Shown here: positions 1 to 64,000 of the stretch, in pieces
Layout: each line of letters begins with the position of its first letter
Numbering within the stretch: the stretch's first letter is position 1
NCBI GenBank assembly: GCA_022841825.1
Contig: JALHQT010000009.1
Location: forward strand, 1-64,000
Origin: Anaerolineae bacterium
GTDB lineage: Bacteria; Chloroflexota; Anaerolineae; Aggregatilineales; Phototrophicaceae
Length of the DNA: 64,000 nt
Reading direction: 5' to 3'
Program-made: the position numbers and the translations under genes
Notes under the pieces: model-generated
Databases searched by the model: none
Seen by the model: only the letters and a program-made list of their open reading frames with translations
Told to the model about the DNA's origin: nothing

Positions 1-117
<117 letters not shown>

Positions 118-212
118 TTCCAGGCTCTTCTTACTTGGTTCCTTCTCACGCTGCTGTTGTTAAGGTGCAAAACGCGCGGCTTGTCTCTCTACAATTCCCG
201 CGCGATGAGGTG

Positions 213-240
213 AGTCTATCAAACTCTTTTGGTATGACAA
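213..240 (-). promoter_or_regulatory. Candidate rRNA operon promoter
   Basis: About 100 nt upstream of the 16S start, the minus strand has TTGTCA (235-240) and TAGACT (213-218) separated by 16 nt. This is a reasonable sigma70-type -35/-10 pair in an AT-richer stretch. Prediction from sequence only. Confidence 0.45.
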
Positions 241-293
241 GGGTGATATATGTCACAAAAGGGAAACTTTTCGCGGATTCGGACGCAAAAGTG

Positions 294-338
294 GCGGGCG
301 GACACATGGAGCGGGCGGACACATGGGTCCGCCCCTAC
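294..338. repeat. GTAGGGGC-type palindromic repeat
   Basis: A GGGCGGACACATGG half is repeated twice and closes with GGTCCGCCCCTAC. It belongs to the palindromic family found throughout this window and lies between the O-methyltransferase 3' end and the rRNA promoter region. Confidence 0.8.
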
Positions 339-354
339 GGGACGATCCGGTCTG

Positions 355-1020
355 TTACGAGACAATGCCGATGGCGAAACCGTCGTAGCCCTTGCTGCCG
401 ACGGTTTGCACCGCCGTCGCGCGAATGCGGGGATGCGCGGCGAACATCTCGTTGAAACGACGAATCCCCTGCACGCTGGCATCGCTGCTGCCCGCATCCA
501 ACACCGCGCCATCGCGCACGACATTGTCCGCGATGATCACACTGCCAGGGCGAGAGAGCCGGAGCGACCATTCGAGGTACGCCGGGTTGTTCGGCTTATC
601 GGCATCGAGGAAGAACAGATCGAACGGGTGGAGATGCTCGCTCTCGATCCCCGGCAGTAGATCGAGGGCTTTGCCAACCCGCACATCAACCTGCTCTGCG
701 AAACCTGCGCGGGCGATGTTCTCACGGGCGACCGCCGCGTGCTTCGCATCGTATTCGAGCGTGACGATCCTGCCATCAGGGGGCAGGGCGCGCGCCAGCC
801 AGATCGTGCTGTAGCCACCGAGCGTGCCGAACTCCAGAATCGTCCGCGCGCCCTGCATCTGCGCCAGCAGCATGAGCAGTTTGCCCTGGTTGGGTGCGAC
901 ATTGATAGCGGGCAGGTTGGCGGCGTCGGAGGCGGCGAGCGCGGCATCGAGCGCCGAGTCTGCCGGCACATACAGGCTGCTGATGTAATTGTCGACGGCT
1001 GACCAGGTGGATTGAGACAT
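355..1020 (-). CDS. Class I SAM-dependent O-methyltransferase (caffeoyl-CoA/catechol type)
   Basis: The 221-residue protein has the layout of the small divalent-metal-dependent O-methyltransferases. The SAM-binding motif is LEFGTLGGYSTIWLA, the acidic motif VTLEYD follows, then the metal/substrate region FFLDADKPNN, and later IIADNVVRDG. These enzymes transfer a methyl group from SAM to catechol-like hydroxyls; the substrate here cannot be read from sequence. An ATG 36 nt further upstream is possible. I chose ATG at 1020 because AAGGA lies about 7 nt before it and the family normally starts near this point. It is a stand-alone gene between the rRNA and pst operons. Confidence 0.88.
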   Translation of the reverse strand: MSQSTWSAVDNYISSLYVPADSALDAALAASDAANLPAINVAPNQGKLLMLLAQMQGARTILEFGTLGGYSTIWLARALPPDGRIVTLEYDAKHAAVARENIARAGFAEQVDVRVGKALDLLPGIESEHLHPFDLFFLDADKPNNPAYLEWSLRLSRPGSVIIADNVVRDGAVLDAGSSDASVQGIRRFNEMFAAHPRIRATAVQTVGSKGYDGFAIGIVS

Positions 1021-1047
1021 ACAGGGTTCCTTATAGGAGAAAAACGA

Positions 1048-1100
1048 ACAAGGCATACCTTGTCCCTACATTAGAGTAGGGACGAGGCATGCCTCATCCG
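1048..1100. repeat. Pair of GTAGGGACG-type palindromes in inverted order
   Basis: ACAAGGCATACCTTGTCCCTAC (1048-1069) is followed by GTAGGGACGAGGCATGCC and its complement (1076-1100). Two palindromes face each other between pstB and the O-methyltransferase gene. Confidence 0.85.
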
Positions 1101-1121
1101 TCTTTCGATATTGATCGAGGT

Positions 1122-1940
1122 TTAACCGAATTCGCCGCGAATGTAACGCTCGGTCTCTTCCGACTTCGGGTTACTGAACAACTGCTCGGTCGGCGCGAAC
1201 TCACCCAGCACACCCCAGCGCCGCTCCTGCCCGCCTGTCTCTTCCGCCTTGCGGATGCTGTAGAACGCGGTGAAGTCGCTCACGCGCTGCGCCTGCTGCA
1301 TGTTATGCGTGACGATGACGATGGTGTACGACTTGACGAGTTCCTTCATCAGCTCTTCAATCGCCTGCGTGGCAATCGGGTCGAGCGCCGAGCACGGTTC
1401 GTCCATCAGGATGACATCCGGCTCGATGGCGATGGTGCGCGCGATACACAGACGCTGCTGCTGACCCCCGGAGAGCGCGAGACCGGACTTCTTGAGGTCG
1501 CCCTTGACTTCATCCCACAGGAACGAGCCTTTGATGCTGCGTTCGACGATTTCGTCGAGCGTGCGCTTGTCGGTGACGCCGAGCAGGCGCGGACCATAGG
1601 CGACATTGTCGTAAATGCTCTTGGGGAACGGGTTCGGCTTCTGGAACACCATGCCGATGCGGCGGCGCACCTCAACCGGATCGACTTCCTTGCCGTACAG
1701 GTTCTTGCCGTGATAGTTGATCTCACCCTCGACGCGCGCGCCGGGGATGAGGTCGTTCATGCGGTTGATGGCGCGCAGCACCGTGCTCTTGCCGCAGCCG
1801 GAGGGACCGATGAACGCGGTGATCTTGTTCTTGTAGATCGGAATGCTGACATCATCCACTGCGAGTTTGTCGCTGTAGAAGACCTTGACGTGCTTCAGGT
1901 CGATAGCGGTGGCGCCGCTGCCCAGGGTCATACTTGTCAT
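1122..1940 (-). CDS. pstB: Phosphate ABC transporter ATP-binding protein PstB
   Basis: This 272-residue ATPase energises high-affinity phosphate import through PstC/PstA. It shows Walker [10 protein letters not shown] (about 45-53), the PstB-typical [10 protein letters not shown]-loop, the signature LSGGQQQR, Walker B VILMDEP with CSALDP, and the switch histidine in [11 protein letters not shown]. The length and the ending RYIRGEFG are typical of PstB. Its ATG overlaps the end of pstA by 4 nt, so the two are translationally coupled. It is the last gene of pstC-pstA-pstB. No phoU lies next to it in this window. Confidence 0.97.
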
Positions 1941-3295
1941 GCGGACAAACTCCTGCGGAATCGCTGACGTAAGATAATGGCGGTTGCGTTGAACAACAGA
2001 AGGACGATCAGCAGCAGCACGATGGTCGCGGCTGCAATCTCGGAAAAGCCCTCGCGCGGATCTTTCGTCCAGTTGTAGATCTGGATCGGCAGCACCGTGA
2101 AGCGCGAGGCAAGCGTCGGGTCATTGGCGATGAAGGTCGATGCGCCGATGACGATCAGCGGTGCTGTCTCGCCGATGGCGCGCGACATGCCAAGGATCGT
2201 CCCGGTGAGGATGCCCGGCATGGCGGCGGGCAGCACCGAACGGAAGACCGTCTGCCACTTGGTCGCGCCCAAGCCAAAGCTCGCCTCGCGGATGCTGGGC
2301 GGGACGGCGCGCAGCGCTTCCTGCGCGTTGATGATGATGACGGGCAGGATGAGCAGCGCCATCGTCAGTGCCGCCGAGATGATCGTGCGCCCCTGGGTGA
2401 TGCCCTCCAGCGCGCGGACGAAGATCGCCAGACCGAGCAGACCATAGATGATCGACGGTACGCCCGCCAGGTTGCGGATGTTGGTCTCGATTAGGCGCTC
2501 AAACCAGTGATCGCCCGTGGAGTACTCCTGGAGGTAGATCGCCGTTCCGACGCCAAGCGGGAAGGCGACGACCACCGTCAGGAAGATCGTCAGCAACGAG
2601 CCGAGCAGCGCCGCACGGACGCCGGATTCCGACGCGACTGTCGTCATGCGGCTCGTCAGGAAGCTGAAGTTGAGCCAGGAGCGCCATTCGAGCTGCGCGC
2701 CTTCCCAATCGGCGGTTGACGCAACCTTCTCGTCAATTGCGGCGCGGTTGAAGAGCGATTCGCTCCATGTCCAGCTTTCCAGCACCTCGCGCCCAACAAT
2801 GTCCGTGATGATCGTCAGCCGCATGTCTTCGGGGGTGAAGGCGTTTTCGAAGATCACCTGAGTGTTTTCTGGCTGGAGCTGTGCCAGCGTCAGCGCGCCA
2901 ACGTCGTCCGGCAGGGTGACGCCTTGAATAAGCTGGCTCAACGGCGCTTCGCGGTTGTTATTGTAGTTCTCCTGACCGATCAGCGAATCGCGCACAAGCA
3001 CGCGCCCGCCGCTGGGAAGCTGGGCGACCAGGATGCCCGCCAGTTCGCTGGCGTTCAGTTCTTCCAGCGGGCGGTCGGAGAAGGTGGAGACAGGCACGGC
3101 ATCGCGCACTGCGGTCAATCCGTAGACGCGGTTGACGACGTTGAACATCAGGGTGATTAGCGCCAGCAAGCCGAGCAGAATCGCCGCCTGGAAGAAGCGC
3201 ATCCAGATTTGACCGCGCAGATGGCGGTTGCGCAGCCCGGCGGTGAACTTTGCTTCGTCTTTGACCCGTTCGCGGGCAGTGGACATGGTCGCCAT
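1937..3295 (-). CDS. pstA: Phosphate ABC transporter permease PstA, with enlarged N-terminal region
   Basis: The C-terminal ~220 residues form a standard PstA permease: several hydrophobic helices, then the EAA loop in [23 protein letters not shown] and IGETAPLIV. At 452 residues it is far longer than the usual ~280-300. The excess is a mostly hydrophilic segment of about 170 residues between the first membrane helix (about 34-56) and the permease core, probably outside the membrane. It starts at an ATG overlapping the pstC stop (TAATG) and overlaps pstB by 4 nt. The role of the extra segment is unknown. Confidence 0.95.
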
Positions 3296-4305
3296 TATTG
3301 ATATGCCTCGCGGAATCGGTTGGTGACATAGCGACTGAGCATGTTGAGCAGCAGTGTGAAGATGAAGAGCGCCAAGCCAATCGCGAACAGGCTCTGGTAG
3401 TCAATCGAACCATAGCTGAGGTCGCCGCCGCTGATGCGGGCGATATGCCCGGTCATCGTCTCCGCCGCGACGAAAAAGTCTGGCGGGAACGAAAAGCGGG
3501 GACCCGCGCCGGCTGCCAGCGCCACGATCATCGTCTCGCCGACGGCGCGCGAAATGCCGACAATCGCCGCCGCCAGGATGCCGGATAAGCCCGCCGGGAT
3601 GACGACTTTGGAGATGGTCTCGAACTTGGTCGCGCCCAGACCGTAGCTCGCCTCGCGCAGTGCACGCGGCACCGCAGTCAGCGCGTCTTCGCTCATCGAC
3701 GCAATGGTCGGCAGGATCATGATGCCCATGACCAAGCCCGCGCTGGCGGTGTTGTAGAACTGCACCGTGTCACGCCCGAACACCCCTTGCAGGAGCGGGG
3801 TCATGAAGGTGATGGCGAAGTAGCCGTAGACGACCGTTGGGATGCCTGCCAGGACTTCGAGCACTGGCTTGAGCGTCGAGCGCGTGCGCTGGCTGGCGTA
3901 TTCGCTCAGGTAAACCGCAGCGCCAAGACCGAGCGGCACAGCGACCAGCATCGCCATGAACGAGGTCATCAGCGTTGCTTCCAGCAGGGGCCAGATGCCG
4001 AACAAACCTGCGCCGGGCTGCCACTGCGTCCCGGTCAGGAAGTTACCCAGGTTGCCGAGAACCGTCGAGAAGACGTTACCCTGGTCATTGACCGATGTGA
4101 AAAATGCCAGTGCCTCTGAACCGAGCACCCAGACGATGCCAAGGGTGGTCAGCACCGAGATCGTGCCGCACGCCAGCAGCAGATAACGCATGAAGTCGTC
4201 AAAAGGTCTGCCGCGCTTTTCGATGCGCGGGCGTCCGCTGGCATCATTCGCCAGCGCCGCTTCGATAGCGCCGTTTTTTCGTTTGACCTCAATAGTGGTC
4301 GCCAT
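3295..4305 (-). CDS. pstC: Phosphate ABC transporter permease PstC
   Basis: The 336-residue protein has about six membrane helices and the permease EAA loop in AVPRALREASYGLGATKFE, then GISRAVGETMIVALAAG, typical of PstC. I start at ATG 4305 (MATTIEVKRK) instead of the ATG 162 nt upstream; the upstream extension is unlike PstC and would run through the candidate Pho boxes. It is the first gene of the pst operon. The substrate-binding subunit is not next to it; a fasciclin-PstS protein about 31 kb away (35360-36766) is the likely partner. Confidence 0.95.
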   Translation of the reverse strand: MATTIEVKRKNGAIEAALANDASGRPRIEKRGRPFDDFMRYLLLACGTISVLTTLGIVWVLGSEALAFFTSVNDQGNVFSTVLGNLGNFLTGTQWQPGAGLFGIWPLLEATLMTSFMAMLVAVPLGLGAAVYLSEYASQRTRSTLKPVLEVLAGIPTVVYGYFAITFMTPLLQGVFGRDTVQFYNTASAGLVMGIMILPTIASMSEDALTAVPRALREASYGLGATKFETISKVVIPAGLSGILAAAIVGISRAVGETMIVALAAGAGPRFSFPPDFFVAAETMTGHIARISGGDLSYGSIDYQSLFAIGLALFIFTLLLNMLSRYVTNRFREAYQ

Positions 4306-4363
4306 ATCCTGTTTTTGTCCCCTGATGTGGATGGGCGTCAGACCTGTATTATCGCAGACGATG

Positions 4364-4380
4364 TTTAAGAGACATTTAAG
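4364..4380 (-). promoter_or_regulatory. Candidate Pho box upstream of pstC
   Basis: The minus strand carries CTTAAA twice, exactly 11 bp apart (4380-4375 and 4369-4364), about 59 nt before the pstC start. PhoB/PhoP-family regulators bind direct repeats with an 11-bp period. The same arrangement lies upstream of the fasciclin-PstS gene. No regulator assignment can be made from the window. Confidence 0.5.
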
Positions 4381-4482
4381 GGTTGACCACTGATAGAGGG
4401 AAAACAGGTTTCGGTTCTGGTATCTAACAAACGTGTTTGGGTGTAGATTTAGCGCATATCTCTTCATCGGGTGGAGGATATG

Positions 4483-6978
4483 ATGGTTGCGACGCAGCCA
4501 CCACTCATGGGTCGTGAACGCGAATTAGACGCCCTGCTGCACATGCTGCGCCAACCGGACTGCCGCCTTGTGACGATCATCGGCGCGGGCGGGATCGGCA
4601 AGACGCGCCTGGCGCAGGAACTGGCGCTGCGGCTGAGCACAGAGTCTGGCGAAGAGACGATGGTCGTCTCGCTGCAAGCTGTCAGCACGGTCGATCAGCT
4701 TCCCTACGCGCTTGCGAATGCCTTTGGCATCATCCTCACTGAGGACGAAGAGTACACCGCGCGCATCCTCCGCGCGCTGCAGGGTGTGCCTGTGCTGATC
4801 CTGGACAATTACGAGCACCTGCTGCCGGATGTCGATTTCATCGTCGGGCTGCGCAGCCTTGCGCCTCATCTGCGACTGGTCGTCACCTCGCGCGAAACCC
4901 TCAAGCTGCGCGACGAATGGGTCTACCCGCTCGATGGGCTGAGTTTTCCGATGGACGAAAATTACGGCGTGACCGGGCAGCAGTACAGCGCCGTCGAGCT
5001 TTTCCTGCGCTTCATGCAGCCGATCCAACGGAATGCCATCTCCGAGCATGATCTGCGCGCCATCGTCCGCATCTGCCGCGCCGTCGAGGGGATGCCGCTG
5101 GCGCTGGAGCTGGCAACCTCATGGACGCGCACGCTCACGCCGCAGATGATCGCCCAGGAAATCGAACGCAGCCTCGACTTCCTCACCTCTCCGCTGCGCG
5201 ACTTCCCGGAACGCCATCAGAGTATGCGCGCCGTCTTCGAGCAGTCCTGGCGTCATCTCAGCGAACAGGAGCGTCTGATCTTCGCGCGGCTGTCCGTCCT
5301 CGAAGGCGCGTTCGACCGCGCTGCCGCCGAGGATGTGGCGGGGGCGTCGCTGCATGTTTTAGGCTCGCTGGTCGAAAAGTCGCTGCTGCGCTTGAATGCC
5401 GATCATCGCTACCAGTTTCATCCGCTGCTGCGTCAGTATGCCGCCGAGAAGTTAGCCGCCGATTACGACGCAGAGGCGGTACGTGCCGCCCAAGCGCGCC
5501 ACTTTGCCAGCGTGCTGGCACATCTGGAAGCCGCCCTCTTTACGAGCCGCCATCGCGAAGCAAGCCTCGTCATGGAGCGAAATTACCACAATATCAAGGT
5601 CGCCTGGAGTTGGGCTATCGAGCACGCGGATACCCAGTTGGTGAGTATGGCGCTGTCAGCACTGGAACGCTTCTGCGACACAACCGGGCGTTATATTGAA
5701 TGGCATCATATGCTCGACGTCGCCCGCGACCGCCTCAACGCCGTTCCCCTGCCAAACGAGGGGCTTTCCGTGCTGGCGTTGGTCAACAGCATGCTCGGCT
5801 GGAACAACATTCGCCTGGGGCGTTATGCAGAGTCGCGGGCGGCATTCGGAGACGCTCAGACTCTGTTCGTCTCTTTGGGTATCACCCCAAAGCCTGTATC
5901 GGGCAGCGACCCCGTGCCTGGACTTGCCATGCTGGAAGTCCTGGACAGCCATTATGCCGAAGCACTCGCACTGGCAAACGAGGCAGTGGCGGCGGCGATG
6001 GAGCGCCAGGATTGGCTCAATCTCCAGATCGCACACCACATCGCTTCCAGCGCTGCCTATGGGCTGGGCGATTATGAAGCGGCACAGATGCACGCCACGC
6101 AAACCCGGATTATCGCCGAAACGATCGGAGATCCGTGGATGGTCGCGGGCGCGTACATGCAATTGGGAAACATCGCGCGCATTCATGGTCATTTCGCCCA
6201 GGCGCGCCGCGACTACCAGATGGGCTACGATCTTCGGAGAGCATTTGATGATCCCGAAGGCATGGCGTCGTTCCTCTGCCAATGGGGACGAGTCGATCTG
6301 CTGGAGGGCGACTACAAGACTGCCGAGCAGCGCTTCCGCGACAGCCTGGCGCTCTACAAGGACCTGGGCGACCAGGGCGGGCTTGCGCTCGCCTATGGCG
6401 GTTTGGGGGATACGCTGTTGGCGCAGGGCGAGCCGGTGACCGCGCGCGATGCGCTGCTGCGCGCGCTCGAAATCCTGATCGAGACGCCCTGGACGCAGAC
6501 TCTGCTGCTCCTGCTGGTCAGCTCCGCCGATTGGATCTTGCGCATGGGCGACGCGGGAGCCGCCCGTCGAATTCTCGATTATCTGCTTGCGCAGACGGTG
6601 CTTGATCCGCTGACACAACAGCGGGTCGCCGCGATGCATCGCAGTATCCCCGCGACACCGCCGCCAGACATTCCCGCAGCCGCAGTCTCGGCGGATCTGA
6701 TCGCCTTCGCGAAAGCGGTGGCGCACATCCTGCGCGAGACGCCTATTCGCGTCAACCCTGCCGCGCGCGCTTCTGAGCAAAGCCTCGACGCGCTTTCCGA
6801 ACGCGAGATGGAGATCCTGCGGCTGCTTGGCGCAGGGATGAGCAATCAGGAGATCGCCGACAAGCTCGTCCTCGCGGTGGGCACGGTCAAGGCGCACAAC
6901 CACAATATCTTCAGCAAGCTGGGCGTCGATAACCGCGTGCGCGCCATTGCCCGCGCCCGCGAACAGCGCCTCCTCTAA
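4483..6978 (+). CDS. STAND ATPase-TPR transcriptional regulator, LuxR family
   Basis: This 831-residue regulator has an N-terminal STAND/NB-ARC-like ATPase with P-loop GAGGIGKT (about 34-41), a Walker B-like LILDNYEHLLP and the TSRETL sensor region. A long helical TPR-like middle follows, with repeats such as RHFASVLAHLEAAL and IAETIGDPWMVAGAYMQLGN. The C-terminal LuxR helix-turn-helix reads LSEREMEILRLLGAGMSNQE. Such proteins behave as ligand-gated activators. A GTG at 4471 lies inside the GGAGG ribosome site, so ATG 4483 (5 nt spacing) is the better start. It diverges from pstC; the small protein and FAD oxidase downstream are possible targets. Confidence 0.9.
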   Translation: MVATQPPLMGRERELDALLHMLRQPDCRLVTIIGAGGIGKTRLAQELALRLSTESGEETMVVSLQAVSTVDQLPYALANAFGIILTEDEEYTARILRALQGVPVLILDNYEHLLPDVDFIVGLRSLAPHLRLVVTSRETLKLRDEWVYPLDGLSFPMDENYGVTGQQYSAVELFLRFMQPIQRNAISEHDLRAIVRICRAVEGMPLALELATSWTRTLTPQMIAQEIERSLDFLTSPLRDFPERHQSMRAVFEQSWRHLSEQERLIFARLSVLEGAFDRAAAEDVAGASLHVLGSLVEKSLLRLNADHRYQFHPLLRQYAAEKLAADYDAEAVRAAQARHFASVLAHLEAALFTSRHREASLVMERNYHNIKVAWSWAIEHADTQLVSMALSALERFCDTTGRYIEWHHMLDVARDRLNAVPLPNEGLSVLALVNSMLGWNNIRLGRYAESRAAFGDAQTLFVSLGITPKPVSGSDPVPGLAMLEVLDSHYAEALALANEAVAAAMERQDWLNLQIAHHIASSAAYGLGDYEAAQMHATQTRIIAETIGDPWMVAGAYMQLGNIARIHGHFAQARRDYQMGYDLRRAFDDPEGMASFLCQWGRVDLLEGDYKTAEQRFRDSLALYKDLGDQGGLALAYGGLGDTLLAQGEPVTARDALLRALEILIETPWTQTLLLLLVSSADWILRMGDAGAARRILDYLLAQTVLDPLTQQRVAAMHRSIPATPPPDIPAAAVSADLIAFAKAVAHILRETPIRVNPAARASEQSLDALSEREMEILRLLGAGMSNQEIADKLVLAVGTVKAHNHNIFSKLGVDNRVRAIARAREQRLL

Positions 6979-7082
6979 ACCCCCGAAATAATCCCACAAA
7001 TAATCCTTCGTCAGATGACATGATGCGCAGGTTAGCCCTACGCTGGTGCACATTCGGCTATTCGCACAGAGGAAAGTGCAAG

Positions 7083-7310
7083 ATGTCTCGGAATCGTTGG
7101 GCTGCGGTGGTTGGATTCATACTGATTGCCGTGCTGTTCATCACGTCAATCGCGGCGGGAGCGCAGCTCCGCAATGTGGAATGGGAACCGATGAACGTCG
7201 AGTTCTCCGAAGGAGGAAATCTCTTCTCCCGCGCTGCTTCGTCACAAATCGACAGCGGAAACGCGCACGAGAACGCGATTTATCCCTGGGAAAGGGAGGT
7301 TGGATCATGA
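7083..7310 (+). CDS. Small membrane-anchored or secreted protein, unknown function
   Basis: A 75-residue protein with one strongly hydrophobic N-terminal segment (about 7-27, ending near SIAAGAQL), either a signal peptide or an anchor. The remaining ~48 residues are polar. GAGGAAAG lies 6-7 nt before the ATG. Its TGA overlaps the ATG of the FAD oxidase (ATGA), so the two are probably made together. I do not recognise a family. Confidence 0.65.
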   Translation: MSRNRWAAVVGFILIAVLFITSIAAGAQLRNVEWEPMNVEFSEGGNLFSRAASSQIDSGNAHENAIYPWEREVGS

Positions 7311-8695
7311 ATTCGCTCGATCAATACAGCCACACTACGGTCGTTGACGCGCAGGCGCTGATGGCGCTGGAAGGGCGCGTCATCCGCCCCGGCAGCGTCG
7401 ATTACGAAGACGCCCGCAAAATCTGGAATGGGATGATCGACCGCCGCCCGGCGTTGATCATTCGTCCGCACAGCGCCGCCGATGTCGCCTACGCCATCAA
7501 CTTCGCCCGCGAGAACGGTCATCACGTCTCCGTGCGCGGAGGGGGACACAATGTCTCCGGCAAGGCGCTCAATGATGGCGGGGTCGTCATCGACATGAGC
7601 GAGATGCGCGCGGTGGAGGTGAACGTAAGCGAGCGCATCGTGCGCGCGGAGGGCGGCGCGACCATTGGCGATCTCGACGGCGCGACGCAGCCCTTCGGGT
7701 TGGCGGTGCCGATGGGCGTCGTCAGCAAGACGGGCATCGCCGGGCTGACGCTGGGCGGTGGCATGGGCTGGCTGCGCAATCGTTACGGCTTGAGCTGCGA
7801 CAATCTGCTCGCCGTGGAGATGGTGACGTGGGATGGGCGGACGCTGCGCGCCAGCGCGGACACGAACAGCGATCTGTTCTGGCTGATGCGGGGCAGCGGC
7901 GTCGCGCCCGGCGTCGTAACCACCTTCGAGTATCAGGCGCACCCGGTCGGACCTGAGGTGATGATGGTCTTCGCGCTGCACGATGGCGAAGGGGAACGGG
8001 CGGGGCAGGCGCTGCGCTTCGTGCGCGAATTCGCCGAGCAGGCACCAGACAGCGTGAGCATCCTCAGCGCGTTGGGTTACGTGCCGAGCGCCCACCACTT
8101 CCCGCATGAGGCGCAGGGCAAGCCCTATGTCCTCGCCGCTGCCATGTACTCGGGCGATGCCGCCGAAGGGGAACGCATCCTGCAACCGCTGCGCGACTTC
8201 GCAACGCCTCTGGTCGATTTCAGCGGCATTATGCCATACAGCCAGGCGCAGACGCTCTATGATGAGGATTACCCCGATGGCGGGCGCTACTATTGGAAGT
8301 CGCTCTACGTCAACCACCTGGGCGTCGATGTGATCGATCAACTCGTCACGCTGTCGCGTGAGATGCCGTCGATGGGCTCGACCATTGATGTGTGGTTCAT
8401 GGGCGGCGCGACGGCGCGCGTCCCGGCAGAGGCGACCTCGTTCGGCAATCGCTACTCGCCGATCATGCTCGGCATCGAGTCGAACTGGGACCGTGCGGAT
8501 GAGGATGAGGCGAACATCGCCTGGGCACGCAGAGTCGCCGACGTGATGAGTGTGCATTCGGACGGCACGCAGTATGCCAACTTCCCCGGCTTGTGGGAGG
8601 GCGGCGACGCCCAGCTCCGCGCGACCTATGGCGCGCATTACGAGCGGGTCCTGGGCATCAAGGCGAAGTACGACCCCACGGGGGCGTTCGGGTAG
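7307..8695 (+). CDS. FAD-binding (PCMH-type) oxidoreductase, berberine-bridge/6-hydroxynicotine oxidase family
   Basis: This 462-residue flavoprotein has the PCMH FAD fold: PALIIRPHSAADVAYAI, then VRGGGHNVSGKALNDGG with His81 placed for covalent FAD attachment, then TLGGGMGWLRNRYGLSCDN. The C-terminus (YGAHYERVLGIKAKYDPTG) matches the BBE-domain end. Family members oxidise sugars, alkaloids or other alcohols/amines with O2; the substrate is unknown. The second cysteinyl FAD link of bicovalent members is not evident at the expected place. GGGAGG lies 7 nt before the ATG, which overlaps the preceding small gene. Confidence 0.92.
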   Translation: MNSLDQYSHTTVVDAQALMALEGRVIRPGSVDYEDARKIWNGMIDRRPALIIRPHSAADVAYAINFARENGHHVSVRGGGHNVSGKALNDGGVVIDMSEMRAVEVNVSERIVRAEGGATIGDLDGATQPFGLAVPMGVVSKTGIAGLTLGGGMGWLRNRYGLSCDNLLAVEMVTWDGRTLRASADTNSDLFWLMRGSGVAPGVVTTFEYQAHPVGPEVMMVFALHDGEGERAGQALRFVREFAEQAPDSVSILSALGYVPSAHHFPHEAQGKPYVLAAAMYSGDAAEGERILQPLRDFATPLVDFSGIMPYSQAQTLYDEDYPDGGRYYWKSLYVNHLGVDVIDQLVTLSREMPSMGSTIDVWFMGGATARVPAEATSFGNRYSPIMLGIESNWDRADEDEANIAWARRVADVMSVHSDGTQYANFPGLWEGGDAQLRATYGAHYERVLGIKAKYDPTGAFG

Positions 8696-8710
8696 ACGAA
8701 GTCAATCGTT

Positions 8711-8738
8711 CAGCGGGCGGCAGGAATGCCGCCCGCTG
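8711..8738. terminator. Bidirectional hairpin terminator
   Basis: Perfect 12-bp inverted repeat CAGCGGGCGGCA/TGCCGCCCGCTG with a GGAA loop, between the convergent FAD oxidase and vapC. There is no strong T-run, so it may act as an mRNA end-stabiliser. Confidence 0.6.
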
Positions 8739-8749
8739 ATTGCGCTTCC

Positions 8750-9163
8750 TCACTCGCCGCTGATGCTTTCCCAGTCTTCAGTTCTTAGACCGGCGACGCG
8801 CCCGAACTCGCGCGTATTGTGGGTCACGAGCGTTAGATTGTTCGAGAGAACGATGGCAGCAATGAGAAGATCGTTGGCACCAATAGGTGTACCCTTCACC
8901 GTCAAGACTGCTCGCACTCTGGCGTAATGCTCGGCGGCGGCGTCATCGAATGGCAGTGACTTGAATAGGGTTAGAAATTGTCGCTGTTTGGCGCGGGTCT
9001 TTTCCGGATCGTTACTGCGCTCCGCGCCATAGAGCAGTTCCGCCGTCACGATTGAGCAGATGACCGCTTCGCCTTCTTCAAGCGTATTGATGCGCGCAGC
9101 AATAGAGGTCGAGCGCCCATTGATATAACGGATACATGTATTGGTATCCAGCAGGTATTTCAT
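8750..9163 (-). CDS. vapC: PIN-domain ribonuclease toxin, VapC-like
   Basis: The 137-residue protein has the PIN-domain acidic residues: Asp6 in KYLLDTN, Glu42 in TAELLYG, the Asp in GANDLLIAA, and LVTHNTREFGRV near the C-terminus. VapC toxins cleave tRNA or rRNA when the antitoxin is lost. Its ATG overlaps the end of the upstream small gene by 4 nt, the usual antitoxin-toxin layout. Confidence 0.92.
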   Translation of the reverse strand: MKYLLDTNTCIRYINGRSTSIAARINTLEEGEAVICSIVTAELLYGAERSNDPEKTRAKQRQFLTLFKSLPFDDAAAEHYARVRAVLTVKGTPIGANDLLIAAIVLSNNLTLVTHNTREFGRVAGLRTEDWESISGE

Positions 9164-9381
9164 TCAAGCGGCTCGCGTTCTTCCAGCGGTAATTGCGGCG
9201 GACGCTCAATCGGATCATCCGCAAGTATGCCGTAGGTGGCGCGCACAGCCTCATGCCAGTCCGACTTCTTCTGGACAGTCTGTTCCGCTTCCAGCGAATG
9301 CAGAACATACCTGACGAGCTGCCACTTTTCGGCAGTTGGAAGTTCTTCAATGTCCGCCAGCACAGCCTGAATCTTCGACAT
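9160..9381 (-). CDS. Putative antitoxin partner of the VapC-like toxin
   Basis: A small protein (73 residues from the ATG at 9381, 82 from the ATG at 9408) with a helical N-terminal half (IQAVLADIEELPTAEKWQLV) and an acidic, proline-rich C-terminal tail. It sits directly before and overlaps vapC by 4 nt, which is the main evidence for an antitoxin role. The fold is not clearly MazE/AbrB or Phd. Neither start has a strong ribosome site. Confidence 0.7.
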   Translation of the reverse strand: MSKIQAVLADIEELPTAEKWQLVRYVLHSLEAEQTVQKKSDWHEAVRATYGILADDPIERPPQLPLEEREPLE

Positions 9382-9433
9382 CGTGAGTCTCACTTTCTCA
9401 CTCGCCATGCGATCATAATACCACGCATCCCCC

Positions 9434-10714
9434 TTACCCCCGCAGCAGCGCCGGAATATCCTTCAGCTTCGGCATCTGCCCCGCCAGCAGCGTCCCGACG
9501 CGGAACAGGCGGGCTGCCAGCCACATCACGCCTGCCACGCTCAACGCCAGCAGGAACAGACTCAGCGCGATTTCCCACAGCGGCACATCCGTCACTGCCA
9601 GGCGCATCGCCATGCTCATCGGCGCGGTCAGCGGGAACAGGCTGAGGATGACGGGCAGCGTCGCGTTGGGGGTCGTGGCGAAGATCGACAGGAAGTAGAA
9701 CGGCGCGACGGCGGGCAGGACGAAGATCACCGTATACTGCGGACCCTCGCGCATCGAATTGGAGAGTGCGCCGACCACGCCAAACAGCGACGCGAACAGC
9801 AGATAGCCGAGCAGGAAGTAGAGGAACAGCGTCGGCAGAATGTTGAAGGGGATGGTGATGCGGGCGATGCCCGTCAGCAGCGGCAGCAGCGCGCGCATCT
9901 GGTCGTTCAGGCTCAACCAGCCGAAGAAGAGGAACGCGCCCGTCCACACCAGCACCTGGAGCAGCCCCAGGATGCCCATCGCCGCGATTTTGCCCGCCAG
10001 CAGTTCGAAGGGGCGCAGCGACGACAGCAAAATCTCGATCAGACGGGTTTCCTTCTCTTCGATCACGCTTTGCAGCAGGTAGCCGTTGGTCGTGAAGAGC
10101 GAGCCAAGCAGGATGATGGCGAAGACGTAGACGACGATGAAGCGCGCGTCGAAGGCGGCTTCGCTGTCGCCGTCGGTATTGCGCTGGCGGTCTACCTCGC
10201 GGAAGTTCGCCGGGTCATCCAGACGCTGGAAGACCTGCGGATCGACGCCTTCGCCCAGCGTGTTCAGCACCAACTGCCGAATCAGATCGGGATTGATCTG
10301 TGTGATCGTCAGACGCGGCAGCACCTGCGTGATGTCGCCCGTCTCGAAGTAGTCGGCGGGGATGACGTAGTAGGTCTGGATCGCGCCTGTGTCGAGCGCC
10401 GCCTGCGCCGCCTGCTCGTCGTCATAGCGGGTAAACGCCGCCGCCAGGTCGCCGGACGGCGCGCTGATGCGCCCGGTCTGGTCGATGTAGCCTGCCCGCT
10501 CGATGCCTTGCATCAGTTCGGTCGGCAGATTGAGCTGCGTCGGGTCATTGTTCTGCTCCGGCACGTCTGCGCCCAGGCTGGCGAACAGGCTCGGCAATGC
10601 CAGGGTGGCGACCAGCGCCAGCACCGGCACGCCGAAGGTCGTGAAGAGATAGCCCTTGCGCCGGAAGTTGCGCCGCAGTTCGTAAAAGAAGACTTCCCAA
10701 ATTCGCGGTCTCAT
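9434..10714 (-). CDS. ABC-2 type transporter permease (second subunit)
   Basis: The 426-residue permease has a first membrane helix near 20-45 (YLFTTFGVPVLALVATLALP), then a ~170-residue extracytoplasmic domain, then five or six C-terminal helices starting at FIVVYVFAIILLGSLF. This is the NatB-like ABC-2 exporter layout. LQSVIEEKETRLIEILLSS is the conserved cytoplasmic loop. Its ATG overlaps the stop of the upstream paralogous permease (ATGA). The two permeases and the ATPase form one operon. Confidence 0.92.
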   Translation of the reverse strand: MRPRIWEVFFYELRRNFRRKGYLFTTFGVPVLALVATLALPSLFASLGADVPEQNNDPTQLNLPTELMQGIERAGYIDQTGRISAPSGDLAAAFTRYDDEQAAQAALDTGAIQTYYVIPADYFETGDITQVLPRLTITQINPDLIRQLVLNTLGEGVDPQVFQRLDDPANFREVDRQRNTDGDSEAAFDARFIVVYVFAIILLGSLFTTNGYLLQSVIEEKETRLIEILLSSLRPFELLAGKIAAMGILGLLQVLVWTGAFLFFGWLSLNDQMRALLPLLTGIARITIPFNILPTLFLYFLLGYLLFASLFGVVGALSNSMREGPQYTVIFVLPAVAPFYFLSIFATTPNATLPVILSLFPLTAPMSMAMRLAVTDVPLWEIALSLFLLALSVAGVMWLAARLFRVGTLLAGQMPKLKDIPALLRG

Positions 10715-11943
10715 GATGCATCTCCTGTCGCGGTTGTCCCCATGCGTGTCCCACTGCGCAGCGCTCGGAACAGCCCGCGCAGGCTCGGTCGCTTGCCGTA
10801 CATCAGCAGCGAGAGGCGGAAGACGCGCGCGGCGATCCACATGACGACTACCGTCGTGATGACGAGGATGACGAACGCGGCGATCAGCTCCAGCGGCGGG
10901 ATTGTGGTGAATGCCGAGCGCAGGATGACGACCATCGGCGAGGTGAACGGGAACAGAGTCATGAAGACGGGGATCGGTCCGTTCGGGTCGGTGAAAAAGC
11001 TGAAGATGAAGAAGAACGGCACCGCCGTGACGAAGCTGAAGATCCCGGCGATGGCGCGGCTCTCCTGCTCGCTGCCCGTGACTGCGCCAATGCCCGCCAT
11101 GATCGTCGCGGTCAGGAAGTAGTTGAGGACGAAGAAGACGAGCGCGGTGACGACGACATCCGCGGGGATGGTGACGCCGGACAGGATGCCCTCGCTGCCC
11201 GCGCCAAAGTTGATGACCAGCGCGCCCAGGATCAGCCAGACGCCGACCTGGATCAGACCCAGCGCGCCCAAGCCGATGATCTTGCCCGCCAGCATCTGAA
11301 ACGGTGTGATGCTGGTGACGAGGATTTCCATGATGCGGTTGCTCTTCTCCTCGACCACGCCGGACATCAGATAGCTGGAGGTCGAAGAGACGGTGATCAG
11401 GAAGACCATCATGAAGACGAAGGGCGTCAGGAACAAGCCGATGACGCCTTCCGGCTCCAGCGTGCGCCCGCTGTCGAGCGCGCGCACCTGCATATCGACC
11501 GGGTCGGAGATCAGCAGCGCGCCCGCGTCATCGCCCGTGCTCGCCGCCAGATTCGCCAGTAGGAAATCTTCAATCATGTTCTCGGCGGCGGGCGAAAGAT
11601 CGCCATTCCGGTAGAGCGTGACGTCGCCGGTCGTCAGATAATCGTCCGCCAGCAGGAAGTATGCCCGCAGCGTGCCATCCTGGAGGGCGGTCTCGGCGCG
11701 TTCAGCATCGAGGTAGGCGGCGAAGTTATCCGGCTTTTCGACTCCGTCCGCCAGCACGCCCGACAGATCGACGTAGCCAATCGGGTCGGTCACCTCGGCG
11801 GTGAAGGTGTTGGCGATGAGCGAGAAGACGATGAACAGGACGAGCGCCAGCAGGAAGGGCATGACGAACGACGCGAACAGGAACGCGGGACGGCGCAGAT
11901 TGTAGAGAAATTCGCGTTTGGCGACCAGCCACCACTTAGGCAT
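10711..11943 (-). CDS. ABC-2 type transporter permease (first subunit)
   Basis: A 410-residue paralogue of the next permease. It begins KWWLVAKREFLYNLRRPAFL, has a helix at about 23-45, a long extracytoplasmic part, the GVVEEKSNRIMEILVTSITP loop, and C-terminal helices. It overlaps the ATPase gene by 8 nt and the second permease by 4 nt. The three likely assemble as a heterodimeric NatA/NatB-like exporter; the cargo is not evident. Confidence 0.92.
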   Translation of the reverse strand: MPKWWLVAKREFLYNLRRPAFLFASFVMPFLLALVLFIVFSLIANTFTAEVTDPIGYVDLSGVLADGVEKPDNFAAYLDAERAETALQDGTLRAYFLLADDYLTTGDVTLYRNGDLSPAAENMIEDFLLANLAASTGDDAGALLISDPVDMQVRALDSGRTLEPEGVIGLFLTPFVFMMVFLITVSSTSSYLMSGVVEEKSNRIMEILVTSITPFQMLAGKIIGLGALGLIQVGVWLILGALVINFGAGSEGILSGVTIPADVVVTALVFFVLNYFLTATIMAGIGAVTGSEQESRAIAGIFSFVTAVPFFFIFSFFTDPNGPIPVFMTLFPFTSPMVVILRSAFTTIPPLELIAAFVILVITTVVVMWIAARVFRLSLLMYGKRPSLRGLFRALRSGTRMGTTATGDAS

Positions 11944-12859
11944 TGGACTTCTCTCCTTCCACGACCTGGATGAAGATGTCGTTCAGGCGCGGCACTGCCA
12001 GCTCGAAGCGTTTGAGCGTCAGCGTGTCGTCGTGCGCGATTGCCTCCAGGATGTCATCGCTTCGGACGCCGGGCTGCAAGTGGAGCAGTGTGCCGCGCCG
12101 TCCATTCTCCGCCGCGTCGATTCTCGCCACGCCGGGCAGCCGCGCCCAATCGCCCGCCCCTTCGACGACGACCGCGTTGAGCGCGTACTGCTGGCGCACG
12201 CTGTCTACCGCGCCATACAGCCGCCCCTGCCCGCGATAGATCATCAGCAGGCGGTCGGCGATCTCTTCGATCTTGCTCATCTCGTGCGTGCTCATGACGA
12301 CCGCGCCGCCGCGCTTTTTGAAGTCGAGCAGCAGTTCGGTGATGATCAGCGTGTTGACCGGGTCAAGCCCGCTGAACGGCTCGTCGATGATGATCAGCGA
12401 CGGCTCGTGCAGGACGGTGACGGCGAACTGCACCTTTTGCTGCATGCCTTTGCTGAGTTCGCTGACCTTCTTTTTGGCGAACTCCGCCAGTTCCAGGCGT
12501 TCGAGCAGCGCAAGCGCGCGTTTGCGCGCGTCGCCCGCCGCCATGCCCTTGAGCTGTGCCAGATAGACCATCATCTCGACGACGGGGACGCTGCGGTATA
12601 AGCCGCGTTCCTCCGGCAGATAGCCGATGCGGTTCTTGGCGGCTTCCGAAAGCGGCGCGCCGAAGACGGCGATGCTGCCGCGGTCGGGCTTGAGGATGTC
12701 GAGGATCATGCGGATGGTTGTGCTCTTGCCCGCGCCATTCGGACCCAGGAGCGCGAAGATCTCGCCGTTGAAGACCTGGAAGGTCAGGTCATCGACCGCG
12801 CGAAACTCTCCAAATGACTTGGCGATGTTGCGGACATCGATTGCAGTTCCTGTTTGCAT
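11936..12859 (-). CDS. ABC transporter ATP-binding protein (NatA-like, DUF4162 tail)
   Basis: The 307-residue ATPase has Walker A GPNGAGKST, the Q-loop YLPEERGLY, signature LSKGMQQK, Walker B LIIIDEPFSGLDP and switch His in STHEM. The ~75 residues after the ATPase core fit the extra C-terminal domain found in NatA-like exporters. It is the first gene of the three-gene exporter operon, reading away from the response regulator at 13005. Confidence 0.94.
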   Translation of the reverse strand: MQTGTAIDVRNIAKSFGEFRAVDDLTFQVFNGEIFALLGPNGAGKSTTIRMILDILKPDRGSIAVFGAPLSEAAKNRIGYLPEERGLYRSVPVVEMMVYLAQLKGMAAGDARKRALALLERLELAEFAKKKVSELSKGMQQKVQFAVTVLHEPSLIIIDEPFSGLDPVNTLIITELLLDFKKRGGAVVMSTHEMSKIEEIADRLLMIYRGQGRLYGAVDSVRQQYALNAVVVEGAGDWARLPGVARIDAAENGRRGTLLHLQPGVRSDDILEAIAHDDTLTLKRFELAVPRLNDIFIQVVEGEKSNA

Positions 12860-13004
12860 CTGTTTGCTCCTGGTGAGGATTTTGAGACAATGCTCAACTT
12901 ATGAAGATCTTTAGCATTGCGCAAGTGACTCTGTCTTACACTGAGAGGAGTAAGAAGACATGCCACTGGATCGGGCAGCAGGTTTAAGGTAGAACGGTAG
13001 AACG

Positions 13005-13388
13005 ATGAAACGGCAAATCCTTGTAGTTGACGACGAAATCGGGGCATTGACCCTCATTGGCATTATGCTGGAGCGCGGCGGTTTCAGTGTGCTGAAAGCG
13101 CGCGATGCTGCATCCGCACATCAGGTCATCGAAGAGACGACACCCGACCTGATCATTCTGGATGTCATGATGCCTGGCAAAGATGGTATCACACTGTGCG
13201 GGGAAATCCGCATGCGCGATGCGACCACCAAGACGCCGATCATCATCCTTTCGGCGCGCGGCGATGCTGATGCCATTATTCGCGGGATCGAAGCGGGAGC
13301 GAATGACTACCTGCTGAAGCCGATTCTGCATCACGACCTCGTCTCCAAAATCCGTACGATGTTAGGGCAGCCCGTCGTCCCTGCGTGA
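13005..13388 (+). CDS. Stand-alone response regulator (CheY-like receiver)
   Basis: A 127-residue single receiver domain: acidic pocket Asp9/Asp10, phosphoacceptor Asp53 in LDVMMPG, the Ser of ILSARG, and Lys105 in YLLKP. There is no output domain, so it should act by protein contact or phosphotransfer. No kinase is adjacent; the orphan hybrid-sized histidine kinase at 19599 is a possible partner. Confidence 0.93.
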   Translation: MKRQILVVDDEIGALTLIGIMLERGGFSVLKARDAASAHQVIEETTPDLIILDVMMPGKDGITLCGEIRMRDATTKTPIIILSARGDADAIIRGIEAGANDYLLKPILHHDLVSKIRTMLGQPVVPA

Positions 13389-13422
13389 CGACACGACTCC
13401 TGAATCCTATACGCCCGATCCT

Positions 13423-13450
13423 AAACGCAGGTTGCACAGACCTGCGTTTT
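13423..13450 (+). terminator. Rho-independent terminator after the response regulator
   Basis: AAACGCAGGT / ACCTGCGTTT, a perfect 10-bp stem with a 7-nt loop, ends in TTTT about 35 nt after the stop codon. Confidence 0.75.
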
Positions 13451-13579
13451 GATTCCACGTTATGATGCGCCGGGACGCGGTCTCGCGCACCCCCCGATGG
13501 AGGGAATCCTGGTGGCTCTTTACCCCACAATTCGCTAGACTGCCCACATCGAACGCGCAGGCGAATGAGGCACCCGGCG

Positions 13580-15439
13580 ATGAGCACCCCGATTGAACCC
13601 ACCTTCCCGACCGACCTCGCCGACGCCAGCCTGTACCCACGCGGGCACGTCCACCCCAGCCCGCTCGACTGGCGCGACCAGACGATCTACTTCCTGCTGC
13701 CCGACCGCTTCAGCGACGGCGCTGAAGATGCCCGCCCGCGCTTTGACCGCGCGCAGCCTGACACCTTCCGCGCGCAGGATACGGCGGCGTGGATGGGCGC
13801 GGGCAAAGTCTTCCAGGGTGGGACGCTCAAGGGTGTGGAGAGCAAGCTCGATTACCTGCGCGACCTGGGCGTGACGACCTTGTGGGTGGGTCCGATCTGG
13901 CGGCAGCGGGCGGAATTGCAGACCTATCACGGCTACGCGATCCAGAACTTCCTCGATGTTGATCCGCGCTTTGGCACGCGCCAGGACCTGCGCGATCTGG
14001 TCGATGCCGCGCACGCGCGCGGGCTGTACGTGCTGCTCGACATCATCTACAACCACAGCGGCAACAACTGGTACTACGACGACGGCGGCGCGCCGCGCGA
14101 GACGATGCCGTACCGCTACGCGCCGCCCTATCCGTTTCATGGCTGGCGGTCGCGCGCGCGCGCTCCCGTGCGGCATATCAGCGATGTGGACGACGCCGTG
14201 TTCCCGCGCGAATTCCAGAATCCGGATTGGTATACCCGCGCGGGCATGATCATGAACTGGGACCCGGCGGGTTGGGAAGATCCGCTGAATGCGAATGTCG
14301 AATTTCGGCGCGGCGATTTCTTCGACCTTAAGGACTTCGACCACAGTCGCACCGACACGCTCGACGCGCTGATCAAGGTCTACATGTACTGGATCGCGCT
14401 TTCGGACTGCGACGGCTTCCGCATCGACACCGTCAAGCACATCACGCGCGAGGCATCGCGCCGCTTCTGCTCCGCCATCCGCGAATACTGCGAAACGATC
14501 GGCAAGGAGAACTTTCTGCTGCTGGGCGAGGTGACGGGCGGCGAATACCTGGCGAAGAGCTACCTGGACGCTTTTGGGCAGAACCTCGACGCCATCCTCG
14601 ACATCGGCGAGAGCAAAGCGCTGCTGCGCGCTTTCACCAAAGGGCTGGGCGACCCGAAGGACTTTTTCGACCAGTTTTCAGCGACCGACATGCTGGGCAC
14701 ACACCGCGAGGTCGGGCGCTACCACGTCTCGGTGCTGGATGATCACGACATGGTCGGCAGCCCGAAGCGCCGCTTCGCCGCCGGGGTCGCCATTTCCGCG
14801 CGCTATGAGCAGGTCGCGCACGCGGTCGGCGTCATGCTGACGACGCTGGGGATGCCGTCGATCTACTATGGCACGGAGCAGGCGTTCGATGGGACGCTCG
14901 ACCGCCACGACTACAGCGTCGAACCGCAGCTTTCGTTTGAAGATCGCTACGTCCGCGAGGCGATGTTCGGGGGGACGTTCGGCGCGTTCAGGACGGCGGG
15001 CTGCCACTTCTTCGATCCGGATCATCCGACCTATCTGCGCATCGCCGCCATCGCCCGCTTGCGCAACGGGCGCGACCTGATCGGCATGGCGCTGCGACGC
15101 GGGCGGCAGTATCTGCGCGAGATCGCCCCGGCGAAGGGCGAGCGCTACGCCTACCCGGAGGCGGGCGGCATCACGGCATGGTCGCGGCTGCTCTTCCATA
15201 CGGAAGTGGTGATCGCAGTCAACACACACGGTACGGAGCGGCGCTGCGCCTCGGTGACGGTTGACGCGGGGCTGCACCCGCCGGGGACGACGCTGCGCGT
15301 GCTGTATCGCGGCGATTGGAGCGACGCGCAGCTTCGTATGCCGCCGACGAACGAGACGGTCACCGTCGAAGGTGAGGCGGGGCGCTCAGTCGTGTGGGTC
15401 GATCTGCCGCCTGCGGGGATGATCGTGGTGGGACGTTGA
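13580..15439 (+). CDS. GH13 alpha-amylase family glycosidase
   Basis: The 619-residue enzyme acts on alpha-glucans or alpha-glucosides. All GH13 motifs are visible: region I DIIYNHSG (about 154-161), region II GFRIDTVKH with nucleophile Asp283, region III LLGEVTGG with acid/base Glu317, and region IV VLDDHD with Asp390. A beta-domain follows from about residue 500. No signal peptide is evident, so it may be cytoplasmic, e.g. in storage glucan or trehalose metabolism. I prefer ATG 13580 (GAGG 8 nt before) over ATG 13565. The exact activity is not assignable from sequence. Confidence 0.93.
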   Translation: MSTPIEPTFPTDLADASLYPRGHVHPSPLDWRDQTIYFLLPDRFSDGAEDARPRFDRAQPDTFRAQDTAAWMGAGKVFQGGTLKGVESKLDYLRDLGVTTLWVGPIWRQRAELQTYHGYAIQNFLDVDPRFGTRQDLRDLVDAAHARGLYVLLDIIYNHSGNNWYYDDGGAPRETMPYRYAPPYPFHGWRSRARAPVRHISDVDDAVFPREFQNPDWYTRAGMIMNWDPAGWEDPLNANVEFRRGDFFDLKDFDHSRTDTLDALIKVYMYWIALSDCDGFRIDTVKHITREASRRFCSAIREYCETIGKENFLLLGEVTGGEYLAKSYLDAFGQNLDAILDIGESKALLRAFTKGLGDPKDFFDQFSATDMLGTHREVGRYHVSVLDDHDMVGSPKRRFAAGVAISARYEQVAHAVGVMLTTLGMPSIYYGTEQAFDGTLDRHDYSVEPQLSFEDRYVREAMFGGTFGAFRTAGCHFFDPDHPTYLRIAAIARLRNGRDLIGMALRRGRQYLREIAPAKGERYAYPEAGGITAWSRLLFHTEVVIAVNTHGTERRCASVTVDAGLHPPGTTLRVLYRGDWSDAQLRMPPTNETVTVEGEAGRSVVWVDLPPAGMIVVGR

Positions 15440-15453
15440 GGCGGGTCGCCAAC

Positions 15454-15481
15454 GCGGGCGGACACACGGGTCCGCCCCTAC
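15454..15481. repeat. GTAGGGGC-type palindrome containing the biotin carboxylase stop codon
   Basis: GCGGGCGGACACACGGG joins TCCGCCCCTAC. On the minus strand the terminal GTAGGGG supplies the TAG (15480-15478) that ends the biotin carboxylase gene. Confidence 0.85.
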
Positions 15482-16992
15482 AGGCGAAACGAATCGCCGC
15501 GCGCCCAGGGAGATAATGTGCGCTCTTGTGAGGCATCGGCGGACGAGGCGCGTCCCATCCCTACAGGCGGCATCGCCTCCGCCACCGCCGCCGCGATGAG
15601 CAGACGAACGCGGCGGGCGTGGTCGTCCGGCGAAGCATCCGCCAGCACCCCCACCTGTTCGCGCTCGATCCACCCGGTATCGACGCCGCCCGCCGCGAAC
15701 GCCGGATGATCCAGCAGCGCCAGCAGGAAATCGCGGTTGGTCGTCGTGCCCAGCACGACCGTCTCGCGCAGCGCGGCGCACATTCGCGCCAGGGCGTCGG
15801 CGCGCGTGCGGTCGTGGACGATGATCTTCGCCAGCAGCGGATCGTAATGGATGCCGATGGTGTCGCCGCTCGCCACGCCGCTATCGACACGCACGCCCGG
15901 CGCGCTGGGCGGGACGAAACGCAGGAGCGTCCCGGTCGCGGGCAAGAAGCCGCCTGCCGCATCTTCAGCATACAGGCGGCACTCGAAGGCGTGCCCGTGG
16001 GGCGCGACCTCCGCCTGCGTCAGCGGCAGCGCCTGCCCCTCCGCGATGGCGAATTGCAGCCGAACGAGATCGACGCCGTAGACCAGCTCGGTCACCGGAT
16101 GTTCGACCTGCAAGCGGGTGTTCATCTCTAAAAAGTAAAAGTCGCCATCTGGGGTGAGGATGAATTCGACCGTGCCCGCGTTGACGTAGCCGACCGCGTG
16201 CGCCGCCGCCACCGCCGCCGCGCCCATCGCCGCTCGCCGCGCGTCGTCGATGCCCGGCGCGGGCGCTTCTTCGACCACCTTCTGATGCCGCCGCTGCGCG
16301 CTGCAATCGCGCTCGCCCAGGTGGATCACCGCGCCGTGCGCGTCGGCGAGCACCTGGATTTCGATGTGCCGCCCGCGCGTGATGTACTTCTCCAGGAAGA
16401 CGCGCGGGTCACCAAAGGCGGCGGCGGCTTCGCGCCGCGCGGACTCCAGCGCTTCTGGCAGCGCTTCGGGTGAATGGACGATGCGGATGCCCTTGCCGCC
16501 CCCGCCGCCCGCCGCCTTGACCATCACGGGGTAGCCGATGCGCTCCGCCGCCGTGAGGTACGCCCGTAGGTCGGCATGATCGTCCTGGAAGCCAGGGACG
16601 AGCGGCACACCCGCCTCCGCCATCAGCGCGCGCGCCTCGGTCTTGACGCCCATCGCGCGGATGGCAGCCGGCGGCGGACCCACCCAGACCAAGCCCGCAT
16701 CGACCACCGCCTGCGCGAAGGCGGGCGATTCCGAAAGGAAGCCGTAGCCCGGATGCACACAGTCGCAGCCATGCTCGCGCGCCAGCGCGATCAGCCGCGC
16801 GCCATCTAGATAGCTTGCGCGGGCGGGTGCCGCGCCGCACAGAGCCGCCTCGTCCGCCGCCAGCACATGCTGGGCATGGGCGTCCGCGTCGGAGTAGACA
16901 GCGACGCTGCGAATGCCCAGCTCGCGGCAGGCGCGCATGATGCGGACGGCGATCTCGCCGCGATTAGCGATCAGGCACTTGGAGAGTGGCAT
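15478..16992 (-). CDS. accC: Biotin carboxylase subunit of an acyl-CoA carboxylase
   Basis: The 504-residue enzyme uses ATP and bicarbonate to carboxylate biotin on a carrier protein. Visible are the N-terminal fold KCLIANRGEIAVRI, the glycine-rich ATP-grasp loop KAAGGGGGKGIR, and the catalytic EMNTRLQVEHPVTE. The biotin carboxylase C-domain ends near residue 450. No biotin carrier domain (AMKM) is fused, so a carrier and carboxyltransferase must be encoded elsewhere. The final ~35 residues do not look like the family: they are encoded partly by a palindromic repeat (15538-15564), and the stop codon lies in another (15454-15481). Whether it serves acetyl-, propionyl- or methylcrotonyl-CoA cannot be told. 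Confidence 0.93.
   Translation of the reverse strand: MPLSKCLIANRGEIAVRIMRACRELGIRSVAVYSDADAHAQHVLAADEAALCGAAPARASYLDGARLIALAREHGCDCVHPGYGFLSESPAFAQAVVDAGLVWVGPPPAAIRAMGVKTEARALMAEAGVPLVPGFQDDHADLRAYLTAAERIGYPVMVKAAGGGGGKGIRIVHSPEALPEALESARREAAAAFGDPRVFLEKYITRGRHIEIQVLADAHGAVIHLGERDCSAQRRHQKVVEEAPAPGIDDARRAAMGAAAVAAAHAVGYVNAGTVEFILTPDGDFYFLEMNTRLQVEHPVTELVYGVDLVRLQFAIAEGQALPLTQAEVAPHGHAFECRLYAEDAAGGFLPATGTLLRFVPPSAPGVRVDSGVASGDTIGIHYDPLLAKIIVHDRTRADALARMCAALRETVVLGTTTNRDFLLALLDHPAFAAGGVDTGWIEREQVGVLADASPDDHARRVRLLIAAAVAEAMPPVGMGRASSADASQERTLSPWARGDSFRL
15538..15564. repeat. Palindromic repeat translated into the biotin carboxylase C-terminus
   Basis: GGCGGACGAGGCGCGTCCC followed by ATCCCTAC is a degenerate family member read in frame as part of the tail of the protein (VGMGRASSADA). 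Confidence 0.7.
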
Positions 16993-17010
16993 CGTGCCTC
17001 TTTCTCGCCC

Positions 17011-18006
17011 TCACGTTCCCGTCACTGCCGTATCGATCCCTGGGCGCAGCTCCAACTCGTAGAGATCGTACTGCTGCTTGACATGCATCCCCGCCTTTTC
17101 GTAGAGCCGCACGGCGTTGGTCAGGCTGCTCGCGTCCACGCCCAAGCCGACGCTGCGCCTGCCCATCGCGTAAAGATGTGCGAATGCCTGGCGCAGCAGC
17201 GCGCTCGCCAGCCCACGCTGGCGATACGCCCGCCGCACTGCCAGCGTGGTGATCCAGCCGTAGGTCTCGTCGCCGTTGTGCGTCGGCATACACAGGCAGA
17301 TGGCGGCGACCGTCGAACCATCGTCCGGCTCGACCACCAGCCAGCCCCTGGGGGCGAAGAAGCGATCCCAGAAGTGCTTCCAGGAGCCGAAGTCCTTTTC
17401 ATACTCGTCTTCGACAAATCCGAAGTGGTCGCGCCAGGCGTCGCGTCTGGCGTCGTAGATCGGCTGCCAGTCCTCATCACGGGAGGCGATGCGCAGGCGG
17501 AAGCCTTCCGGGAGCGGCGGGGCGCTCGGCGGCGCGTCCAGGTGGATCACCATCTGGAATGAATGGCGGATGGTGCGCAAGCCCGCCGCTTCCAGCGACG
17601 CCTTATAACGCAGATCGTGCGAGTGCGTGTAGGCGCGCAGGGCGAGGCGATGATCCGGCGGGATGAGCGCGGCGTTTTCGCGCGCCCGCGTTTGCGCCCA
17701 CGCGAACAGAAACGGCTCGACCGCCGCGTCTTTGCCCCACAGATCGGGGTGGATGTAGATGTCGAGGAAGGGATACTCCAGATGCCCGCTGATGACCCCA
17801 TAGCCAACCAACCTGCCCTCACCGTTGAAGACGAGCCGGGTATCGTTCGCCAGGTTGAATTCCAGGTCTTCCCATTCGAGCAGGATGTCTTCGATCTCCT
17901 CTTCGATCTCGCCGACCAGCACCAGCGAGACCGCGTGATAGAGGGCGAGCACCGTCTCGGCATCCGCCATTGCCGCCGGGCGAACGGTGTGATCGGCGAG
18001 CATCAT
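17011..18006 (-). CDS. Tandem GNAT-domain N-acetyltransferase
   Basis: The 331-residue protein has a degenerate N-terminal GNAT domain (about 5-155) and a better conserved C-terminal one (about 170-315). The C-terminal domain has the acetyl-CoA loop in [20 protein letters not shown] and the [11 protein letters not shown] motif. The two-domain form resembles mycothiol-synthase-like acetyltransferases, but the substrate is unknown. The ATG overlaps the uppS stop (ATGA), so it is the last gene of frr-uppS-GNAT. Confidence 0.88.
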
Positions 18007-18761
18007 GGCACGATCTGTTCGTCGGTCTGCCCAAAGCGGCGTTTACGCTGCCCGTAAGCGATGAGGGCGCTGCGCAGTGCCTCTTTGTCAAAATCTGGCC
18101 AGTAGGTGGGCGTCGAATAGAGTTCCGAGTACGCGCCCTGCCAGATCAGGAAGTTGCTGACGCGCAGTTCGCCGCTGGTGCGGATGATCAGGTCAGGGTC
18201 GGGGAGGTCGCTGGTGTAGAGGTAGCGGCTGATCAGCGACTCATCGATCTTCTCGATGGGGATGTGATCCTCGACGATCCGCCGCACCGCATGGACGATT
18301 TCATCACGCCCGCCATAGTTGAAGGCGACATTCAGGATCAGCTTATGGTTATTGCGCGTGTATTCGCACGCCTGGCGGATCTTCTTCTGCAAGCCTGGCG
18401 CGATCCCTCGCAGCTCACCAATATGACGGATCTGCACGCCATTGGCATCGAGGTCTTTCAGCTCGCGGTCGATGACCATCTCCAGGATTTTCATCAGCAT
18501 CTGAACTTCCGCCGCCGGGCGCGCCCAGTTTTCGGTGGAAAAGGCGTAGATCGTCAGGATTTCGACGCCAAACTCGACGCAGGCACGCAGAATCTTACGC
18601 AGGTTCTCCGTCCCCTGGCGGTGTCCTTCGGTGCGGGGCAACCCGCGCGCCTTCGCCCAGCGCCCGTTGCCATCCATGATGATCGCAACATGACGAGGGA
18701 TGCGGTCGGGGAGCAGCGCATCCTGATGGATTTCCTGCGCGTCCTGGGTGAGCAATGCCAT
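18003..18761 (-). CDS. uppS: Isoprenyl transferase (undecaprenyl diphosphate synthase)
   Basis: This 252-residue cis-prenyltransferase makes the C55 lipid carrier for cell envelope glycans. It has [14 protein letters not shown] with catalytic Asp30, [21 protein letters not shown], and the C-terminal [19 protein letters not shown] and [13 protein letters not shown]. It begins 2 nt after frr ends. The frr-uppS order is common in bacteria. Confidence 0.97.
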
Positions 18762-18763
18762 CG

Positions 18764-19351
18764 CTAAACCTCCAGGATTTCTTTCTCTTTGCGCGCGCTT
18801 AACGCCTCGATCTCCGCGATGAATTTGTCGGTCAGCTTCTGCACATCCTCCTGCCCGCCCGCAGACTCGTCCTCCGAGATCATCTTTTCTTTCTCGAATT
18901 CCTTGATGTCGTCATTGTTGTGGCGGCGGATGTTGCGGATGGCGACGCGCGCTTCTTCGGTGCGCTTGTGCAGCACCTTGACGAGTTCCTGGCGGCGTTC
19001 GCGCGTCAGCGGCGGCATATTCAGGCGGATGGCTTCGCCGTCGGACTGGGGGTTGATGTTGATGTCGGATTCGCGGATCGCCTTCTCAATCGACTTGACC
19101 GCGCTTTTGTCGAACGGGCGAATGAGGATCTGCATCGGTTCGGGGGTCGAAATGGTCGCCAGGTTCTTGACCGGGGTTTCGGTGCCGTAGTAATCGATAT
19201 GCAGGCGCTCGACGAGCGCGGTACTGGCGCGCCCGCCGCGAATGCCGTGCAAATCCGTCTCGAAAACGGCGACAGCGGCTTTCATTTTGCTGGTGCATTC
19301 TTTGATAATGTCATCAATCATGGGCTGTCGTTGAGCGCTGCCGGATGGCAC
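18764..19351 (-). CDS. frr: Ribosome recycling factor
   Basis: RRF releases ribosomes from mRNA after termination. The protein matches the family: [53 protein letters not shown] and the C-terminal [20 protein letters not shown]. The usual length (185 residues) would start at ATG 19321, but that codon has no ribosome site. GTG 19351 has AGGAGG 6 nt before it and gives 195 residues, so I use GTG. Confidence 0.96.
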
Positions 19352-19598
19352 GCGCCCCCTCCTCGTGAAATGATAGCGCTATTTTAGAGAGTATGTCCTA
19401 ATGATACACGCGAAACGCCCGAGAGTCTCATAATTGCGGTCGGGGGGTGCCGATTTCACCCAGGATTACGCATCGCCGCCGCCGGGCATAAATCTCTGGC
19501 GAGGATTTACTCATTTTCACAGATCTTTCGGTCGTTTCCCTGCAATTGCGATGTAGACTTAATGCAATTCTGTCTCAAACCGATGACTCGACACTCTT

Positions 19599-22553
19599 AT
19601 GACATCCAGGGCACATTTGGTGATCACGGGTTTGCTCAAGATTCTCTTTGCGCTCGTGACCGAGCCGAGTAGTCAGCTCTCATCCCCCCATGCTCGACGG
19701 CAGGCACGGCTTGCCGCTTCGTTGTTTGGGCTGACGGTCGTCTTCGCCGTCATACAGGTGGCGGTCTTCGCCCTGAGCCGACGCGAACTGCTCTGGATTG
19801 AGCTGGTGTATCTCCTGCTGCTCGTGCTTGTCCAGTGTCTCTGCCGTACCGTCTGGTCACGAATCGCCATCGCCGTCGGGCTGCTGCTCACACTGCTGTC
19901 GCCGCTCTTCTTCGTGGCGGTCAATGGGCGCATGGAGAATGCTGAAAGCCAACTGCTGCTGCATTACACCATCATCGGCATCCTCCTCACCTATCTGATC
20001 TATGGCGGCTTCCGGGCAGTGGTGATTACGCTGCTCTCGATCGCCGGGATGGTCGTCACCATCTATATCAACGGCGACACCCTGACAAGCGTCGCCGTCA
20101 TCAGCGCCTACGCCTTGCAGGGTGCCGCGATTTTGCTTGTCCTGATCCTTCTCCAGCGACACGAAGCCAGCGCTGCCCGGGGCGCGCTTGCCAGCCAGGC
20201 TGACCACAGCCGAAGTGTTCGACTGATCCTTGACAACATTGCCGACATTGTCCTGATGACCGACCAGGAACTGGTCATTCAGTACGTGAACCTGACGGCG
20301 ACCAAGATTCTGGGCTACGAGTCGGCAGAATTTGAAGCGCGGTCGCTTCATACCGTCTTCGACATCATGCACCCCGATGACAGGAGCAGCATCTTATCCG
20401 CATTGCAGCAGGTGATGGCGACGCAGTCCTCGATTCGGACGGAGTATCGGCTGCGGGCGAAATCGGGCGAGTACGTCTGGCTGGAGACGATCTGCAACTT
20501 TCTCTTTGGCGCGGGCGGGAAGATCGAAGGGATCGTCTTCACCGGTCGAGACATCTCTCCGCGCAAGACCGCCGAGGCTGCCCACGCCCGTGACCAGCGC
20601 CTGTACGAAACGCTGGTCAATTCGATTGACGGCGTGGTGTGGGTGTCCGGCACGCTGGGCAGGATCGATTTTGTCAGCCGGCAGGTCGAGGAAGTCCTCG
20701 GCGTCGCGCCCGAACAACTGATCGGCAGCGCCGGACCCGCCATCGGGCGCATTCATCCCGATGACCTGGAGCCTATCCTGGCGCTCAAGCGCCAGAAGAC
20801 GGAACGCCGTGAGGATCACCGCCTGGAATACCGGCTGATCAACCGGGAAGGCAACCCGATCTGGGTGCGCGAAACGATCAAATTCCTGGTGGATGAGGAT
20901 GGCAGTTCAAAAATCCTCGGGCTGGTCGTCAACATCACCGATTTGAAGGAAGCGCAGGCGGCGGAACGCCAGCAGCGCCAGTTCTCCGAAGCGCTGCGGG
21001 CAAGCGCCGCCGAGATGACCAACACCGTCCAATGGGATGAAGTGCTGGACGGCATATTGCGCCAGGCGCGCGACATCTTCTCTGCCGACTGCATGAACAT
21101 CCTGCTCCATGACGGCAGCGAACCGCGAATTATCCGCTCGTATGGCTATGAGCAGTTCGGCATTCAGCCCAAAACCGACACGCAGGAGATCGAAATTCCT
21201 GAGTATGAGCGTCTCCACGCATTCGTAGAACAGGACACCGGTCAAAGCGTTCGGCGGCTGCATTCGCACACCAGCGCGCCAATCCGCGTCAATGGCGAAG
21301 TCGTCGCGGTCATCAATCTCGATAAAATCGAGGAAAACGCCTTTGACGAGCAGGCGCGGGAAAAGCTTCAGGCATTCGCCGATCAGTCGAGCGTGGCGCT
21401 CCGCAACGCGCAGCTTTACTTGCAGGTCAAACGCTATGCCGAAGAGCTGGAATTCCTGGTCGCGGAACGCACAGAGGCGCTGCTTAAAGAGCGGCGGCAG
21501 CTCCAGACCATTCTCAACGCGATGACCGAGGGTGTCGCTTATACGGAAGGCACGATGGAACCTGGCGCGCCGCTGACGACCGTCTACGTCAACCCGGCGC
21601 TCGTGAACATGACCGGCTACGATGCCTCGAACCTGATGCGAACTAATCTTTCCATCCTGCTCGACCCCGCCGAGCGCGAATCCAGGGCGGCGCAGAACCG
21701 AGCGGATGCGCTTGCCCATGTGCGTCAGCAGGGGGTGTGGCGCACCGAGATGAAGCTCATCCGCAGCGATGGACGTCCCATTGATATCTACGCGATTGCA
21801 TCGGGGGTCGAGGACAGCGCGTCCAACCTGGTGGGCGTGGTGACGGTGGTACGCGATGTGAGCGAAGAAAAGGCGCTTGCCGATCACCGTGAACGCTTCA
21901 TCGCCCATGCTTCGCACGAGCTGCGAACCCCGGTCACCAATTTGCTGACGCGCCTGTACCTGGCGCGCAAGCGTCCGACTCCGGTTGAGCCGCATCTCGA
22001 CCTGCTCGACGAAATCGCCAGCCGGATGAAGCAGTTGGTGGACGACCTGCTGGACGTGTCACGGATGGATCGCGATCTTGTCCAGCTCAAGCGCACACCC
22101 ATTGTCATCAACGACCTGCTGCAATCGGTCGTCAGGCTGCAACAGGGCGAGGCAGACAAAAAGCGTATCAGCCTGCGCTTCGATTCGGATACGATTCAGA
22201 CGACGCTCAATGTCGATCCTGCTCGTCTGACGCAGGTCGTCACGAACCTGATCAGCAATGCCATCAACTATACGCCAGAAGGCGGCGCGGTCACGCTTTG
22301 CCTGGAGACTCTTCACGCGGAGCGGCGCGTGAATATCATCGTGGCGGATACTGGCGTCGGCATCCCGGACGAACACCTCGCGCAGATCTTCAAGCCGTTC
22401 TTCCGCGTGCCCAACGAGACAATTGCGGTCAAAGGCAGTGGGTTGGGGCTGGCGATCTCGAAGGAGATCGTGGATCTGCATGGTGGCACGCTGACGGCAG
22501 AAAGCGAACAGGGCAAGGGCAGTCGTTTCATCGTGCGCCTTCCCCTGTCGTAG
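19599..22553 (+). CDS. Membrane-bound multi-PAS/GAF sensor histidine kinase
   Basis: A 984-residue sensor kinase. An N-terminal membrane module has about six helices (40-190). Two PAS domains follow (about 207-325 and 332-450, each ending in a PAC-like segment such as GIVFTGRDIS), then a GAF domain (about 470-615), a third PAS (about 630-755) and the kinase core. The phospho-His lies in HASHELRTPVTN (about 770), the N-box in NLISNAINYTPEGG, G1 in DTGVGIP and G2 in GSGLGLAI. No receiver is fused and no response regulator is adjacent. Its TAG stop comes from the palindromic repeat at 22550. Confidence 0.94.
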   Translation: MTSRAHLVITGLLKILFALVTEPSSQLSSPHARRQARLAASLFGLTVVFAVIQVAVFALSRRELLWIELVYLLLLVLVQCLCRTVWSRIAIAVGLLLTLLSPLFFVAVNGRMENAESQLLLHYTIIGILLTYLIYGGFRAVVITLLSIAGMVVTIYINGDTLTSVAVISAYALQGAAILLVLILLQRHEASAARGALASQADHSRSVRLILDNIADIVLMTDQELVIQYVNLTATKILGYESAEFEARSLHTVFDIMHPDDRSSILSALQQVMATQSSIRTEYRLRAKSGEYVWLETICNFLFGAGGKIEGIVFTGRDISPRKTAEAAHARDQRLYETLVNSIDGVVWVSGTLGRIDFVSRQVEEVLGVAPEQLIGSAGPAIGRIHPDDLEPILALKRQKTERREDHRLEYRLINREGNPIWVRETIKFLVDEDGSSKILGLVVNITDLKEAQAAERQQRQFSEALRASAAEMTNTVQWDEVLDGILRQARDIFSADCMNILLHDGSEPRIIRSYGYEQFGIQPKTDTQEIEIPEYERLHAFVEQDTGQSVRRLHSHTSAPIRVNGEVVAVINLDKIEENAFDEQAREKLQAFADQSSVALRNAQLYLQVKRYAEELEFLVAERTEALLKERRQLQTILNAMTEGVAYTEGTMEPGAPLTTVYVNPALVNMTGYDASNLMRTNLSILLDPAERESRAAQNRADALAHVRQQGVWRTEMKLIRSDGRPIDIYAIASGVEDSASNLVGVVTVVRDVSEEKALADHRERFIAHASHELRTPVTNLLTRLYLARKRPTPVEPHLDLLDEIASRMKQLVDDLLDVSRMDRDLVQLKRTPIVINDLLQSVVRLQQGEADKKRISLRFDSDTIQTTLNVDPARLTQVVTNLISNAINYTPEGGAVTLCLETLHAERRVNIIVADTGVGIPDEHLAQIFKPFFRVPNETIAVKGSGLGLAISKEIVDLHGGTLTAESEQGKGSRFIVRLPLS

Positions 22554-22579
22554 GGGCAGACCCATGGGTTCGCCCCTAC
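22550..22579. repeat. GTAGGGGC palindrome providing stop codons to two convergent genes
   Basis: This near-perfect 30-bp palindrome has GTAGGGGC at one end and GCCCCTAC at the other. The + strand TAG at 22551-22553 ends the histidine kinase. The - strand TAG at 22578-22576 ends the VTT membrane protein. It is the whole intergenic space. Confidence 0.92.
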
Positions 22580-23292
22580 GGATCATGTGAGGGCGGTTCG
22601 TCGTTCCCCGCATCCCCACGCTTCATCATCCTGCGTAACCGCCCGCTGAACAAGAGCGGCAGCGAAATGACCACGCACAGCGCGATGATGCCCACCATCA
22701 GCAGCGCCTGATTGTCGCCGCCAAGCTGCGACCCCAGAAAGACCGCCGCCGCCGTCGGGATGCTGCCGACGATCAGCGAGACCAGCAGGTAATGGATGTA
22801 CCTGACGGGCGTGAAGCCGATGACATAGCTCAGGAAGTCCCACATGGCGAACAGCACGAGGCGGGCAAGCGCCAGCCCACGCCACTCGCCGACCAGGTGA
22901 TAGTACTCCTCCGCCTTGCGCAGTCCCTGCTCCCCAGCGATGCGCAGCACGACCGGGCGACCGAGCCTGCGCCCGATCCAGAAGTTGATGCTGCCGCCGA
23001 GCGCTTCGCCGATCAGCGAATAGACGATGCCTTCCCAGACGCCAAACAGCGCGCCGCTGGCGAACTGGATGGGTCCCGTGGTCAGCGGGGCGAAGACATA
23101 CGTCAGGGCGCGCAGCAGCATATAGACGACGGGCGCGAGCGGTCCGGCATCTTCGACCATCGCCTGGAGGCGTTCGGTGCCGACGGTGCTCATCAGGTAG
23201 ATCAAGCCGCCCGTCACGAGGATGAAAGCGGCGGCGGCGATGAGAATGCCGCCCCAGGCGCGCTTGGGGGCGGAGGGAGGGGATGCGGACAT
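22576..23292 (-). CDS. VTT/DedA-like (TVP38/TMEM64 family) membrane protein
   Basis: A 238-residue membrane protein with helices near 16-36, 65-110 and 140-215. It has the VTT-type GPIQFASGALFGVWEGIVYS and GEALGGSINFWIGRRLGR segments. Members of this family are linked to lipid scrambling or flipping and membrane homeostasis. ATG 23292 is preferred over the adjacent TTG 23295. It lies 15 nt after the SHOCT gene end, probably in one transcript. Its stop codon is TAG from the repeat at 22550-22579. Confidence 0.85.
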   Translation of the reverse strand: MSASPPSAPKRAWGGILIAAAAFILVTGGLIYLMSTVGTERLQAMVEDAGPLAPVVYMLLRALTYVFAPLTTGPIQFASGALFGVWEGIVYSLIGEALGGSINFWIGRRLGRPVVLRIAGEQGLRKAEEYYHLVGEWRGLALARLVLFAMWDFLSYVIGFTPVRYIHYLLVSLIVGSIPTAAAVFLGSQLGGDNQALLMVGIIALCVVISLPLLFSGRLRRMMKRGDAGNDEPPSHDP

Positions 23293-23307
23293 CAATGGAG
23301 TACCCCC

Positions 23308-23796
23308 CTACAAACTCTTCAGCAGCGCCTTTTTTGCCGCGTGGTAATCATCATTGGTGATTTTGCCTGCCGTCCGCGCATCTTCCAACTGCTGAAGCTT
23401 GTCCGTCAGGTTGAACTGCTGTCCCCTGGCTGCGCCCTTGACGACCTGTTCGGCGATGTTCGGCACCTGCGTCGCCGCCCGCGTGCGCGCCCGCCCGATC
23501 ACGGTCATGACCAGCAGGATCTCCGGGATGAGGGGCAGCCAGCACCAGGCGGAGAAGAGCAGCACATATGCCAGGAGATTGGCTTCGCTTTCGCGCCCGC
23601 CTTTATCCACACAGACGAACGTCAGGCTGACGCCGCCTCTTGTGGACGGGCTTTGCCGGGTTTCCACCGTTCCACCGTCGGGGCAGATGATGGGCGCGAG
23701 CGCCTGCCCGGCTTCCGGCACAAGGAACGGCACGAACGCCAGCGCGATCCCGGCGATGAACAGCACGATGATCAACAAGACAAGAAAACGAACCAT
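23308..23796 (-). CDS. Membrane protein with C-terminal SHOCT-like domain
   Basis: The 162-residue protein has an N-terminal helix (about 4-26), a polar loop with paired cysteines, and a second hydrophobic segment (about 74-96). Its C-terminal ~30 residues (LTDKLQQLEDARTAGKITND) fit the SHOCT domain, a short helical oligomerisation or anchoring module. AAGGA lies 7 nt before ATG 23796. Function unknown. Confidence 0.75.
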   Translation of the reverse strand: MVRFLVLLIIVLFIAGIALAFVPFLVPEAGQALAPIICPDGGTVETRQSPSTRGGVSLTFVCVDKGGRESEANLLAYVLLFSAWCWLPLIPEILLVMTVIGRARTRAATQVPNIAEQVVKGAARGQQFNLTDKLQQLEDARTAGKITNDDYHAAKKALLKSL

Positions 23797-23806
23797 CACA
23801 TCTTCC

Positions 23807-24862
23807 TTACAGCGCTGCCAGCAGGTAGCGCCCGATAAGCTCTGTCGTTGCCGTTAGTGAATCGCGGTGCGTGCGTTCGTAAGCGTGCGAGCCGCTGACG
23901 CCGGGACCGATTAAGCCGACGCGCGCCGCGCCGCCCGCCGCCCAGTACGCCGAACCATCGGATGCGTAGTAGGGGTAGATATCGGTCTTATACGGGATGT
24001 TGTGGGTCTCGCACAGTCCGCGCAGCTTGCGGATCATCTCCCAGCTATACGCCCCGCTGCTGTCCTTGACGCAGATCGTGCTGTCGAACTCGGTCGAATT
24101 CTGCCCGCCGCCTATCGCCGCCATATCGACGCACAGGTATTCGTCGAGATCGGGCGACCAATCGGACGCGCCGCCATGCCCGACCTCTTCGTAATTAGAG
24201 AGCAGGATGGTCGTGTCGTTGGCAGGCTTCGCGCCCGCCTTCGCCAGCGCCGCCACCGCCGCGTAAATGCAAGCGACGCTCGCCTTGTCATCCAGGAAGC
24301 GCGAGCGGATGAAGCCGCTGGGCAGGACTTCGACGCGCGGATCGACGAAGATGAAATCGCCGACCTCGATCCCCAGCGCGCGCGTGCCCGCCATGCTGCT
24401 CGTGCGCTCGTCCAGCCGCACTTCCATGCTGTTCTCATCACGCGCGGCGGTATGCACGTCACGGTTGACGTGGGACGCGGGTTCGTTGAGCAGCACGGTG
24501 CCGCGATAACGACGGTCGTCAAACGTGCGCACGGTGACGTTTTCGCACTCGATGCCGTTGTAGATGATGCCGCCGATGCGCGTCGTCTTGAGCGCGCCGT
24601 TGGGCTTGATCTCTTTGACCATCAGCCCCAGCGTGTCGAGGTGCGCCGTCACGCCGACCTGCCCGCGCGCCGCGCCGCTCCACTGCATGAGCAGCGCGCC
24701 CTTGCGCGTGCGCGTCATGCGCAGCCCTGTCACGCCGAGCGCCGCGAATGCCTGCTCGCAGTAGGCGACCGCTTCGGGCGTGTAACCCGTCGGGCTGGGC
24801 GTGTTGAGCAGCCCGACCAGGAAATCGACGCAGCCGTCGAGATCGATCTCAAAATCTGTCAT
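23807..24862 (-). CDS. M42 family metallo-aminopeptidase
   Basis: A 351-residue cytoplasmic di-zinc peptidase of the glutamyl/tetrahedral aminopeptidase type. Metal and catalytic motifs are in order: VTAHLDTLG, FLDDKAS (bridging Asp), SNYEEVGHGG (catalytic Glu pair), VDMAAIG, and the C-terminal GSHAYERTHRDSL His. Members trim peptides processively. The gene overlaps the glutamine cyclotransferase by 4 nt. Confidence 0.93.
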   Translation of the reverse strand: MTDFEIDLDGCVDFLVGLLNTPSPTGYTPEAVAYCEQAFAALGVTGLRMTRTRKGALLMQWSGAARGQVGVTAHLDTLGLMVKEIKPNGALKTTRIGGIIYNGIECENVTVRTFDDRRYRGTVLLNEPASHVNRDVHTAARDENSMEVRLDERTSSMAGTRALGIEVGDFIFVDPRVEVLPSGFIRSRFLDDKASVACIYAAVAALAKAGAKPANDTTILLSNYEEVGHGGASDWSPDLDEYLCVDMAAIGGGQNSTEFDSTICVKDSSGAYSWEMIRKLRGLCETHNIPYKTDIYPYYASDGSAYWAAGGAARVGLIGPGVSGSHAYERTHRDSLTATTELIGRYLLAAL

Positions 24863-25731
24863 GATGCCTCCGCGACAAAACGGACTTCAAAGACCGACTG
24901 CCAGAGCTTTCCGGTGATGTAGAAGGTGTCCGCGTCAGGATTGTAGGCGATGCCGTTCAGGACAGCGCCGCCGACCAGCGCCGCGCGCTCCTCGGCATTC
25001 AGCAGGCTGCTGGCGTCGATGACGCCTGTGACCGCGCCGCTCGCCGGGTCGATGCGGACGATCATGTCCGTCTGCCAGATGTTGGCGTACACGTCGTCGC
25101 CCACGCATTCCAGCTCGTTCAGGTTCAACACCGGTGCGCCGTCCAGGGTCACCGGGATCATCGCCTGAAGCTGGAAGCTGCGCGGGTCGCGCACGTACAG
25201 GTTGCTCGTCCCATCGCTCATCAGCAGCCGCGTCCCGTCATAGCAGATGCCCCATCCCTCCGTCTCGTACAGGTAGGAGTCAATCGGCTGAAACGTCTCC
25301 AGCGACCAGACGATGGCGGTGCGTTCGCGCCACGTCAGTTGGATCAGCGTGTCCTGGGTCGGCGGCTGCGCTTGTGGATCGCCAGGGATGAGCGTCAATC
25401 CTTCGGCGAAGAACTGCTGATTCAGTTCGACCTGACGCAGCACCTCGCCCGTTTCGATGGCGACCTGCCTCACATCCGACTGCCCATACTGCCCGGCGCT
25501 TTCGTAGAACGTGCCTTCATGGAGCAGCAGCCCCTGGGTGAAGGAGTCGCTGTCGTGCGGGAACTCGCCCAGGATTTCGACGGTCAGCCGTTCGGCGATG
25601 ACGGGTTCCGCCGCGCACGGGCAGGTTTGCGCGCGCGCCCCCCCGACGGCGAAGGCAAGCAGGAAGACGAGCGAGAGCAGCGCGCGGAAACGTTTTGCAA
25701 TCAAGACAAATTCCCCCACGATAGAATCCAT
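24859..25731 (-). CDS. Secreted glutaminyl-peptide cyclotransferase (bacterial beta-propeller type)
   Basis: The 290-residue protein has an N-terminal signal peptide (helix about 17-34, likely cleavage after ARAQ or near TCPC). It fits the plant/bacterial QC family: FPHDSDSFTQGLLLHEGTFY, ESAGQYGQSDVR, EGWGICYDGTRLLMSDGTSN, LNELECVGDDVYANIW and NGIAYNPDADTFYITGKLW. The family converts N-terminal Gln to pyroglutamate. The start is uncertain: a TTG at 25704 has GGGGG upstream, while ATG 25731 has only a weak site. Confidence 0.88.
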   Translation of the reverse strand: MDSIVGEFVLIAKRFRALLSLVFLLAFAVGGARAQTCPCAAEPVIAERLTVEILGEFPHDSDSFTQGLLLHEGTFYESAGQYGQSDVRQVAIETGEVLRQVELNQQFFAEGLTLIPGDPQAQPPTQDTLIQLTWRERTAIVWSLETFQPIDSYLYETEGWGICYDGTRLLMSDGTSNLYVRDPRSFQLQAMIPVTLDGAPVLNLNELECVGDDVYANIWQTDMIVRIDPASGAVTGVIDASSLLNAEERAALVGGAVLNGIAYNPDADTFYITGKLWQSVFEVRFVAEAS

Positions 25732-25789
25732 TTCGTTTCAACACGACGACAAGGAGAGTGCGGAAATGCGCGGAAGTGTAGTTTCTCCG

Positions 25790-25849
25790 GGCGACCTGGC
25801 GTCCTGGCGGTTGTGTTTGCATTTGAACCGCCAGGACGCCAGGGTCGCC
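25790..25849. repeat. Long hairpin repeat (GGCGACCTGGCGTCCTGGCGG family)
   Basis: The left arm (25790-25812) is the complement of the right arm (25826-25849) over 23 bp with one bulged G and a 13-nt loop. A diverged relative is at 50387-50447, so this is a second dispersed repeat family. It sits between divergent genes. Confidence 0.8.
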
Positions 25850-25970
25850 ATATCGATAGACAGATGCAGATGAGGTGAGTATAGTAGCGGCGCGAAAGTT
25901 CGCCAGTTCAGGGTTTGTGCGGATGATCCTGGGTAAGCTGGCGTCGACGATTTATCACGAAGGCTCCCGA

Positions 25971-28900
25971 ATGCGCCGCCACCTTCCACTTCTCGCCATC
26001 CTCGCGCTGTTCTTCTTCCTGCCGCTCGTCATGTTCTCGGCGCAGACGGTGGGCGGGCGCACGCTGCTGCCGAGCGAGAATATCTACCAGTATGAGCCGT
26101 ATCTGACCTACCGCGAAGAAGCGGGCGCGCCTGCTGTGCCGCATAACCATCTGCTGTCCGATCTGGTGCTGCAAAACTACCCATTCAAGCTGTTCATCCG
26201 TGAGCAGCTTGCGGCGGGCGAGTTCCCGCTCTGGAATCCGCACCAGTTCAGCGGCATCGCCTTCTTCGCCGCCGGGCAGCAGTCCACGCTCTACCCTTTC
26301 AGCATCCTGTTCTACCTGCTCGATCTGCCTGCGGCGTATGGCTGGTTCATCGTGAGCCAGCTCTGGCTGGCGGGGATGTTCATGTTCGCGTTCGCGCGCG
26401 GGCTGGGCATCAGTCGCTTCGGGGCGACGCTCTCCGGCGTGATCTATCAGCTTGCGGCGTTCTTCGTCATCAGCGCCGTCTTCCCGATGATCGTGGCGGC
26501 GGCGGTCTGGCTGCCGCTCATCCTGCTGATGTGTGAGTACATCCTGCGGCGACAGCCTGCGTTTGGCGGTGATGGTACGCCGTTGTGGGTGGCGGTCGGC
26601 GCGCTGGCGCTCGGCTGTGCGGTGCTGGCGGGGCATGTCGAGATTACGTATTACACGCTCCTGATCGCGGGGTTCTACGCGGCGTGGCGGCTGGTGGGTG
26701 CGGTTTCCCGCGCCGGGTGGCTGCTGGCGATGGTCGTCCTGGGGATGCTGCTGGGGATGGTGCAGTTCCTGCCGACGTTCGAGGCGGCGAACGGCAGCTT
26801 CCGCACGGGACGCGCCTCTTTCGAGCAGGTGCTGGGCTACGCGCACCCGCCGCGCGATGCCCTGCTGTTTGTCATGCCGAACTTCTACGGCAACCCGTCG
26901 CATCACGCGATACACGACTGGTTCACGGGGACGACGATCCCGGTCACCGTCAACGCGCTCGGTCAGCCGATCACGCACACCGAATGGGGCGAAAAGAATT
27001 ATGTCGAGGGCGCGCTCTACCTCGGCATCCTGCCGCTGCTGCTGGCGGGGTATGCGGTGGTATCGGGTTTCTGGCGAGATAATGGGCGGACGGACGCCAT
27101 GAATGGCGTCCCTACAAACCGATCATCACGTTCGCACATCCTGCTCTTCGCCGCCCTGGCGCTGCTGGCGCTGACGTTCATGTTCGGGCTGCCGACCTAT
27201 GCGCTGCTGTATTACGGGCTGCCGGGCGTCAACCAACTGCATTCGCCGTTCCGCTGGGTCTTCGCGCTGACGCTGTGCGTGGCGGTGCTGGCGGGCTTCG
27301 GCGTGGATCGGTGGATGGCGCGGGGTCGGGTGCGCCAGGGACAGACGGACGCGGCGCGCCTCGTCCCTACGGATGCCGGTGTGTCCGAATTGCCAACGTC
27401 GGACGACGCAGAGCGAAGCCTCCCTGTGGGACGCGTCGTCCCTACGGATGCGTCGGGCGTTGTAGGGACGACGCATGCGTCGTCCGCCCTCCGAAATCTC
27501 ATAGGGATCATCAACCTTTCGACTCTCGTGTTCTCATTCGGCGCGCTGATTTTGATCGCCCTGGTTGCCTCGCGCGTCTTCTATGCGCAGGCGGAGCCGC
27601 TGGCGGCGCGGGCGCTGGATGGGCTGGCGCGGGCGAACGGCGCGTTTGCTGATGCCTATCAGTTCTACAACTACCAGTTCACCAACGTGCTGATCTTCGG
27701 TGTGATGACGCTCGGCGCGGGCGCGGCGTTGTGGGGATTGCGGCGGTGGAATTCTGCGGCGGTGCAGGGGCGCAATACATTGCGTCCCTACGAAGGATCG
27801 ACGGGTCTGGAAGCCCCTCTCCCAGCGCGAAGCACGTTCGGGAGAGGGGTTGAGGTGAGGGCATACGCCGTTCAAATCGCCGTCGTCGCGCTGGTCGCTA
27901 TCGACCTGATGATCGCGTCGTGGGGCTTCAACCCGGCGTCCGATCCGGCGCTGCTGCGCTACACGCCGCCCGCCGTCGAATGGCTCCGTGCGCGGGAGGG
28001 CGATTGGCGCTTTACGACGCTGGAGACGCCCGGACGCCCGGCGATCATGAACGCCAACCTCGGCATGGTTTACGGCTTTGACGACGTGCGCGGCTACGAG
28101 AGCCTGATCCCGCGCACTTATGTCCAGTACATGCAGCAGATCGCGCCGCAGAACCAGCTCGCCTTCAACCGCGTCGCGCCGCTGTGGACGACCGAGCAGT
28201 ACGTCGCCAGTCTGGAAGCGCCGCAGATCGACGCGCTCAACGTGCGCTACCTGATGACATATGCCGACCAGGCGGTGAGCGCGGCGGGCTGGTCGCTGGC
28301 GTACGAGGACGCGGCGGTGCGCATTTACGAGAATGCCGAGGCGTTGGGTGTGGTGTTCGCAGCAGCGGACGGCATGAATGCCGTCCCTACAGAATCGCCG
28401 GTGGTAGGGACGCCATTGATGGCGTCCGTTATGTCTTCTTCCAATGATCTACGCATCACCCATGTCAGCGCGCGCGAAATGCTGATCGATCTCACGACCG
28501 ATCAACCTGAAACGCTGCTCGTCTTGTCCATGTCGTATGACCCCGGCTGGCGCGCCTTCAGCCGTCCAATGGGCGCGGGCGAAGAGGCGGAGACGCAAAT
28601 CGAGATTGCACCTGTGGACGCGGATCGTCTGACGGCGGACGGCATGAATGCCGTCCCTACGGAATCGGCTGTGGTAGAGACGCCATTGATGGCATCCGCT
28701 GCTGGCAGCGGTGCCCTGCTCACCCTGACGATCCCCGAAGCAGGCGCGCGGACGATCCACCTCGTCTACAGCCCGACCAGCGTGCAGGTCGGCGCGTTCG
28801 CCTCGTTCATCGGCGGGGCGCTGCTGCTGCTGGTCGTCGGGGGCTGGGCGTGGCGGCGCACCGTGCGCCGCGATGGCGAGCAGGGCGCGGCGGGGCGCGT

Positions 28901-30482
28901 GGCGCGCAACAGCCTGGTGCCGATCCTGCTCAACCTGTTCAATCGCGGCATCGACTTCGCCTTCGCGGCGATCATGCTGCGCCTGCTCGGTCCCGAATTG
29001 AGCGGCTGGTACTACTACGCCATCGTGCTGTTCGGCTGGTTCGACATCCTGACGAACTTCGGCTTGAACCTGTTCGTCACCCGCGAGGTGGCGCGCGACC
29101 GTTCGCAGGCGCGGCGGCTGCTCGTCAACACGAGCGCGCTGCGACTGGCGCTGGCGGGCGTCGGCGTCCCGCTGCTGGCGGCGTTCCTGTGGCTGCGCCT
29201 GAGCGATACTGCCAGCCCCGTGCCGACCGAGGCGCTGATCGCCATCGTCCTGCTCTACGTCGGTTTGCTGCCCAACAGCCTGAGCACGGGGCTGACCGCG
29301 CTCTACTACGCCTTCGAGCGCGCCGAAATCCCGGCTGCCGTCACGACCATCGCCACGATCTGCAAGGCGATCTTCGGCGTCGCCGTCCTGCTGGCGGGCT
29401 GGAGCATCGTTGGTCTTGCTGCCGCGAGCATCGTGACCAATGTGATCACGCTGGCGGTGCTGGTGTGGAACGGGCGCGGGTTGTTAAGGGCGACAAGGGA
29501 GACAGAAGAAGCACAGGCGAGGGCGGCGGAGAATGCGCGGACGAGGCACGCCTCGTCCCTACAGCATGACGATGATCCCCGTAGGGACGACGCGCGCGTC
29601 GTCCGCTCTGGCGGGTTCAGCCTCTCCCTCCTCGACCTGCCTCTCATTCGCGGCATGATCGGGCAGAGTGCGCCGCTGATGCTCAACCACTTCCTGGCGA
29701 CGATCTTCTTCAAGATCGACATCATCCTGATCGAAGCGATCCACACGGCGACGATGGTCGGGCAGTACAGCGTGGCGTACAAGTGGGTCGAGGCGCTCAA
29801 CGTCATCCCGTCGTTCTTCACGCAGGCGCTGCTGCCGATGCTCTCGCGGCAGGCACACGACGACCGCGCCGCCTTCGTGCGCAACTACCGCCTGGGGATC
29901 AAGCTGTTGTTCATGCTGGCGCTGCCGATTGCCGTCGTCTTCACCGTGATTGCCGAAGCGCTGACCAACCTGCTCGGCGGCGCGCAGTTCCTGCCGGATG
30001 GCGCGATTGCCCTCCAGCTCATGATCTGGAGCATTCCGATTGGCTGGATGAACAGCCTGACGCAGTACGCGCTGATCGCGCTCGACATGCAGCGGCGCAT
30101 CACAGTGGCATTCGTGGCGGGCGTCTCATTCAACATCATCACGAACCTGATCTTCATCCCGGAGTACGGCTACCGCGCCGCCGCGCTGACGACCATCGCG
30201 TCGGAGGGCGTTCTGTTCATCGCGTTCGCCTGGCTGCTCTACCGCGAGATCGGGCAGCGCGATTGGCTGTCGCTGGTCTGGCGACCGGTCGTGGCTGGTG
30301 CGGCGATGCTGGCGGTGCTGTGGTTGGGGGTGAGCAGCGCGCCTCTGCTGGCGCTGGTCATCGCGGGCGCTGCCTATGCGGGCGTGTTGTGGGGTCTGCG
30401 CCCGTTCACGGAAGACGAGCAGGTGCGGTTGATGCCGATCCTGCCGGGTCCGCTGCGGCGGATGTTCATTCGCGCGACGTAG
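25971..30482 (+). CDS. Giant membrane protein: YfhO-like GT-C region fused to a polysaccharide flippase
   Basis: A 1503-residue protein starting at ATG 25971 (GAAGG about 8 nt before). Residues 1 to about 960 resemble YfhO-like multi-membrane proteins: RRHLPLLAILALFFFLPLV, PLWNPHQFSGIAFFAAGQQS, then many helices, then a soluble domain. From about 975 on it is a Wzx/MATE-like oligosaccharide flippase (NSLVPILLNLFNRGIDFAF, ELSGWYYYAIVLFGWFDILT, FKIDIILIEAIHTATMVGQY). Transfer or handling of a lipid-linked sugar, followed by its export, would be coupled in one chain. Six palindromic-repeat insertions are translated within it (27084-27115, 27346-27487, 27766-27861, 28365-28428, 28635-28698, 29536-29606). 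Its TAG stop lies in a repeat. Confidence 0.88.
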   Translation: MRRHLPLLAILALFFFLPLVMFSAQTVGGRTLLPSENIYQYEPYLTYREEAGAPAVPHNHLLSDLVLQNYPFKLFIREQLAAGEFPLWNPHQFSGIAFFAAGQQSTLYPFSILFYLLDLPAAYGWFIVSQLWLAGMFMFAFARGLGISRFGATLSGVIYQLAAFFVISAVFPMIVAAAVWLPLILLMCEYILRRQPAFGGDGTPLWVAVGALALGCAVLAGHVEITYYTLLIAGFYAAWRLVGAVSRAGWLLAMVVLGMLLGMVQFLPTFEAANGSFRTGRASFEQVLGYAHPPRDALLFVMPNFYGNPSHHAIHDWFTGTTIPVTVNALGQPITHTEWGEKNYVEGALYLGILPLLLAGYAVVSGFWRDNGRTDAMNGVPTNRSSRSHILLFAALALLALTFMFGLPTYALLYYGLPGVNQLHSPFRWVFALTLCVAVLAGFGVDRWMARGRVRQGQTDAARLVPTDAGVSELPTSDDAERSLPVGRVVPTDASGVVGTTHASSALRNLIGIINLSTLVFSFGALILIALVASRVFYAQAEPLAARALDGLARANGAFADAYQFYNYQFTNVLIFGVMTLGAGAALWGLRRWNSAAVQGRNTLRPYEGSTGLEAPLPARSTFGRGVEVRAYAVQIAVVALVAIDLMIASWGFNPASDPALLRYTPPAVEWLRAREGDWRFTTLETPGRPAIMNANLGMVYGFDDVRGYESLIPRTYVQYMQQIAPQNQLAFNRVAPLWTTEQYVASLEAPQIDALNVRYLMTYADQAVSAAGWSLAYEDAAVRIYENAEALGVVFAAADGMNAVPTESPVVGTPLMASVMSSSNDLRITHVSAREMLIDLTTDQPETLLVLSMSYDPGWRAFSRPMGAGEEAETQIEIAPVDADRLTADGMNAVPTESAVVETPLMASAAGSGALLTLTIPEAGARTIHLVYSPTSVQVGAFASFIGGALLLLVVGGWAWRRTVRRDGEQGAAGRVARNSLVPILLNLFNRGIDFAFAAIMLRLLGPELSGWYYYAIVLFGWFDILTNFGLNLFVTREVARDRSQARRLLVNTSALRLALAGVGVPLLAAFLWLRLSDTASPVPTEALIAIVLLYVGLLPNSLSTGLTALYYAFERAEIPAAVTTIATICKAIFGVAVLLAGWSIVGLAAASIVTNVITLAVLVWNGRGLLRATRETEEAQARAAENARTRHASSLQHDDDPRRDDARVVRSGGFSLSLLDLPLIRGMIGQSAPLMLNHFLATIFFKIDIILIEAIHTATMVGQYSVAYKWVEALNVIPSFFTQALLPMLSRQAHDDRAAFVRNYRLGIKLLFMLALPIAVVFTVIAEALTNLLGGAQFLPDGAIALQLMIWSIPIGWMNSLTQYALIALDMQRRITVAFVAGVSFNIITNLIFIPEYGYRAAALTTIASEGVLFIAFAWLLYREIGQRDWLSLVWRPVVAGAAMLAVLWLGVSSAPLLALVIAGAAYAGVLWGLRPFTEDEQVRLMPILPGPLRRMFIRAT
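27084..27115. repeat. In-frame palindromic repeat (1 of 6) in the YfhO-flippase gene
   Basis: GGACGCCATGAATGGCGTCC core ending CCTAC, translated as about GRTDAMNGVPT between two membrane segments. Confidence 0.85.
27346..27487. repeat. In-frame composite repeat (2 of 6): several GTAGGGACG palindromes
   Basis: Three or more palindromic units in both orientations (CGTCCCTACGGATG and TGTAGGGACGACGCATGCG), translated as an unstructured ~47-residue stretch containing LVPTDA, VVPTDAS and VVGTTHAS. Confidence 0.85.
27766..27861. repeat. In-frame composite repeat (3 of 6): GGGGCG unit plus CCCCTCTCCC hairpin
   Basis: GGGGCGCAATACATTGCGTCC is followed by a hairpin with CCCCTCTCCC/GGGAGAGGGG arms and a GGTGAGGG end, translated in frame. 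Confidence 0.8.
28365..28428. repeat. In-frame double palindrome (4 of 6)
   Basis: A 64-bp unit with two palindromes, GGACGGCATGAATGCCGTCC and GGGACGCCATTGATGGCGTCC. It is nearly identical to the unit at 28635-28698 within the same gene. Confidence 0.88.
28635..28698. repeat. In-frame double palindrome (5 of 6)
   Basis: Second 64-bp copy of the unit at 28365 with a few substitutions, same orientation and same reading frame (TADGMNAVPTES). Confidence 0.88.
29536..29606. repeat. In-frame palindrome pair (6 of 6)
   Basis: GGACGAGGCACGCCTCGTCC followed by GTAGGGACGACGCGCGCGTC, translated as RTRHASSLQ and PRRDDARVV inside a cytoplasmic or periplasmic loop of the flippase half. Confidence 0.85.
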
Positions 30483-30526
30483 GGGCGATGGCGCGGCACG
30501 GGTGGGATACGCGGGTCCGCCCCTAC
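30479..30526. repeat. GTAGGGGC palindrome containing the YfhO-flippase stop codon
   Basis: TAG 30480-30482 of the gene is the TAG of GTAGGGGCG at the left edge; the right edge is TCCGCCCCTAC. Confidence 0.85.
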
Positions 30527-30555
30527 GGGTGATGGGTTGTGGGGGCGATGCGCCT

Positions 30556-30894
30556 TCAGACGGCGTCGGCGTCACGCTCGCGGCGTCGGCGCTGGTGACG
30601 CTCTTCCATCGGCTTGACGGTCAGCTTCTCATTGCGAATCAGACGCCGCACAAACGGGTTACTCAGCACCGGCAGCTCCAGGACTGCTTCCCCGCGCCTC
30701 AGATCAAAGTGATAGACGACGACGAGGCGCGCCCCGGAATGCCAGAAATCCTCAATATAGACGGTGTCGTCGGCATCCCAGCCATTGCGCAGGAGCGTCA
30801 GCAGTGCATCTCCGCCGGCGTATTCTTCGCAGCCTGGCGACCAGTGACGATAGACATCAGGATACGAGACGTGAAAATTGGATGCGTTGTTCAT
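30556..30894 (-). CDS. Hypothetical protein, paralogue of the gene at 31206
   Basis: The 112-residue soluble protein is clearly homologous to the next gene upstream. Shared positions include SYPDV-RHWS, EYAGGDALLT, GW--A-TVY and a hydrophobic strand (VVVYHFDLRRG / VTVFIFELQRG) followed by LxxPV-NP. The C-terminal tail is arginine-rich and differs between the two. No known family is recognised. Confidence 0.75.
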   Translation of the reverse strand: MNNASNFHVSYPDVYRHWSPGCEEYAGGDALLTLLRNGWDADDTVYIEDFWHSGARLVVVYHFDLRRGEAVLELPVLSNPFVRRLIRNEKLTVKPMEERHQRRRRERDADAV

Positions 30895-31000
30895 GAGGCG
30901 ACCTCGAAGGACTACTTTTACTATTCATAACCCCCTGATTGTAGAGCCTGAGTGTTTAAGGAGTTTATAAAGATTGTAACGTCTTGTTTCACATATAGGC

Positions 31001-31022
31001 TTCCCCCGGTTTTTCGGGGGAA
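31001..31022. other. Short GC hairpin between tandem paralogues
   Basis: TTCCCCCG/CGGGGGAA with a TTTT-containing loop, upstream of the 30556 gene and without a flanking T-run. It may be a leader or attenuator-like hairpin. Confidence 0.35.
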
Positions 31023-31101
31023 CACTCCTCAGCGGCACTTGCCCGATCAGGGTATTTATCATCATTAAGCGTAACATGAATCGGCACATTGGGGGGGTGG
31101 T

Positions 31102-31151
31102 AAAAAGACCTGCTGCCTCCGACCCATTCAGAAGTCCAGTGGGTCGGAGGC
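31102..31151 (-). terminator. Terminator after the 31206 gene
   Basis: Perfect 12-bp stem GCCTCCGACCCA/TGGGTCGGAGGC (31115-31126, 31140-31151). On the minus strand it is followed after 8 nt by TTTTT (31106-31102). It separates the two paralogues. Confidence 0.7.
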
Positions 31152-31205
31152 GGTCATAAGATCGTGGGAGATGCGATGAAGTTGGTCGATGCCAGTGCCG
31201 CGTGC

Positions 31206-31616
31206 TTAGAAGCGCGCTGCGGCAGGGTATGTACCCGCTTTGGCAGCGATGCGGGGTATCGGCAGCGGTTGGCGGCGGCGGGGCGTTGGGATGGCGATGG
31301 GCTGCGGAGGGCGCTGCGCAATCGCGGCGACGGGCTTGACCATGAGCGCTCGATGGCGAATCAACTGGTCAACGCAGGGGTTGGCAATGACGGGCATGAT
31401 CAGCCGCTCCTGCCCCCGCTGCAATTCAAAGATGAAGACGGTGACAGAACGCGCGCTGGAAAGCCGGTGCATCTCGGTGTAAACTGTCCCTGCAGTTGCC
31501 CAACCCTGACTCAGCTTGGTCAGTAAAGCATCTCCACCCGCATACTTTTCGCTGCTGGCAGACCAATGACGACGGACATCCGGATAGGAGAAGACAGATT
31601 CGGAGACGTGGTTCAT
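31206..31616 (-). CDS. Hypothetical protein, paralogue of the gene at 30556
   Basis: The 136-residue protein shares its first ~85 residues with its downstream neighbour (FSYPDVRRHWSASSEKYAGG, GTVYTEMHR, VTVFIFELQRGQERLIMPVI). Its C-terminal ~45 residues are proline/arginine-rich low-complexity sequence. The two arose by tandem duplication and each has its own transcription end. Function unknown. Confidence 0.72.
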   Translation of the reverse strand: MNHVSESVFSYPDVRRHWSASSEKYAGGDALLTKLSQGWATAGTVYTEMHRLSSARSVTVFIFELQRGQERLIMPVIANPCVDQLIRHRALMVKPVAAIAQRPPQPIAIPTPRRRQPLPIPRIAAKAGTYPAAARF

Positions 31617-31964
31617 GACGCAAATCCTTAACTATCGATAATTCTAACTTGGACACCCGTCTCAGCCGCACCTGACCGCCTGCTATGTAAACCGTAATAC
31701 AGCTTCATGAAGCGAACAGCCGCGACGCTTCTGGTACGGTGGCGCTGTGATTACAAAATGAGATTTCAATGAATGGGTCGTCCAGGAATCAACATATCAC
31801 GAAATTCAACGCCGATCCTTAAGATACGAGACTGCATCGCACCCGTAACAAGATTCACACATTAAAAGAACAATGATTACAGGCTCACCTGGGATTCATC
31901 CTAAGCAAGTCAAATAAGGGGAAGTATTTCACTTCCTTTACTTACCGAGCGGGACACCGGACAC
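31617..31964. other. Intergenic region without a gene
   Basis: These 348 nt between divergent genes are AT-richer than the surroundings and contain no convincing reading frame or known RNA. They presumably hold the promoters of crtI (+) and the 31206 gene (-); I could not fix a promoter with confidence. Confidence 0.5.
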
Positions 31965-33494
31965 ATGGCAAAAGTGATCATCATCGGGAGCGGCTTTGGC
32001 GGGCTTGGCGCAGCCATCCGTCTGGCGGCAAAGGGACATGATGTCCAAATCTTCGAGAAGCGTGACAAGCTCGGAGGTCGTGCGTACGTCTACGAGCAGA
32101 ATGGCTTCCACTTCGACGGCGGACCCACCGTCATCACCGCGCCGTTCATGTTTGATGACCTGTTCGGCGCGGCGGGGCGCAAGCGCGAAGACTACGTCGA
32201 ATTTGTTCCGCTCGACCCGTTCTATCGCATCTTCGACAGCAATAAGCGCGTCTTCAACTACAACGGTGATGAGACCTTCATCGTCGATCAGATCGCCAAT
32301 TTCAACGCGGCGGACGGCGAAGGCTACAAGCGCTTCATGGCGACGACCAAGCCGATCTTCGAGAAGGGCTTTGTCCAACTCGCCGATCAGCCGTTCCTGC
32401 ACTTCACCGACATGCTCAAGGTCGCGCCCGACCTGATCAAGATGCAGTCGTATCTGAGCGTCTATCAGTACGCCTCGAAGTTCATCCAGGATGACTTCCT
32501 GCGCCGCTGCTTCTCCTTCCACCCGCTGTTGATCGGCGGCAATCCCTTCGACTCGCCCAGCATCTACGCGATGATCCATTATCTCGAACGCCACTGGGGC
32601 ATCCACTATGCGATGGGCGGCACGGGCGCGATTGTCGCGGGGATGGGGCGGCTGATTGAGGAACTGGGCGGTAAGATCCATCTCAACACATCGGTCGCGG
32701 AAATTCTGGTCAACGGGCGCAAGGTGACCGGCGTTCGGCTGGAGAATGGCGACATCCACACGGCAGACCACATCGTCTCGAACGCCGATGTCGCCTTCAC
32801 CTACCGCAGCATGATCCCGGAAGTCTACCGTCGCAAGTTCACCAACAAGCGCATCGAGTCGATGAAGTACAGCATGTCGCTGTTCGTCATCTACTTCGGC
32901 ACCAAAAAGCGCTACCTGGACAGCGGCTTACATCACCACAACATCATCCTCAGCCAGCGCTATAAGGGGCTGCTGAACGACATCTTCAACCGCCACAAGC
33001 TGGCGGAAGACTTCTCGCTCTACCTGCACATGCCGACCATCACCGACCCGTCGATTGCGCCGGAAGGGATGGAGAACTTCTACGTCCTCTCACCCGTGCC
33101 GCACCTGGGCAGCGGGACGGACTGGACGAAGATGGCGGTGCCGTACAAGAACGCGATTTACGAATTCCTGGAAGATAACTACCTGCCGGGCTTGCGCGAA
33201 AACATCGTCGCGGAACATTACATCGATCCGCTGCACTTCCAGAACACGCTCAACAGCTTCATGGGGTCGGCGTTTTCGATACAGCCGCTGCTCACGCAGT
33301 CGGCATGGTTCCGCCCACACAACCGCTCGGAGGAATTCGAGAATCTCTATTTCGTCGGTGCGGGCACACACCCTGGCGCAGGGCTGCCGGGCGTCCTCTC
33401 CTCGTCCATCATCGCCGAGCGCCTGATCGCCGGGGCGGACGAGCGCGACATGACGCCGCGCAGCGTCATGATGACGTCGGAGTTCAGCCGATGA
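31965..33494 (+). CDS. crtI: Phytoene desaturase
   Basis: A 509-residue FAD-dependent desaturase that converts phytoene towards lycopene. It has the N-terminal dinucleotide-binding motif [17 protein letters not shown], the [20 protein letters not shown] region, [20 protein letters not shown], and the C-terminal carotenoid desaturase signature [16 protein letters not shown]. Its stop overlaps the crtB start (ATGA). Confidence 0.96.
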
Positions 33495-34450
33495 CGGTGC
33501 AGTTACAATCCAATGCCTGGGAAGAGACGCTGCTCGATTGGGCGTATCAGCCGCTGACCGCGCGCGTGCTGCACATTCACCCGCGCCCGCTCGACGCGGC
33601 GCTCGACGGCGCTTATGCGTACTGCGCGGACATCACGCGCGAAAACAGCCGCACCTTCTATCTGGCATCCGGACTGCTGCCGCCGGAAAAGCGCCGCGCC
33701 GCGCGCGCGCTCTACGCCTTCTGCCGCATCACGGACAACCTGGTCGATGCGCCGTCGAGCGGCGACCGCGAGGCGCAGCTCGCCCGCTGGCGCGATCTGG
33801 CGCTGGACGATGACCCGCCGCGCGATGAACCTGTCGCGCGGGCGTGGGCGGATGCGCGGGCGCGCTTTCATATCCCGGCGGGGTATGCCCAGCAGTTGAT
33901 CGACGGCGTGGCGCAGGACTTGCAGAAGACGCGCTACGCCAACTTTGACGAGCTGGCGGGCTACTCCTACGGCGTGGCATCGACGGTCGGCTTGATGGCG
34001 ATGCACATCATCGGTTATGTGAGCCAGGATGCCATCCCCTACGCCATCCGGCTGGGCGTGGCGCTTCAGGTGACGAACATTCTGCGCGATGTCGGCGAAG
34101 ACTGGCAGAACGGGCGGGTCTACCTTCCGCAGGATGAGCTTGCGGCGTTCGGGCTGGGCGAGCATGATCTGGCGGCGGGGCGGACGGATGCGCGCTGGCA
34201 GGCATTCATGGCGTTCCAGATTGCGCGGGCGCGCCATCTGTACACCCAGGCACTGCCGGGCATCGGTTATCTGAACGCGGATGGTCGGTTTGCGATTGCG
34301 GCGGCGGGAGAGCTGTACCGTGCGATCCTGACGGACATCGAAAACCACAATGGCGATGTCTTTCGCCGCCGCGCACACATCACGACGGCGGGCAAGCTCA
34401 AGCGGCTTCCCGCGATCTGGTGGCACAGTCAGACGTCGCGTGTGCGGTAG
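33491..34450 (+). CDS. crtB: Phytoene synthase
   Basis: The 319-residue enzyme condenses two geranylgeranyl diphosphates to phytoene. It carries the two aspartate-rich substrate motifs, [10 protein letters not shown] and [15 protein letters not shown], plus ARALYAF and [13 protein letters not shown]. The start is the ATG overlapping the crtI stop; upstream in-frame codons lie inside crtI. With crtI it forms a minimal lycopene pathway; no cyclase or GGPP synthase is in the window. Confidence 0.96.
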
Positions 34451-34544
34451 GATCACACCCCCGCAAGCCCCCGCTTCGTAATACGGAGGGGGGAAGTGAG
34501 CAGCGCGTGAGGTTGTAAAGTAGGGTGTCGAAACAAATTATGTT

Positions 34545-34614
34545 GCGGACGGCATGAATGCCGTCCCTACAGGCATGGTGGGTTTTTCCGTAGGGACGAG
34601 GCATGCCTCGTCCG
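34545..34614. repeat. Pair of GTAGGGACG palindromes
   Basis: GGACGGCATGAATGCCGTCC followed by GTAGGGACGAGGCATGCC and its complement, between crtB and the convergent Uma2-like gene. Confidence 0.85.
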
Positions 34615-34645
34615 TGCATTCGTGATTTAGTTTCGGTAATCTACT

Positions 34646-35119
34646 TTAGTTCGCGCCGTTGATGATGTCCTGCACGGGCAGCATGAAGCCGGGCAGCACC
34701 TCGCCACCTTCCAGCATGTCGTTCATCCCCAACATGCGCATCCCTTTGCGGCTGTACACGATCACCGCTTCTTCATCCGGCGAGATCACCCAGATGACCT
34801 GTGAGCCGTTGCGGAGATCACGCAGGATGCGCGCGGTGATCGACGCGAAGCTTTCCGTGACGCCGATGATGTAGATGCCGAGGTCGGGGGCGATGGACGA
34901 TTGCTGCGCCGCCATGCCGCGCGTGAGCGGCGTGATGGTGAGTGGACCCGTGTGCTTCATATGATTGCGGATCCAGTTGTGGAATTTCATCCCCAGCGCG
35001 GCATGCTCATACTTGGAAACGATTACTTCATAACTTAAGCCGGCAAATCGTTCAAAACGACGGTTGTTGCCAAGTCCACCGGTGCTGCCTTTGGTGGTTT
35101 GCTGCGGTTGTGAGATCAT
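34646..35119 (-). CDS. Degenerate Uma2-like (DUF820) protein
   Basis: The C-terminal half of this 157-residue protein follows the Uma2 pattern: PDLGIYIIGVTES, then QVIWVISPDEEAVIVYSRKG, and a final DMLEGGEVLPGFMLPVQDI. Uma2 proteins have a PD-(D/E)XK nuclease fold common in Cyanobacteria and Chloroflexota. Here the usual Glu of the strand after PD is replaced (IYI instead of xEV) and the following Lys appears as Arg, so it is probably not a nuclease. ATG 35119 is chosen over 35143. Confidence 0.6.
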   Translation of the reverse strand: MISQPQQTTKGSTGGLGNNRRFERFAGLSYEVIVSKYEHAALGMKFHNWIRNHMKHTGPLTITPLTRGMAAQQSSIAPDLGIYIIGVTESFASITARILRDLRNGSQVIWVISPDEEAVIVYSRKGMRMLGMNDMLEGGEVLPGFMLPVQDIINGAN

Positions 35120-35359
35120 GACTGAACTGCATCCCAATAACAACGGTAATATTGATTATAGGTTAATTTTCGTCACTGAACATTGATCATCATGATTTTT
35201 TTACAATTCTTGAGGTTACAGTCTACCAACAAAAAAACCCCCAGCACATGCGCTTCGCGGCGGGCATTCGCCCGCCCCCTCACCGTGTGTTGACGTTTAC
35301 AGCGATGGGTGAGGGGAGAGAGCCGCGAGTGCAGGACTGAGGGTCTTATGCCGTGCGAA

Positions 35360-36766
35360 CTACATCATCGGCATGTTGATGACGAGGAGCAGCTTCGCCA
35401 GACGGTTGGTGCGTTCGCTGGTCTGGAAGTAGCCGACCTGGTCAACGAAGTCAGCATCGTTGGTCAGGTAGTAATTGATGAACGAGGCAACCTGAGGCTT
35501 GGCGGCGAGGATGCCAGCGTCGCTGTAGATGAACAGCGGGCGCGCCAGCGGATACTCGTTCGCTTCGACGGCGGCTGCGGTGGGGGCGACACCTTCGACG
35601 GCGACGGCGCGCAGCGCGTCAGCGTTTTCGATGTAGAAGGCATACCCGAAGTAACCGATGGCGAAGGGGCTGCCTTCGACACCCGAGACGAGGACGTTGT
35701 CATCTTCGCTGAACTGGATGCCGGGGACGCCCTGGATGGCGGCTTCCGCAGCTTCGGCTTCCAGACCCAGACCACCATCTTCAACGTCGGCTTCCAGGGT
35801 TTCTTCCAGGAAGTAGTCAAACGTACCGCTGTCCGAGCCAGGGCTGAAGACCTGGATGGCTTCCGCGGGGAAGCTGGGGTCAACCTGGTCCCAGGTCGTG
35901 GCGGCGCCGCTGTAGATCTGCGTCAGTTGAGCGATGCTCAGGGCTTCGACGAAGTCGTTCTGAGCGCTGACGACGACCGACAGAGCATCGGTGCCGACGA
36001 GGAAGCCAATCGGGGTGCGCGAGGTCGCGAGCGCAGCGCAAGCTTCGATTTCGCTATCGCGGATCGGGCGGCTGGCGTTGCTGATGTCGGTTTCGCCCGC
36101 TTCGCAGAAGCGTTCGAAGCCCGCACCGGTGCCGATGCTGTCGTTGGTGATGGCACCGCTGTAGCCGGCGCTGATGAAGGAGTCAATCGCGACCTGGGTC
36201 AGAGGACCGACGGTCGAGCTGCCCGCGGCGATGATGTCGCCGGTCACGCTCAGAGGATCAACTTCCGGCAGGGTGACGGGGGGCAGGAGGACGCCGTCGA
36301 TGACGTGGATGACGCCATTGGTCGCGGCGATGTCGACGGCAGTGACGTTGACGCCATCAATCGTGACGCCCATGTCGCTGGCTGCGACGGTGATGGGCGC
36401 GCCTGCCAGGGTGGCAACTTCGGTCGCTTCGGTCATACCCATGACGGTGTCCGACATGACCGCGCCTTCGACGACATGGTAGAGCAGCACCTGCGAGAGC
36501 AGGTCAGGGTTGGCGAGCAGATAGTCGACGACACCGGCGGGAAGTGCCGCGAATGCATCATCGGTCGGAGCAAAGACAGTCAGAGGACCTTCACCGGTCA
36601 GCGCTGCGGCAATCGCGGGGTCAGCCGCGCCAACCGCCGCCAGCAGGGTGTTGAACGTACCAGCGCTGGTGGCAACTTCGGCAATGTTCCCATCCTGCGC
36701 CTGGACGCCGACGAACGGCAGCGCCAGAACCAAAACTACGACGAGCACGAGCAATTTCTTCAGCAT
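35360..36766 (-). CDS. pstS: Fasciclin (FAS1)-PstS fusion: phosphate-binding protein
   Basis: A 468-residue secreted protein. It has a signal peptide (1-23, cleavage near VQAQ), then a complete FAS1 domain (about 27-162: TVFAPTDDAF, LLYHVV, NGVIHVIDGVLLP), then a SphX/PstS-type phosphate-binding domain (about 172-468). Phosphate-loop motifs are GSSTVGPLTQ, GTGAGFERFCEAGETDISNA and GSDSGTFDYF. It should deliver phosphate to PstCA. It is unlinked to pstCAB, which lack a binding protein of their own. GGGAG lies about 9 nt before ATG 36766. FAS1 modules usually mediate adhesion; its role here is open. Confidence 0.9.
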   Translation of the reverse strand: MLKKLLVLVVVLVLALPFVGVQAQDGNIAEVATSAGTFNTLLAAVGAADPAIAAALTGEGPLTVFAPTDDAFAALPAGVVDYLLANPDLLSQVLLYHVVEGAVMSDTVMGMTEATEVATLAGAPITVAASDMGVTIDGVNVTAVDIAATNGVIHVIDGVLLPPVTLPEVDPLSVTGDIIAAGSSTVGPLTQVAIDSFISAGYSGAITNDSIGTGAGFERFCEAGETDISNASRPIRDSEIEACAALATSRTPIGFLVGTDALSVVVSAQNDFVEALSIAQLTQIYSGAATTWDQVDPSFPAEAIQVFSPGSDSGTFDYFLEETLEADVEDGGLGLEAEAAEAAIQGVPGIQFSEDDNVLVSGVEGSPFAIGYFGYAFYIENADALRAVAVEGVAPTAAAVEANEYPLARPLFIYSDAGILAAKPQVASFINYYLTNDADFVDQVGYFQTSERTNRLAKLLLVINMPMM

Positions 36767-36847
36767 TGGTCTTTTCTCCCGAAATTCTGCTGAGAGGTGA
36801 GAAACTTTCGCATCCATTTGGATGCATCACGTATTGTCCTCGCAATT

Positions 36848-36886
36848 GTTAAGAGATTCGGGCGGCGACATTAAATGAACTTTAAG
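36848..36886 (-). promoter_or_regulatory. Candidate Pho boxes upstream of the fasciclin-PstS gene
   Basis: The minus strand has CTTAAA (36886-36881) and TTTAAT (36875-36870), 11 bp apart. CTTAAC follows a further 22 bp on (36853-36848), i.e. in the same 11-bp phase. The arrangement matches the pair upstream of pstC. Confidence 0.5.
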
Positions 36887-37017
36887 CCCCGTGACCTCTC
36901 ATCAGCCCTTCATCGAGATCGCAGTTGTTGGCAAAGTTAACGGTTCAAACCAATGCACTCCGTTATACTGAACGTATGAGGAAGAGAATGAACGTTCACC
37001 ACTAGGGGACGTCCTGG

Positions 37018-37389
37018 ATGCAGGTTATGGGTCGTTTAGGTTTGGTCATCGACGATGATGTTCCGTCGCGCAAGATTTACGCCACTCTGCTTCAGAGCAT
37101 GGGCTTTGACGCGCAAGAAGCGGGTGATGGCGTGCAAGCGATGAGCATCCTGCGTGAACAGCAGCCGGAGCTGATCTTTCTCGATATCCGGCTGCCCCAG
37201 GTGGACGGGCTGAAAATCCTCGAATACATCTACGCAAGCGCGCACCTGAACCGCTCGCGCGTGGTCATCATCACAGCGCACAAGGATTATGAGAACCATC
37301 TGCGGCTGCGCAGCGGCGACCTCTACCTGCTCAAGCCCATCCCGCCGAGCGAAATCCGCGAGATCGTCGCGGAAAGCCTGACCCCCTAA
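37018..37389 (+). CDS. Stand-alone response regulator (CheY-like receiver)
   Basis: A 123-residue receiver domain with acidic pocket Asp12-Asp14, phosphoacceptor Asp56 in FLDIRLP, Thr in IITAHKD and Lys106 in YLLKP. It is transcribed divergently from the fasciclin-PstS gene. It has no DNA-binding domain, so it is not itself a PhoB-type regulator. Confidence 0.92.
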   Translation: MQVMGRLGLVIDDDVPSRKIYATLLQSMGFDAQEAGDGVQAMSILREQQPELIFLDIRLPQVDGLKILEYIYASAHLNRSRVVIITAHKDYENHLRLRSGDLYLLKPIPPSEIREIVAESLTP

Positions 37390-37475
37390 CGATTCCCCGC
37401 CTCCTTTTGAAATCCGTGCCCGCTTGTGGTGTAATTAGATCCATCATTGTCTGTACAAGATGGTAGCCCAGAGCG

Positions 37476-37997
37476 ATGGCAATTCGAACGATCATCACCC
37501 CAGAAAACCCCCTGCTGCGCAAGAGAGCGCTGCGTGTGACCGACTTTGGCAGCGGCTTCCAAACGCTGATCGACGATATGGTCGAGACGATGCTGGACGC
37601 GCCGGGCGTCGGGCTTGCCGCGCCGCAGGTGGCGATGCCGCAGCGGATGTTTGTGGCGCGGCTGCCGGATGACGAGGAAGCGAAGAAGGAATATGGCAAA
37701 CTGGCGGGCGTGTTGTTCGTCTTCGCCAACCCCGAACTGATCAAAGTGAGCAAGGAAAAGGTCGAGGGTGTCGAAGCCTGCCTGTCGATCCCGGGCTACG
37801 CAGGGAAGGTGGATCGCTACGAGCGGATTGTCATCAAGGGGCAGGACCGGCACGGCAAGGAATTCCGCGTCAAGGCGGATGGCTGGCTGGCGCGCGTCTT
37901 CCAGCACGAGCTGGATCATCTCGACGGCAGGCTGTACATCGACATCGCCAAAGAGGTGTGGGAGCAGAAGCCTGACGAGGAGCAGGTGGCGGAGTGA
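37476..37997 (+). CDS. def: Peptide deformylase
   Basis: This 173-residue metalloenzyme removes the formyl group from nascent proteins. All three motifs are present: GVGLAAPQ, EACLSIPG (metal Cys102; Ala replaces the usual Gly of EGCLS) and QHELDHLDG (His144, Glu145, His148). The gene overlaps trmB by 4 nt. Confidence 0.97.
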   Translation: MAIRTIITPENPLLRKRALRVTDFGSGFQTLIDDMVETMLDAPGVGLAAPQVAMPQRMFVARLPDDEEAKKEYGKLAGVLFVFANPELIKVSKEKVEGVEACLSIPGYAGKVDRYERIVIKGQDRHGKEFRVKADGWLARVFQHELDHLDGRLYIDIAKEVWEQKPDEEQVAE

Positions 37998-38989
37998 TTC
38001 TCCCTAAACTCGACGTGATGACGCTTCCCTGGCCCGCCGACTGGGCGGCGCTCTTTGGGTGCGATCAGCCGCTCATCCTGGAGATCGGCTTCGGGCGCGG
38101 GCAGTTCCTCCTGCATCTGGCGCAGACCCATCCCGATCACAACGTCGTCGGCATCGAAATCTCGAACCGCTGCCTGACGGATGTCGAGCGCCTGCTCGCC
38201 CGCCAGCGCCTCGACAACGCGCGTGTGATCTTCGCGATGGCGGAGACGGCGCTGCGCCATCTGTTCGTGCCCGCCTCGCTGGAGCAGGTGCATATCAACT
38301 TCCCCGATCCCTGGTTCAAGACGCGCCACAGCCACCGCCGCCTGATGCAGCGCGATACGCTCGATACCCTCGTCAGCCGCCTCAAGCCGGGTGGGATGCT
38401 CTATCTGGCGACCGATATCGTCGAATACGCCGAGATGAGCGCCGAACTGCTGGCGCAGACGCCGGGGCTGACCAATGCGCTGCCGACGCCCTGGGCGGGC
38501 GAGCTGCCGGGGCGCATCGTCACCAAGTATGAAGCAACCGCCCGCCGCGAAGGTCGCCCGTGCCACTACTTCGCCTACCGCCGCAACGACCAGCCCGCGC
38601 CGCACGTCCCCGTCATCCAGGAGCAGCCGATGCCGCATCTCGTCTTCAGCAGCCCGCTCACGCTCGAAGAAATCGTCGCGCAGCACGAAAGTGCCCCGCT
38701 CGGTCAGTACGACCCCGCGCCTGGGATGCACATCCACTTCATGCGCATGTGGACATCGGGGCGGCATCTGATGTTCGAGACGCACATCAAGGAGCCGACC
38801 ATCGACCAGCACATGGCGCTGGTCCTGAGCGCGCGCGACGACGGCGTGTACACCGTGCAGATGAGCACGCTCGGTCATCCGCGCCCGACGGCGGGCGTAC
38901 ATCACGCGGTGCGCGCGCTCGGCGACTGGCTGATGGCGATCAAGCCCGGCGCGCAGGTGGTGGTGCAGAAGCTGAAGGGCGAGGACTGA
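37994..38989 (+). CDS. trmB: tRNA (guanine-N7-)-methyltransferase with C-terminal extension
   Basis: TrmB makes m7G46 in tRNA. Residues 1 to about 205 are the enzyme: SAM loop LEIGFGRGQFLLHL, VVGIEISNRC, INFPDPWFKTRHSHRRL, and YLATDIVEYAE. The GTG start overlaps the def stop (GTGA). A further ~125 residues (MPHLVFSSPLTLEEIVAQHE onward) form an extra domain absent from ordinary TrmB (~210-240 residues). It contains ISN-less beta-rich sequence of unknown role. Confidence 0.93.
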   Translation: MILPKLDVMTLPWPADWAALFGCDQPLILEIGFGRGQFLLHLAQTHPDHNVVGIEISNRCLTDVERLLARQRLDNARVIFAMAETALRHLFVPASLEQVHINFPDPWFKTRHSHRRLMQRDTLDTLVSRLKPGGMLYLATDIVEYAEMSAELLAQTPGLTNALPTPWAGELPGRIVTKYEATARREGRPCHYFAYRRNDQPAPHVPVIQEQPMPHLVFSSPLTLEEIVAQHESAPLGQYDPAPGMHIHFMRMWTSGRHLMFETHIKEPTIDQHMALVLSARDDGVYTVQMSTLGHPRPTAGVHHAVRALGDWLMAIKPGAQVVVQKLKGED

Positions 38990-39094
38990 AGCTGACAAAG
39001 ATGTTTCTTAAGGTTCTGATGAAATATGCGGGCATAGACTCATATTTAGACTCCTTGTTCACTGCGGACCTATCCGCGAAAGCGAATCTCCTTC

Positions 39095-39793
39095 ATGAAA
39101 CGCTTGTTTGTTCTGTTGTTCGTGCTCACGGTCATCCTGATCTTGGGTGTCGCCCCTGCGCTTGCCGGCACTGCCAGCGTCACCGGTACGCTGACCTCCA
39201 GCGATCCCATTTATCCGAACGGTCGTCCGGAAGACTCGGACTGCGGCGATCAGATCGACGATTTGCTGCCTGAGAAATATCGCTATCAGCTCTATTCGCT
39301 CGTCGTCAGCGCGGACGGGGATTACGACTATATCGATGATCGCGGAGTGTCAAATCCAACATTTATCGATATCGAAGTAGCGGTCATCGACGGTGCTTTT
39401 GATCCCGAGAATCCGACCGTGAACTGCCTGGCGTCGCTGGATGATAGTGAGACGATCACCCTGCAAGCAGGTGTCGCGTATACGCTGGCGGTGACGAGTT
39501 ACGATGTGCCGACCACGGGCGACTGGGGCTTCACGATTGATGGACCGGGCGACGTGACGATCAGCGCATTGGGCGCAGGTGCCTGCACCAACCCGCTGCC
39601 GACGAACGCCGCCCAGCGCGTGCTGCCTTCGGGTGCGCCGGCGTTCTTCGCCCCTAACCTGAACAGCCAGACGAACTTCACCATCCCGGCGGGGACGTGG
39701 TACATCGGCGAGACCAGCGGCGACTTCGCCAAGCTGTGGATCGCCTGCGGCGCGAACTCGGTCTGGGTGCCGACGAACGCCATCGCGCCGTAA
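39095..39793 (+). CDS. Secreted protein, unknown function
   Basis: A 232-residue protein with a clear signal peptide (MKRLFVLLFVLTVILILGVA, cleavage near ALAG). The mature part is beta-rich with two cysteine pairs and segments such as SLVVSADGDYDYIDDRG and VAYTLAVTSYDVP, resembling pre-peptidase C-terminal or jelly-roll-like extracellular domains. It shares its style and its downstream terminator with the next gene. Confidence 0.75.
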   Translation: MKRLFVLLFVLTVILILGVAPALAGTASVTGTLTSSDPIYPNGRPEDSDCGDQIDDLLPEKYRYQLYSLVVSADGDYDYIDDRGVSNPTFIDIEVAVIDGAFDPENPTVNCLASLDDSETITLQAGVAYTLAVTSYDVPTTGDWGFTIDGPGDVTISALGAGACTNPLPTNAAQRVLPSGAPAFFAPNLNSQTNFTIPAGTWYIGETSGDFAKLWIACGANSVWVPTNAIAP

Positions 39794-39824
39794 CGCACCC
39801 GCACAACCCTGGTTGATTCAACCA

Positions 39825-39860
39825 TAAAGCGCCGGAGGGGGTATCCTCTCCGGCGCTTTA
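39825..39860 (+). terminator. Hairpin terminator, twin of the one at 40799
   Basis: Perfect 13-bp stem TAAAGCGCCGGAG/CTCCGGCGCTTTA (39825-39837, 39848-39860), only a short T tract. Confidence 0.75.
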
Positions 39861-39935
39861 CGTTGGGAGAACTCAAGTCTTTGCAGGTGAACTATAGATT
39901 TAGACTATGAAGTAGCGTTTTATACCTGTTCAGGA

Positions 39936-40769
39936 ATGCTCATGAGACGACTTCTTATTCTTGTAGGGCTGCTGGCGATGATGATCATGGTCGTCGCCGC
40001 GCCCGCCGCTGCCGCTGGCGGCTTTTCGACCACCCTATCCTACCCAGCGGAAGCGGCTTACTATAGCGTCGCCGTTGACCTCATTGCGGGCGTTCCCTTC
40101 CGTGCGCATTTGCAGTGCGCGCTCGAGTCCACGAGCTGGGATACGCCGGGCAGCATCGACCCCTACCTCGAATTGTATGCGCCGGGTGACGAACCTTTGA
40201 TTGACAGTTGGATCGTCGCCGCGGACGATAATGGTGACCAGGACTGCGCAGGCTGGTATGACGCCATCATAGAGTACACGCCAGGTGTCAGCGGCACCTA
40301 TACGCTGGTGGCGTTTAAGTACGCCGGCAACAGCGGTTTGGGTTATCTGTCGTTGAGCGGCATCAACAATGCGATCTCATTGCCGTTCCCGGATGGGCGC
40401 ATCAATCAGGAGCAGTGGGCGACGGCAGCCGTCTTCTGTGTCGTGAACGGCAACATCGACATCTACGCCATCAACGCATCCGGTGTTGGCAGCCTGGTCA
40501 TCCGCGAAGACTGGGCGGCGCTGGAGGCGCTCGGCATCCCGGCACAGAACGAACTGCGCGCACAGTCTGAGGATGGCAGCATCCGCCTGTATCGCCTGAG
40601 CAGCGGTGAATGGCAGATCAACGCGCCCGCCGACGGGAACGAGAATGGCTATGTCTATCGCTGGCGTGAATGCACGCCGGGCGGCAGCAGCCTGAGCGTG
40701 GGCATCAGCGGACCGTTCGTTTACGAAGAGGAAGGCGGCGGAGAAGAACCGCCGGGCGAGCCGCAGTAA
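39936..40769 (+). CDS. Secreted protein with pre-peptidase-like domain, unknown function
   Basis: The 277-residue protein has a signal peptide (about 1-27, cleavage near AAAAG). The first mature domain looks like a bacterial pre-peptidase C-terminal type beta-sandwich (YYSVAVDLIAGVPFRAHLQC, DPYLELYAPGDEPLIDS, YTLVAFKYAG). A second region with GNIDIYAINASGVGS follows, and a glutamate/proline-rich tail ends the protein. Its downstream terminator is nearly identical to that of the preceding gene. Confidence 0.75.
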   Translation: MLMRRLLILVGLLAMMIMVVAAPAAAAGGFSTTLSYPAEAAYYSVAVDLIAGVPFRAHLQCALESTSWDTPGSIDPYLELYAPGDEPLIDSWIVAADDNGDQDCAGWYDAIIEYTPGVSGTYTLVAFKYAGNSGLGYLSLSGINNAISLPFPDGRINQEQWATAAVFCVVNGNIDIYAINASGVGSLVIREDWAALEALGIPAQNELRAQSEDGSIRLYRLSSGEWQINAPADGNENGYVYRWRECTPGGSSLSVGISGPFVYEEEGGGEEPPGEPQ

Positions 40770-40798
40770 ACACGCACACCGGTTCACGTCTGATGCAT

Positions 40799-40836
40799 AA
40801 AGCGCCGGAGGGGCTATCCTCTCCGGCGCTTTTTTG
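40799..40836 (+). terminator. Rho-independent terminator, twin of the one at 39825
   Basis: AAAGCGCCGGAG/CTCCGGCGCTTT stem followed by six or more T. Stem sequence is identical to the hairpin after the previous gene. Confidence 0.85.
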
Positions 40837-40938
40837 TTGCGCGGGCAATGATTGGGGAACAAGACGAGTCTTTAAGCCCCTCGCCCTGAGGGAGAGGGGT
40901 TGGGGTGAGGGTTTGAGAGGGTTATAGGCATCATGGGT

Positions 40939-40965
40939 GCGGGCGTACACATGGGTGCGCCCCTA
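40939..40965. repeat. GTAGGGGC-type palindrome (degenerate)
   Basis: GCGGGCGTACACATGGG joined to TGCGCCCCTA, just upstream of the AlkZ-like gene. Confidence 0.75.
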
Positions 40966-40979
40966 GGAAGGATTTCGAT

Positions 40980-42089
40980 ATGCTCAACCTCGATCTCGCG
41001 CGGGAACGTCTGCGCAGCCAGTGGATCGACCCGCCGATGCGCGCGCAGTCGCCGGATGCTGTTGTCGATTGGATGGGCGGGATGCAGGCGCAGGATTACG
41101 CGCAGGCGGTCTGGGCGATTGGGCTGCGCTGCGGCAAAACGCTGGCAGAGGTCGAAGACGCCATTCGCCAGCGCCAGATCGTGCGGCTGTGGCTGATGCG
41201 CCAGACGATCCACTTTGCATCGCCGCGGGCTGTCCAGGCGATCCTGAGCGTGACGCGCCCGCGGATGCTGAGTGGCATGGCGGCGCGCCTGCGCGAGCTG
41301 GAACTCGACTCGGCGACGCTGGAAAAGAGCAGCGCGCTGCTGGTCGATGCGCTGCGCACGCAGGGCGACCTTGACCGCGCGACGCTGCTGCGCTTGCTCG
41401 ATGAGGGCGGCATCTCGCCTGCCGGGCAGCGCGGCTACTACATGCTCGGTTACGCGGGGATGCAGGGCTTGATCGCGATGGGGGTCGAGGTCAAGAAGAA
41501 CCCGACCTTCTTCGCGCTCGATCCGGTCGGTTCTGTTGATGACATTCGCGCCGACGAGGGGCTGGCTTGGCTGGTCACGCGCTTCTTCAATGCGCATGGA
41601 CCTGCGGCGCTCGACGATTTCGTGCGTTGGGCGGGGGTGAGCGTTGGCGAGGCGCGGCGCGGGCTGGCGATCTGTGAGGAGGCGCTGACACCGCCGGACG
41701 AGGCGGGGATGATACGGGGGGAACCTCACCCCCCTGCCCCATCTCCGCACGCGGAGAGGGGGAGCGAGGGGGTGAGGTCAGCGGCGCGCGGCGTGCATCT
41801 GCTGCCGGGCTTCGACGAGTACTTCATCGGCTACAAAGACCGGAGCGCGATGCTCGACCCCGCCGACTCGGACAAGATCTGCCCTGGCGGCAACGGCGTC
41901 TTCAAGCCGATGATCGTCTGCGATGGCGAGATCCGCGGGGTGTGGTCGCGCGAGGTCAAGCGCGACCGCGTGATCCTCACGCCTGCGCCGTTCCGCCCGC
42001 TGCGCGATGAGGAGCGCGCGGGCGTCGAAGCGGCGGCAGGGCGCTACGGAGCATTTTTGGGGATGGAGGGGGTGGTGAGGTGGGGTTAG
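40980..42089 (+). CDS. AlkZ-like (HTH_42, winged-helix) DNA glycosylase
   Basis: The 369-residue protein belongs to the winged-helix DNA-binding family that includes AlkZ and YcaQ/AlkX. WMGGMQAQDYAQAVWAIGLR contains the catalytic QxQ signature (Gln36-x-Gln38) of AlkZ. LLPGFDEYFIGYKDRSAML and GVFKPMIVCDGEIRGVW are the usual C-terminal motifs. These enzymes excise alkylated or crosslinked bases. AGGAAGG precedes ATG 40980. A 57-bp repeat (41723-41779) is read in frame just before LLPGFDEY, adding about 19 residues. Confidence 0.88.
   Translation: MLNLDLARERLRSQWIDPPMRAQSPDAVVDWMGGMQAQDYAQAVWAIGLRCGKTLAEVEDAIRQRQIVRLWLMRQTIHFASPRAVQAILSVTRPRMLSGMAARLRELELDSATLEKSSALLVDALRTQGDLDRATLLRLLDEGGISPAGQRGYYMLGYAGMQGLIAMGVEVKKNPTFFALDPVGSVDDIRADEGLAWLVTRFFNAHGPAALDDFVRWAGVSVGEARRGLAICEEALTPPDEAGMIRGEPHPPAPSPHAERGSEGVRSAARGVHLLPGFDEYFIGYKDRSAMLDPADSDKICPGGNGVFKPMIVCDGEIRGVWSREVKRDRVILTPAPFRPLRDEERAGVEAAAGRYGAFLGMEGVVRWG
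41723..41779. repeat. CCTCACCCCC hairpin repeat inserted in frame in the AlkZ-like gene
   Basis: ACCTCACCCCCCTGCCCC ... GGGGGTGAGGT inverted repeat of 57 bp (a multiple of three) with an inner CTCCGCACGCGGAG hairpin. It is a short member of the CCCTCACC family at 54206 and 57862. Confidence 0.85.
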
Positions 42090-42350
42090 GCGGCAGCAGA
42101 TCTCGCATTTCGTCCGCCCACCCATGAAATGGGCGGGCTACAGCGACGACGCCTGCTCCGCAGGCTGAGTCCTGTCCGCGCAGATTCAGCCCCCGCAGGG
42201 GGCGGCGTCAGGCTAGCCGGTGCATTCATGCCCTGGCGGCGCAAGGCGAGCGCATTCTTTTGCATTGCATGGGACGCCAAGAAGGGCGTTCCTCCAGGCG
42301 CGATCCTGTAGGGGCGATGACGCGGCATCGCCCGTTCAACGCGCTGCGTC
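42090..42350. repeat. Intergenic palindrome cluster at the edge of the phage block
   Basis: No gene. A chain of different palindromes: GCCCACCCATGAAATGGGCG, GCCTGCTCCGCAGGCT, AGCCCCCGCAGGGGGC, then GTAGGGGCGATGACGCGGC with its partner at 42308-42333. Confidence 0.7.
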
Positions 42351-42536
42351 TTACCGCCGCACGGCGCTCGCGGTCTGCTCGACGGTGTAGCCGCCGATCA
42401 GGATGCCGATGATGCCCAGGATGGCGGGCACGATCACGTCGATGTGCGGCTGCAAGTCTGGCACGAACGCCGTCAGGACGATGGCGATCAAGCCGACGAT
42501 GGCGCTCCAGAAGCGCTTGCTCTTCAACAGTTCCAT
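42351..42536 (-). CDS. Small holin-like membrane protein
   Basis: 61 residues with two hydrophobic helices (about 9-26 and 33-50) separated by a short DLQPHID loop. Size, topology and position at the end of the phage block suggest a holin or a related phage membrane protein. No lysin gene is next to it. Confidence 0.6.
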   Translation of the reverse strand: MELLKSKRFWSAIVGLIAIVLTAFVPDLQPHIDVIVPAILGIIGILIGGYTVEQTASAVRR

Positions 42537-42564
42537 TGTGGGTTCTCCTTATGTCGTGATTCAG

Positions 42565-42715
42565 GTGATATGGGAGCGAATTAGCAAAATAGCTTTTTAG
42601 CTGGATAGCCTGATAGCTTGCCGGAGCAACCCAGCTTTGAAGCGATAAAGCTACACAGCTATCAAGCTAATCTGCTTCCTTGCTAATCCGCTTCCCGACT
42701 AGTCCGCTGGTTCTC
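42565..42715. repeat. TAGC octamer array A (inverted arms)
   Basis: The left arm reads as 8-bp units on the + strand: GAATTAGC AAAATAGC, then TTTTTAGC TGGATAGC, then CTGATAGC. The right arm has the complementary AGCTATCA / AGCTAATC type units. Read on the minus strand, the right arm begins with the TAG stop of the 42699 gene (GACTAGTC) and continues GGGAAGC, GGATTAGC, AAGGAAGC. About 35 bp of spacer has weaker periodicity. Confidence 0.8.
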
Positions 42716-43184
42716 GTTCCAGCGTCTCGCTGGCGACCTGACGACGCAGCGACTCGTTCTCCTCGCGCAGGCGCTTGTTCTCGGCGCGCAGCTCGCGGTA
42801 CGACGAATCGAGCGCGATCCGATCCTGGTTCGTCTCGTGCGTCGCTTCCTGGAGCCGCGCTTCCGCCGCCTCCAGCCTGCGCGTCGCTCGCTCCAACTGT
42901 TTGCGCAGGCTGTTGATCGTCTCGACCGATTCCTGGAGCTGTGCCTCCAGATCCAGAATGCGTGTATTGGCTTCGGTGAGCGACCGCAGCGCCGCTTCGG
43001 TTTCGCGGATCGCGACGACTGCACGCTCCTGCGCGGCAGTTTCGCGCGCTTCCGCCGTCTTGACGCGCGTCTCGTTTGCTTCCAGGAGCTTTCCTCCCGT
43101 GCGGACGACAAAGTAGAGGACGACGAGCGAAAAGAGTCCCACCCCTGCATCCGTCACCAGCTTGACCATATCGAAGTCGCTCAT
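42699..43184 (-). CDS. Membrane-anchored coiled-coil protein of the phage block
   Basis: The 161-residue protein has one N-terminal helix (about 13-30, GVGLFSLVVLYFVVRTGG) followed by about 120 residues of continuous, charged coiled coil (KTAEARETAAQERAVVAIRE and onward). The topology resembles phage spanin- or holin-associated proteins, but there is no sequence family evidence. Its TAG stop starts the right arm of TAGC array A. Confidence 0.65.
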   Translation of the reverse strand: MSDFDMVKLVTDAGVGLFSLVVLYFVVRTGGKLLEANETRVKTAEARETAAQERAVVAIRETEAALRSLTEANTRILDLEAQLQESVETINSLRKQLERATRRLEAAEARLQEATHETNQDRIALDSSYRELRAENKRLREENESLRRQVASETLEREPAD

Positions 43185-43221
43185 CGCGATGTTCCTCTCT
43201 TCATGACTCGTAGCGAAAGCG

Positions 43222-43356
43222 AATTAGCCGATTAGCAAGGAAGCAAATTAGCTTGATAGCTGTGTAGCTCGATAGCACATCGCAAGCGATGGTTCCCCGA
43301 CACGCACACAAACAAGCTGCCAAGCTATCCAGCTATCAGGCTATCCAGCTAATTCA
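43222..43356. repeat. TAGC octamer array B (inverted arms)
   Basis: The left arm has seven consecutive 8-bp units: GAATTAGC CGATTAGC, AAGGAAGC AAATTAGC, TTGATAGC TGTGTAGC, TCGATAGC. After a ~38-bp spacer the right arm has five units in the opposite orientation (AGCTATCC, AGCTATCA, GGCTATCC, AGCTAATT). The right arm runs into the TAG stop (AATTAGC on the minus strand) of the 43349 gene. Confidence 0.85.
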
Positions 43357-43618
43357 CTTCTTCCTCGTCCAGCTCTTCCAGCTGCACGCTGATCAGCACG
43401 CGCAGCGCCTGCGCCACGTCGCGCAGCAGCTTGCGCTCTTCGCGGTACAGAGCCGTCAACGTGGCGTTGTTGGTGATCTGCGTCGGGTAGTTCGTGTTAG
43501 ACAGCCAAACATCCAGCGCCGCGACGATGGCGTCGCGCTCCGTCTTCAGCTTCTTGCGCCGTTCGCGGCGGTCTACCTGTCGCCCGATCCTGCCGTTCGG
43601 CGTGATTTCGGTTGGCAT
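43349..43618 (-). CDS. Small phage-block protein, unknown function
   Basis: 89 residues, charged and largely helical (DRRERRKKLKTERDAIVAAL), with an acidic C-terminus. AGGAG lies 6 nt before ATG 43618. The TAG stop codon is the first TAG of octamer array B. Confidence 0.65.
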   Translation of the reverse strand: MPTEITPNGRIGRQVDRRERRKKLKTERDAIVAALDVWLSNTNYPTQITNNATLTALYREERKLLRDVAQALRVLISVQLEELDEEEVN

Positions 43619-43626
43619 ATCTGCTC

Positions 43627-44124
43627 CTATGGCGCTGCCGCCGTGATACCCACGCGCCCGATGTGCAGCGCGTTCTGCCGTTTGACGATGATGTGATAGG
43701 AGCCAGCAGCGGGGGTCTTGAAGGTCAGCGTCGCCGCCCCCGCCGTCACCGCTGCCGTGCCCGTCGCCCATTCGCCCTCTTCGTACAGCGTGCCGCCGTC
43801 GCTGCCCGTGTAGTGGACGGCGTAATCGAGCGCCGGGTCACTCGCCATCACCGCGCCGCTCACCGTCACGGTCGCCGTGTCGGTGTCGTCGGCGGCAATC
43901 GTCGTCTTGTCCGTCACGACGGTCAGCCCGTAGGCGGTCGTCTGCAAGACGTTCATGACCGCCGCGATCTGCGCCTCCGTCAGCACGTTTTCGCAGTGCA
44001 CCGTCACCCGGTCGGGCGAGCGGCTGATGCCCGCGAACGCCTCGCCGATCATGAAGCGCAGCACGCGGTCGAGGGCGGAGGGTGAAAGCGGCAGGAAGGG
44101 GGTCTCGTAGCTAAAGTTTTGCAT
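43627..44124 (-). CDS. Phage-block structural protein, Ig-like region
   Basis: The 165-residue protein has an N-terminal helical part (LDRVLRFMIGEAFAGISRSP) and a beta-rich C-terminal half with IAADDTDTATVTVSGAVMAS and LTFKTPAAGSYHIIV, as in Ig-like tail or capsid decoration domains. It starts 9 nt before the end of the upstream gene in transcription order. Confidence 0.6.
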   Translation of the reverse strand: MQNFSYETPFLPLSPSALDRVLRFMIGEAFAGISRSPDRVTVHCENVLTEAQIAAVMNVLQTTAYGLTVVTDKTTIAADDTDTATVTVSGAVMASDPALDYAVHYTGSDGGTLYEEGEWATGTAAVTAGAATLTFKTPAAGSYHIIVKRQNALHIGRVGITAAAP

Positions 44125-44132
44125 GGCTCCGC

Positions 44133-44579
44133 CTAACTCACTTCGCGCAGCACGATGGACTGCACCGTCGTCGTATTCGTGAACCCGCCTGTGGCGTACC
44201 ACTGCGGTTTGATGGTGTGCGCGCCCGCGCTTAAGACGTCCGTCCACAGCACCGGACCGCTGTACATCAGCCCTTCGCCCTGGAAGATCGGGGAGCCATC
44301 CACCAGCCATTTGATGTAACCGCCCGTGCCGCCGCTGACCGTCGCCGTCAAGCGTGCCACCAGCAGGATGCGCGCGCTGGCGGACAGCGTGATCGACAGG
44401 CTGAGCGACGCATCGATGTCCACATACGACGCGCTGGTCGTCGTGAACGTCGCTGTCTGCTGGAGCACCGTCGTCGCTGGGTTCTTGAGTTCAAGCAGGT
44501 TGTCGCGGATTTGCTCGTTCAGATTAGCTTGACTAACCAGTTGCGCGGCTGTCCATGTGATCGGTGCATTCCATGCCAT
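44133..44579 (-). CDS. Phage tail/virion protein, unknown subfamily
   Basis: 148 residues. The N-terminus (WNAPITWTAAQLVSQANLNE QIRDN) follows the pattern seen at the start of many phage tail-fibre or minor structural proteins. The rest is beta-rich (TFTTTSASYVDIDASLSLSI). It immediately follows the large tail protein. Confidence 0.6.
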   Translation of the reverse strand: MAWNAPITWTAAQLVSQANLNEQIRDNLLELKNPATTVLQQTATFTTTSASYVDIDASLSLSITLSASARILLVARLTATVSGGTGGYIKWLVDGSPIFQGEGLMYSGPVLWTDVLSAGAHTIKPQWYATGGFTNTTTVQSIVLREVS

Positions 44580-44580
44580 C

Positions 44581-47424
44581 TTAAAATCCTAACGTTGTCG
44601 TGTCGCCCAACTCACTCGATCCCACCACGCCCAGCAGCCACGTCTTGGTGCGCGACGCCTTCTCGACGATGTAGCGCGTCGCGTGCAGCGACAGCCCTTC
44701 CGTCATCGTGTGCTCTTCGCCGACCACGAAATAATCCTGGTCGTGCACCGTCTGCGCCTCGACGATCCGCACTCGGCTGCCGACGGTCAGCGACCGCTGC
44801 CAGCCTTTGTACTGCGCATCGCGGTTGACGATGCCCAGCGACACCACGTCGCCGCTCGCGTTGTTGTAAAGATTCAGGGTGTGCCGCGCGATGGCGTCCG
44901 CCAGGTCGCGGTTGTCCAGCACGCCCGTCTCGATCCGCATGGCGCGCCGCCCGTACAGCGCGACCGAGATGGGGTCGGCGGCGGTCACGGTCTCATCGCG
45001 GTGTGCCGTCAGCTTTCGCCCGCGCACGACCAGTGTCTGCACGCTGCCGCCGCCACCGCCGCCCCTCAGCGTCACATTCACCCGCTTCGCCTCGACGACG
45101 AAGCCGCCCAACTCCGCCGACCCGGTCAGCTCCAGATCGACGCCGCTCGGTGGCGAGACGTCCAGCGCCGAGACCTCTTCGCCTTCGTCGCCTGCGAATT
45201 CGCCGTTCAGCGTGCGTTCTTCGCCTGCTTTTAAGGTTATCGGACTGTCAAGCCTGTAAACGACTTCATTAGCCGTCGCCGAGATGCTGCGCGGGCGCAC
45301 CACCACCTCGACCTGGTTGATCAACTGCTCGCCGTAGCGATAGGTCAGCGTCATCTGCTGGTTGGTCAGCGTCGCCGCCAGGCTGGTCGCCAGTTGCAGA
45401 TGCTGGCGGTTCCAGAACACCGCCTGCCCTTCGCGGTCGAAGAAGAAGCGTCCGCGCTCGCCGTCGGTGAGGTCCCGGATCGCCTCGTATGCCGTCACCC
45501 CGTTCGCCCAGGTGTCGCCCACATACGCAAAGGTGGCGATGCCCACTTCCAGCATCGTCTGCGCTTCCGCCAGGCGCGTGTTGGTGCCCAGCTCGCTGTA
45601 ACCCGCCGCGCCCAACACCCACGCCTTGCCCAGCGCAGGCGGCATCTGCACCTGGCTGAGGATCTTGTCGATCATCTCGTCAGCCCGCGCATTCAGTTGC
45701 AGCGGAAGGCTCAGCGTCGCGTCCTGCAAAAAGCGCTTTGCGCCGATCGCGCTCATCATCGCCGTCTGCTTGCCCCGCTCGCCGGGCGCGGGCTGAATCA
45801 GCTCGATCCAGCCCGTGTACATCACGACCGACGGCTCTGCGGTCACATTCAGCACCTGCACCCGTCGGTGAGGCAGCATCTGCCCATACAGCGGCGATGC
45901 GCTGTTCTCAGGCGAAAAGCGGCGGTCGATATTGACCAGCTCAAATTCTGCATCCGTCTCATCCGCCACGCTCATGAACGGCTTACGGAAGCCGACCTGC
46001 CAGCGCGCCGACCGCACATAGTCCGTGATGTCTTCGTTCGCATCGTCGTAGTCGCCGTCGTTGTCCCAGTCCACCAGGATCTGCACCAACCCAGTGGCAG
46101 CAGCCGGCGCGCTCACCGTGATGTACGCCGTCTTCGTTTCGACGTCGCTGCCGCCCGCGTTCGTCGCCGTCAGCTTGACGGTATAGGTACCCGCCGCGCT
46201 GTAGACGTGCGTGGGGTTCTGCGAGGTGCTGTCGGTGCTGCCATCGTTGGTGAAGTCCCACGCCCAGCTCGTCGGGCTGTTGGTCGAGGTATCCGTGAAA
46301 TTGACGGTCAGCGGCGCGGTCCCGCTGGTCGCGCTTGCCGAGAAGTTCGCGACCGGCGCGGGCGGCGGCGCTGCACTGACGGTGATGTAGTCTGTCTTGA
46401 CCTCATCGTCGCTGCCGCTCGTATTGGTCGCGGTCAGCTTGACGGTGTACGTGCCCGCCGCGCTGTAGACGTGCGTGGGGTTCTGTGAAGTGCTGTCGGT
46501 GCTGCCGTTATTGGTGAAATCCCACGCCCACGAAGTCGGACTATTGCTGGACGTGTCGGTGAAGGTGACCGAGAGGGGAGCGACCCCGCTGGTCACGCTG
46601 GCGCTGAAGTTCGCCACCGGAGGCGGAATATAGGCAGGCGGCGCGACGCTCTCTTCCACCAACCACGCAGGGTCACGCGCAATAAGGGCGATCTCGCCCG
46701 CCGTCAGCGCGCGATTGAAGATCGCCGCCATCACGCAGTCGGCGGTCGGGACGTTGCCGTCTTCTACAGGGTCGGTATGCCCGCCACTGACGACCACGCC
46801 GGGCTGCGTCCCCGTGTTCGGAAGCGCGTTGGTGATGGTTGCCGACCCGACTGCGACCCCGTCCTTATAGAACGTGGTCACGCCCTGAGCGTAGGTCACC
46901 GCGTAAAGCTGCGCCTTCTCGCCTGTGGCAATCGCTCCCGTGTTGCTGCTGCTGGAATAGGTGTTCACCCCGTCACGGACGACGGCGTACAGGCTGCTGG
47001 TCATCGAGTCGCGCCGCAGTTGCAGCGCGGCTTCCATCGTCGCCCAGGACGCGGTGCGCGGCACGCTGATCAGGCTGTCGTCGCCATCGGGGTGAAAGGC
47101 GGTGATGCTCCCGTACCACAGCAGGGACCAGCCCGTAGCTATCGAGGTCAGCCGCCCAGGAAAGGGGAATGTCACACTGCCCGCGTCATCACGGGTGGCG
47201 AAGTGCCCCTCGCCCAGTTGCGCGCTGCCTTGCAGCGTGCCCACGCCGCCGCTCACCCCTTCGCGCAGTCCGAAGTAGCGCGGGAACGCCAGCCAGACCA
47301 GCCCCGCGCCGCGTCGCGCGCGCGGAAGCATCCTGCCGGGCAGCGACGCGCCAAAGCGCCCCGTATCGCCGGAGGGCACATCGAACGACAGGGGGTCGAA
47401 CGAGTCGCGGTCAAATGTGCTCAT
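44581..47424 (-). CDS. Large phage tail protein with LamG-like, two PKD and baseplate-like regions
   Basis: 947 residues. Residues 1-260 resemble a concanavalin/LamG-like sandwich (VTTFYKDGVAVGSATI). Two tandem PKD domains follow at about 270-351 and 358-439, nearly identical to each other (WAWDFTN-GSTDSTSQNPTHV, AAGTYTVKLTATN). From about 445 on the sequence is tail/baseplate-like (LVQILVDWDNDGDYDDANED, DYVRSARWQVGFRKPFMSV). PKD and LamG domains suggest binding to a glycan or cell surface. It is the largest protein of the block. Confidence 0.75.
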   Translation of the reverse strand: MSTFDRDSFDPLSFDVPSGDTGRFGASLPGRMLPRARRGAGLVWLAFPRYFGLREGVSGGVGTLQGSAQLGEGHFATRDDAGSVTFPFPGRLTSIATGWSLLWYGSITAFHPDGDDSLISVPRTASWATMEAALQLRRDSMTSSLYAVVRDGVNTYSSSSNTGAIATGEKAQLYAVTYAQGVTTFYKDGVAVGSATITNALPNTGTQPGVVVSGGHTDPVEDGNVPTADCVMAAIFNRALTAGEIALIARDPAWLVEESVAPPAYIPPPVANFSASVTSGVAPLSVTFTDTSSNSPTSWAWDFTNNGSTDSTSQNPTHVYSAAGTYTVKLTATNTSGSDDEVKTDYITVSAAPPPAPVANFSASATSGTAPLTVNFTDTSTNSPTSWAWDFTNDGSTDSTSQNPTHVYSAAGTYTVKLTATNAGGSDVETKTAYITVSAPAAATGLVQILVDWDNDGDYDDANEDITDYVRSARWQVGFRKPFMSVADETDAEFELVNIDRRFSPENSASPLYGQMLPHRRVQVLNVTAEPSVVMYTGWIELIQPAPGERGKQTAMMSAIGAKRFLQDATLSLPLQLNARADEMIDKILSQVQMPPALGKAWVLGAAGYSELGTNTRLAEAQTMLEVGIATFAYVGDTWANGVTAYEAIRDLTDGERGRFFFDREGQAVFWNRQHLQLATSLAATLTNQQMTLTYRYGEQLINQVEVVVRPRSISATANEVVYRLDSPITLKAGEERTLNGEFAGDEGEEVSALDVSPPSGVDLELTGSAELGGFVVEAKRVNVTLRGGGGGGSVQTLVVRGRKLTAHRDETVTAADPISVALYGRRAMRIETGVLDNRDLADAIARHTLNLYNNASGDVVSLGIVNRDAQYKGWQRSLTVGSRVRIVEAQTVHDQDYFVVGEEHTMTEGLSLHATRYIVEKASRTKTWLLGVVGSSELGDTTTLGF

Positions 47425-47452
47425 CGTCGCCCTTTCCCGCGTCGGTCAGCCG

Positions 47453-47938
47453 TTAGCGATATTGAATGTGAATAGCCCCAAAGGAGGGATCGGTCGCGCC
47501 GTTTCCGTTGATGCCGATCACGCGCAGCACCACATCCGCTTTGGCAGCCGCCGTAATCGATACCCAGGAGCTTTTGTAAAGTCCCCCTGCGCTGATTGAG
47601 ACGGCGGGACCCGACACGTTATCGACATAGCTGAAAGAGGAGTTATCCAGGCTGTACTGCACCCGCAGCTCTGCCGATGCCTCACCCGCCACGCCGACTG
47701 ACACACACAGCCGCATCTCTGTCGCATAGGTCAAGTCGACCCAAAACCGATAGCGTGACGACCCATTAAACTCGGTCAGCGCCGAGGGCATATCCGTCCA
47801 GGTGGCATTGGCGAATTGCACGAAGTAGGTGCAGTCGAAGTATGGCGCGGTGTGGTTGGCGTTCCAGTCGCTCGGCTTGACCAGTGTGGTATCGCCGGGG
47901 TCGCTTTTCCCGCTCGTGAATGCGTGTTTAATCGGCAT
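47453..47938 (-). CDS. Phage-block structural protein
   Basis: 161 residues. The N-terminal MPIKHAFTSGKSDPGDTTLV and PSDWNANHT pattern is common at the start of phage tail appendage proteins. The rest is a beta-sandwich-like region (RYRFWVDLTYATEMRLCVSV, YSLDNSSFSYVDNVSG). It lies between the large tail protein and a second small structural protein. Confidence 0.6.
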   Translation of the reverse strand: MPIKHAFTSGKSDPGDTTLVKPSDWNANHTAPYFDCTYFVQFANATWTDMPSALTEFNGSSRYRFWVDLTYATEMRLCVSVGVAGEASAELRVQYSLDNSSFSYVDNVSGPAVSISAGGLYKSSWVSITAAAKADVVLRVIGINGNGATDPSFGAIHIQYR

Positions 47939-47940
47939 GG

Positions 47941-48387
47941 TTACGCCACCTCGTATGCGCTCATGACGATCTTCAGCGTGTTGCCGCTCGCCGCCATCGT
48001 CTGCCCGCTGTTGTTCGCCACGATCACCTTGAAGTCAGTCGGCGGCAGCGGGACGCCTGTCAGCAGCAGCCGCTGCGCCGTGTTGACCGCGCGCACCGCG
48101 AAGCTGCCCACGTAGCCGCTGTCGCTCGGCACGACTGAGCTGCTGCCGTCCGCGTAGTTCGTCCCGTCCAGCGTCGGCAGGAAGTACAGGTCAACCGTCC
48201 GCCCCGCCGTCGGCGCAGAGCCAAAGGTGCAGACCAGCTCGAAGGTGCCGAACAGGTAGCGATTGCTCGACCCGTCGTTATCGACCGCCGCGCTGGCGTT
48301 GGTGCGGTTGCCCGTCGCCAGGCTGTTCATCTCCGTCGTCAGCAGCGTGCTGGACGCCGAGACCGCCGTGTGTTTTTGTAATGCCAT
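47941..48387 (-). CDS. Phage-block structural protein
   Basis: 148 residues, beta-rich, with a glycine/serine-rich middle (GSAPTAGRTVDLYFLPTLDG TNYADG). ATG 48387 is chosen over the upstream in-frame codon, which would begin inside the repeat cluster. Its style resembles the 50490 protein (VDLYFLPT.. versus VDFKITGS..); both may be virion surface proteins. Confidence 0.6.
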   Translation of the reverse strand: MALQKHTAVSASSTLLTTEMNSLATGNRTNASAAVDNDGSSNRYLFGTFELVCTFGSAPTAGRTVDLYFLPTLDGTNYADGSSSVVPSDSGYVGSFAVRAVNTAQRLLLTGVPLPPTDFKVIVANNSGQTMAASGNTLKIVMSAYEVA

Positions 48388-48416
48388 GAGGGTCTCCCGA
48401 TGTGCGTGGTTGCGCT

Positions 48417-48540
48417 GCGTGGGGTTCAAAACCCCACGCTAGGCTCTCATTTGGAAGCCCGTAAACGGGCTGTAGACTTGCATCCATTAGCCCGTTTACG
48501 GGCTTGATTTGGGAGTAGCCTCCGGTTTTGAACCGGAGGC
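48417..48540. repeat. Cluster of three different perfect palindromes
   Basis: GCGTGGGGTTCAAAACCCC with CACGC (48417-48439), AGCCCGTAAACGGGCT paired with AGCCCGTTTACGGGCT (48456-48504), and GCCTCCGGTTTTGAACCGG with AGGC (48518-48540). All share a GGTTnnAACC-like core but differ in their arms. Confidence 0.8.
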
Positions 48541-48567
48541 GAACGCAAGATGTGATGCCTGGATTGG

Positions 48568-48762
48568 TCACGACTCGCGGTTGGATTTCCCCGGCACCTG
48601 TCCGCCGTTATCGCGCACGATCTCGGCAAGCTGCTCGCGCAGGATGTCCTTGAGCGCGGACAGATCGCGGACGACGATGATCGTCGCCACGCCGCCAAGC
48701 AGGGTTTGCAGGCGCTGCTCCGCGCCCTCGTCACTCATGTGGAGGATGGTCGGTGGGGACAT
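48568..48762 (-). CDS. Small phage-block protein, unknown function
   Basis: 64 residues, mostly helical (AEQRLQTLLGGVATIIVVRD LSALKDIL). AGGAA lies 6 nt before ATG 48762. Between tail-type genes; no family recognised. Confidence 0.5.
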   Translation of the reverse strand: MSPPTILHMSDEGAEQRLQTLLGGVATIIVVRDLSALKDILREQLAEIVRDNGGQVPGKSNRES

Positions 48763-48860
48763 GATGATTCCTGGAATGGCGTAACTATCGATCAGGGAGT
48801 GCGTGGTGCGCAGTGCGTGGTGCGAACAAACGGGATCGTGTTTGTTCGCACTGCGCACAC

Positions 48861-48886
48861 GGGCGCACACACGGGTGCGCCCCTAC
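48861..48886. repeat. GTAGGGGC palindrome containing the stop codon of the 48883 gene
   Basis: GGGCGCACACACGGG joined to TGCGCCCCTAC. On the minus strand the TAG of GTAGGGG (48885-48883) ends the phage gene. A GTGCGTGGTGCG-type repeat lies just beyond (about 48798-48860). Confidence 0.85.
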
Positions 48887-49302
48887 AACGTTTGTTGAGT
48901 GAACCCCCGCCCGCCGACGAGGTTGACCACCGCCAACCCCGCCGTGCCGTCGCCTGTGTCGCCCGCCAGCGGCGTAACCTGCGTGATGCGGAACGCGCCA
49001 GATGCCTTGCGGCTGCCCGTCGTCATGTCCGGCTGGTAGAGTTCGAGCGTGAGCGCCGCGCCGGAGGCTTCCGCGTCCAGCAGCGCGCGGGTGAAGCCAG
49101 CGTCGGTTTCGCGCGCAATGGTCAGCGCCAGGCGGATCGAGCGCCCGCCCTGCGCCAGCAGCGGATCGGCGCTGGCGAGCGTGTAGATTTCGCGCGTCGT
49201 TCGTGTCAGCGTCAGCGCGCACGCCGCCACATCGCCGGAGACATCGACCCATGTCGCGCCGTCGTACCAGCGGACGACGCTGTAATGCTCGGTGATCGTC
49301 AT
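48883..49302 (-). CDS. Phage tail-type structural protein
   Basis: 139 residues, beta-rich, with VVRWYDGATWVDVSGDVAAC at the N-terminus and GGRSIRLALTIARETDAGFT, as in small tail or baseplate subunits. It overlaps the upstream gene by one nucleotide. The TAG stop comes from a GTAGGGGC palindrome. Confidence 0.6.
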   Translation of the reverse strand: MTITEHYSVVRWYDGATWVDVSGDVAACALTLTRTTREIYTLASADPLLAQGGRSIRLALTIARETDAGFTRALLDAEASGAALTLELYQPDMTTGSRKASGAFRITQVTPLAGDTGDGTAGLAVVNLVGGRGFTQQTL

Positions 49303-49748
49303 CAGCGCGCCTCCCGGATCTGCCAGAGCGCATCAACGCCCGCGTAGACCATGCGGCTGCCCGCCGGGTATGCCACGCGCCCGACGCGCAGCTCGATGCG
49401 CTCGACCACGCCGGTCGGCTTGAGGATGCCGATGCGCGTTTTGCAGGCGTCGATGTAGGCATCGGCATACGCCCGCAGCGCCTGGGTGAACTCGTCCGCG
49501 CCGCCGCCCTGCGTGAGCGGCTTATAAAGGAAGAGGTCGCGCAGCACAAACGCCGTCGTCAGGCGCGCGCTCGCCCCGCCCGTGATCGCCTCGATGCGCA
49601 GTTCGTCGATGCCGGGCAGCAGCCGCGCCGGGAGCTGCGCGGTGTGCGGAGTCTCTGGCAGCGCGGCGTTATGCAGCACAGGCACAACCTGCGCGTTGAA
49701 GACGACGGGCATGGCTGCCACCGCGTCGAGGATGCTGGTCAGGCTCAT
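49302..49748 (-). CDS. Phage head-tail joining or minor tail-type protein
   Basis: 148 residues with an N-terminal helix (SLTSILDAVAAMPVVFNAQ), a beta-rich centre and a helical C-terminal half (FTQALRAYADAYIDACKTRI). Its position right after the head-tail connector fits a joining or tail-completion protein. It overlaps both neighbours by a few nucleotides. Confidence 0.6.
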   Translation of the reverse strand: MSLTSILDAVAAMPVVFNAQVVPVLHNAALPETPHTAQLPARLLPGIDELRIEAITGGASARLTTAFVLRDLFLYKPLTQGGGADEFTQALRAYADAYIDACKTRIGILKPTGVVERIELRVGRVAYPAGSRMVYAGVDALWQIREAR

Positions 49749-50323
49749 CGCACCCTCCGTCGATACGGGTCGAGCATCAACACGACATCTTCCGGCATCC
49801 GACCCGGCAGCAGCGTATGCCCGTCGGGCGTGACGAGCGGTCGGTCGATCTCACCCGCGTGATCGCGCTGGCGATAGAGATACGCCGCCAGACGGATGCA
49901 CGCCTGCTGAATATCGGCGGGCGCGCTGACGCTGTACGCCCAGCGCCCGGTGATGCTGATGGCATCCTCCGGGTCGGTCACATACGTCCAGGTCAGCCCG
50001 CTGGCGATGCGCAGGCGCAGCCCGTAGTAGGGCGGTGTGTACGGCTCCGGCACATACGCCGTTGGCGCGACCGCGACGCCCGCATTGCTCACGCTGGTGA
50101 TCTGCGCCAGGTCAGCGTCGATGTAGAGCGTGCGCCGGTCGTCGCTCACATCGCGCCGCGCGTCGAGCGTCCGCGTGCTGTCCGCCGCCGCCTCGAAGAC
50201 GCGCCCGCAGTAGGCGTCGATGATCGCCCCCGCCCGCGCAATCAGGTCGGTCAGCAGCGCGTCGTCGGTCGCCGTCGTGATGGCGAGGTAGGTTTTGAGG
50301 GAGCCTAACGATGTATATGCCAT
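49745..50323 (-). CDS. Phage head-tail connector (gp6-like)
   Basis: 192 residues. LGSLKTYLAITTATDDALLT DLIARAGAIIDAYCGR is the classic N-terminus of gp6/YqbG-like head-tail connectors, and QQACIRLAAYLYRQRDHAGE is the typical C-terminal helix. AGGAG precedes ATG 50323. Confidence 0.82.
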   Translation of the reverse strand: MAYTSLGSLKTYLAITTATDDALLTDLIARAGAIIDAYCGRVFEAAADSTRTLDARRDVSDDRRTLYIDADLAQITSVSNAGVAVAPTAYVPEPYTPPYYGLRLRIASGLTWTYVTDPEDAISITGRWAYSVSAPADIQQACIRLAAYLYRQRDHAGEIDRPLVTPDGHTLLPGRMPEDVVLMLDPYRRRVR

Positions 50324-50386
50324 GTTATCTCCTTGGAAGGTGTGCGCGGTGCGTGGTGCGAAGTGCGAACGAACCAGGATTCTTCT

Positions 50387-50447
50387 TGGCGACCTTGGCG
50401 TCATGGCGGTTCAATACGACCACCGCCAAGACGCCAGGAACGCCAGG
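50387..50447. repeat. Hairpin repeat related to 25790-25849
   Basis: TTGGCGACCTTGGCGTCATGG and the opposing ACCGCCAAGACGCCAGGAA. A diverged copy of the GGCGACCTGGCG hairpin at 25790. Confidence 0.7.
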
Positions 50448-50469
50448 TGATTTCGCACTGCGCACACGA

Positions 50470-50493
50470 GGGCAGGACACGTCCTGCCCCTAC
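50470..50493. repeat. GTAGGGGC palindrome containing the stop codon of the 50490 gene
   Basis: GGGCAGGACACGTCCTGCCC followed by CTAC. On the minus strand TAG (50492-50490) ends the virion protein gene. Confidence 0.85.
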
Positions 50494-50933
50494 CGGATTT
50501 CGACGACGCCCGCGAGGTCGAACTCGCCTGCCTCGCTGGTGCGCAGCCCGTCGCCGAGCGCGATGACGCCGACGATGCTGGCGGCGGTGCCGACCGTCAG
50601 GCTGCCCTTGATGTAGCGCCAGCCCTGCGCGCCGACCTGCTCGGCGGTCACTTCCAGCAGCGCCAGCTTGTTATCGCCGCTCGCCTTGACGATCTGCGTG
50701 AGGCTGCGCCCGGTCACGTCGGCGTAGGTGCCGCCGCTGGTCGCGCTGCCGGTGATCTTGAAATCGACTGTCGCGGATGTGCCCAGCACGCCCGTCTGGA
50801 CGATGAAGGCGACGCGCCGCACGTTCGCCATGTCGATGGCGGCGGTGAGCTGCGTGCCTGCGGAATAGGAGGCGGGCGAGATCTGCCCGACGATGGGCAG
50901 CCGTTCGCCCATCTTCTCTGTTGCGAAGCTCAT
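50490..50933 (-). CDS. Putative capsid decoration/virion protein
   Basis: 147 residues, beta-rich (VRRVAFIVQTGVLGTSATVD FKITGS). It is the first gene after the capsid gene, as expected for a head decoration protein. No family is recognised with certainty. The TAG stop is supplied by a palindromic repeat. Confidence 0.6.
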   Translation of the reverse strand: MSFATEKMGERLPIVGQISPASYSAGTQLTAAIDMANVRRVAFIVQTGVLGTSATVDFKITGSATSGGTYADVTGRSLTQIVKASGDNKLALLEVTAEQVGAQGWRYIKGSLTVGTAASIVGVIALGDGLRTSEAGEFDLAGVVEIR

Positions 50934-50987
50934 GTGTGGATTCCTCGTGCGTAAGGGTAGTGGGATGGCGTGGTGGGTTGGAGAATT

Positions 50988-51125
50988 AGCTCGATAGCTT
51001 TCTAGCCGGATAGCCTGTTAGCACCTTGGCTGGACGGATCGCGAGCCTGTTCGTGGAATCGATCGGTGATGGAGCCATGCAGCTATCAGGCTATCGAGCT
51101 AAAGGGCTAATCCGCTTCCCCGCTA
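50988..51125. repeat. TAGC octamer array C (inverted arms)
   Basis: The left arm has five 8-bp units: GAATTAGC TCGATAGC, TTTCTAGC CGGATAGC, CTGTTAGC. After a ~60-bp spacer the right arm, read on the minus strand, runs AACTAGC, GGGGAAGC, GGATTAGC, CCTTTAGC, TCGATAGC, CTGATAGC. Its first TAG is the stop codon of the capsid gene. Confidence 0.85.
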
Positions 51126-52892
51126 GTTCGTGAACACCACAAACGGCGACATCTCGTAGGGCGTGCTGGCGTTCTGCGGGTCCGCCAGCGTGATCTTGCC
51201 CTTGACCCAGGGCTGACCATCGCAGCGCATCCCAAAGCGCCAGGTGTCCGTGCCTTCGGTGAAGGCGGCGTGCTCGCTGAACTCGATGTACAGCCCACCG
51301 CGCTCGAACAGCACATAGCCGCCCATGTCCGCCAGCACGACGCTGTCGGTATTGTCGGTCTGCGGCAGATGCTCGCTGACGACCAGCGGGTAGCCGAGCA
51401 GCGTCCCGCCGACCGGCGCGCTGAGGTTCGCCATCCACACGCTGCCGCCGCTGCCGTTCTGCATGACGGCGATGTCGTTGATCACGCTGGGGTGATAGAC
51501 CCAGATCGGTGCGCTGCCCACCGACTTCATGCGCGCCACCATCTTGACCGCGTCACCATAAGCGAAGGTGTTGCTCGCCGCCGCCGCCACGTTGACGCGC
51601 GCCGCCGCGTTCAGGATGCCCAGCGGCTCGCCGACGCCATTGCCGCGCAGCACGAGCTGCTCCAGCTTGCTGCCGACGGCGATGCTGATGACGCTGCGCA
51701 GGAACGCTTCGATGCCCGCAGGCGTATCGGCGCGCAGTTCTTTCGTCACCTTGATCATGCCGCTCGCCACGTCGGCGACGCGGTAGCGGATGACCTCGAA
51801 TTCCGGGTTGGTCTCGGTGTACGAGGCACCTTCCGCGCGCTTGATCGCCTTCGCCTTGCCCGCCTGGGAGGTTTCGCCGCTGCCCGCGCCGGGCACGAAG
51901 TACTGATCCAGCGCCGGGTATTCGCCCGCCGGGGTGTTGACCGGGATGCGCTTGACGCGCGCCAGCACCGCCGACTGCTCCGCCGCGAGCTGCATGAGCT
52001 GCGCGCTGTATTCGGTCGGCACGGTGTAGCCGCCCAGCGCGCCCGTCTGCGAGTCCAGCGTGGTCTTCAGGCTGCCGTAGATGACAGCGAGGCGCTTCTC
52101 GTCGCCGCGCATGATCGACAGCAGGTAATCGCCCAGCGACTTGATGTGCTTGTCGGCGCTGCCGCCATCGACCGTGAAGTAGCCCGCGCCGCGCACCGCC
52201 GGGGCGTCCTGCATGAACTGCAAGACCTGCTGCATCTGCGCGCTGACGGCGTCCAACTGCGCGCGCAGCCCTTCGTATTCCTGCGTGTGTTCCATTGCCT
52301 GTTCCCCTGTCGTCATCAAAGATTGTGCGATCCCATGCCCAGAAACGCGCGAGGCATGCCTCGCCCCTACGGGTACGGGGATGTCTGTAGGGACGAGGCG
52401 TGCCTCGTCCGCCGCCCATACGCCAAGCGTCTTCAACGCCACGACCCGCGCGCGCGGCTCCTCGGCAATCGCCCACTTGCGCACCTGCTGCGATTTGCCG
52501 ACGCGCTGACGCTCGACCAGATGCGCCGCCGCGCCCGATGACCAGCCAAGCGTGCCCGATTGCGCCATCTCGTAGAGCGCCCGCTCGTACTCGTCGCGCA
52601 AATCGAGCTGCGCCTCGATCCACACGCCAACCGCATCGCGGCGCAGCGTCGCCCGCCCGATGCGGCGCTTCTTCAGCGCGCCGTCCAACCCATGCAGGTA
52701 GTAGACGGGGCGCGAGTCGCCATCTTCAAAATCGAACGCCGTCTCCGGCGTGAAGAAATCGCCCTCGATGTCCGGCGTGGCGGAGTCGCCATAGACGATC
52801 AGATGCCCACCGAGCCGCCCCTCGCCGAGCGTCTTGATCGCGCCGCCGAAGGCGACCAGGGTGTCGGGGATAACGAGATGATCCTGCAACAT
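51123..52892 (-). CDS. HK97-type prohead protease and major capsid protein in one reading frame
   Basis: 589 residues. Residues 1 to about 160 are a prohead protease-like domain (FGGAIKTLGEGRLGGHLIVY, IGRATLRRDAVGVWIEAQLD, LGWSSGAAAHL). About 160-181 come from two palindromic repeats (52349-52413). From about 200 on there is a coiled-coil scaffold (EYEGLRAQLDAVSAQMQQVL) and an HK97-fold capsid (LGGYTVPTEYSAQLMQLAAE, VLRGNGVGEPLGILNAAAR). An internal ATG at 52295 has AGGGG about 9 nt before it and could produce free capsid protein. The TAG stop opens TAGC array C. AGGAG precedes ATG 52892. Confidence 0.85.
   Translation of the reverse strand: MLQDHLVIPDTLVAFGGAIKTLGEGRLGGHLIVYGDSATPDIEGDFFTPETAFDFEDGDSRPVYYLHGLDGALKKRRIGRATLRRDAVGVWIEAQLDLRDEYERALYEMAQSGTLGWSSGAAAHLVERQRVGKSQQVRKWAIAEEPRARVVALKTLGVWAADEARLVPTDIPVPVGARHASRVSGHGIAQSLMTTGEQAMEHTQEYEGLRAQLDAVSAQMQQVLQFMQDAPAVRGAGYFTVDGGSADKHIKSLGDYLLSIMRGDEKRLAVIYGSLKTTLDSQTGALGGYTVPTEYSAQLMQLAAEQSAVLARVKRIPVNTPAGEYPALDQYFVPGAGSGETSQAGKAKAIKRAEGASYTETNPEFEVIRYRVADVASGMIKVTKELRADTPAGIEAFLRSVISIAVGSKLEQLVLRGNGVGEPLGILNAAARVNVAAAASNTFAYGDAVKMVARMKSVGSAPIWVYHPSVINDIAVMQNGSGGSVWMANLSAPVGGTLLGYPLVVSEHLPQTDNTDSVVLADMGGYVLFERGGLYIEFSEHAAFTEGTDTWRFGMRCDGQPWVKGKITLADPQNASTPYEMSPFVVFTN
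52349..52413. repeat. In-frame palindrome pair at the protease-capsid junction
   Basis: CGAGGCATGCCTCGCCCCTAC and GTAGGGACGAGGCGTGCC with its complement, in inverted order. Translated as about ADEARLVPTDIPVP and GARHAS. Confidence 0.85.
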
Positions 52893-52944
52893 GGTTGCTC
52901 CTTGTGTCGGGTGCGGGGTGCGAAGTGCGAAAGAACAAGGCGTT

Positions 52945-53080
52945 GTAGGGGCGCACCCGTGTGTGCGTCCGGCACCCGTGTGTGCGCCCGTGCATGCCAC
53001 CCATCGCGCACTCCGGGCGCACCCGTGTGTCCGCCCCTACATCCTCATCACCTTGTGCCTCATCACCTCATCACCTACCC
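52945..53080. repeat. Intergenic composite repeat
   Basis: GTAGGGGCGCACCCGTGTG, repeated CACCCGTGTG units and a closing TCCGCCCCTAC (52945-53040). A CTCATCACCTCATCACC stretch follows, directly after the end of the portal gene. A GTGCGGGGTGCGAAGTGCG repeat lies just upstream (52909-52932). Confidence 0.8.
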
Positions 53081-53083
53081 GCA

Positions 53084-54184
53084 TTACCCCTCAAACCCCA
53101 GCGCCGCCCGCACCTCGTCGCGCGTCACGATACCCGCCTTGTAGAGCGAAAGCGTGCGCGCGGTCTTCTCCGCCTCTCGCGTCTGGTAGACGGGCAGCAG
53201 CTCCGGCTTGAACTTCAGCCGCACGCCGTAGCGCGCGAAGATACTCTCGTTGAGCGCCGCTTCGATCAGCTGCGCCTGCGGGATGATCGTCGTGTCGTAG
53301 AACGTCAGGACATCCTGCTGCGCGGTCGCGTAGTTCGCCGCACTGCTGAACAAGAGCGAATGCGGCACGCCGAGCGCCGTCGCGATCTCCTCGCGCTTGC
53401 TGGTCGTCAGCTCGACCATCGCCAGATCGGTCAGCTTGACCATGCCGAGCGGCTCGACGCGGATGCCCGCCCGCAGCGCAATCGTGCGGAAGGCGTTGCG
53501 AATGCCCGCGAACGAACGCTCGACCCAGCTCTCCAGCTTTTCGAGTTCCTGGCTGGGCGGCATCCCTTCGACAGTGATGATGGTCGGTGCCAGCACGCCC
53601 TGCGCGTACATCTGGTCGATCAGGGCGTTCGCGCCGCGCACCACGCCCGCCGCCGCCAGCGCCGCCTGTGCCGGGGCAAAACCCGCGCCGATCTCCGCCT
53701 CGCGCACGGGCATCCAGATCGCGCACACCTCGTCCGGCGACAGGCGCTCGCCGCCGCGCTCGTAGGCGACCAAGCCGCGCGCATCGTCGAACACGGGTTT
53801 GATCGTGCGCGGATGGATCGGTCGCACGCTGCGGACGCGGCGGGCGGCATTCATCCCCTTGTAGAGATACGCCGCGCCGTACAACGTCAGCCAGCCTTCG
53901 ATCTGGTTGAGCATCTCCGGCAGTCGGGCGATCTCGAACGGCAGGCGCGGCGGCTCGGACTGCTCACGCCCATCGACCACCCAGGCATACGGCAGCGCGG
54001 AGAGCGCCGCCGCCCGCTGCTCGACCGCGCGATACAGCCACGCCGCCGACTTGTAGAGCGCGATCACGTCGTTCGGCGCGGCGACGTCGCCGCGCACGAC
54101 CTGCCACGCTTCCGGCGGCAGCCCGTCGAGCGAGACGCTCTTCAACGCGCCCTCGCCCCCGTAGAGCAGATAAGTTCCTGGCAT
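53084..54184 (-). CDS. Phage portal protein (HK97-type)
   Basis: 366 residues with the portal pattern: ALYKSAAWLYRAVEQRAAAL near the N-terminus, LYGAAYLYK, IHPRTIKPVFDD, then GAGFAPAQAALAAAGVVRGA, LGVPHSLLFSSAANYATAQQ and FYDTTIIPQAQLIEAALNE. GGGAG lies 8 nt before ATG 54184. It follows the terminase in the usual head-gene order. Confidence 0.87.
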   Translation of the reverse strand: MPGTYLLYGGEGALKSVSLDGLPPEAWQVVRGDVAAPNDVIALYKSAAWLYRAVEQRAAALSALPYAWVVDGREQSEPPRLPFEIARLPEMLNQIEGWLTLYGAAYLYKGMNAARRVRSVRPIHPRTIKPVFDDARGLVAYERGGERLSPDEVCAIWMPVREAEIGAGFAPAQAALAAAGVVRGANALIDQMYAQGVLAPTIITVEGMPPSQELEKLESWVERSFAGIRNAFRTIALRAGIRVEPLGMVKLTDLAMVELTTSKREEIATALGVPHSLLFSSAANYATAQQDVLTFYDTTIIPQAQLIEAALNESIFARYGVRLKFKPELLPVYQTREAEKTARTLSLYKAGIVTRDEVRAALGFEG

Positions 54185-54205
54185 GTGTGTACTCCCGCAT
54201 GATTC

Positions 54206-54407
54206 GCCCTCACCCCAAACCCCTCTCCCACGCGATGCTCCGCGGGCAGTAAACAGCGTAGTTGCGAGAACGCATCGGGGTAGAGGGGCTTCAGAGTCGC
54301 ATTGCGGCAACTTGCCTGGCTCCCCCTCGCCCCCATCGCGCAATCGTTGTTACGCTGGTCGAGTCTCTCTGCGCGATGCGTGGGAGAGGGGGCTGGGGGG
54401 TGAGGGC
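54206..54407. repeat. ~200-bp CCCTCACC...GGTGAGGG inverted-repeat element
   Basis: The ends are GCCCTCACCCC and GGGGGGTGAGGGC. The interior contains GCGAGAACGCATCGGGG and CTCCCCCTCGCCCCCATCGC, shared in order with the element at 57862-58081. No coding capacity; MITE-like. Confidence 0.8.
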
Positions 54408-54410
54408 GTC

Positions 54411-55892
54411 CTAACCCGTCCCAAACACAAACAGCCCGCCGCCTGCGCCGTGCCACGCCAGCGCCAGCGCGATCACGCAGTCGTCGTGTTCGCCGCGCGG
54501 CGCGCCGAGCTGCCATGTCCCCGTAGGCGTCTGCTTGCTGGTGAAGACCCTCAATTCATGTTTTTGAACAGGGTCATCCAGTAGTTGAAGTCCAGACTCA
54601 ACAAGAGCCATGTGCAGTCCCGCCATCAACGAGGTCTTGTCAGTATGAGTCATCGTGAATGGGTGTATCTGCGTGCGACAGCTCGCAGCACTTAATTCAC
54701 CCCACAACGCCTCGATAATGGGCTGCCCCATGCTGTTGCTTTCGGCGACCAGCGTCGCCACCTTCCACCTGCGGCACAGATCGACCACCTGCGCGCGGAT
54801 CGCCGCCCAGGGCTGGCGGTTGATGCGCAGCAGCGCGACCTGCTGGCGCGTCGTCACGTCGATCACCGCGCAGACGGTGTAGTCGTTCGCCTGACCGAAG
54901 TCCAGCCCGGCGATATAACGATGCCCGTCCTGCGGGGTCGCCTCACGCGCCGCCGTGAACAGTGCATCCGACAGACGAAAGTAGCCCATGCCGCTGGCGA
55001 TGAAGGCGCTGTAGGGGTCTTCCGGGTATTCCTGCGCGAACAACTCGCCCAGCTCGCGGATCTTCATGCGCCGCCAGGCGATCTGCGACATATCAAGGTG
55101 ATGTTCGGCGACGAGTCTCATTTCGTCGTCGCTCAGTTCAATCGGGTGCGTCGTGCGGGGTGCGGGGTGCGAAAATGCCCATTCTTGTTCGTTCGCACCT
55201 CGCACCTCGTACCCCGCACCATCGGACGAGGCATGCCTCGTCCCTACATCGATCCGATAATGCGGGTCAATCCACCAGGGGAAGAAATGCAGCCGCCAGG
55301 TAGGGTCGCCGTCGAGCGCCTTCATGCACTGCTCGTAAAACCAGCCCTGCTGCCCGTTCGGCGTGCTTTCGAGGAGGATCTGCCCTGCCGTCGGCACGCC
55401 CTGCATCAAGCCCGCCAGCAGCGCCGCGCCATCTTTCCAGAACGCCACCTCGCTGCCATGCACATGCGAATACGTCCCGCCGCGCCCGGCGCTGCGGTTG
55501 CCCGCCGTCGCGATGTAGACGGTGCTGCGCGTGGCGGGATAGGTCGTCTTGGTGTGGTTGTTGATGCTGCGCGGCGGTCGGTCGTCTTCCGGCAGTTCGG
55601 CATAGAAGAACTGAGCCATCTCACGCAGCTTGTCGGTCGTCGCCGCGTCGTGTGCCAGCGTGCCGATGCGCGCCGTCGTCGTGATCGCCTTGAGGAACAG
55701 GTGCGCCTGGATGGCGGTGCTGATGCCGAGCTGGCGCGCCTTGAGCACCAGGTCGCGCCCGCTCAGGTACGCGAGCAACTGCCGCTGCGCCGCGTTGAGC
55801 GTCAGCGGCACGATCTGGTGCTGCTTATTGAGGATGCGCAGGTCGCCGAAGGTGAGGGTGGGGGCTGGGGTGAAATCGGCTTTGATCGGCAT
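54411..55892 (-). CDS. terL: Phage terminase large subunit
   Basis: The 493-residue DNA-packaging motor has an N-terminal ATPase with Walker A-like VLKARQLGISTA (about 49-60), a Walker B-like strand and ILLESTPNGQQGW coupling motif. The C-terminal nuclease domain has YIAGLDFGQANDYTVCAVI and GEHDDCVIALALAWHG. Residues about 216-249 (VGTRHASSDGAGYEVRGANE onward) are encoded by two repeats inserted in frame (55147-55247). No small terminase subunit gene is visible upstream. Confidence 0.9.
   Translation of the reverse strand: MPIKADFTPAPTLTFGDLRILNKQHQIVPLTLNAAQRQLLAYLSGRDLVLKARQLGISTAIQAHLFLKAITTTARIGTLAHDAATTDKLREMAQFFYAELPEDDRPPRSINNHTKTTYPATRSTVYIATAGNRSAGRGGTYSHVHGSEVAFWKDGAALLAGLMQGVPTAGQILLESTPNGQQGWFYEQCMKALDGDPTWRLHFFPWWIDPHYRIDVGTRHASSDGAGYEVRGANEQEWAFSHPAPRTTHPIELSDDEMRLVAEHHLDMSQIAWRRMKIRELGELFAQEYPEDPYSAFIASGMGYFRLSDALFTAAREATPQDGHRYIAGLDFGQANDYTVCAVIDVTTRQQVALLRINRQPWAAIRAQVVDLCRRWKVATLVAESNSMGQPIIEALWGELSAASCRTQIHPFTMTHTDKTSLMAGLHMALVESGLQLLDDPVQKHELRVFTSKQTPTGTWQLGAPRGEHDDCVIALALAWHGAGGGLFVFGTG
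55147..55247. repeat. Two repeats translated inside terL
   Basis: A GTGCGGGGTGCGAA / TTCGCACCTCGCAC hairpin (55147-55219) lies next to a GGACGAGGCATGCCTCGTCC palindrome ending CTAC (55224-55247). Both are open in the terL frame. Confidence 0.85.
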
Positions 55893-55951
55893 GAGATCGT
55901 CCGCGTGGTTTCATCGCGCCTCCGCTTTCTGATAAAGAGTGATAGTCGTTT

Positions 55952-55969
55952 ACGCAAAAGCTTATGCGT
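55952..55969. promoter_or_regulatory. Candidate operator palindrome upstream of the efflux pump
   Basis: ACGCAAAAGCTTATGCGT is an 18-bp palindrome with one mismatched pair, in the AT-rich gap between terL and the divergent DHA2 transporter. Such sites often bind TetR/MarR-type repressors; none is encoded nearby. Confidence 0.35.
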
Positions 55970-56079
55970 TCGCTATACTTTTATCATCTCAGATGTGTCA
56001 AGCGTTTTGATGTACAATCCACCTTGTCCTGTTCGCCTTCGTTAAGCTGCCCCGGTTCTCATCTGCAAAGGACATTGCC

Positions 56080-57624
56080 ATGACCTCATCCGGCGCTGTG
56101 CCCGCGTCCGCTTCCTCGCGCATCGTCGAGCGCTTCACGCTCATCGCCACCATCCTCGCCTCGTCGATGGCGTTCATCGATGGCAGCGCCCTGACCATCG
56201 TCCAGGCGATCATGCAGCGCGACTTCAATGCCGATTACACGCTGGTTGCCTGGGTCATCAATGGCTACAACCTGATGCTGGCGGCGCTCATCCTGGTCGG
56301 CGGCTCGCTGGGCGACCATTACGGACGCAAGCGGGTCTTCATGGTCGGCATCGGCGTCTTCACCGCCGCGTCGCTGGCGTGTGCGCTCGCGCCGGATGTT
56401 GGCTTTCTGATCGTCGCGCGTATCGTCCAGGGCATCGGCGGCGCGCTGATGATCCCCGGCAGCCTGTCGCTGATCAGCGCGGTCTTCCCAGCGGAACGGC
56501 GCGGCGCGGCGATTGGCATCTGGTCGTCGGCGGGCGCGCTGATGGTGATCGCCGCGCCGATCCTGGGCGGCTTGTTCGCCAGCGCGGACAACTGGCGCGG
56601 GGTCTTCTACATCAACCTGCCGATCGCGCTCATCGCGCTGGTGGCGCTGACGCGCGTGCCGGAGTCGCGCAGCCAGGGCATGGCGAAATCGCTCGACATC
56701 CCCGGCGCGCTGCTCGTCACGCTGGGGCTGGCAGGCATCACCTACGGCTTCACCGAAGCGCCGGTGCAGGGTTGGTCGCAGCCGCTGGTCGTCGCCAGCC
56801 TGGTCGTCGGCGTCGCCGCGCTGATCGCTTTCGTGTGGGTCGAGGCACGGTCGCCCGCGCCGATGATGCCGCTGCGCCTGTTCCGCGTCCCGGCGTTCGC
56901 GGGCACCAACCTCCTCACGCTGTTTCTGTACGCCGGGCTGGCGCTGATTGGGACGTTCACGCCGCTCAACCTGATCGAGATCCAGCGCTACCCGCCGGAA
57001 GTCGCGTCGCTCTCGCTGCTGCCGCTGGCGCTCTCGCTGATCATCCTCAGCTCGTTCATGGGCGGGCTGGTCGCCCGTGTCGGCGCGCGCCCTCTGCTGA
57101 CGATTGGACCCGCCATCGCGGGCGTCGGCATGTTCCTGCTCGGCGTGCCGGAGGTGACGGGCGGGGCGGGCGAGTACTGGACGACCTTCTTCCCCGGCTC
57201 GCTCCTGCTCGGCATCGGCATGGGCATCACGGTCGCGCCGCTGACGACGACCGTCATGAACAGCGCGCCGTCCGAGATGAGCGGCACGGCGTCCGGCATC
57301 AACAACGCCGTCTCGCGCGCGGCGGGGGTGCTGGCGATTGCCATCTTCACGGCGCTGGCGCTGGCGACCTTCGCGGGCGCAGTGTCGTCACGCACGGCGG
57401 ATCTGGCGATCAGCGAGGATGCGCAGGCGCAGATCAGCGAGGAAAGCGCCAAGCTCGCCAACGCCCGCGCGCCGGAAAGCCTGAGCGCGGACGAGCAGAT
57501 CGTCGTCAACGACGCCTTTCGCCTGTCGTTCGTCGATTCCTATCGGCTGATCGCCTGGGGATCGGCGGCGCTGGCATTCCTCGGTGCGGCGATGGGGTGG
57601 GTGTTTGTGGGGAAGAAGGGATGA
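56080..57624 (+). CDS. MFS drug efflux transporter, DHA2 (EmrB/QacA) family
   Basis: A 514-residue transporter with about 14 membrane helices. It has DHA2 motifs: SSMAFIDGSALTIVQAIMQ in helix 1, the motif A loop GGSLGDHYGRKRVF, motif C-like GALMVIAAPILGGLFA, and a large loop before the last helix (about 445-485). It probably exports drugs or other hydrophobic compounds by proton antiport. It is separated from terL by a short AT-rich gap with a palindrome. The stop codon lies at the start of a tandem repeat. Confidence 0.93.
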   Translation: MTSSGAVPASASSRIVERFTLIATILASSMAFIDGSALTIVQAIMQRDFNADYTLVAWVINGYNLMLAALILVGGSLGDHYGRKRVFMVGIGVFTAASLACALAPDVGFLIVARIVQGIGGALMIPGSLSLISAVFPAERRGAAIGIWSSAGALMVIAAPILGGLFASADNWRGVFYINLPIALIALVALTRVPESRSQGMAKSLDIPGALLVTLGLAGITYGFTEAPVQGWSQPLVVASLVVGVAALIAFVWVEARSPAPMMPLRLFRVPAFAGTNLLTLFLYAGLALIGTFTPLNLIEIQRYPPEVASLSLLPLALSLIILSSFMGGLVARVGARPLLTIGPAIAGVGMFLLGVPEVTGGAGEYWTTFFPGSLLLGIGMGITVAPLTTTVMNSAPSEMSGTASGINNAVSRAAGVLAIAIFTALALATFAGAVSSRTADLAISEDAQAQISEESAKLANARAPESLSADEQIVVNDAFRLSFVDSYRLIAWGSAALAFLGAAMGWVFVGKKG

Positions 57625-57625
57625 G

Positions 57626-57703
57626 GCAAGAGGTGATGAGGTGATGAGGGGGGAAGGGGATGGGGCAAGAGGTGATGAGGTGATGAGGGGGGAAGGGGAT
57701 GAG
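57626..57703. repeat. Two tandem 39-bp repeats
   Basis: Unit GCAAGAGGTGATGAGGTGAT and following G/A-rich bases, repeated with a 39-bp period straight after the transporter stop. A related CTCATCACC stretch is at 53043-53080. Confidence 0.85.
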
Positions 57704-58185
57704 GGCGTAGGGGACGACCCATGTGTCGTCCCGGCGGGTGACGGGTAATGTGTAGGGGACGACCCATGTGTCTGCCCGCGTCGCCATACATTTGCCCGCG
57801 TCGCCTATCCGTTTGAACGCCATACGGTAGGGATGACGCCTGTCGCCCGCTCCCTATCCCGTCCTCACCCTAAATCCGCCTCCGCTCTGCATCCGGCGTC
57901 CCACACGATGCTGCACAGACAATATCTGGTGTTGTTTGCGAGAACGCATCGGGGGAGAGGGACTTTGAGATCGCCACGCCAAAGGATTCTGGACTCCCCC
58001 TCGCCCCCATCGCGCTGGGAAACTGCCGCGGCTGGATTCTCACTGCGCGATGTGTGGGAGAGGGGGGCGGGGGGTGAGGGCGACAGTCCTGATCCCTACC
58101 ATATTGGCGTTTGAACGGTCGGTGAGCACAACTCGAAACATCGGACGACCGGACAAAGCACCGCAGCGTGCATCCGCTACCCCCC
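57704..58185. repeat. Gene-free repeat region between the efflux pump and the TIR-TPR gene
   Basis: Holds GTAGGGGACGACCCATGTG palindrome copies (57708-57787) and a second ~220-bp CCTCACCC...GGTGAGGG element (57862-58081) homologous to 54206-54407. I see no gene in it. Confidence 0.75.
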
Positions 58186-59292
58186 TCACAACTTCGCCTT
58201 CAACTCCCGTATCCACCCCTCCACCACCGCCTGATCGCCATCGCGCTGCCCACCGCCCAGGTCGAGATAGCGTTGGTAATCGGCGATGGCATCGCGGTTG
58301 CGCCCGGCGTCCTTGTGGATGTTGGCGCGGTTGTAATGCGCATTGATGTGGTCCGGCTTCAGACGGATCGCCTCGCTGTAGTCGCGTACGGCGTCGTCAT
58401 GGCGCTTCAGATTGTGGTAGGCGACACCCCGATTGTAGTAGGCATCAACGTAATCGGGCTTGAGGCGGATCGCCTCACTGTATTCGCGCAGGGCGTCGTC
58501 GTAGCGCTTCAGGTCGTAATAGGCGAGACCCCGGCCGAAGTAGGCAAAGACGAAATCAGGCTTGAGACGAATCGCCTCGCTGTTGTCGCGCAGGGCGTCG
58601 TCGTAGCGGTGGAGGTGGTTGTAGGCAGCGCCCCGGTTGTTGTAGGCAAGGGCATAATCGGGCTTTACGCCGAGCGCCTGGGTGTAGGCATGGATCTTGT
58701 CCTCCGGCGTCGTCGCCTTCAGTCCGCGCTCGAACCATGCTTCGGCGGACAGCGACTGGGCGGCGACGGCGGGCTGCGCTCCTGCCGCGCGCTGCTCCTG
58801 CCCGGCGGCAGCCTCCGCCTGTGACGAGCGCGGGTGCAGCACCGCATCAACCGCCACGTTCAGGAAGCGCGTCCGCACGCGCTCCATTGCCTCGTCGAAG
58901 AAGTCGGCGGGCACGCGCTGGGCGTTGTAGCCCTTCAGGATTTCCAGCTTGCCCGTCAGGTAGCGCGCAATCGACGGCGTGGAGAAGCTGAAATCGTCGA
59001 ACATCAGCGGCACGATGTTGCGCTTGCTGTCGAGCGCGTACTCGATCTCGCGGCGCAGCCAGTCGCCCGGCTCGTCGCAGCGTTCGAGCGCCGACGGCGT
59101 CAGGATGACGACGAAGTGGGCGCGGCTGGCGATGTTCTCCAGGATGACGCGCTCGAACGAGCCGCTGTCGATGCCGCGATAATCCATGAAGACATCGTAG
59201 CCATTGCGCGTCAGGTCCTGGAAGACGGCGAGGGCGTGGAAGCTGTTGGTGCGGCGGTAGGAGACGAAGACGGTTTTTTCGACGCGGCTCAT
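58186..59292 (-). CDS. TIR-domain protein with C-terminal TPR repeats
   Basis: 368 residues. The N-terminal TIR domain (about 5-140) shows KTVFVSYRRTNS, GYDVFMDYRGIDSG, VVILTPSALERC and WLRREIEYAL with Glu in the position catalytic in TIR NADases. After a linker, at least four TPR units of 34 residues follow (AYNNRGAAYNHLHRYDDALR, AYYNRGVAYHNLKRHDDAVR), very similar to each other. Bacterial TIR proteins often act in immunity by depleting NAD+ or as signalling adaptors; neither is proven here. AGGGG lies about 9 nt before ATG 59292. Confidence 0.85.
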   Translation of the reverse strand: MSRVEKTVFVSYRRTNSFHALAVFQDLTRNGYDVFMDYRGIDSGSFERVILENIASRAHFVVILTPSALERCDEPGDWLRREIEYALDSKRNIVPLMFDDFSFSTPSIARYLTGKLEILKGYNAQRVPADFFDEAMERVRTRFLNVAVDAVLHPRSSQAEAAAGQEQRAAGAQPAVAAQSLSAEAWFERGLKATTPEDKIHAYTQALGVKPDYALAYNNRGAAYNHLHRYDDALRDNSEAIRLKPDFVFAYFGRGLAYYDLKRYDDALREYSEAIRLKPDYVDAYYNRGVAYHNLKRHDDAVRDYSEAIRLKPDHINAHYNRANIHKDAGRNRDAIADYQRYLDLGGGQRDGDQAVVEGWIRELKAKL

Positions 59293-59706
59293 CGGTGCTG
59301 CCCCTGCGAATGATCCTGTTAGTGGAATACGGCGAGTGTACCACAGGGGAGCCACGCTCTCACGCCCTCGCCCGCCTTTCGGGTGCATTCGGAAATGGGG
59401 CGGATGCGAATTCCGCCACCAGGGGTTGAAAACCCCTGGCTACAAGTTGCGGCGGGAAGCCACCTGAAGGTGGCTCTGACCCGCCGCTGGAGCCCACGAC
59501 AGGCTGCGTATGATGACTTTCCCGGCGGGTCAGAGCGGGTTTCAACCCGCTTCCCGCCGGAATGATATAGCCGGGCGGCTTTCAGCCCCCGGCGAAGCGG
59601 TTCACCCCAAAATCCGAATGCACCCCCTCGCCCCATCTCTCCCCCGATGCGCTTTCGAGTGGCTCATCGTGCGCTGGGACTTAATGCACTGCCACTGCTC
59701 CCGACC
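59293..59706. repeat. Gene-free palindrome cluster
   Basis: Contains CCAGGGGTTGAAAACCCCTG, GCCACCTGAAGGTGGC, GAGCGGGTTTCAACCCGC and an AGCCGGGCGGCTTTCAGCCC-type hairpin. It is similar in kind to the cluster at 48417-48540. No gene seen. Confidence 0.75.
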
Positions 59707-60396
59707 TCAGCGCGTCAGATACACGCTGTCGCCCGTCGCCCAACCAACCAAGAAGCGAATGTCGCCGATCTGCGCGGCGTCTATCAATACCCCGCGCTCC
59801 GCCGCCTTTCCGTACAGCGCCACAAAATCGGCGAAGGCGTCCCAATGCGCATGAATCGGGCTGAAGGAGTGGACGAGCATGATGGCATAGGCGGCGTTGT
59901 ACTGCTGCGCCGCGATGACCGCCGACGCGCTGCGATGCAGGAGCTGGTAGTAGATCGTGTCTGGTATCTGCGCCAGTCCCACGTATGCCAGCAGCCCTGC
60001 CAGGCGTTTCGCTTTATTCGGCGTGCCGTCGGCTGATCCTTTCCATACGCCGATGGGTTGACCGAACGACTCGCTGACTTTGCCTTCGACCGTGATGCTC
60101 ACCAGCGCACCATCGCCCGCTTTGGCGAGGACGAACAGGTCGTTTTGCGAGTCGCGTCCTTGTCCCGGCAGCGGCACTTTGTATTCGGGGAGCAGCAGGA
60201 GCGGATGAGTCGTTTGGAGCGCGCCAAGGGGAGCAGACTGGAAGAGGCGCTGCACTTCGCCGGGAAAGCCATTCGCCTCTTCCCAGCAGTAGGCGAGGGC
60301 ACGGGCGGAATTGCCTGTGCGCCAATGCTTTTCCGGGTCGGCGAGCAGCGATTTCCAATCCTCCGGAGTCTTCGTCGGAACGTAGGTGTGTATCAA
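59707..60396 (-). CDS. Hypothetical protein, possible PD-(D/E)XK-type
   Basis: 229 residues from a TTG start with AAGGGG about 7 nt before it. The centre has QNDLFVLAKAGDGALVSITV EGK, i.e. Asp then Glu-x-Lys, which would fit a PD-(D/E)XK nuclease core. IMLVHSFSPIHAHWDAFADF is typical of related uncharacterised proteins. It reads in the same direction as, and just after, the HNH gene. Function not established. Confidence 0.65.
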   Translation of the reverse strand: MIHTYVPTKTPEDWKSLLADPEKHWRTGNSARALAYCWEEANGFPGEVQRLFQSAPLGALQTTHPLLLLPEYKVPLPGQGRDSQNDLFVLAKAGDGALVSITVEGKVSESFGQPIGVWKGSADGTPNKAKRLAGLLAYVGLAQIPDTIYYQLLHRSASAVIAAQQYNAAYAIMLVHSFSPIHAHWDAFADFVALYGKAAERGVLIDAAQIGDIRFLVGWATGDSVYLTR

Positions 60397-60421
60397 TTGC
60401 TACCCCTTGCGCATAATCCTG

Positions 60422-60829
60422 CTACTCCCACATGCCCGCGCGCAGCAGCGCCGCCCGCACTGCGACTGGCTCCGGCTCGTTGAGCAGCAGCGCCTGGATC
60501 GTCGCGCGCCCGACGGGTGTTTTGCCGACCATCACGCCGTCGTGCATCTCGAAGTGTTCGTCCCAGGTCTGCGTGCGTGGGTTGTAAAGCGGCACAATCG
60601 CCAGCGTCTCACGGTCATACGAGGCGATGTCGCTGCTTTTGGCGGTATTGCATTGGAAGCATGCCCAGGCGAGGTTGTCGAGGTCAGAAGCGCCGCCGTG
60701 TTTGAGCGCGATGATGTGATCGACGTGCGGGGGATAATCGCTGACGGCGTCGGGCTTCCGGCAGTATTCGCAGCGAAAGCCCGCGCGCGTGCGCACACGT
60801 TCGCGGGTTTCCCGGTTGACCCGGCTCAT
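60422..60829 (-). CDS. HNH endonuclease
   Basis: 135 residues with the zinc-associated HNH fold: FRCEYCRKP (Cys20, Cys23), HVDHIIALKHGG (Asp37-His38), DLDNLAWACFQCN (Asn52, Cys57, Cys60, Asn61). Such small HNH proteins cut DNA in restriction or mobile contexts. Its ATG overlaps the stop of the upstream small gene (ATGA). Confidence 0.92.
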   Translation of the reverse strand: MSRVNRETRERVRTRAGFRCEYCRKPDAVSDYPPHVDHIIALKHGGASDLDNLAWACFQCNTAKSSDIASYDRETLAIVPLYNPRTQTWDEHFEMHDGVMVGKTPVGRATIQALLLNEPEPVAVRAALLRAGMWE

Positions 60830-61080
60830 GCGTGATGGTGGATGGCTTCGAGCGCCCGCGCCTTCAGCACTGAGACGAAACTGTCGATCTGGCGCATCTG
60901 TGCCAGCTCGGCGCGCTCTTCCGCGCTCAGTTCGCCCGCGCTGCTCTTTTCGATCAGCTCCAGGGCGCGCGCCTTCGACGCCTCCGAAGGCTGGAACGCC
61001 AGGATTTCCTTGGGCGAAGCTTTCTTCACCAGATATTCCAACAAATCGTCATACACAGGCGCAAGTCTTGCCGCGACCAT
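60826..61080 (-). CDS. Small helical partner protein of the HNH endonuclease
   Basis: 84 residues, almost entirely helical (PVYDDLLEYLVKKASPKEIL, LSAEERAELAQMRQIDSFVS). It overlaps the HNH gene by 4 nt, an arrangement like antitoxin-toxin pairs. This pairing with an HNH gene suggests a control or immunity role; that is inference. Confidence 0.65.
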   Translation of the reverse strand: MVAARLAPVYDDLLEYLVKKASPKEILAFQPSEASKARALELIEKSSAGELSAEERAELAQMRQIDSFVSVLKARALEAIHHHA

Positions 61081-61180
61081 AACACACCTTCCCTCTGCAA
61101 CACGCCCATTGTAGCAGAAAACGCGACAACCAAGCCTCTTTGTCGAACAGCAAGCATGCCGCCCGTACAGAATATAGAGC

Positions 61181-61208
61181 GTAGGGACGCCATTGATGGC
61201 GTCCGCCC
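61181..61208. repeat. GTAGGGACG palindrome
   Basis: GTAGGGACGCCATTGATGGC followed by GTCCGCCC, in the gap between the HNH pair and the lipoprotein. Confidence 0.85.
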
Positions 61209-61225
61209 GTTGCGCATTTTCCTAT

Positions 61226-61381
61226 CTAGTCTCCGTCCTCGTCCTCGTCTTCTTCGCCGCCCTCGACCTGCCCGGCGCGCCCTTCGTCTTCATCGCCCTC
61301 GTCCTCCGCTTCGCCGCCCGCGCACGCCGACAGAGATAGGATCAAGAGCAGCGCGACCCACAGGCGCAGTAATTTTGACAT
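61226..61381 (-). CDS. Small acidic lipoprotein
   Basis: 51 residues. The signal sequence SKLLRLWVALLLILSLSAC ends in a lipobox (LSAC). The mature part is almost all Asp, Glu and Gly. GGAGGG lies 7 nt before ATG 61381. It resembles short surface lipoproteins with acidic repeats; function unknown. Confidence 0.6.
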   Translation of the reverse strand: MSKLLRLWVALLLILSLSACAGGEAEDEGDEDEGRAGQVEGGEEDEDEDGD

Positions 61382-61492
61382 CATACAACCCTCCACACTC
61401 CAACATCCGTGCAGCGTAGGGATGTTTGTCGAACCTGTCGAGCCTCGAAAAGTGGGGGTGATGTCATGCGATTGCGTAAAGCCGGAGACATG

Positions 61493-61535
61493 GCGGGCGG
61501 ACACACGGCGGGCGGACACACGGGTCCGCCCCTAC
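61493..61535. repeat. GTAGGGGC palindrome containing the MaoC stop codon
   Basis: Two GCGGGCGGACACACGG halves and a closing GGTCCGCCCCTAC. On the minus strand TAG (61534-61532) is the stop of the hydratase gene. Confidence 0.85.
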
Positions 61536-62398
61536 GTCCTCGCCATGCCATGCGAGAGCGCAACCTCGCCGCGCTCGACGACCGTCGTGCGGAAGAAGAT
61601 CTGATCGCCGTCGCGCCACAGGTCGGTGCGCAGCGTCTCGCCAGGGAAGACGGGCTTGGCGAAGCGTGCGCGCATCTCGCGCAGCCGCGCCGGATCACTG
61701 CCGCACCTGTGCTTGAGGATGGCGCGCGCCGCGTAGCCATAGCTGCACAAGCCGTGCAGGATCGGGCGGTCGAACCCGCCGAGCGCCGCCAGCGCCGGAT
61801 CGGCGTGCAGCGGGTTGCTATCACCCGACAGCCGATAGAGCAGCGCCTGCGCGGGCGAGGTGCGCTCCTCGTGCGTCATGTCCGGCGCGCGGTCGGGCGT
61901 GAGATCGACGCTGCTCGCGCCGCGTTCGCCGCCGAAGCCACCCATCCCGCGAATGAAGAGTGACGCCTGATGGGTCGCGATCTCGCCGCCATCCGGCGCG
62001 AAGACGCCGAGATCGATGATGATGACCGCGCCGCTGCCCTTGTCGTAGACGGCACTGACGTGTGGGCGGACTTCGAGCGTGCCGCGCGTCGGCGTCGGGC
62101 GAAGGAGGGTGATGGCGTGTTCGCCATGCACCAGCAGCATCGGGTTGAAGTCCGGCACGCCGGGCAGCCCGCCGAGCAGCGTCGTCACCAGTCGCGAGAG
62201 GGCGATGGTCGAGAAGGTCGGCAGGGCGACGAAGCCCGCGCCGCTCAGTTCATAGACAAACTTCAGCTCGTCCGGATCGAGCGGGTCGGCGGGCGCGCCG
62301 ACGCCGAGCGCATAGAGCGCGACATCGTGCTCGTCATAGGCGACGCTGAACGGCGGCGGGCGGTAGCCGACGAGCTGGGCGGGGTCGAGGGTGGGCAT
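61532..62398 (-). CDS. MaoC-like (R)-specific enoyl-CoA hydratase (hydratase 2 type)
   Basis: The 288-residue double hot-dog enzyme hydrates enoyl-CoA. The hydratase 2 motif is complete: LLYRLSGDSNPLHADPALAA (Asp193, His198) and GGFDRPILHGLCSYG. The N-terminal half is the inactive hot-dog repeat. The length matches the bacterial and peroxisomal MFE-2 hydratase domain. Its TAG stop lies in a repeat. The first ~33 codons are duplicated at 63090-63188. Confidence 0.9.
   Translation of the reverse strand: MPTLDPAQLVGYRPPPFSVAYDEHDVALYALGVGAPADPLDPDELKFVYELSGAGFVALPTFSTIALSRLVTTLLGGLPGVPDFNPMLLVHGEHAITLLRPTPTRGTLEVRPHVSAVYDKGSGAVIIIDLGVFAPDGGEIATHQASLFIRGMGGFGGERGASSVDLTPDRAPDMTHEERTSPAQALLYRLSGDSNPLHADPALAALGGFDRPILHGLCSYGYAARAILKHRCGSDPARLREMRARFAKPVFPGETLRTDLWRDGDQIFFRTTVVERGEVALSHGMART
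62296..62394. repeat. 99-bp direct repeat, copy 1 (inside the MaoC gene)
   Basis: Identical to 63090-63188 except for two substitutions; the copies are 794 bp apart in the same orientation. Confidence 0.93.
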
Positions 62399-62542
62399 AA
62401 GCGCTCATTCATGCTGTGCTAAAATACCTTCACCCATGATTATAACCATTGGGAAGATTGGCAGCGCAATTTTCAAAGCGTAGGAGATCATTTACCGTAG
62501 ATACTGTACGCCGCTGCTGATATGCATCGGAGGGCATCGAGC

Positions 62543-62998
62543 ATGAAGATTTTCAATTTCCTAAAGCCTGTACCATTTGAAAAGCTATTGGACGGGTACC
62601 TAAAGTTTAGTGACAAAGAGCTGTTCATGAGTCTTGACTTTAGTACAGGCCCTACAGGGTCTGCAGCCTCTCAAATCAGTATTTGGTTCCGATCTATCGA
62701 CCATCGCAACAAACTGTCTCAGGGAGAATATAGCACAAGTGCTACCATCGAACAGTTGCCTCTCACTGATGCAAGTAAGGCGTTCCTCTATAGTGTTCGT
62801 CAGATCTTTTGCAATAATCCTGATTTCTTGACCTCAATCGAGGGTCGCAATCATGAGTTAGACATCGGATTAGCAGTTGCCGAGTTCTTAGATCAATATG
62901 GATTTATGTCCTTTATCAAGTTTAAGCAGCCCCAAAATCTGGCACTTACAACAGCGACTCTTTTGCGAATAGGCATCGAAAAATTTGCAGATTGTTAG
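62543..62998 (+). CDS. Hypothetical protein, atypical base composition
   Basis: 151 residues from ATG 62543, with GGAGGG about 8 nt before it. The gene is clearly AT-richer than its surroundings. The protein is mixed alpha/beta (KIFNFLKPVPFEKLLDGYL, IEGRNHELDIGLAVAEFLDQ). No family recognised. It lies between the two 99-bp direct repeats, so it looks like acquired cargo. Confidence 0.6.
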   Translation: MKIFNFLKPVPFEKLLDGYLKFSDKELFMSLDFSTGPTGSAASQISIWFRSIDHRNKLSQGEYSTSATIEQLPLTDASKAFLYSVRQIFCNNPDFLTSIEGRNHELDIGLAVAEFLDQYGFMSFIKFKQPQNLALTTATLLRIGIEKFADC

Positions 62999-63054
62999 GA
63001 CAATTAAATCATGCCGCATCTTGGTAGCAATAGCCGACAATTCCACCCAAGACC

Positions 63055-63195
63055 TTACGACGGCGCAAACCGCCTGACGAACGGGATCACGCCGACGCCG
63101 AGCGCATAGAGCGCGACATCGCGCTCGTCATAGGCGACGCTGAACGGCGGCGGGCGGTAACCGACGAGCTGGGCGGGGTCGAGGGTGGTAGTCAT
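63055..63195 (-). pseudogene. Truncated duplicate of the MaoC gene 5' end
   Basis: Codons for TLDPAQLVGYRPPPFSVAYD and the following residues repeat the first ~33 codons of the 61532-62398 gene. The frame then runs into unrelated sequence and stops. It is not a functional hydratase. A promoter or start region may still work. Confidence 0.8.
63090..63188. repeat. 99-bp direct repeat, copy 2
   Basis: Copy of 62296-62394 with two mismatches; forms the pseudogene at 63055-63195. Confidence 0.93.
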
Positions 63196-63199
63196 GAGT

Positions 63200-63592
63200 T
63201 TATTCTCCGGTTTCATCAGCGGACTCGTTCGCTTGTGCGTCCCCAAGCGCCTCATGCTCACGGATCAATTTTACAATCTCTGCCGATAGAATGTTCTCTT
63301 GTTCCGATTTGATATAAATGGTCAGCAGCACAACAGTGTTCTCAACCCGGATGTAGTAAATGACGCGAAAGCCACCACTCTTGCCGCGCTCCACATCGCT
63401 GCTTTTCAAGCGTACCTTGTAGGCTCTTATGCCTATGCCTTGGAGTGGATCGCCCGGGGTTTCTCCGCGCTCAAGCTGTGCAATTAAACCTTCCACATCG
63501 TCAGCGAGATGGCGATATTTCTTCTGGAGTTGTTTTGAATCCTTGATGAAGCGTCGAGACAGGCGAACCTCTATCGTGTCCTGATCAGCCAT
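63200..63592 (-). CDS. RelE/ParE-superfamily toxin
   Basis: 130 residues with the RelE-like plan: RLSRRFIKDSKQLQKKYRHL at the N-terminus, then YKVRLKSSDVERGKSGGFRV IYYI and the hydrophobic strand VVLLTIYIKSEQ. Such toxins cut mRNA at the ribosome or poison gyrase. The gene overlaps its antitoxin partner by 8 nt. Confidence 0.85.
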   Translation of the reverse strand: MADQDTIEVRLSRRFIKDSKQLQKKYRHLADDVEGLIAQLERGETPGDPLQGIGIRAYKVRLKSSDVERGKSGGFRVIYYIRVENTVVLLTIYIKSEQENILSAEIVKLIREHEALGDAQANESADETGE

Positions 63593-63830
63593 CGTCATCA
63601 GCGCTCTCAAGCAGCCGTCGCAGGTCGCTTGCGGGATAGGTGCGCCCTGCGCGAACATCTTCCAATGCTTCACGAACAGCGGCTACAACGTCGGTCGGCG
63701 CATCGTCGTCGAGCAGCTCGTCGATCACCGCATGAAGATACTCGTCGGGGTTAGGATAGCCCAGCTCGCGCGCTTTGGCTTCGGCGCGCTCGCGCTGTTT
63801 GTCCGTCAGTGTGAGCGACAGGTTGTACAT
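63585..63830 (-). CDS. Antitoxin partner of the RelE-type toxin
   Basis: 81 residues. The N-terminal half (LTLTDKQRERAEAKARELGY PNPDEYL) looks like a ribbon-helix-helix DNA-binding antitoxin. The second half (REALEDVRAGRTYPASDL) is the toxin-binding tail. It lies directly upstream of the toxin and overlaps it. Confidence 0.8.
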   Translation of the reverse strand: MYNLSLTLTDKQRERAEAKARELGYPNPDEYLHAVIDELLDDDAPTDVVAAVREALEDVRAGRTYPASDLRRLLESADDDG

Positions 63831-64000
63831 ACAATCCCTCCTTCAAATGAGTCTACACCTCGAACCGCAAACGATCCTAGATCGTCTGCAAGTCGTCGCC
63901 CGGCGGACAGCGCAGATGTGTCCTCCTGCGCTCTAGTGTAGCAGTTGGAGCTTTGACTTCCTCACAATAGAACAAAAAATCTAGAACCGTGCTATACTGG

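Follow-up and report, generated by a model that had tools for sequence, protein, structure and literature searches.

Inverted arrays of TAGC octamers in an Anaerolineae prophage as probable gene-less relatives of IVS-type elements

Intervening sequences (IVS) of rRNA exist in gene-less form, for example in Salmonella. REP/REPIN elements are small hairpins that occur many times per genome and are thought to move in trans with RAYT. The IVS of the Coxiella burnetii 23S rRNA is 428 nt long, carries an S23p gene, possesses a 28-bp stem of terminal inverted repeats and is excised by RNase III; it also contains tandem heptamers (GACAGAT) whose copy number varies between strains (PMC4990558). The same article presents the fold of S23/IVP proteins (23S rRNA intervening sequence proteins) as known and their function as not known. 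TAACTGA direct repeats have been described in Beggiatoaceae, Cyanobacteria and Bacteroidetes (PMC4679880). Like the arrays reported here, they are short tandem repeats, mostly intergenic, with stops in all three frames and a patchy spread that suggests transfer without a known mechanism; in contrast, they are heptamers, direct rather than inverted, and usually placed ahead of start codons. Neither S23 nor a helix bundle is mentioned in the main text of that article. Within an open-access library, surveyed through titles and abstract openings, no link between S23/IVP genes and flanking short tandem arrays was encountered, the nearest report being that on Coxiella.

The window analysed here is a stretch of 64,000 nucleotides from an Anaerolineae bacterium. 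It contains six arms of N4TAGC octamers that make up three inverted pairs, all in a prophage (Table 1). The pattern TAGCN4TAGCN4TAGC has 13 matches in the window, every one inside the three regions that the initial annotation had named, and none in 100 dinucleotide-preserving shuffles; the inverted arrays are real. The 8-bp period that it proposed to check by autocorrelation is equally evident, as lag 8 is the best of lags 3-13 in 6/6 arms, a result that no more than 0.25% of 2000 mononucleotide shuffles attain. The arrays have units in common, as had been claimed, but the form N4TAGC proved too narrow, with AAGGAAGC, GAATGAGC and similar units mixed in. The right arms do hold the stops of the minus-strand ORFs ending at 42699, 43349 and 51123; at 42699, however, the TAG belongs to a degenerate stretch at the outer end (ACTAGTC) and to no TAGC unit. 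The view that the arrays are neither coding nor CRISPR was borne out, and a CRISPR array is ruled out here: the octamers are contiguous and degenerate and lack spacers. All three elements sit between prophage protein genes, outside any rRNA helix, and an S23/IVP gene is absent from each.

Table 1. Positions in the window of the three inverted array elements and of two prophage genes
Feature	Position	Strand	Remarks
Element 1, left arm	42578..42617	+	GAATTAGC AAAATAGC TTTTTAGC TGGATAGC CTGATAGC; lag 8 = 0.66
Element 1, loop	42618..42649	.	32 nt; match to own-genome IVP element no better than that of shuffled loops
Element 1, right arm	42650..42701	-	Partly degenerate; outer end contains TAG stop of gene 42699-43184 (-)
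Prophage gene between elements 1 and 2	42699..43184	-	161 aa; no match in PHROGs, only below cut-off in Pfam
Element 2, left arm	43221..43276	+	Seven octamers including one AAGGAAGC; lag 8 = 0.58
Element 2, loop	43277..43323	.	47 nt
Element 2, right arm	43324..43355	-	Outermost TAGC supplies TAG stop of gene 43349-43771 (-)
Element 3, left arm	50983..51022	+	Five octamers; lag 8 = 0.59
Element 3, loop	51023..51081	.	59 nt
Element 3, right arm	51082..51125	-	Major capsid gene terminates at its outer TAG
Prophage major capsid gene	51123..53000	-	PF05065, phrog_10; element 3 follows it directly in the direction of transcription

The link to phage genes drawn in the initial annotation did not survive the genome-wide search for (N4TAGC)n that it had itself suggested. 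The whole genome harbors 99 triple-unit TAGC matches, against 2 for a reversed-pattern control, and 24 clusters with at least three TAGC at lag 8 are located at gene junctions. In 8/24 clusters, with gene calls taken from a custom codon-usage script, the neighbouring gene terminates on the TAG supplied by the outermost unit of the lag-8 series. With a step of 8 bases, every reading frame meets a TAG within 24 bases; any gene that enters an array is therefore expected to end near its edge. Cluster orientation shows no significant operon bias (20/24 versus 165/237; p = 0.24). Rfam returned no match for any of the nine array stretches searched, out of 19 in this genome. A hairpin-pattern search of viral contigs found two stretches, and no IVP relative was confirmed on viral contigs.

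Based on these and the following comparisons, we propose that the three blocks belong, as gene-less members, to an IVS-type family of small intergenic elements, a reading to which we assign a probability of roughly 0.6; the family relation as such appears quite probable. The likeness to rRNA IVS lies in gene-bearing members of ~430 bp with one four-helix-bundle gene, in terminal inverted repeats that can form a stem and in short tandem units of variable number. Unlike rRNA IVS, the elements of the source genome occupy a prophage and the gaps separating protein genes, are built of octamers and in 23/24 clusters lack an IVP gene, and RNase III cutting is for them a prediction that we hold at even odds.

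The IVP gene of the source genome (C5:167712-168023; PF05635, E 3.3e-39) is bracketed by TAGC arms. Comparison across several phyla establishes the link between arrays and IVP genes: PF05635 is present in 36/41 genomes with TAGC hairpins and in 0/14 control genomes; judging by coordinates, one of the 41, G085, and the genome G013 are one assembly. The five hairpin genomes that complete the 41 have no PF05635 match. Among named Patescibacteria the proportion is 19/19, versus 47/95 in a background drawn from relatives of one single genome among them (Fisher p = 1.3e-5). Within the source genus the corresponding figures, 3/3 array genomes and 4/12 others, do not differ significantly (p = 0.077). 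The draft genomes G008 and G010 have GAGTDCY arrays and no PF05635 match.

Arms are a regular feature of IVP genes. After L185 (no HMM match), identical genes and matches covering <80% of the model had been left out, 119 IVP genes were retained, of which four lacked flanks of sufficient length. Complementarity of the inverted flanks exceeds the cross-pair 95% level in 104 of the 115 genes scored and the 99% level in 74, and in 84/115 it is above the 95% level obtained at outward-shifted places; these genes are not independent, since vertically inherited pairs (L190/L197, L183/L189, L177/L188) were kept. In the 104 5' arms the best lag is 7 in 58 and 8 in 29, hence 7 or 8 in 87/104. IVP sets chosen without regard to TAGC give the same picture, with inverted flanks in 33/40 genes and in 9/12 plasmid genes. 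The remaining 11/115 genes do not exceed the null level; they include two of G022, within the source genome's own family (scores 10 and 16). Could the arrays be plain long microsatellites, grown by slippage, with inverted partners arising from chance or template switching? Some matches are indeed simple tandem repeats, such as (GGGCTAGC)n in an alphaproteobacterial MAG and TAGCTAGT in L101. Nevertheless, the units are degenerate, the arms are inverted about a loop, one dialect is common to many loci of a genome and the flanks of most IVP genes are inverted, all of which makes this explanation very unlikely.

Arm types group on the IVP tree. When IVP genes with at least two TAGC per 200-base flank, a plain count, are labelled on the IVP tree, the label changes 14 times, versus a shuffled mean of 22.2, and 0/500 shuffles are as low; the tree rests on few columns with many unresolved forks, and near-copies also favor clustering of the label. 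Genome G002 contains arms of different kinds. By comparison, IVP flanks and gene-less hairpins of the same genome share a dialect: flank units match the hairpins of their own genome at a mean rank of 1.9 of 31, where 16 is expected, for the 13 genes left from 23 hand-picked TAGC-like ones once ten had been dropped because their units were too few or their vocabulary was too small.

Other proteins were considered as movers. REP/REPIN-like hairpins mobilised by a RAYT (Y1, TnpA_REP) transposase would share with our arrays a small size and many copies per genome, REPINs likewise being small repeated hairpins, and the source genome has five Y1_Tnp matches. The 20 Y1 genes examined have a flank median at the null level; 6/20 rise above the 95% level, and by eye these six flanks show other hairpins. 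As Y1_Tnp also occurs in genus members without TAGC arrays and 7- or 8-base tandem arms are missing by eye around all 20 Y1 genes, we do not favor this transposase as mover and regard the explanation as highly improbable.

A further alternative is retro-mobility, in which the hairpin RNA is copied in trans by a reverse transcriptase and IVP plays the part that its relative Avd has in diversity-generating retroelements. IVP matches the related four-helix-bundle family bAvd weakly, below the cut-off, and tandem degenerate units might fit a slipping polymerase. However, 15/40 IVP-bearing genomes, including the 99% complete G022 and the 98% complete G012, have no RVT_1 match, and a reverse transcriptase is thus not supported as a general requirement; we consider this route decidedly unlikely. 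Three weak PF05635 matches on a separate branch, by their look probably Avd proteins, differ from IVP in having no inverted arms (scores 9-11).

Comparison also reveals two cases in which an element is present at two places. The copies of each IVP-element pair lie within one genome and have arms and gene (~440 bp) in common, with slight or no similarity outside them; identity is 83.9% over 435 bp in the first pair, where the match ends in the arms, and 73% over 444 bp in the second. Presence and absence at junctions is seen as well: G002 and G013 lack the L003 hairpin at their orthologous junction, and the stop-start gap there is 26 bases. At 2/4 orthologous junctions examined the relatives have arrays too, with differing units; therefore some elements appear to be old and to turn over rather than jump.

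The hairpin potential of the elements is likewise apparent from the comparisons. Folding z-scores are below -3 in 17/22 elements (plus strand, 60 shuffles each). Folding of the arms, another check proposed in the initial annotation, showed that the terminal inverted repeats of the three window elements are able to form a stem, with z between -3.1 and -6.2 on both strands. Arm complementarity specific to an element was not found, the median being 22 with its own arm and 21 with arms of other elements. Of 22 gene-less loops, 20 were long enough for comparison with the IVP element of their own genome; 3/20 beat shuffles, and all three still contain array units. Simple derivation of gene-less hairpins by internal deletion, as in MITEs, is therefore not supported. 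The best raw score among pairwise loop comparisons is 15, given here without a null.

Folding potential, the position beside stop codons and the retention of arrays with altered units at two orthologous junctions would all suit host-made RNA hairpins (terminators, RNase III sites or stabilising stems) that slippage creates and selection maintains, and in which IVP genes merely land. Such an origin is difficult to reconcile with one grammar in scattered genomes of several phyla that is absent, or nearly so, from 12/14 same-genus genomes, with arm types that cluster on the IVP tree and are of several kinds in G002, and with the copying of arms and gene as one unit. We judge it unlikely, if the least so of the alternatives considered.

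How might elements of the proposed IVS-type family behave? Gene-bearing members are units of ~430-440 bp with one IVP/S23 four-helix-bundle gene between two inverted arms, each arm consisting of degenerate units of 7 or 8 bases in a brief tandem series, for which the source genome uses the N4TAGC dialect. A copy may insert behind a gene or within its last codons. This would be tolerated because TAGC contains TAG and steps by 8, so that reading into the arm stops in any frame; other dialects often use another stop and a step of 7. In the comparisons, all three frames are stopped in 92/208 arms when read inward and in 51/208 when read outward (p = 3e-5). In an operon transcript the arms may form a long hairpin whatever their register, because the arms of a genome use the same units. 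RNase III would probably cut this hairpin, as in rRNA IVS, leaving the flanking messages separated but usable. The earlier idea of searching for a binding protein seems apt, and the comparisons point to IVP/S23 as a candidate: IVP would probably bind the RNA or single-stranded DNA of the arms and may be the trans-acting factor that spreads both gene-bearing and gene-less members. A role of IVP in mobility as such is possible, at somewhat less than even odds. More tentatively still, IVP/S23 could be the trans-acting mobility factor of a broad class of very small elements defined by repeat grammar (inverted arms with units of 7-8 bases and register-free pairing) rather than fixed ends, each IVP clade having its own dialect in which hosts accumulate gene-less hairpins; rRNA IVS, TAACTGA repeats and the prophage arrays would then be one system. 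The interpretation given in the initial annotation was partly supported and included no mechanism.

What are the implications of such a family? If IVP genes are nearly always bracketed by arrays and gene-less copies use the same dialect, the likely substrate of the protein lies in plain sight and its role is directly testable. Ribosomal RNA intervening sequences would be tied to puzzling intergenic heptamer and octamer repeats of several phyla, and a tiny element would be seen to be safe at gene ends through stops in every frame. These small elements look like a family that is widespread in bacteria yet hardly noticed.

Individual genomes vary in detail. G006 has a TAGC-armed IVP gene yet no triple-unit TAGC match. 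Among the PF05635-negative hairpin genomes, the match in L028 and L101 is a self-palindromic microsatellite and that in L078 a regular hairpin; self-palindromic matches are also found in the PF05635-positive genomes L037, L045, L050 and L086.

The inverted arrays that the initial annotation described in three regions (elements 1–3), built of octamers with a terminal TAGC, are borne out: the triple pattern TAGCN4TAGCN4TAGC occurs 13 times in the window and never in 100 shuffles, and lag 8 is the top-scoring lag in six of six arms. The right arms contain stop codons, as had also been proposed, since ORFs on the minus strand terminate at 42699, 43349 and 51123. Judging by the terminase, portal and major capsid genes around the elements, the setting is a prophage; element 3 lies immediately after the capsid gene.

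Inverted TAGC-octamer array pairs of the window
Element	Feature	Position
1	inverted TAGC-octamer array pair	42578-42701
2	inverted TAGC-octamer array pair	43221-43355
3	inverted TAGC-octamer array pair	50983-51125

The same grammar recurs across the genome (5.9 Mb, 21 contigs), with 99 triple-pattern matches versus 2 for the reversed control. Clusters with three or more TAGC at lag 8 number 24 in the window and 19 stretches fetched around the remaining matches; 23 of them have a plus arm as well as a minus arm, and one (L008) is a single arm. In 8 of 24 clusters the outermost lag-8 unit supplies, with its TAG, the stop of the adjoining gene. When folded as plus strand, 17 of 22 gene-less elements (inverted arms around a loop) have z below -3. 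One hairpin (L019, 6077-6437) has a 241-nt spacer with, by look, many small inverted repeats; an Rfam search with it gave no match. Among 60 other genomes picked by kinship, 13 contain the triple pattern, and more than three matches occur in 2 of 14 from the same genus (G002, 52; G013, 30) and in same-family G022 (27).

What accompanies these arrays? The cluster at C5:167637-168124 has a spacer of ~440 bases, matching array spacers of G002 and G013, that codes for a 23S rRNA intervening sequence protein (IVP/S23, PF05635), whose nearest solved structure by sequence is 2gsc (E 4.9e-22). In the genus and family, most PF05635 genes among those listed lie between inverted arrays of 7–8-base units, and the arm kinds differ (TAGC, GAGTACC, GAGTGCC, GAGTTCT, GATGAGGT and others). 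A remnant of a second own-genome IVP gene, with GAGTAAC-type heptamer arms, is seen at L193 (G000:C8:133637-133747). Scanning genomes from 84,980 species for the TAGC-hairpin pattern returned 95 stretches, some of them self-palindromic microsatellites, in 41 genomes of Patescibacteria, Acidimicrobiia, Bacteroidota, Verrucomicrobia, Anaerolineae, Proteobacteria and others. PF05635 was found in 36 of these 41 versus 0 of 14 control genomes. The family is frequent in Patescibacteria regardless (51 of 99 genomes around the genome G071 above cut-off; 47/95 minus four hairpin genomes), and against this 47/95 background all 19 named patescibacterial hairpin genomes carry it (p = 1.3e-5). In the own genus the comparison is 3/3 array genomes versus 4/12 others (p = 0.077).

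Flank statistics start from the IVP gene instead. From 126 loci, 119 distinct, nearly full-length genes were retained, 115 with both flanks, and the left flank was locally aligned to the reverse complement of the right. The median score is 23, versus 11 for cross-gene pairs (95% level 16; 19 for a null from places 330 bases further outward); 104 of 115 exceed 16, 84 exceed 19 and 11 are not above 16. The best lag in the 5' arms of the 104 is 7 in 58, 8 in 29, 9 in 10 and another value in 7. In two further sets picked without TAGC, 33/40 patescibacterial and 9/12 plasmid genes (11 of the 12 cyanobacterial) surpass their own 95% level; a plasmid IVP gene can lie within pairs like cas6-cas4, cas10-cmr3 and nrdB-nrdA. 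Three weak PF05635 members on a separate branch, probably Avd proteins, showed no inverted arms at their flanks. Of 20 loci of the Y1 transposase, the proposed mover of REP/REPIN hairpins, in the same genomes, six exceed the null 95% level and the median equals the null median; by eye, the high scorers are other hairpin kinds. Searches of an open-access library listed, by title and abstract opening, no report of a general IVP/S23–array link.

Arm kind and IVP protein go together. In 24/119 IVP genes the flank ahead of the gene has two or more TAGC and the flank behind it two or more GCTA; 8 genes show the opposite orientation. On an IVP tree of few columns, with many unresolved forks and near-copies kept, the TAGC label changes 14 times (shuffled mean 22.2; 0/500 shuffles as low), and in G002 TAGC-armed and GAGTNNN-armed IVPs fall on separate branches. 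Units of TAGC-armed IVP genes resemble those of gene-less hairpins in the same genome (own-genome rank 1–5 of 31, mean 1.9; 13/23 genes testable). Gene-less hairpins exist in the heptamer dialect too (e.g. L311, L312, L318, L324, L330), and G008 and G010 have heptamer arrays and no PF05635 match.

Copies are found within genomes. Two elements 6 kb apart on one contig (L220, L252) are 83.9% identical over 435 bp; the similarity starts and stops inside the arms, and BLAST of 500-bp flanks gave no match outside the element. In another genome, L236 and L255, on different contigs, match at 73% over 444 bp by BLAST, slightly extendable in a looser alignment. Elements from different patescibacterial genomes (L207/L224, L198/L207) show the same unit. 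L190/L197, L183/L189 and L177/L188 were probably inherited in place, because their similarity continues past the element. At orthologous junctions, the L003 hairpin is absent from G002 and G013 (stop-start gap 26 bases); the L011 hairpin near 5733 is present there with different units and loops and absent from G003; and near 7964 (L009) G002 and G013 hold different arrays. The L011 IVP element is absent from both, another insert occupying the site. At orthologous junctions in G002 and G013 (L292, L293, L289), a CCCTCATCCCC...GGGAGAGGGATTTAGGGTGAGGGC-type repeat lies within or replaces array elements.

The window elements resemble rRNA intervening sequences (IVS), whose protein is carried by their gene-bearing kin. 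However, the window copies lack two defining features, a gene inside and an rRNA location, and we therefore call them an IVS-like variant, not IVS proper. What the comparison demonstrates is the unit grammar, the inversion of the arms, their placement, the IVP link and the copies; the mechanism is inferred. Stop codons in every frame might make insertion tolerable; read inward, 92/208 arms terminate all three frames, and read outward, 51/208. By analogy with rRNA IVS, RNase III would cut the hairpin (PMC4990558), and IVP may be the mobility factor, as Ralph and McClelland 1993 (cited in PMC4990558) suggested for rRNA IVS. Reverse transcriptase is absent from 15/40 IVP genomes. Two results count against a simple mechanistic picture: the loops tested (20/22) revealed no kinship to the IVP gene, and arms within one element pair no better than arms of different elements. 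Arm complementarity therefore stems from a genome-wide unit vocabulary.

Other repeats occupy the window. A second 8-base-lag array in another dialect (GAGGTGAT/GATGAGG) at 57609-57709 starts at the TGA that ends ORF 56080-57624, by look transporter-like, and is similar to the arms of an IVP gene of G002 (L196); a search for its inverted partner found none. Opposite-orientation CCTCATCACCT-type repeats (53043-53076) lie at the 3' end of the portal gene 53084-54343 (-). Repeats around GTAGGGGCGCACCCGTGTGTGCG / GTAGGGGACGACCCATGTGTCGTCC (52944-53041, 57707-57778) are, by look, a separate dispersed family.
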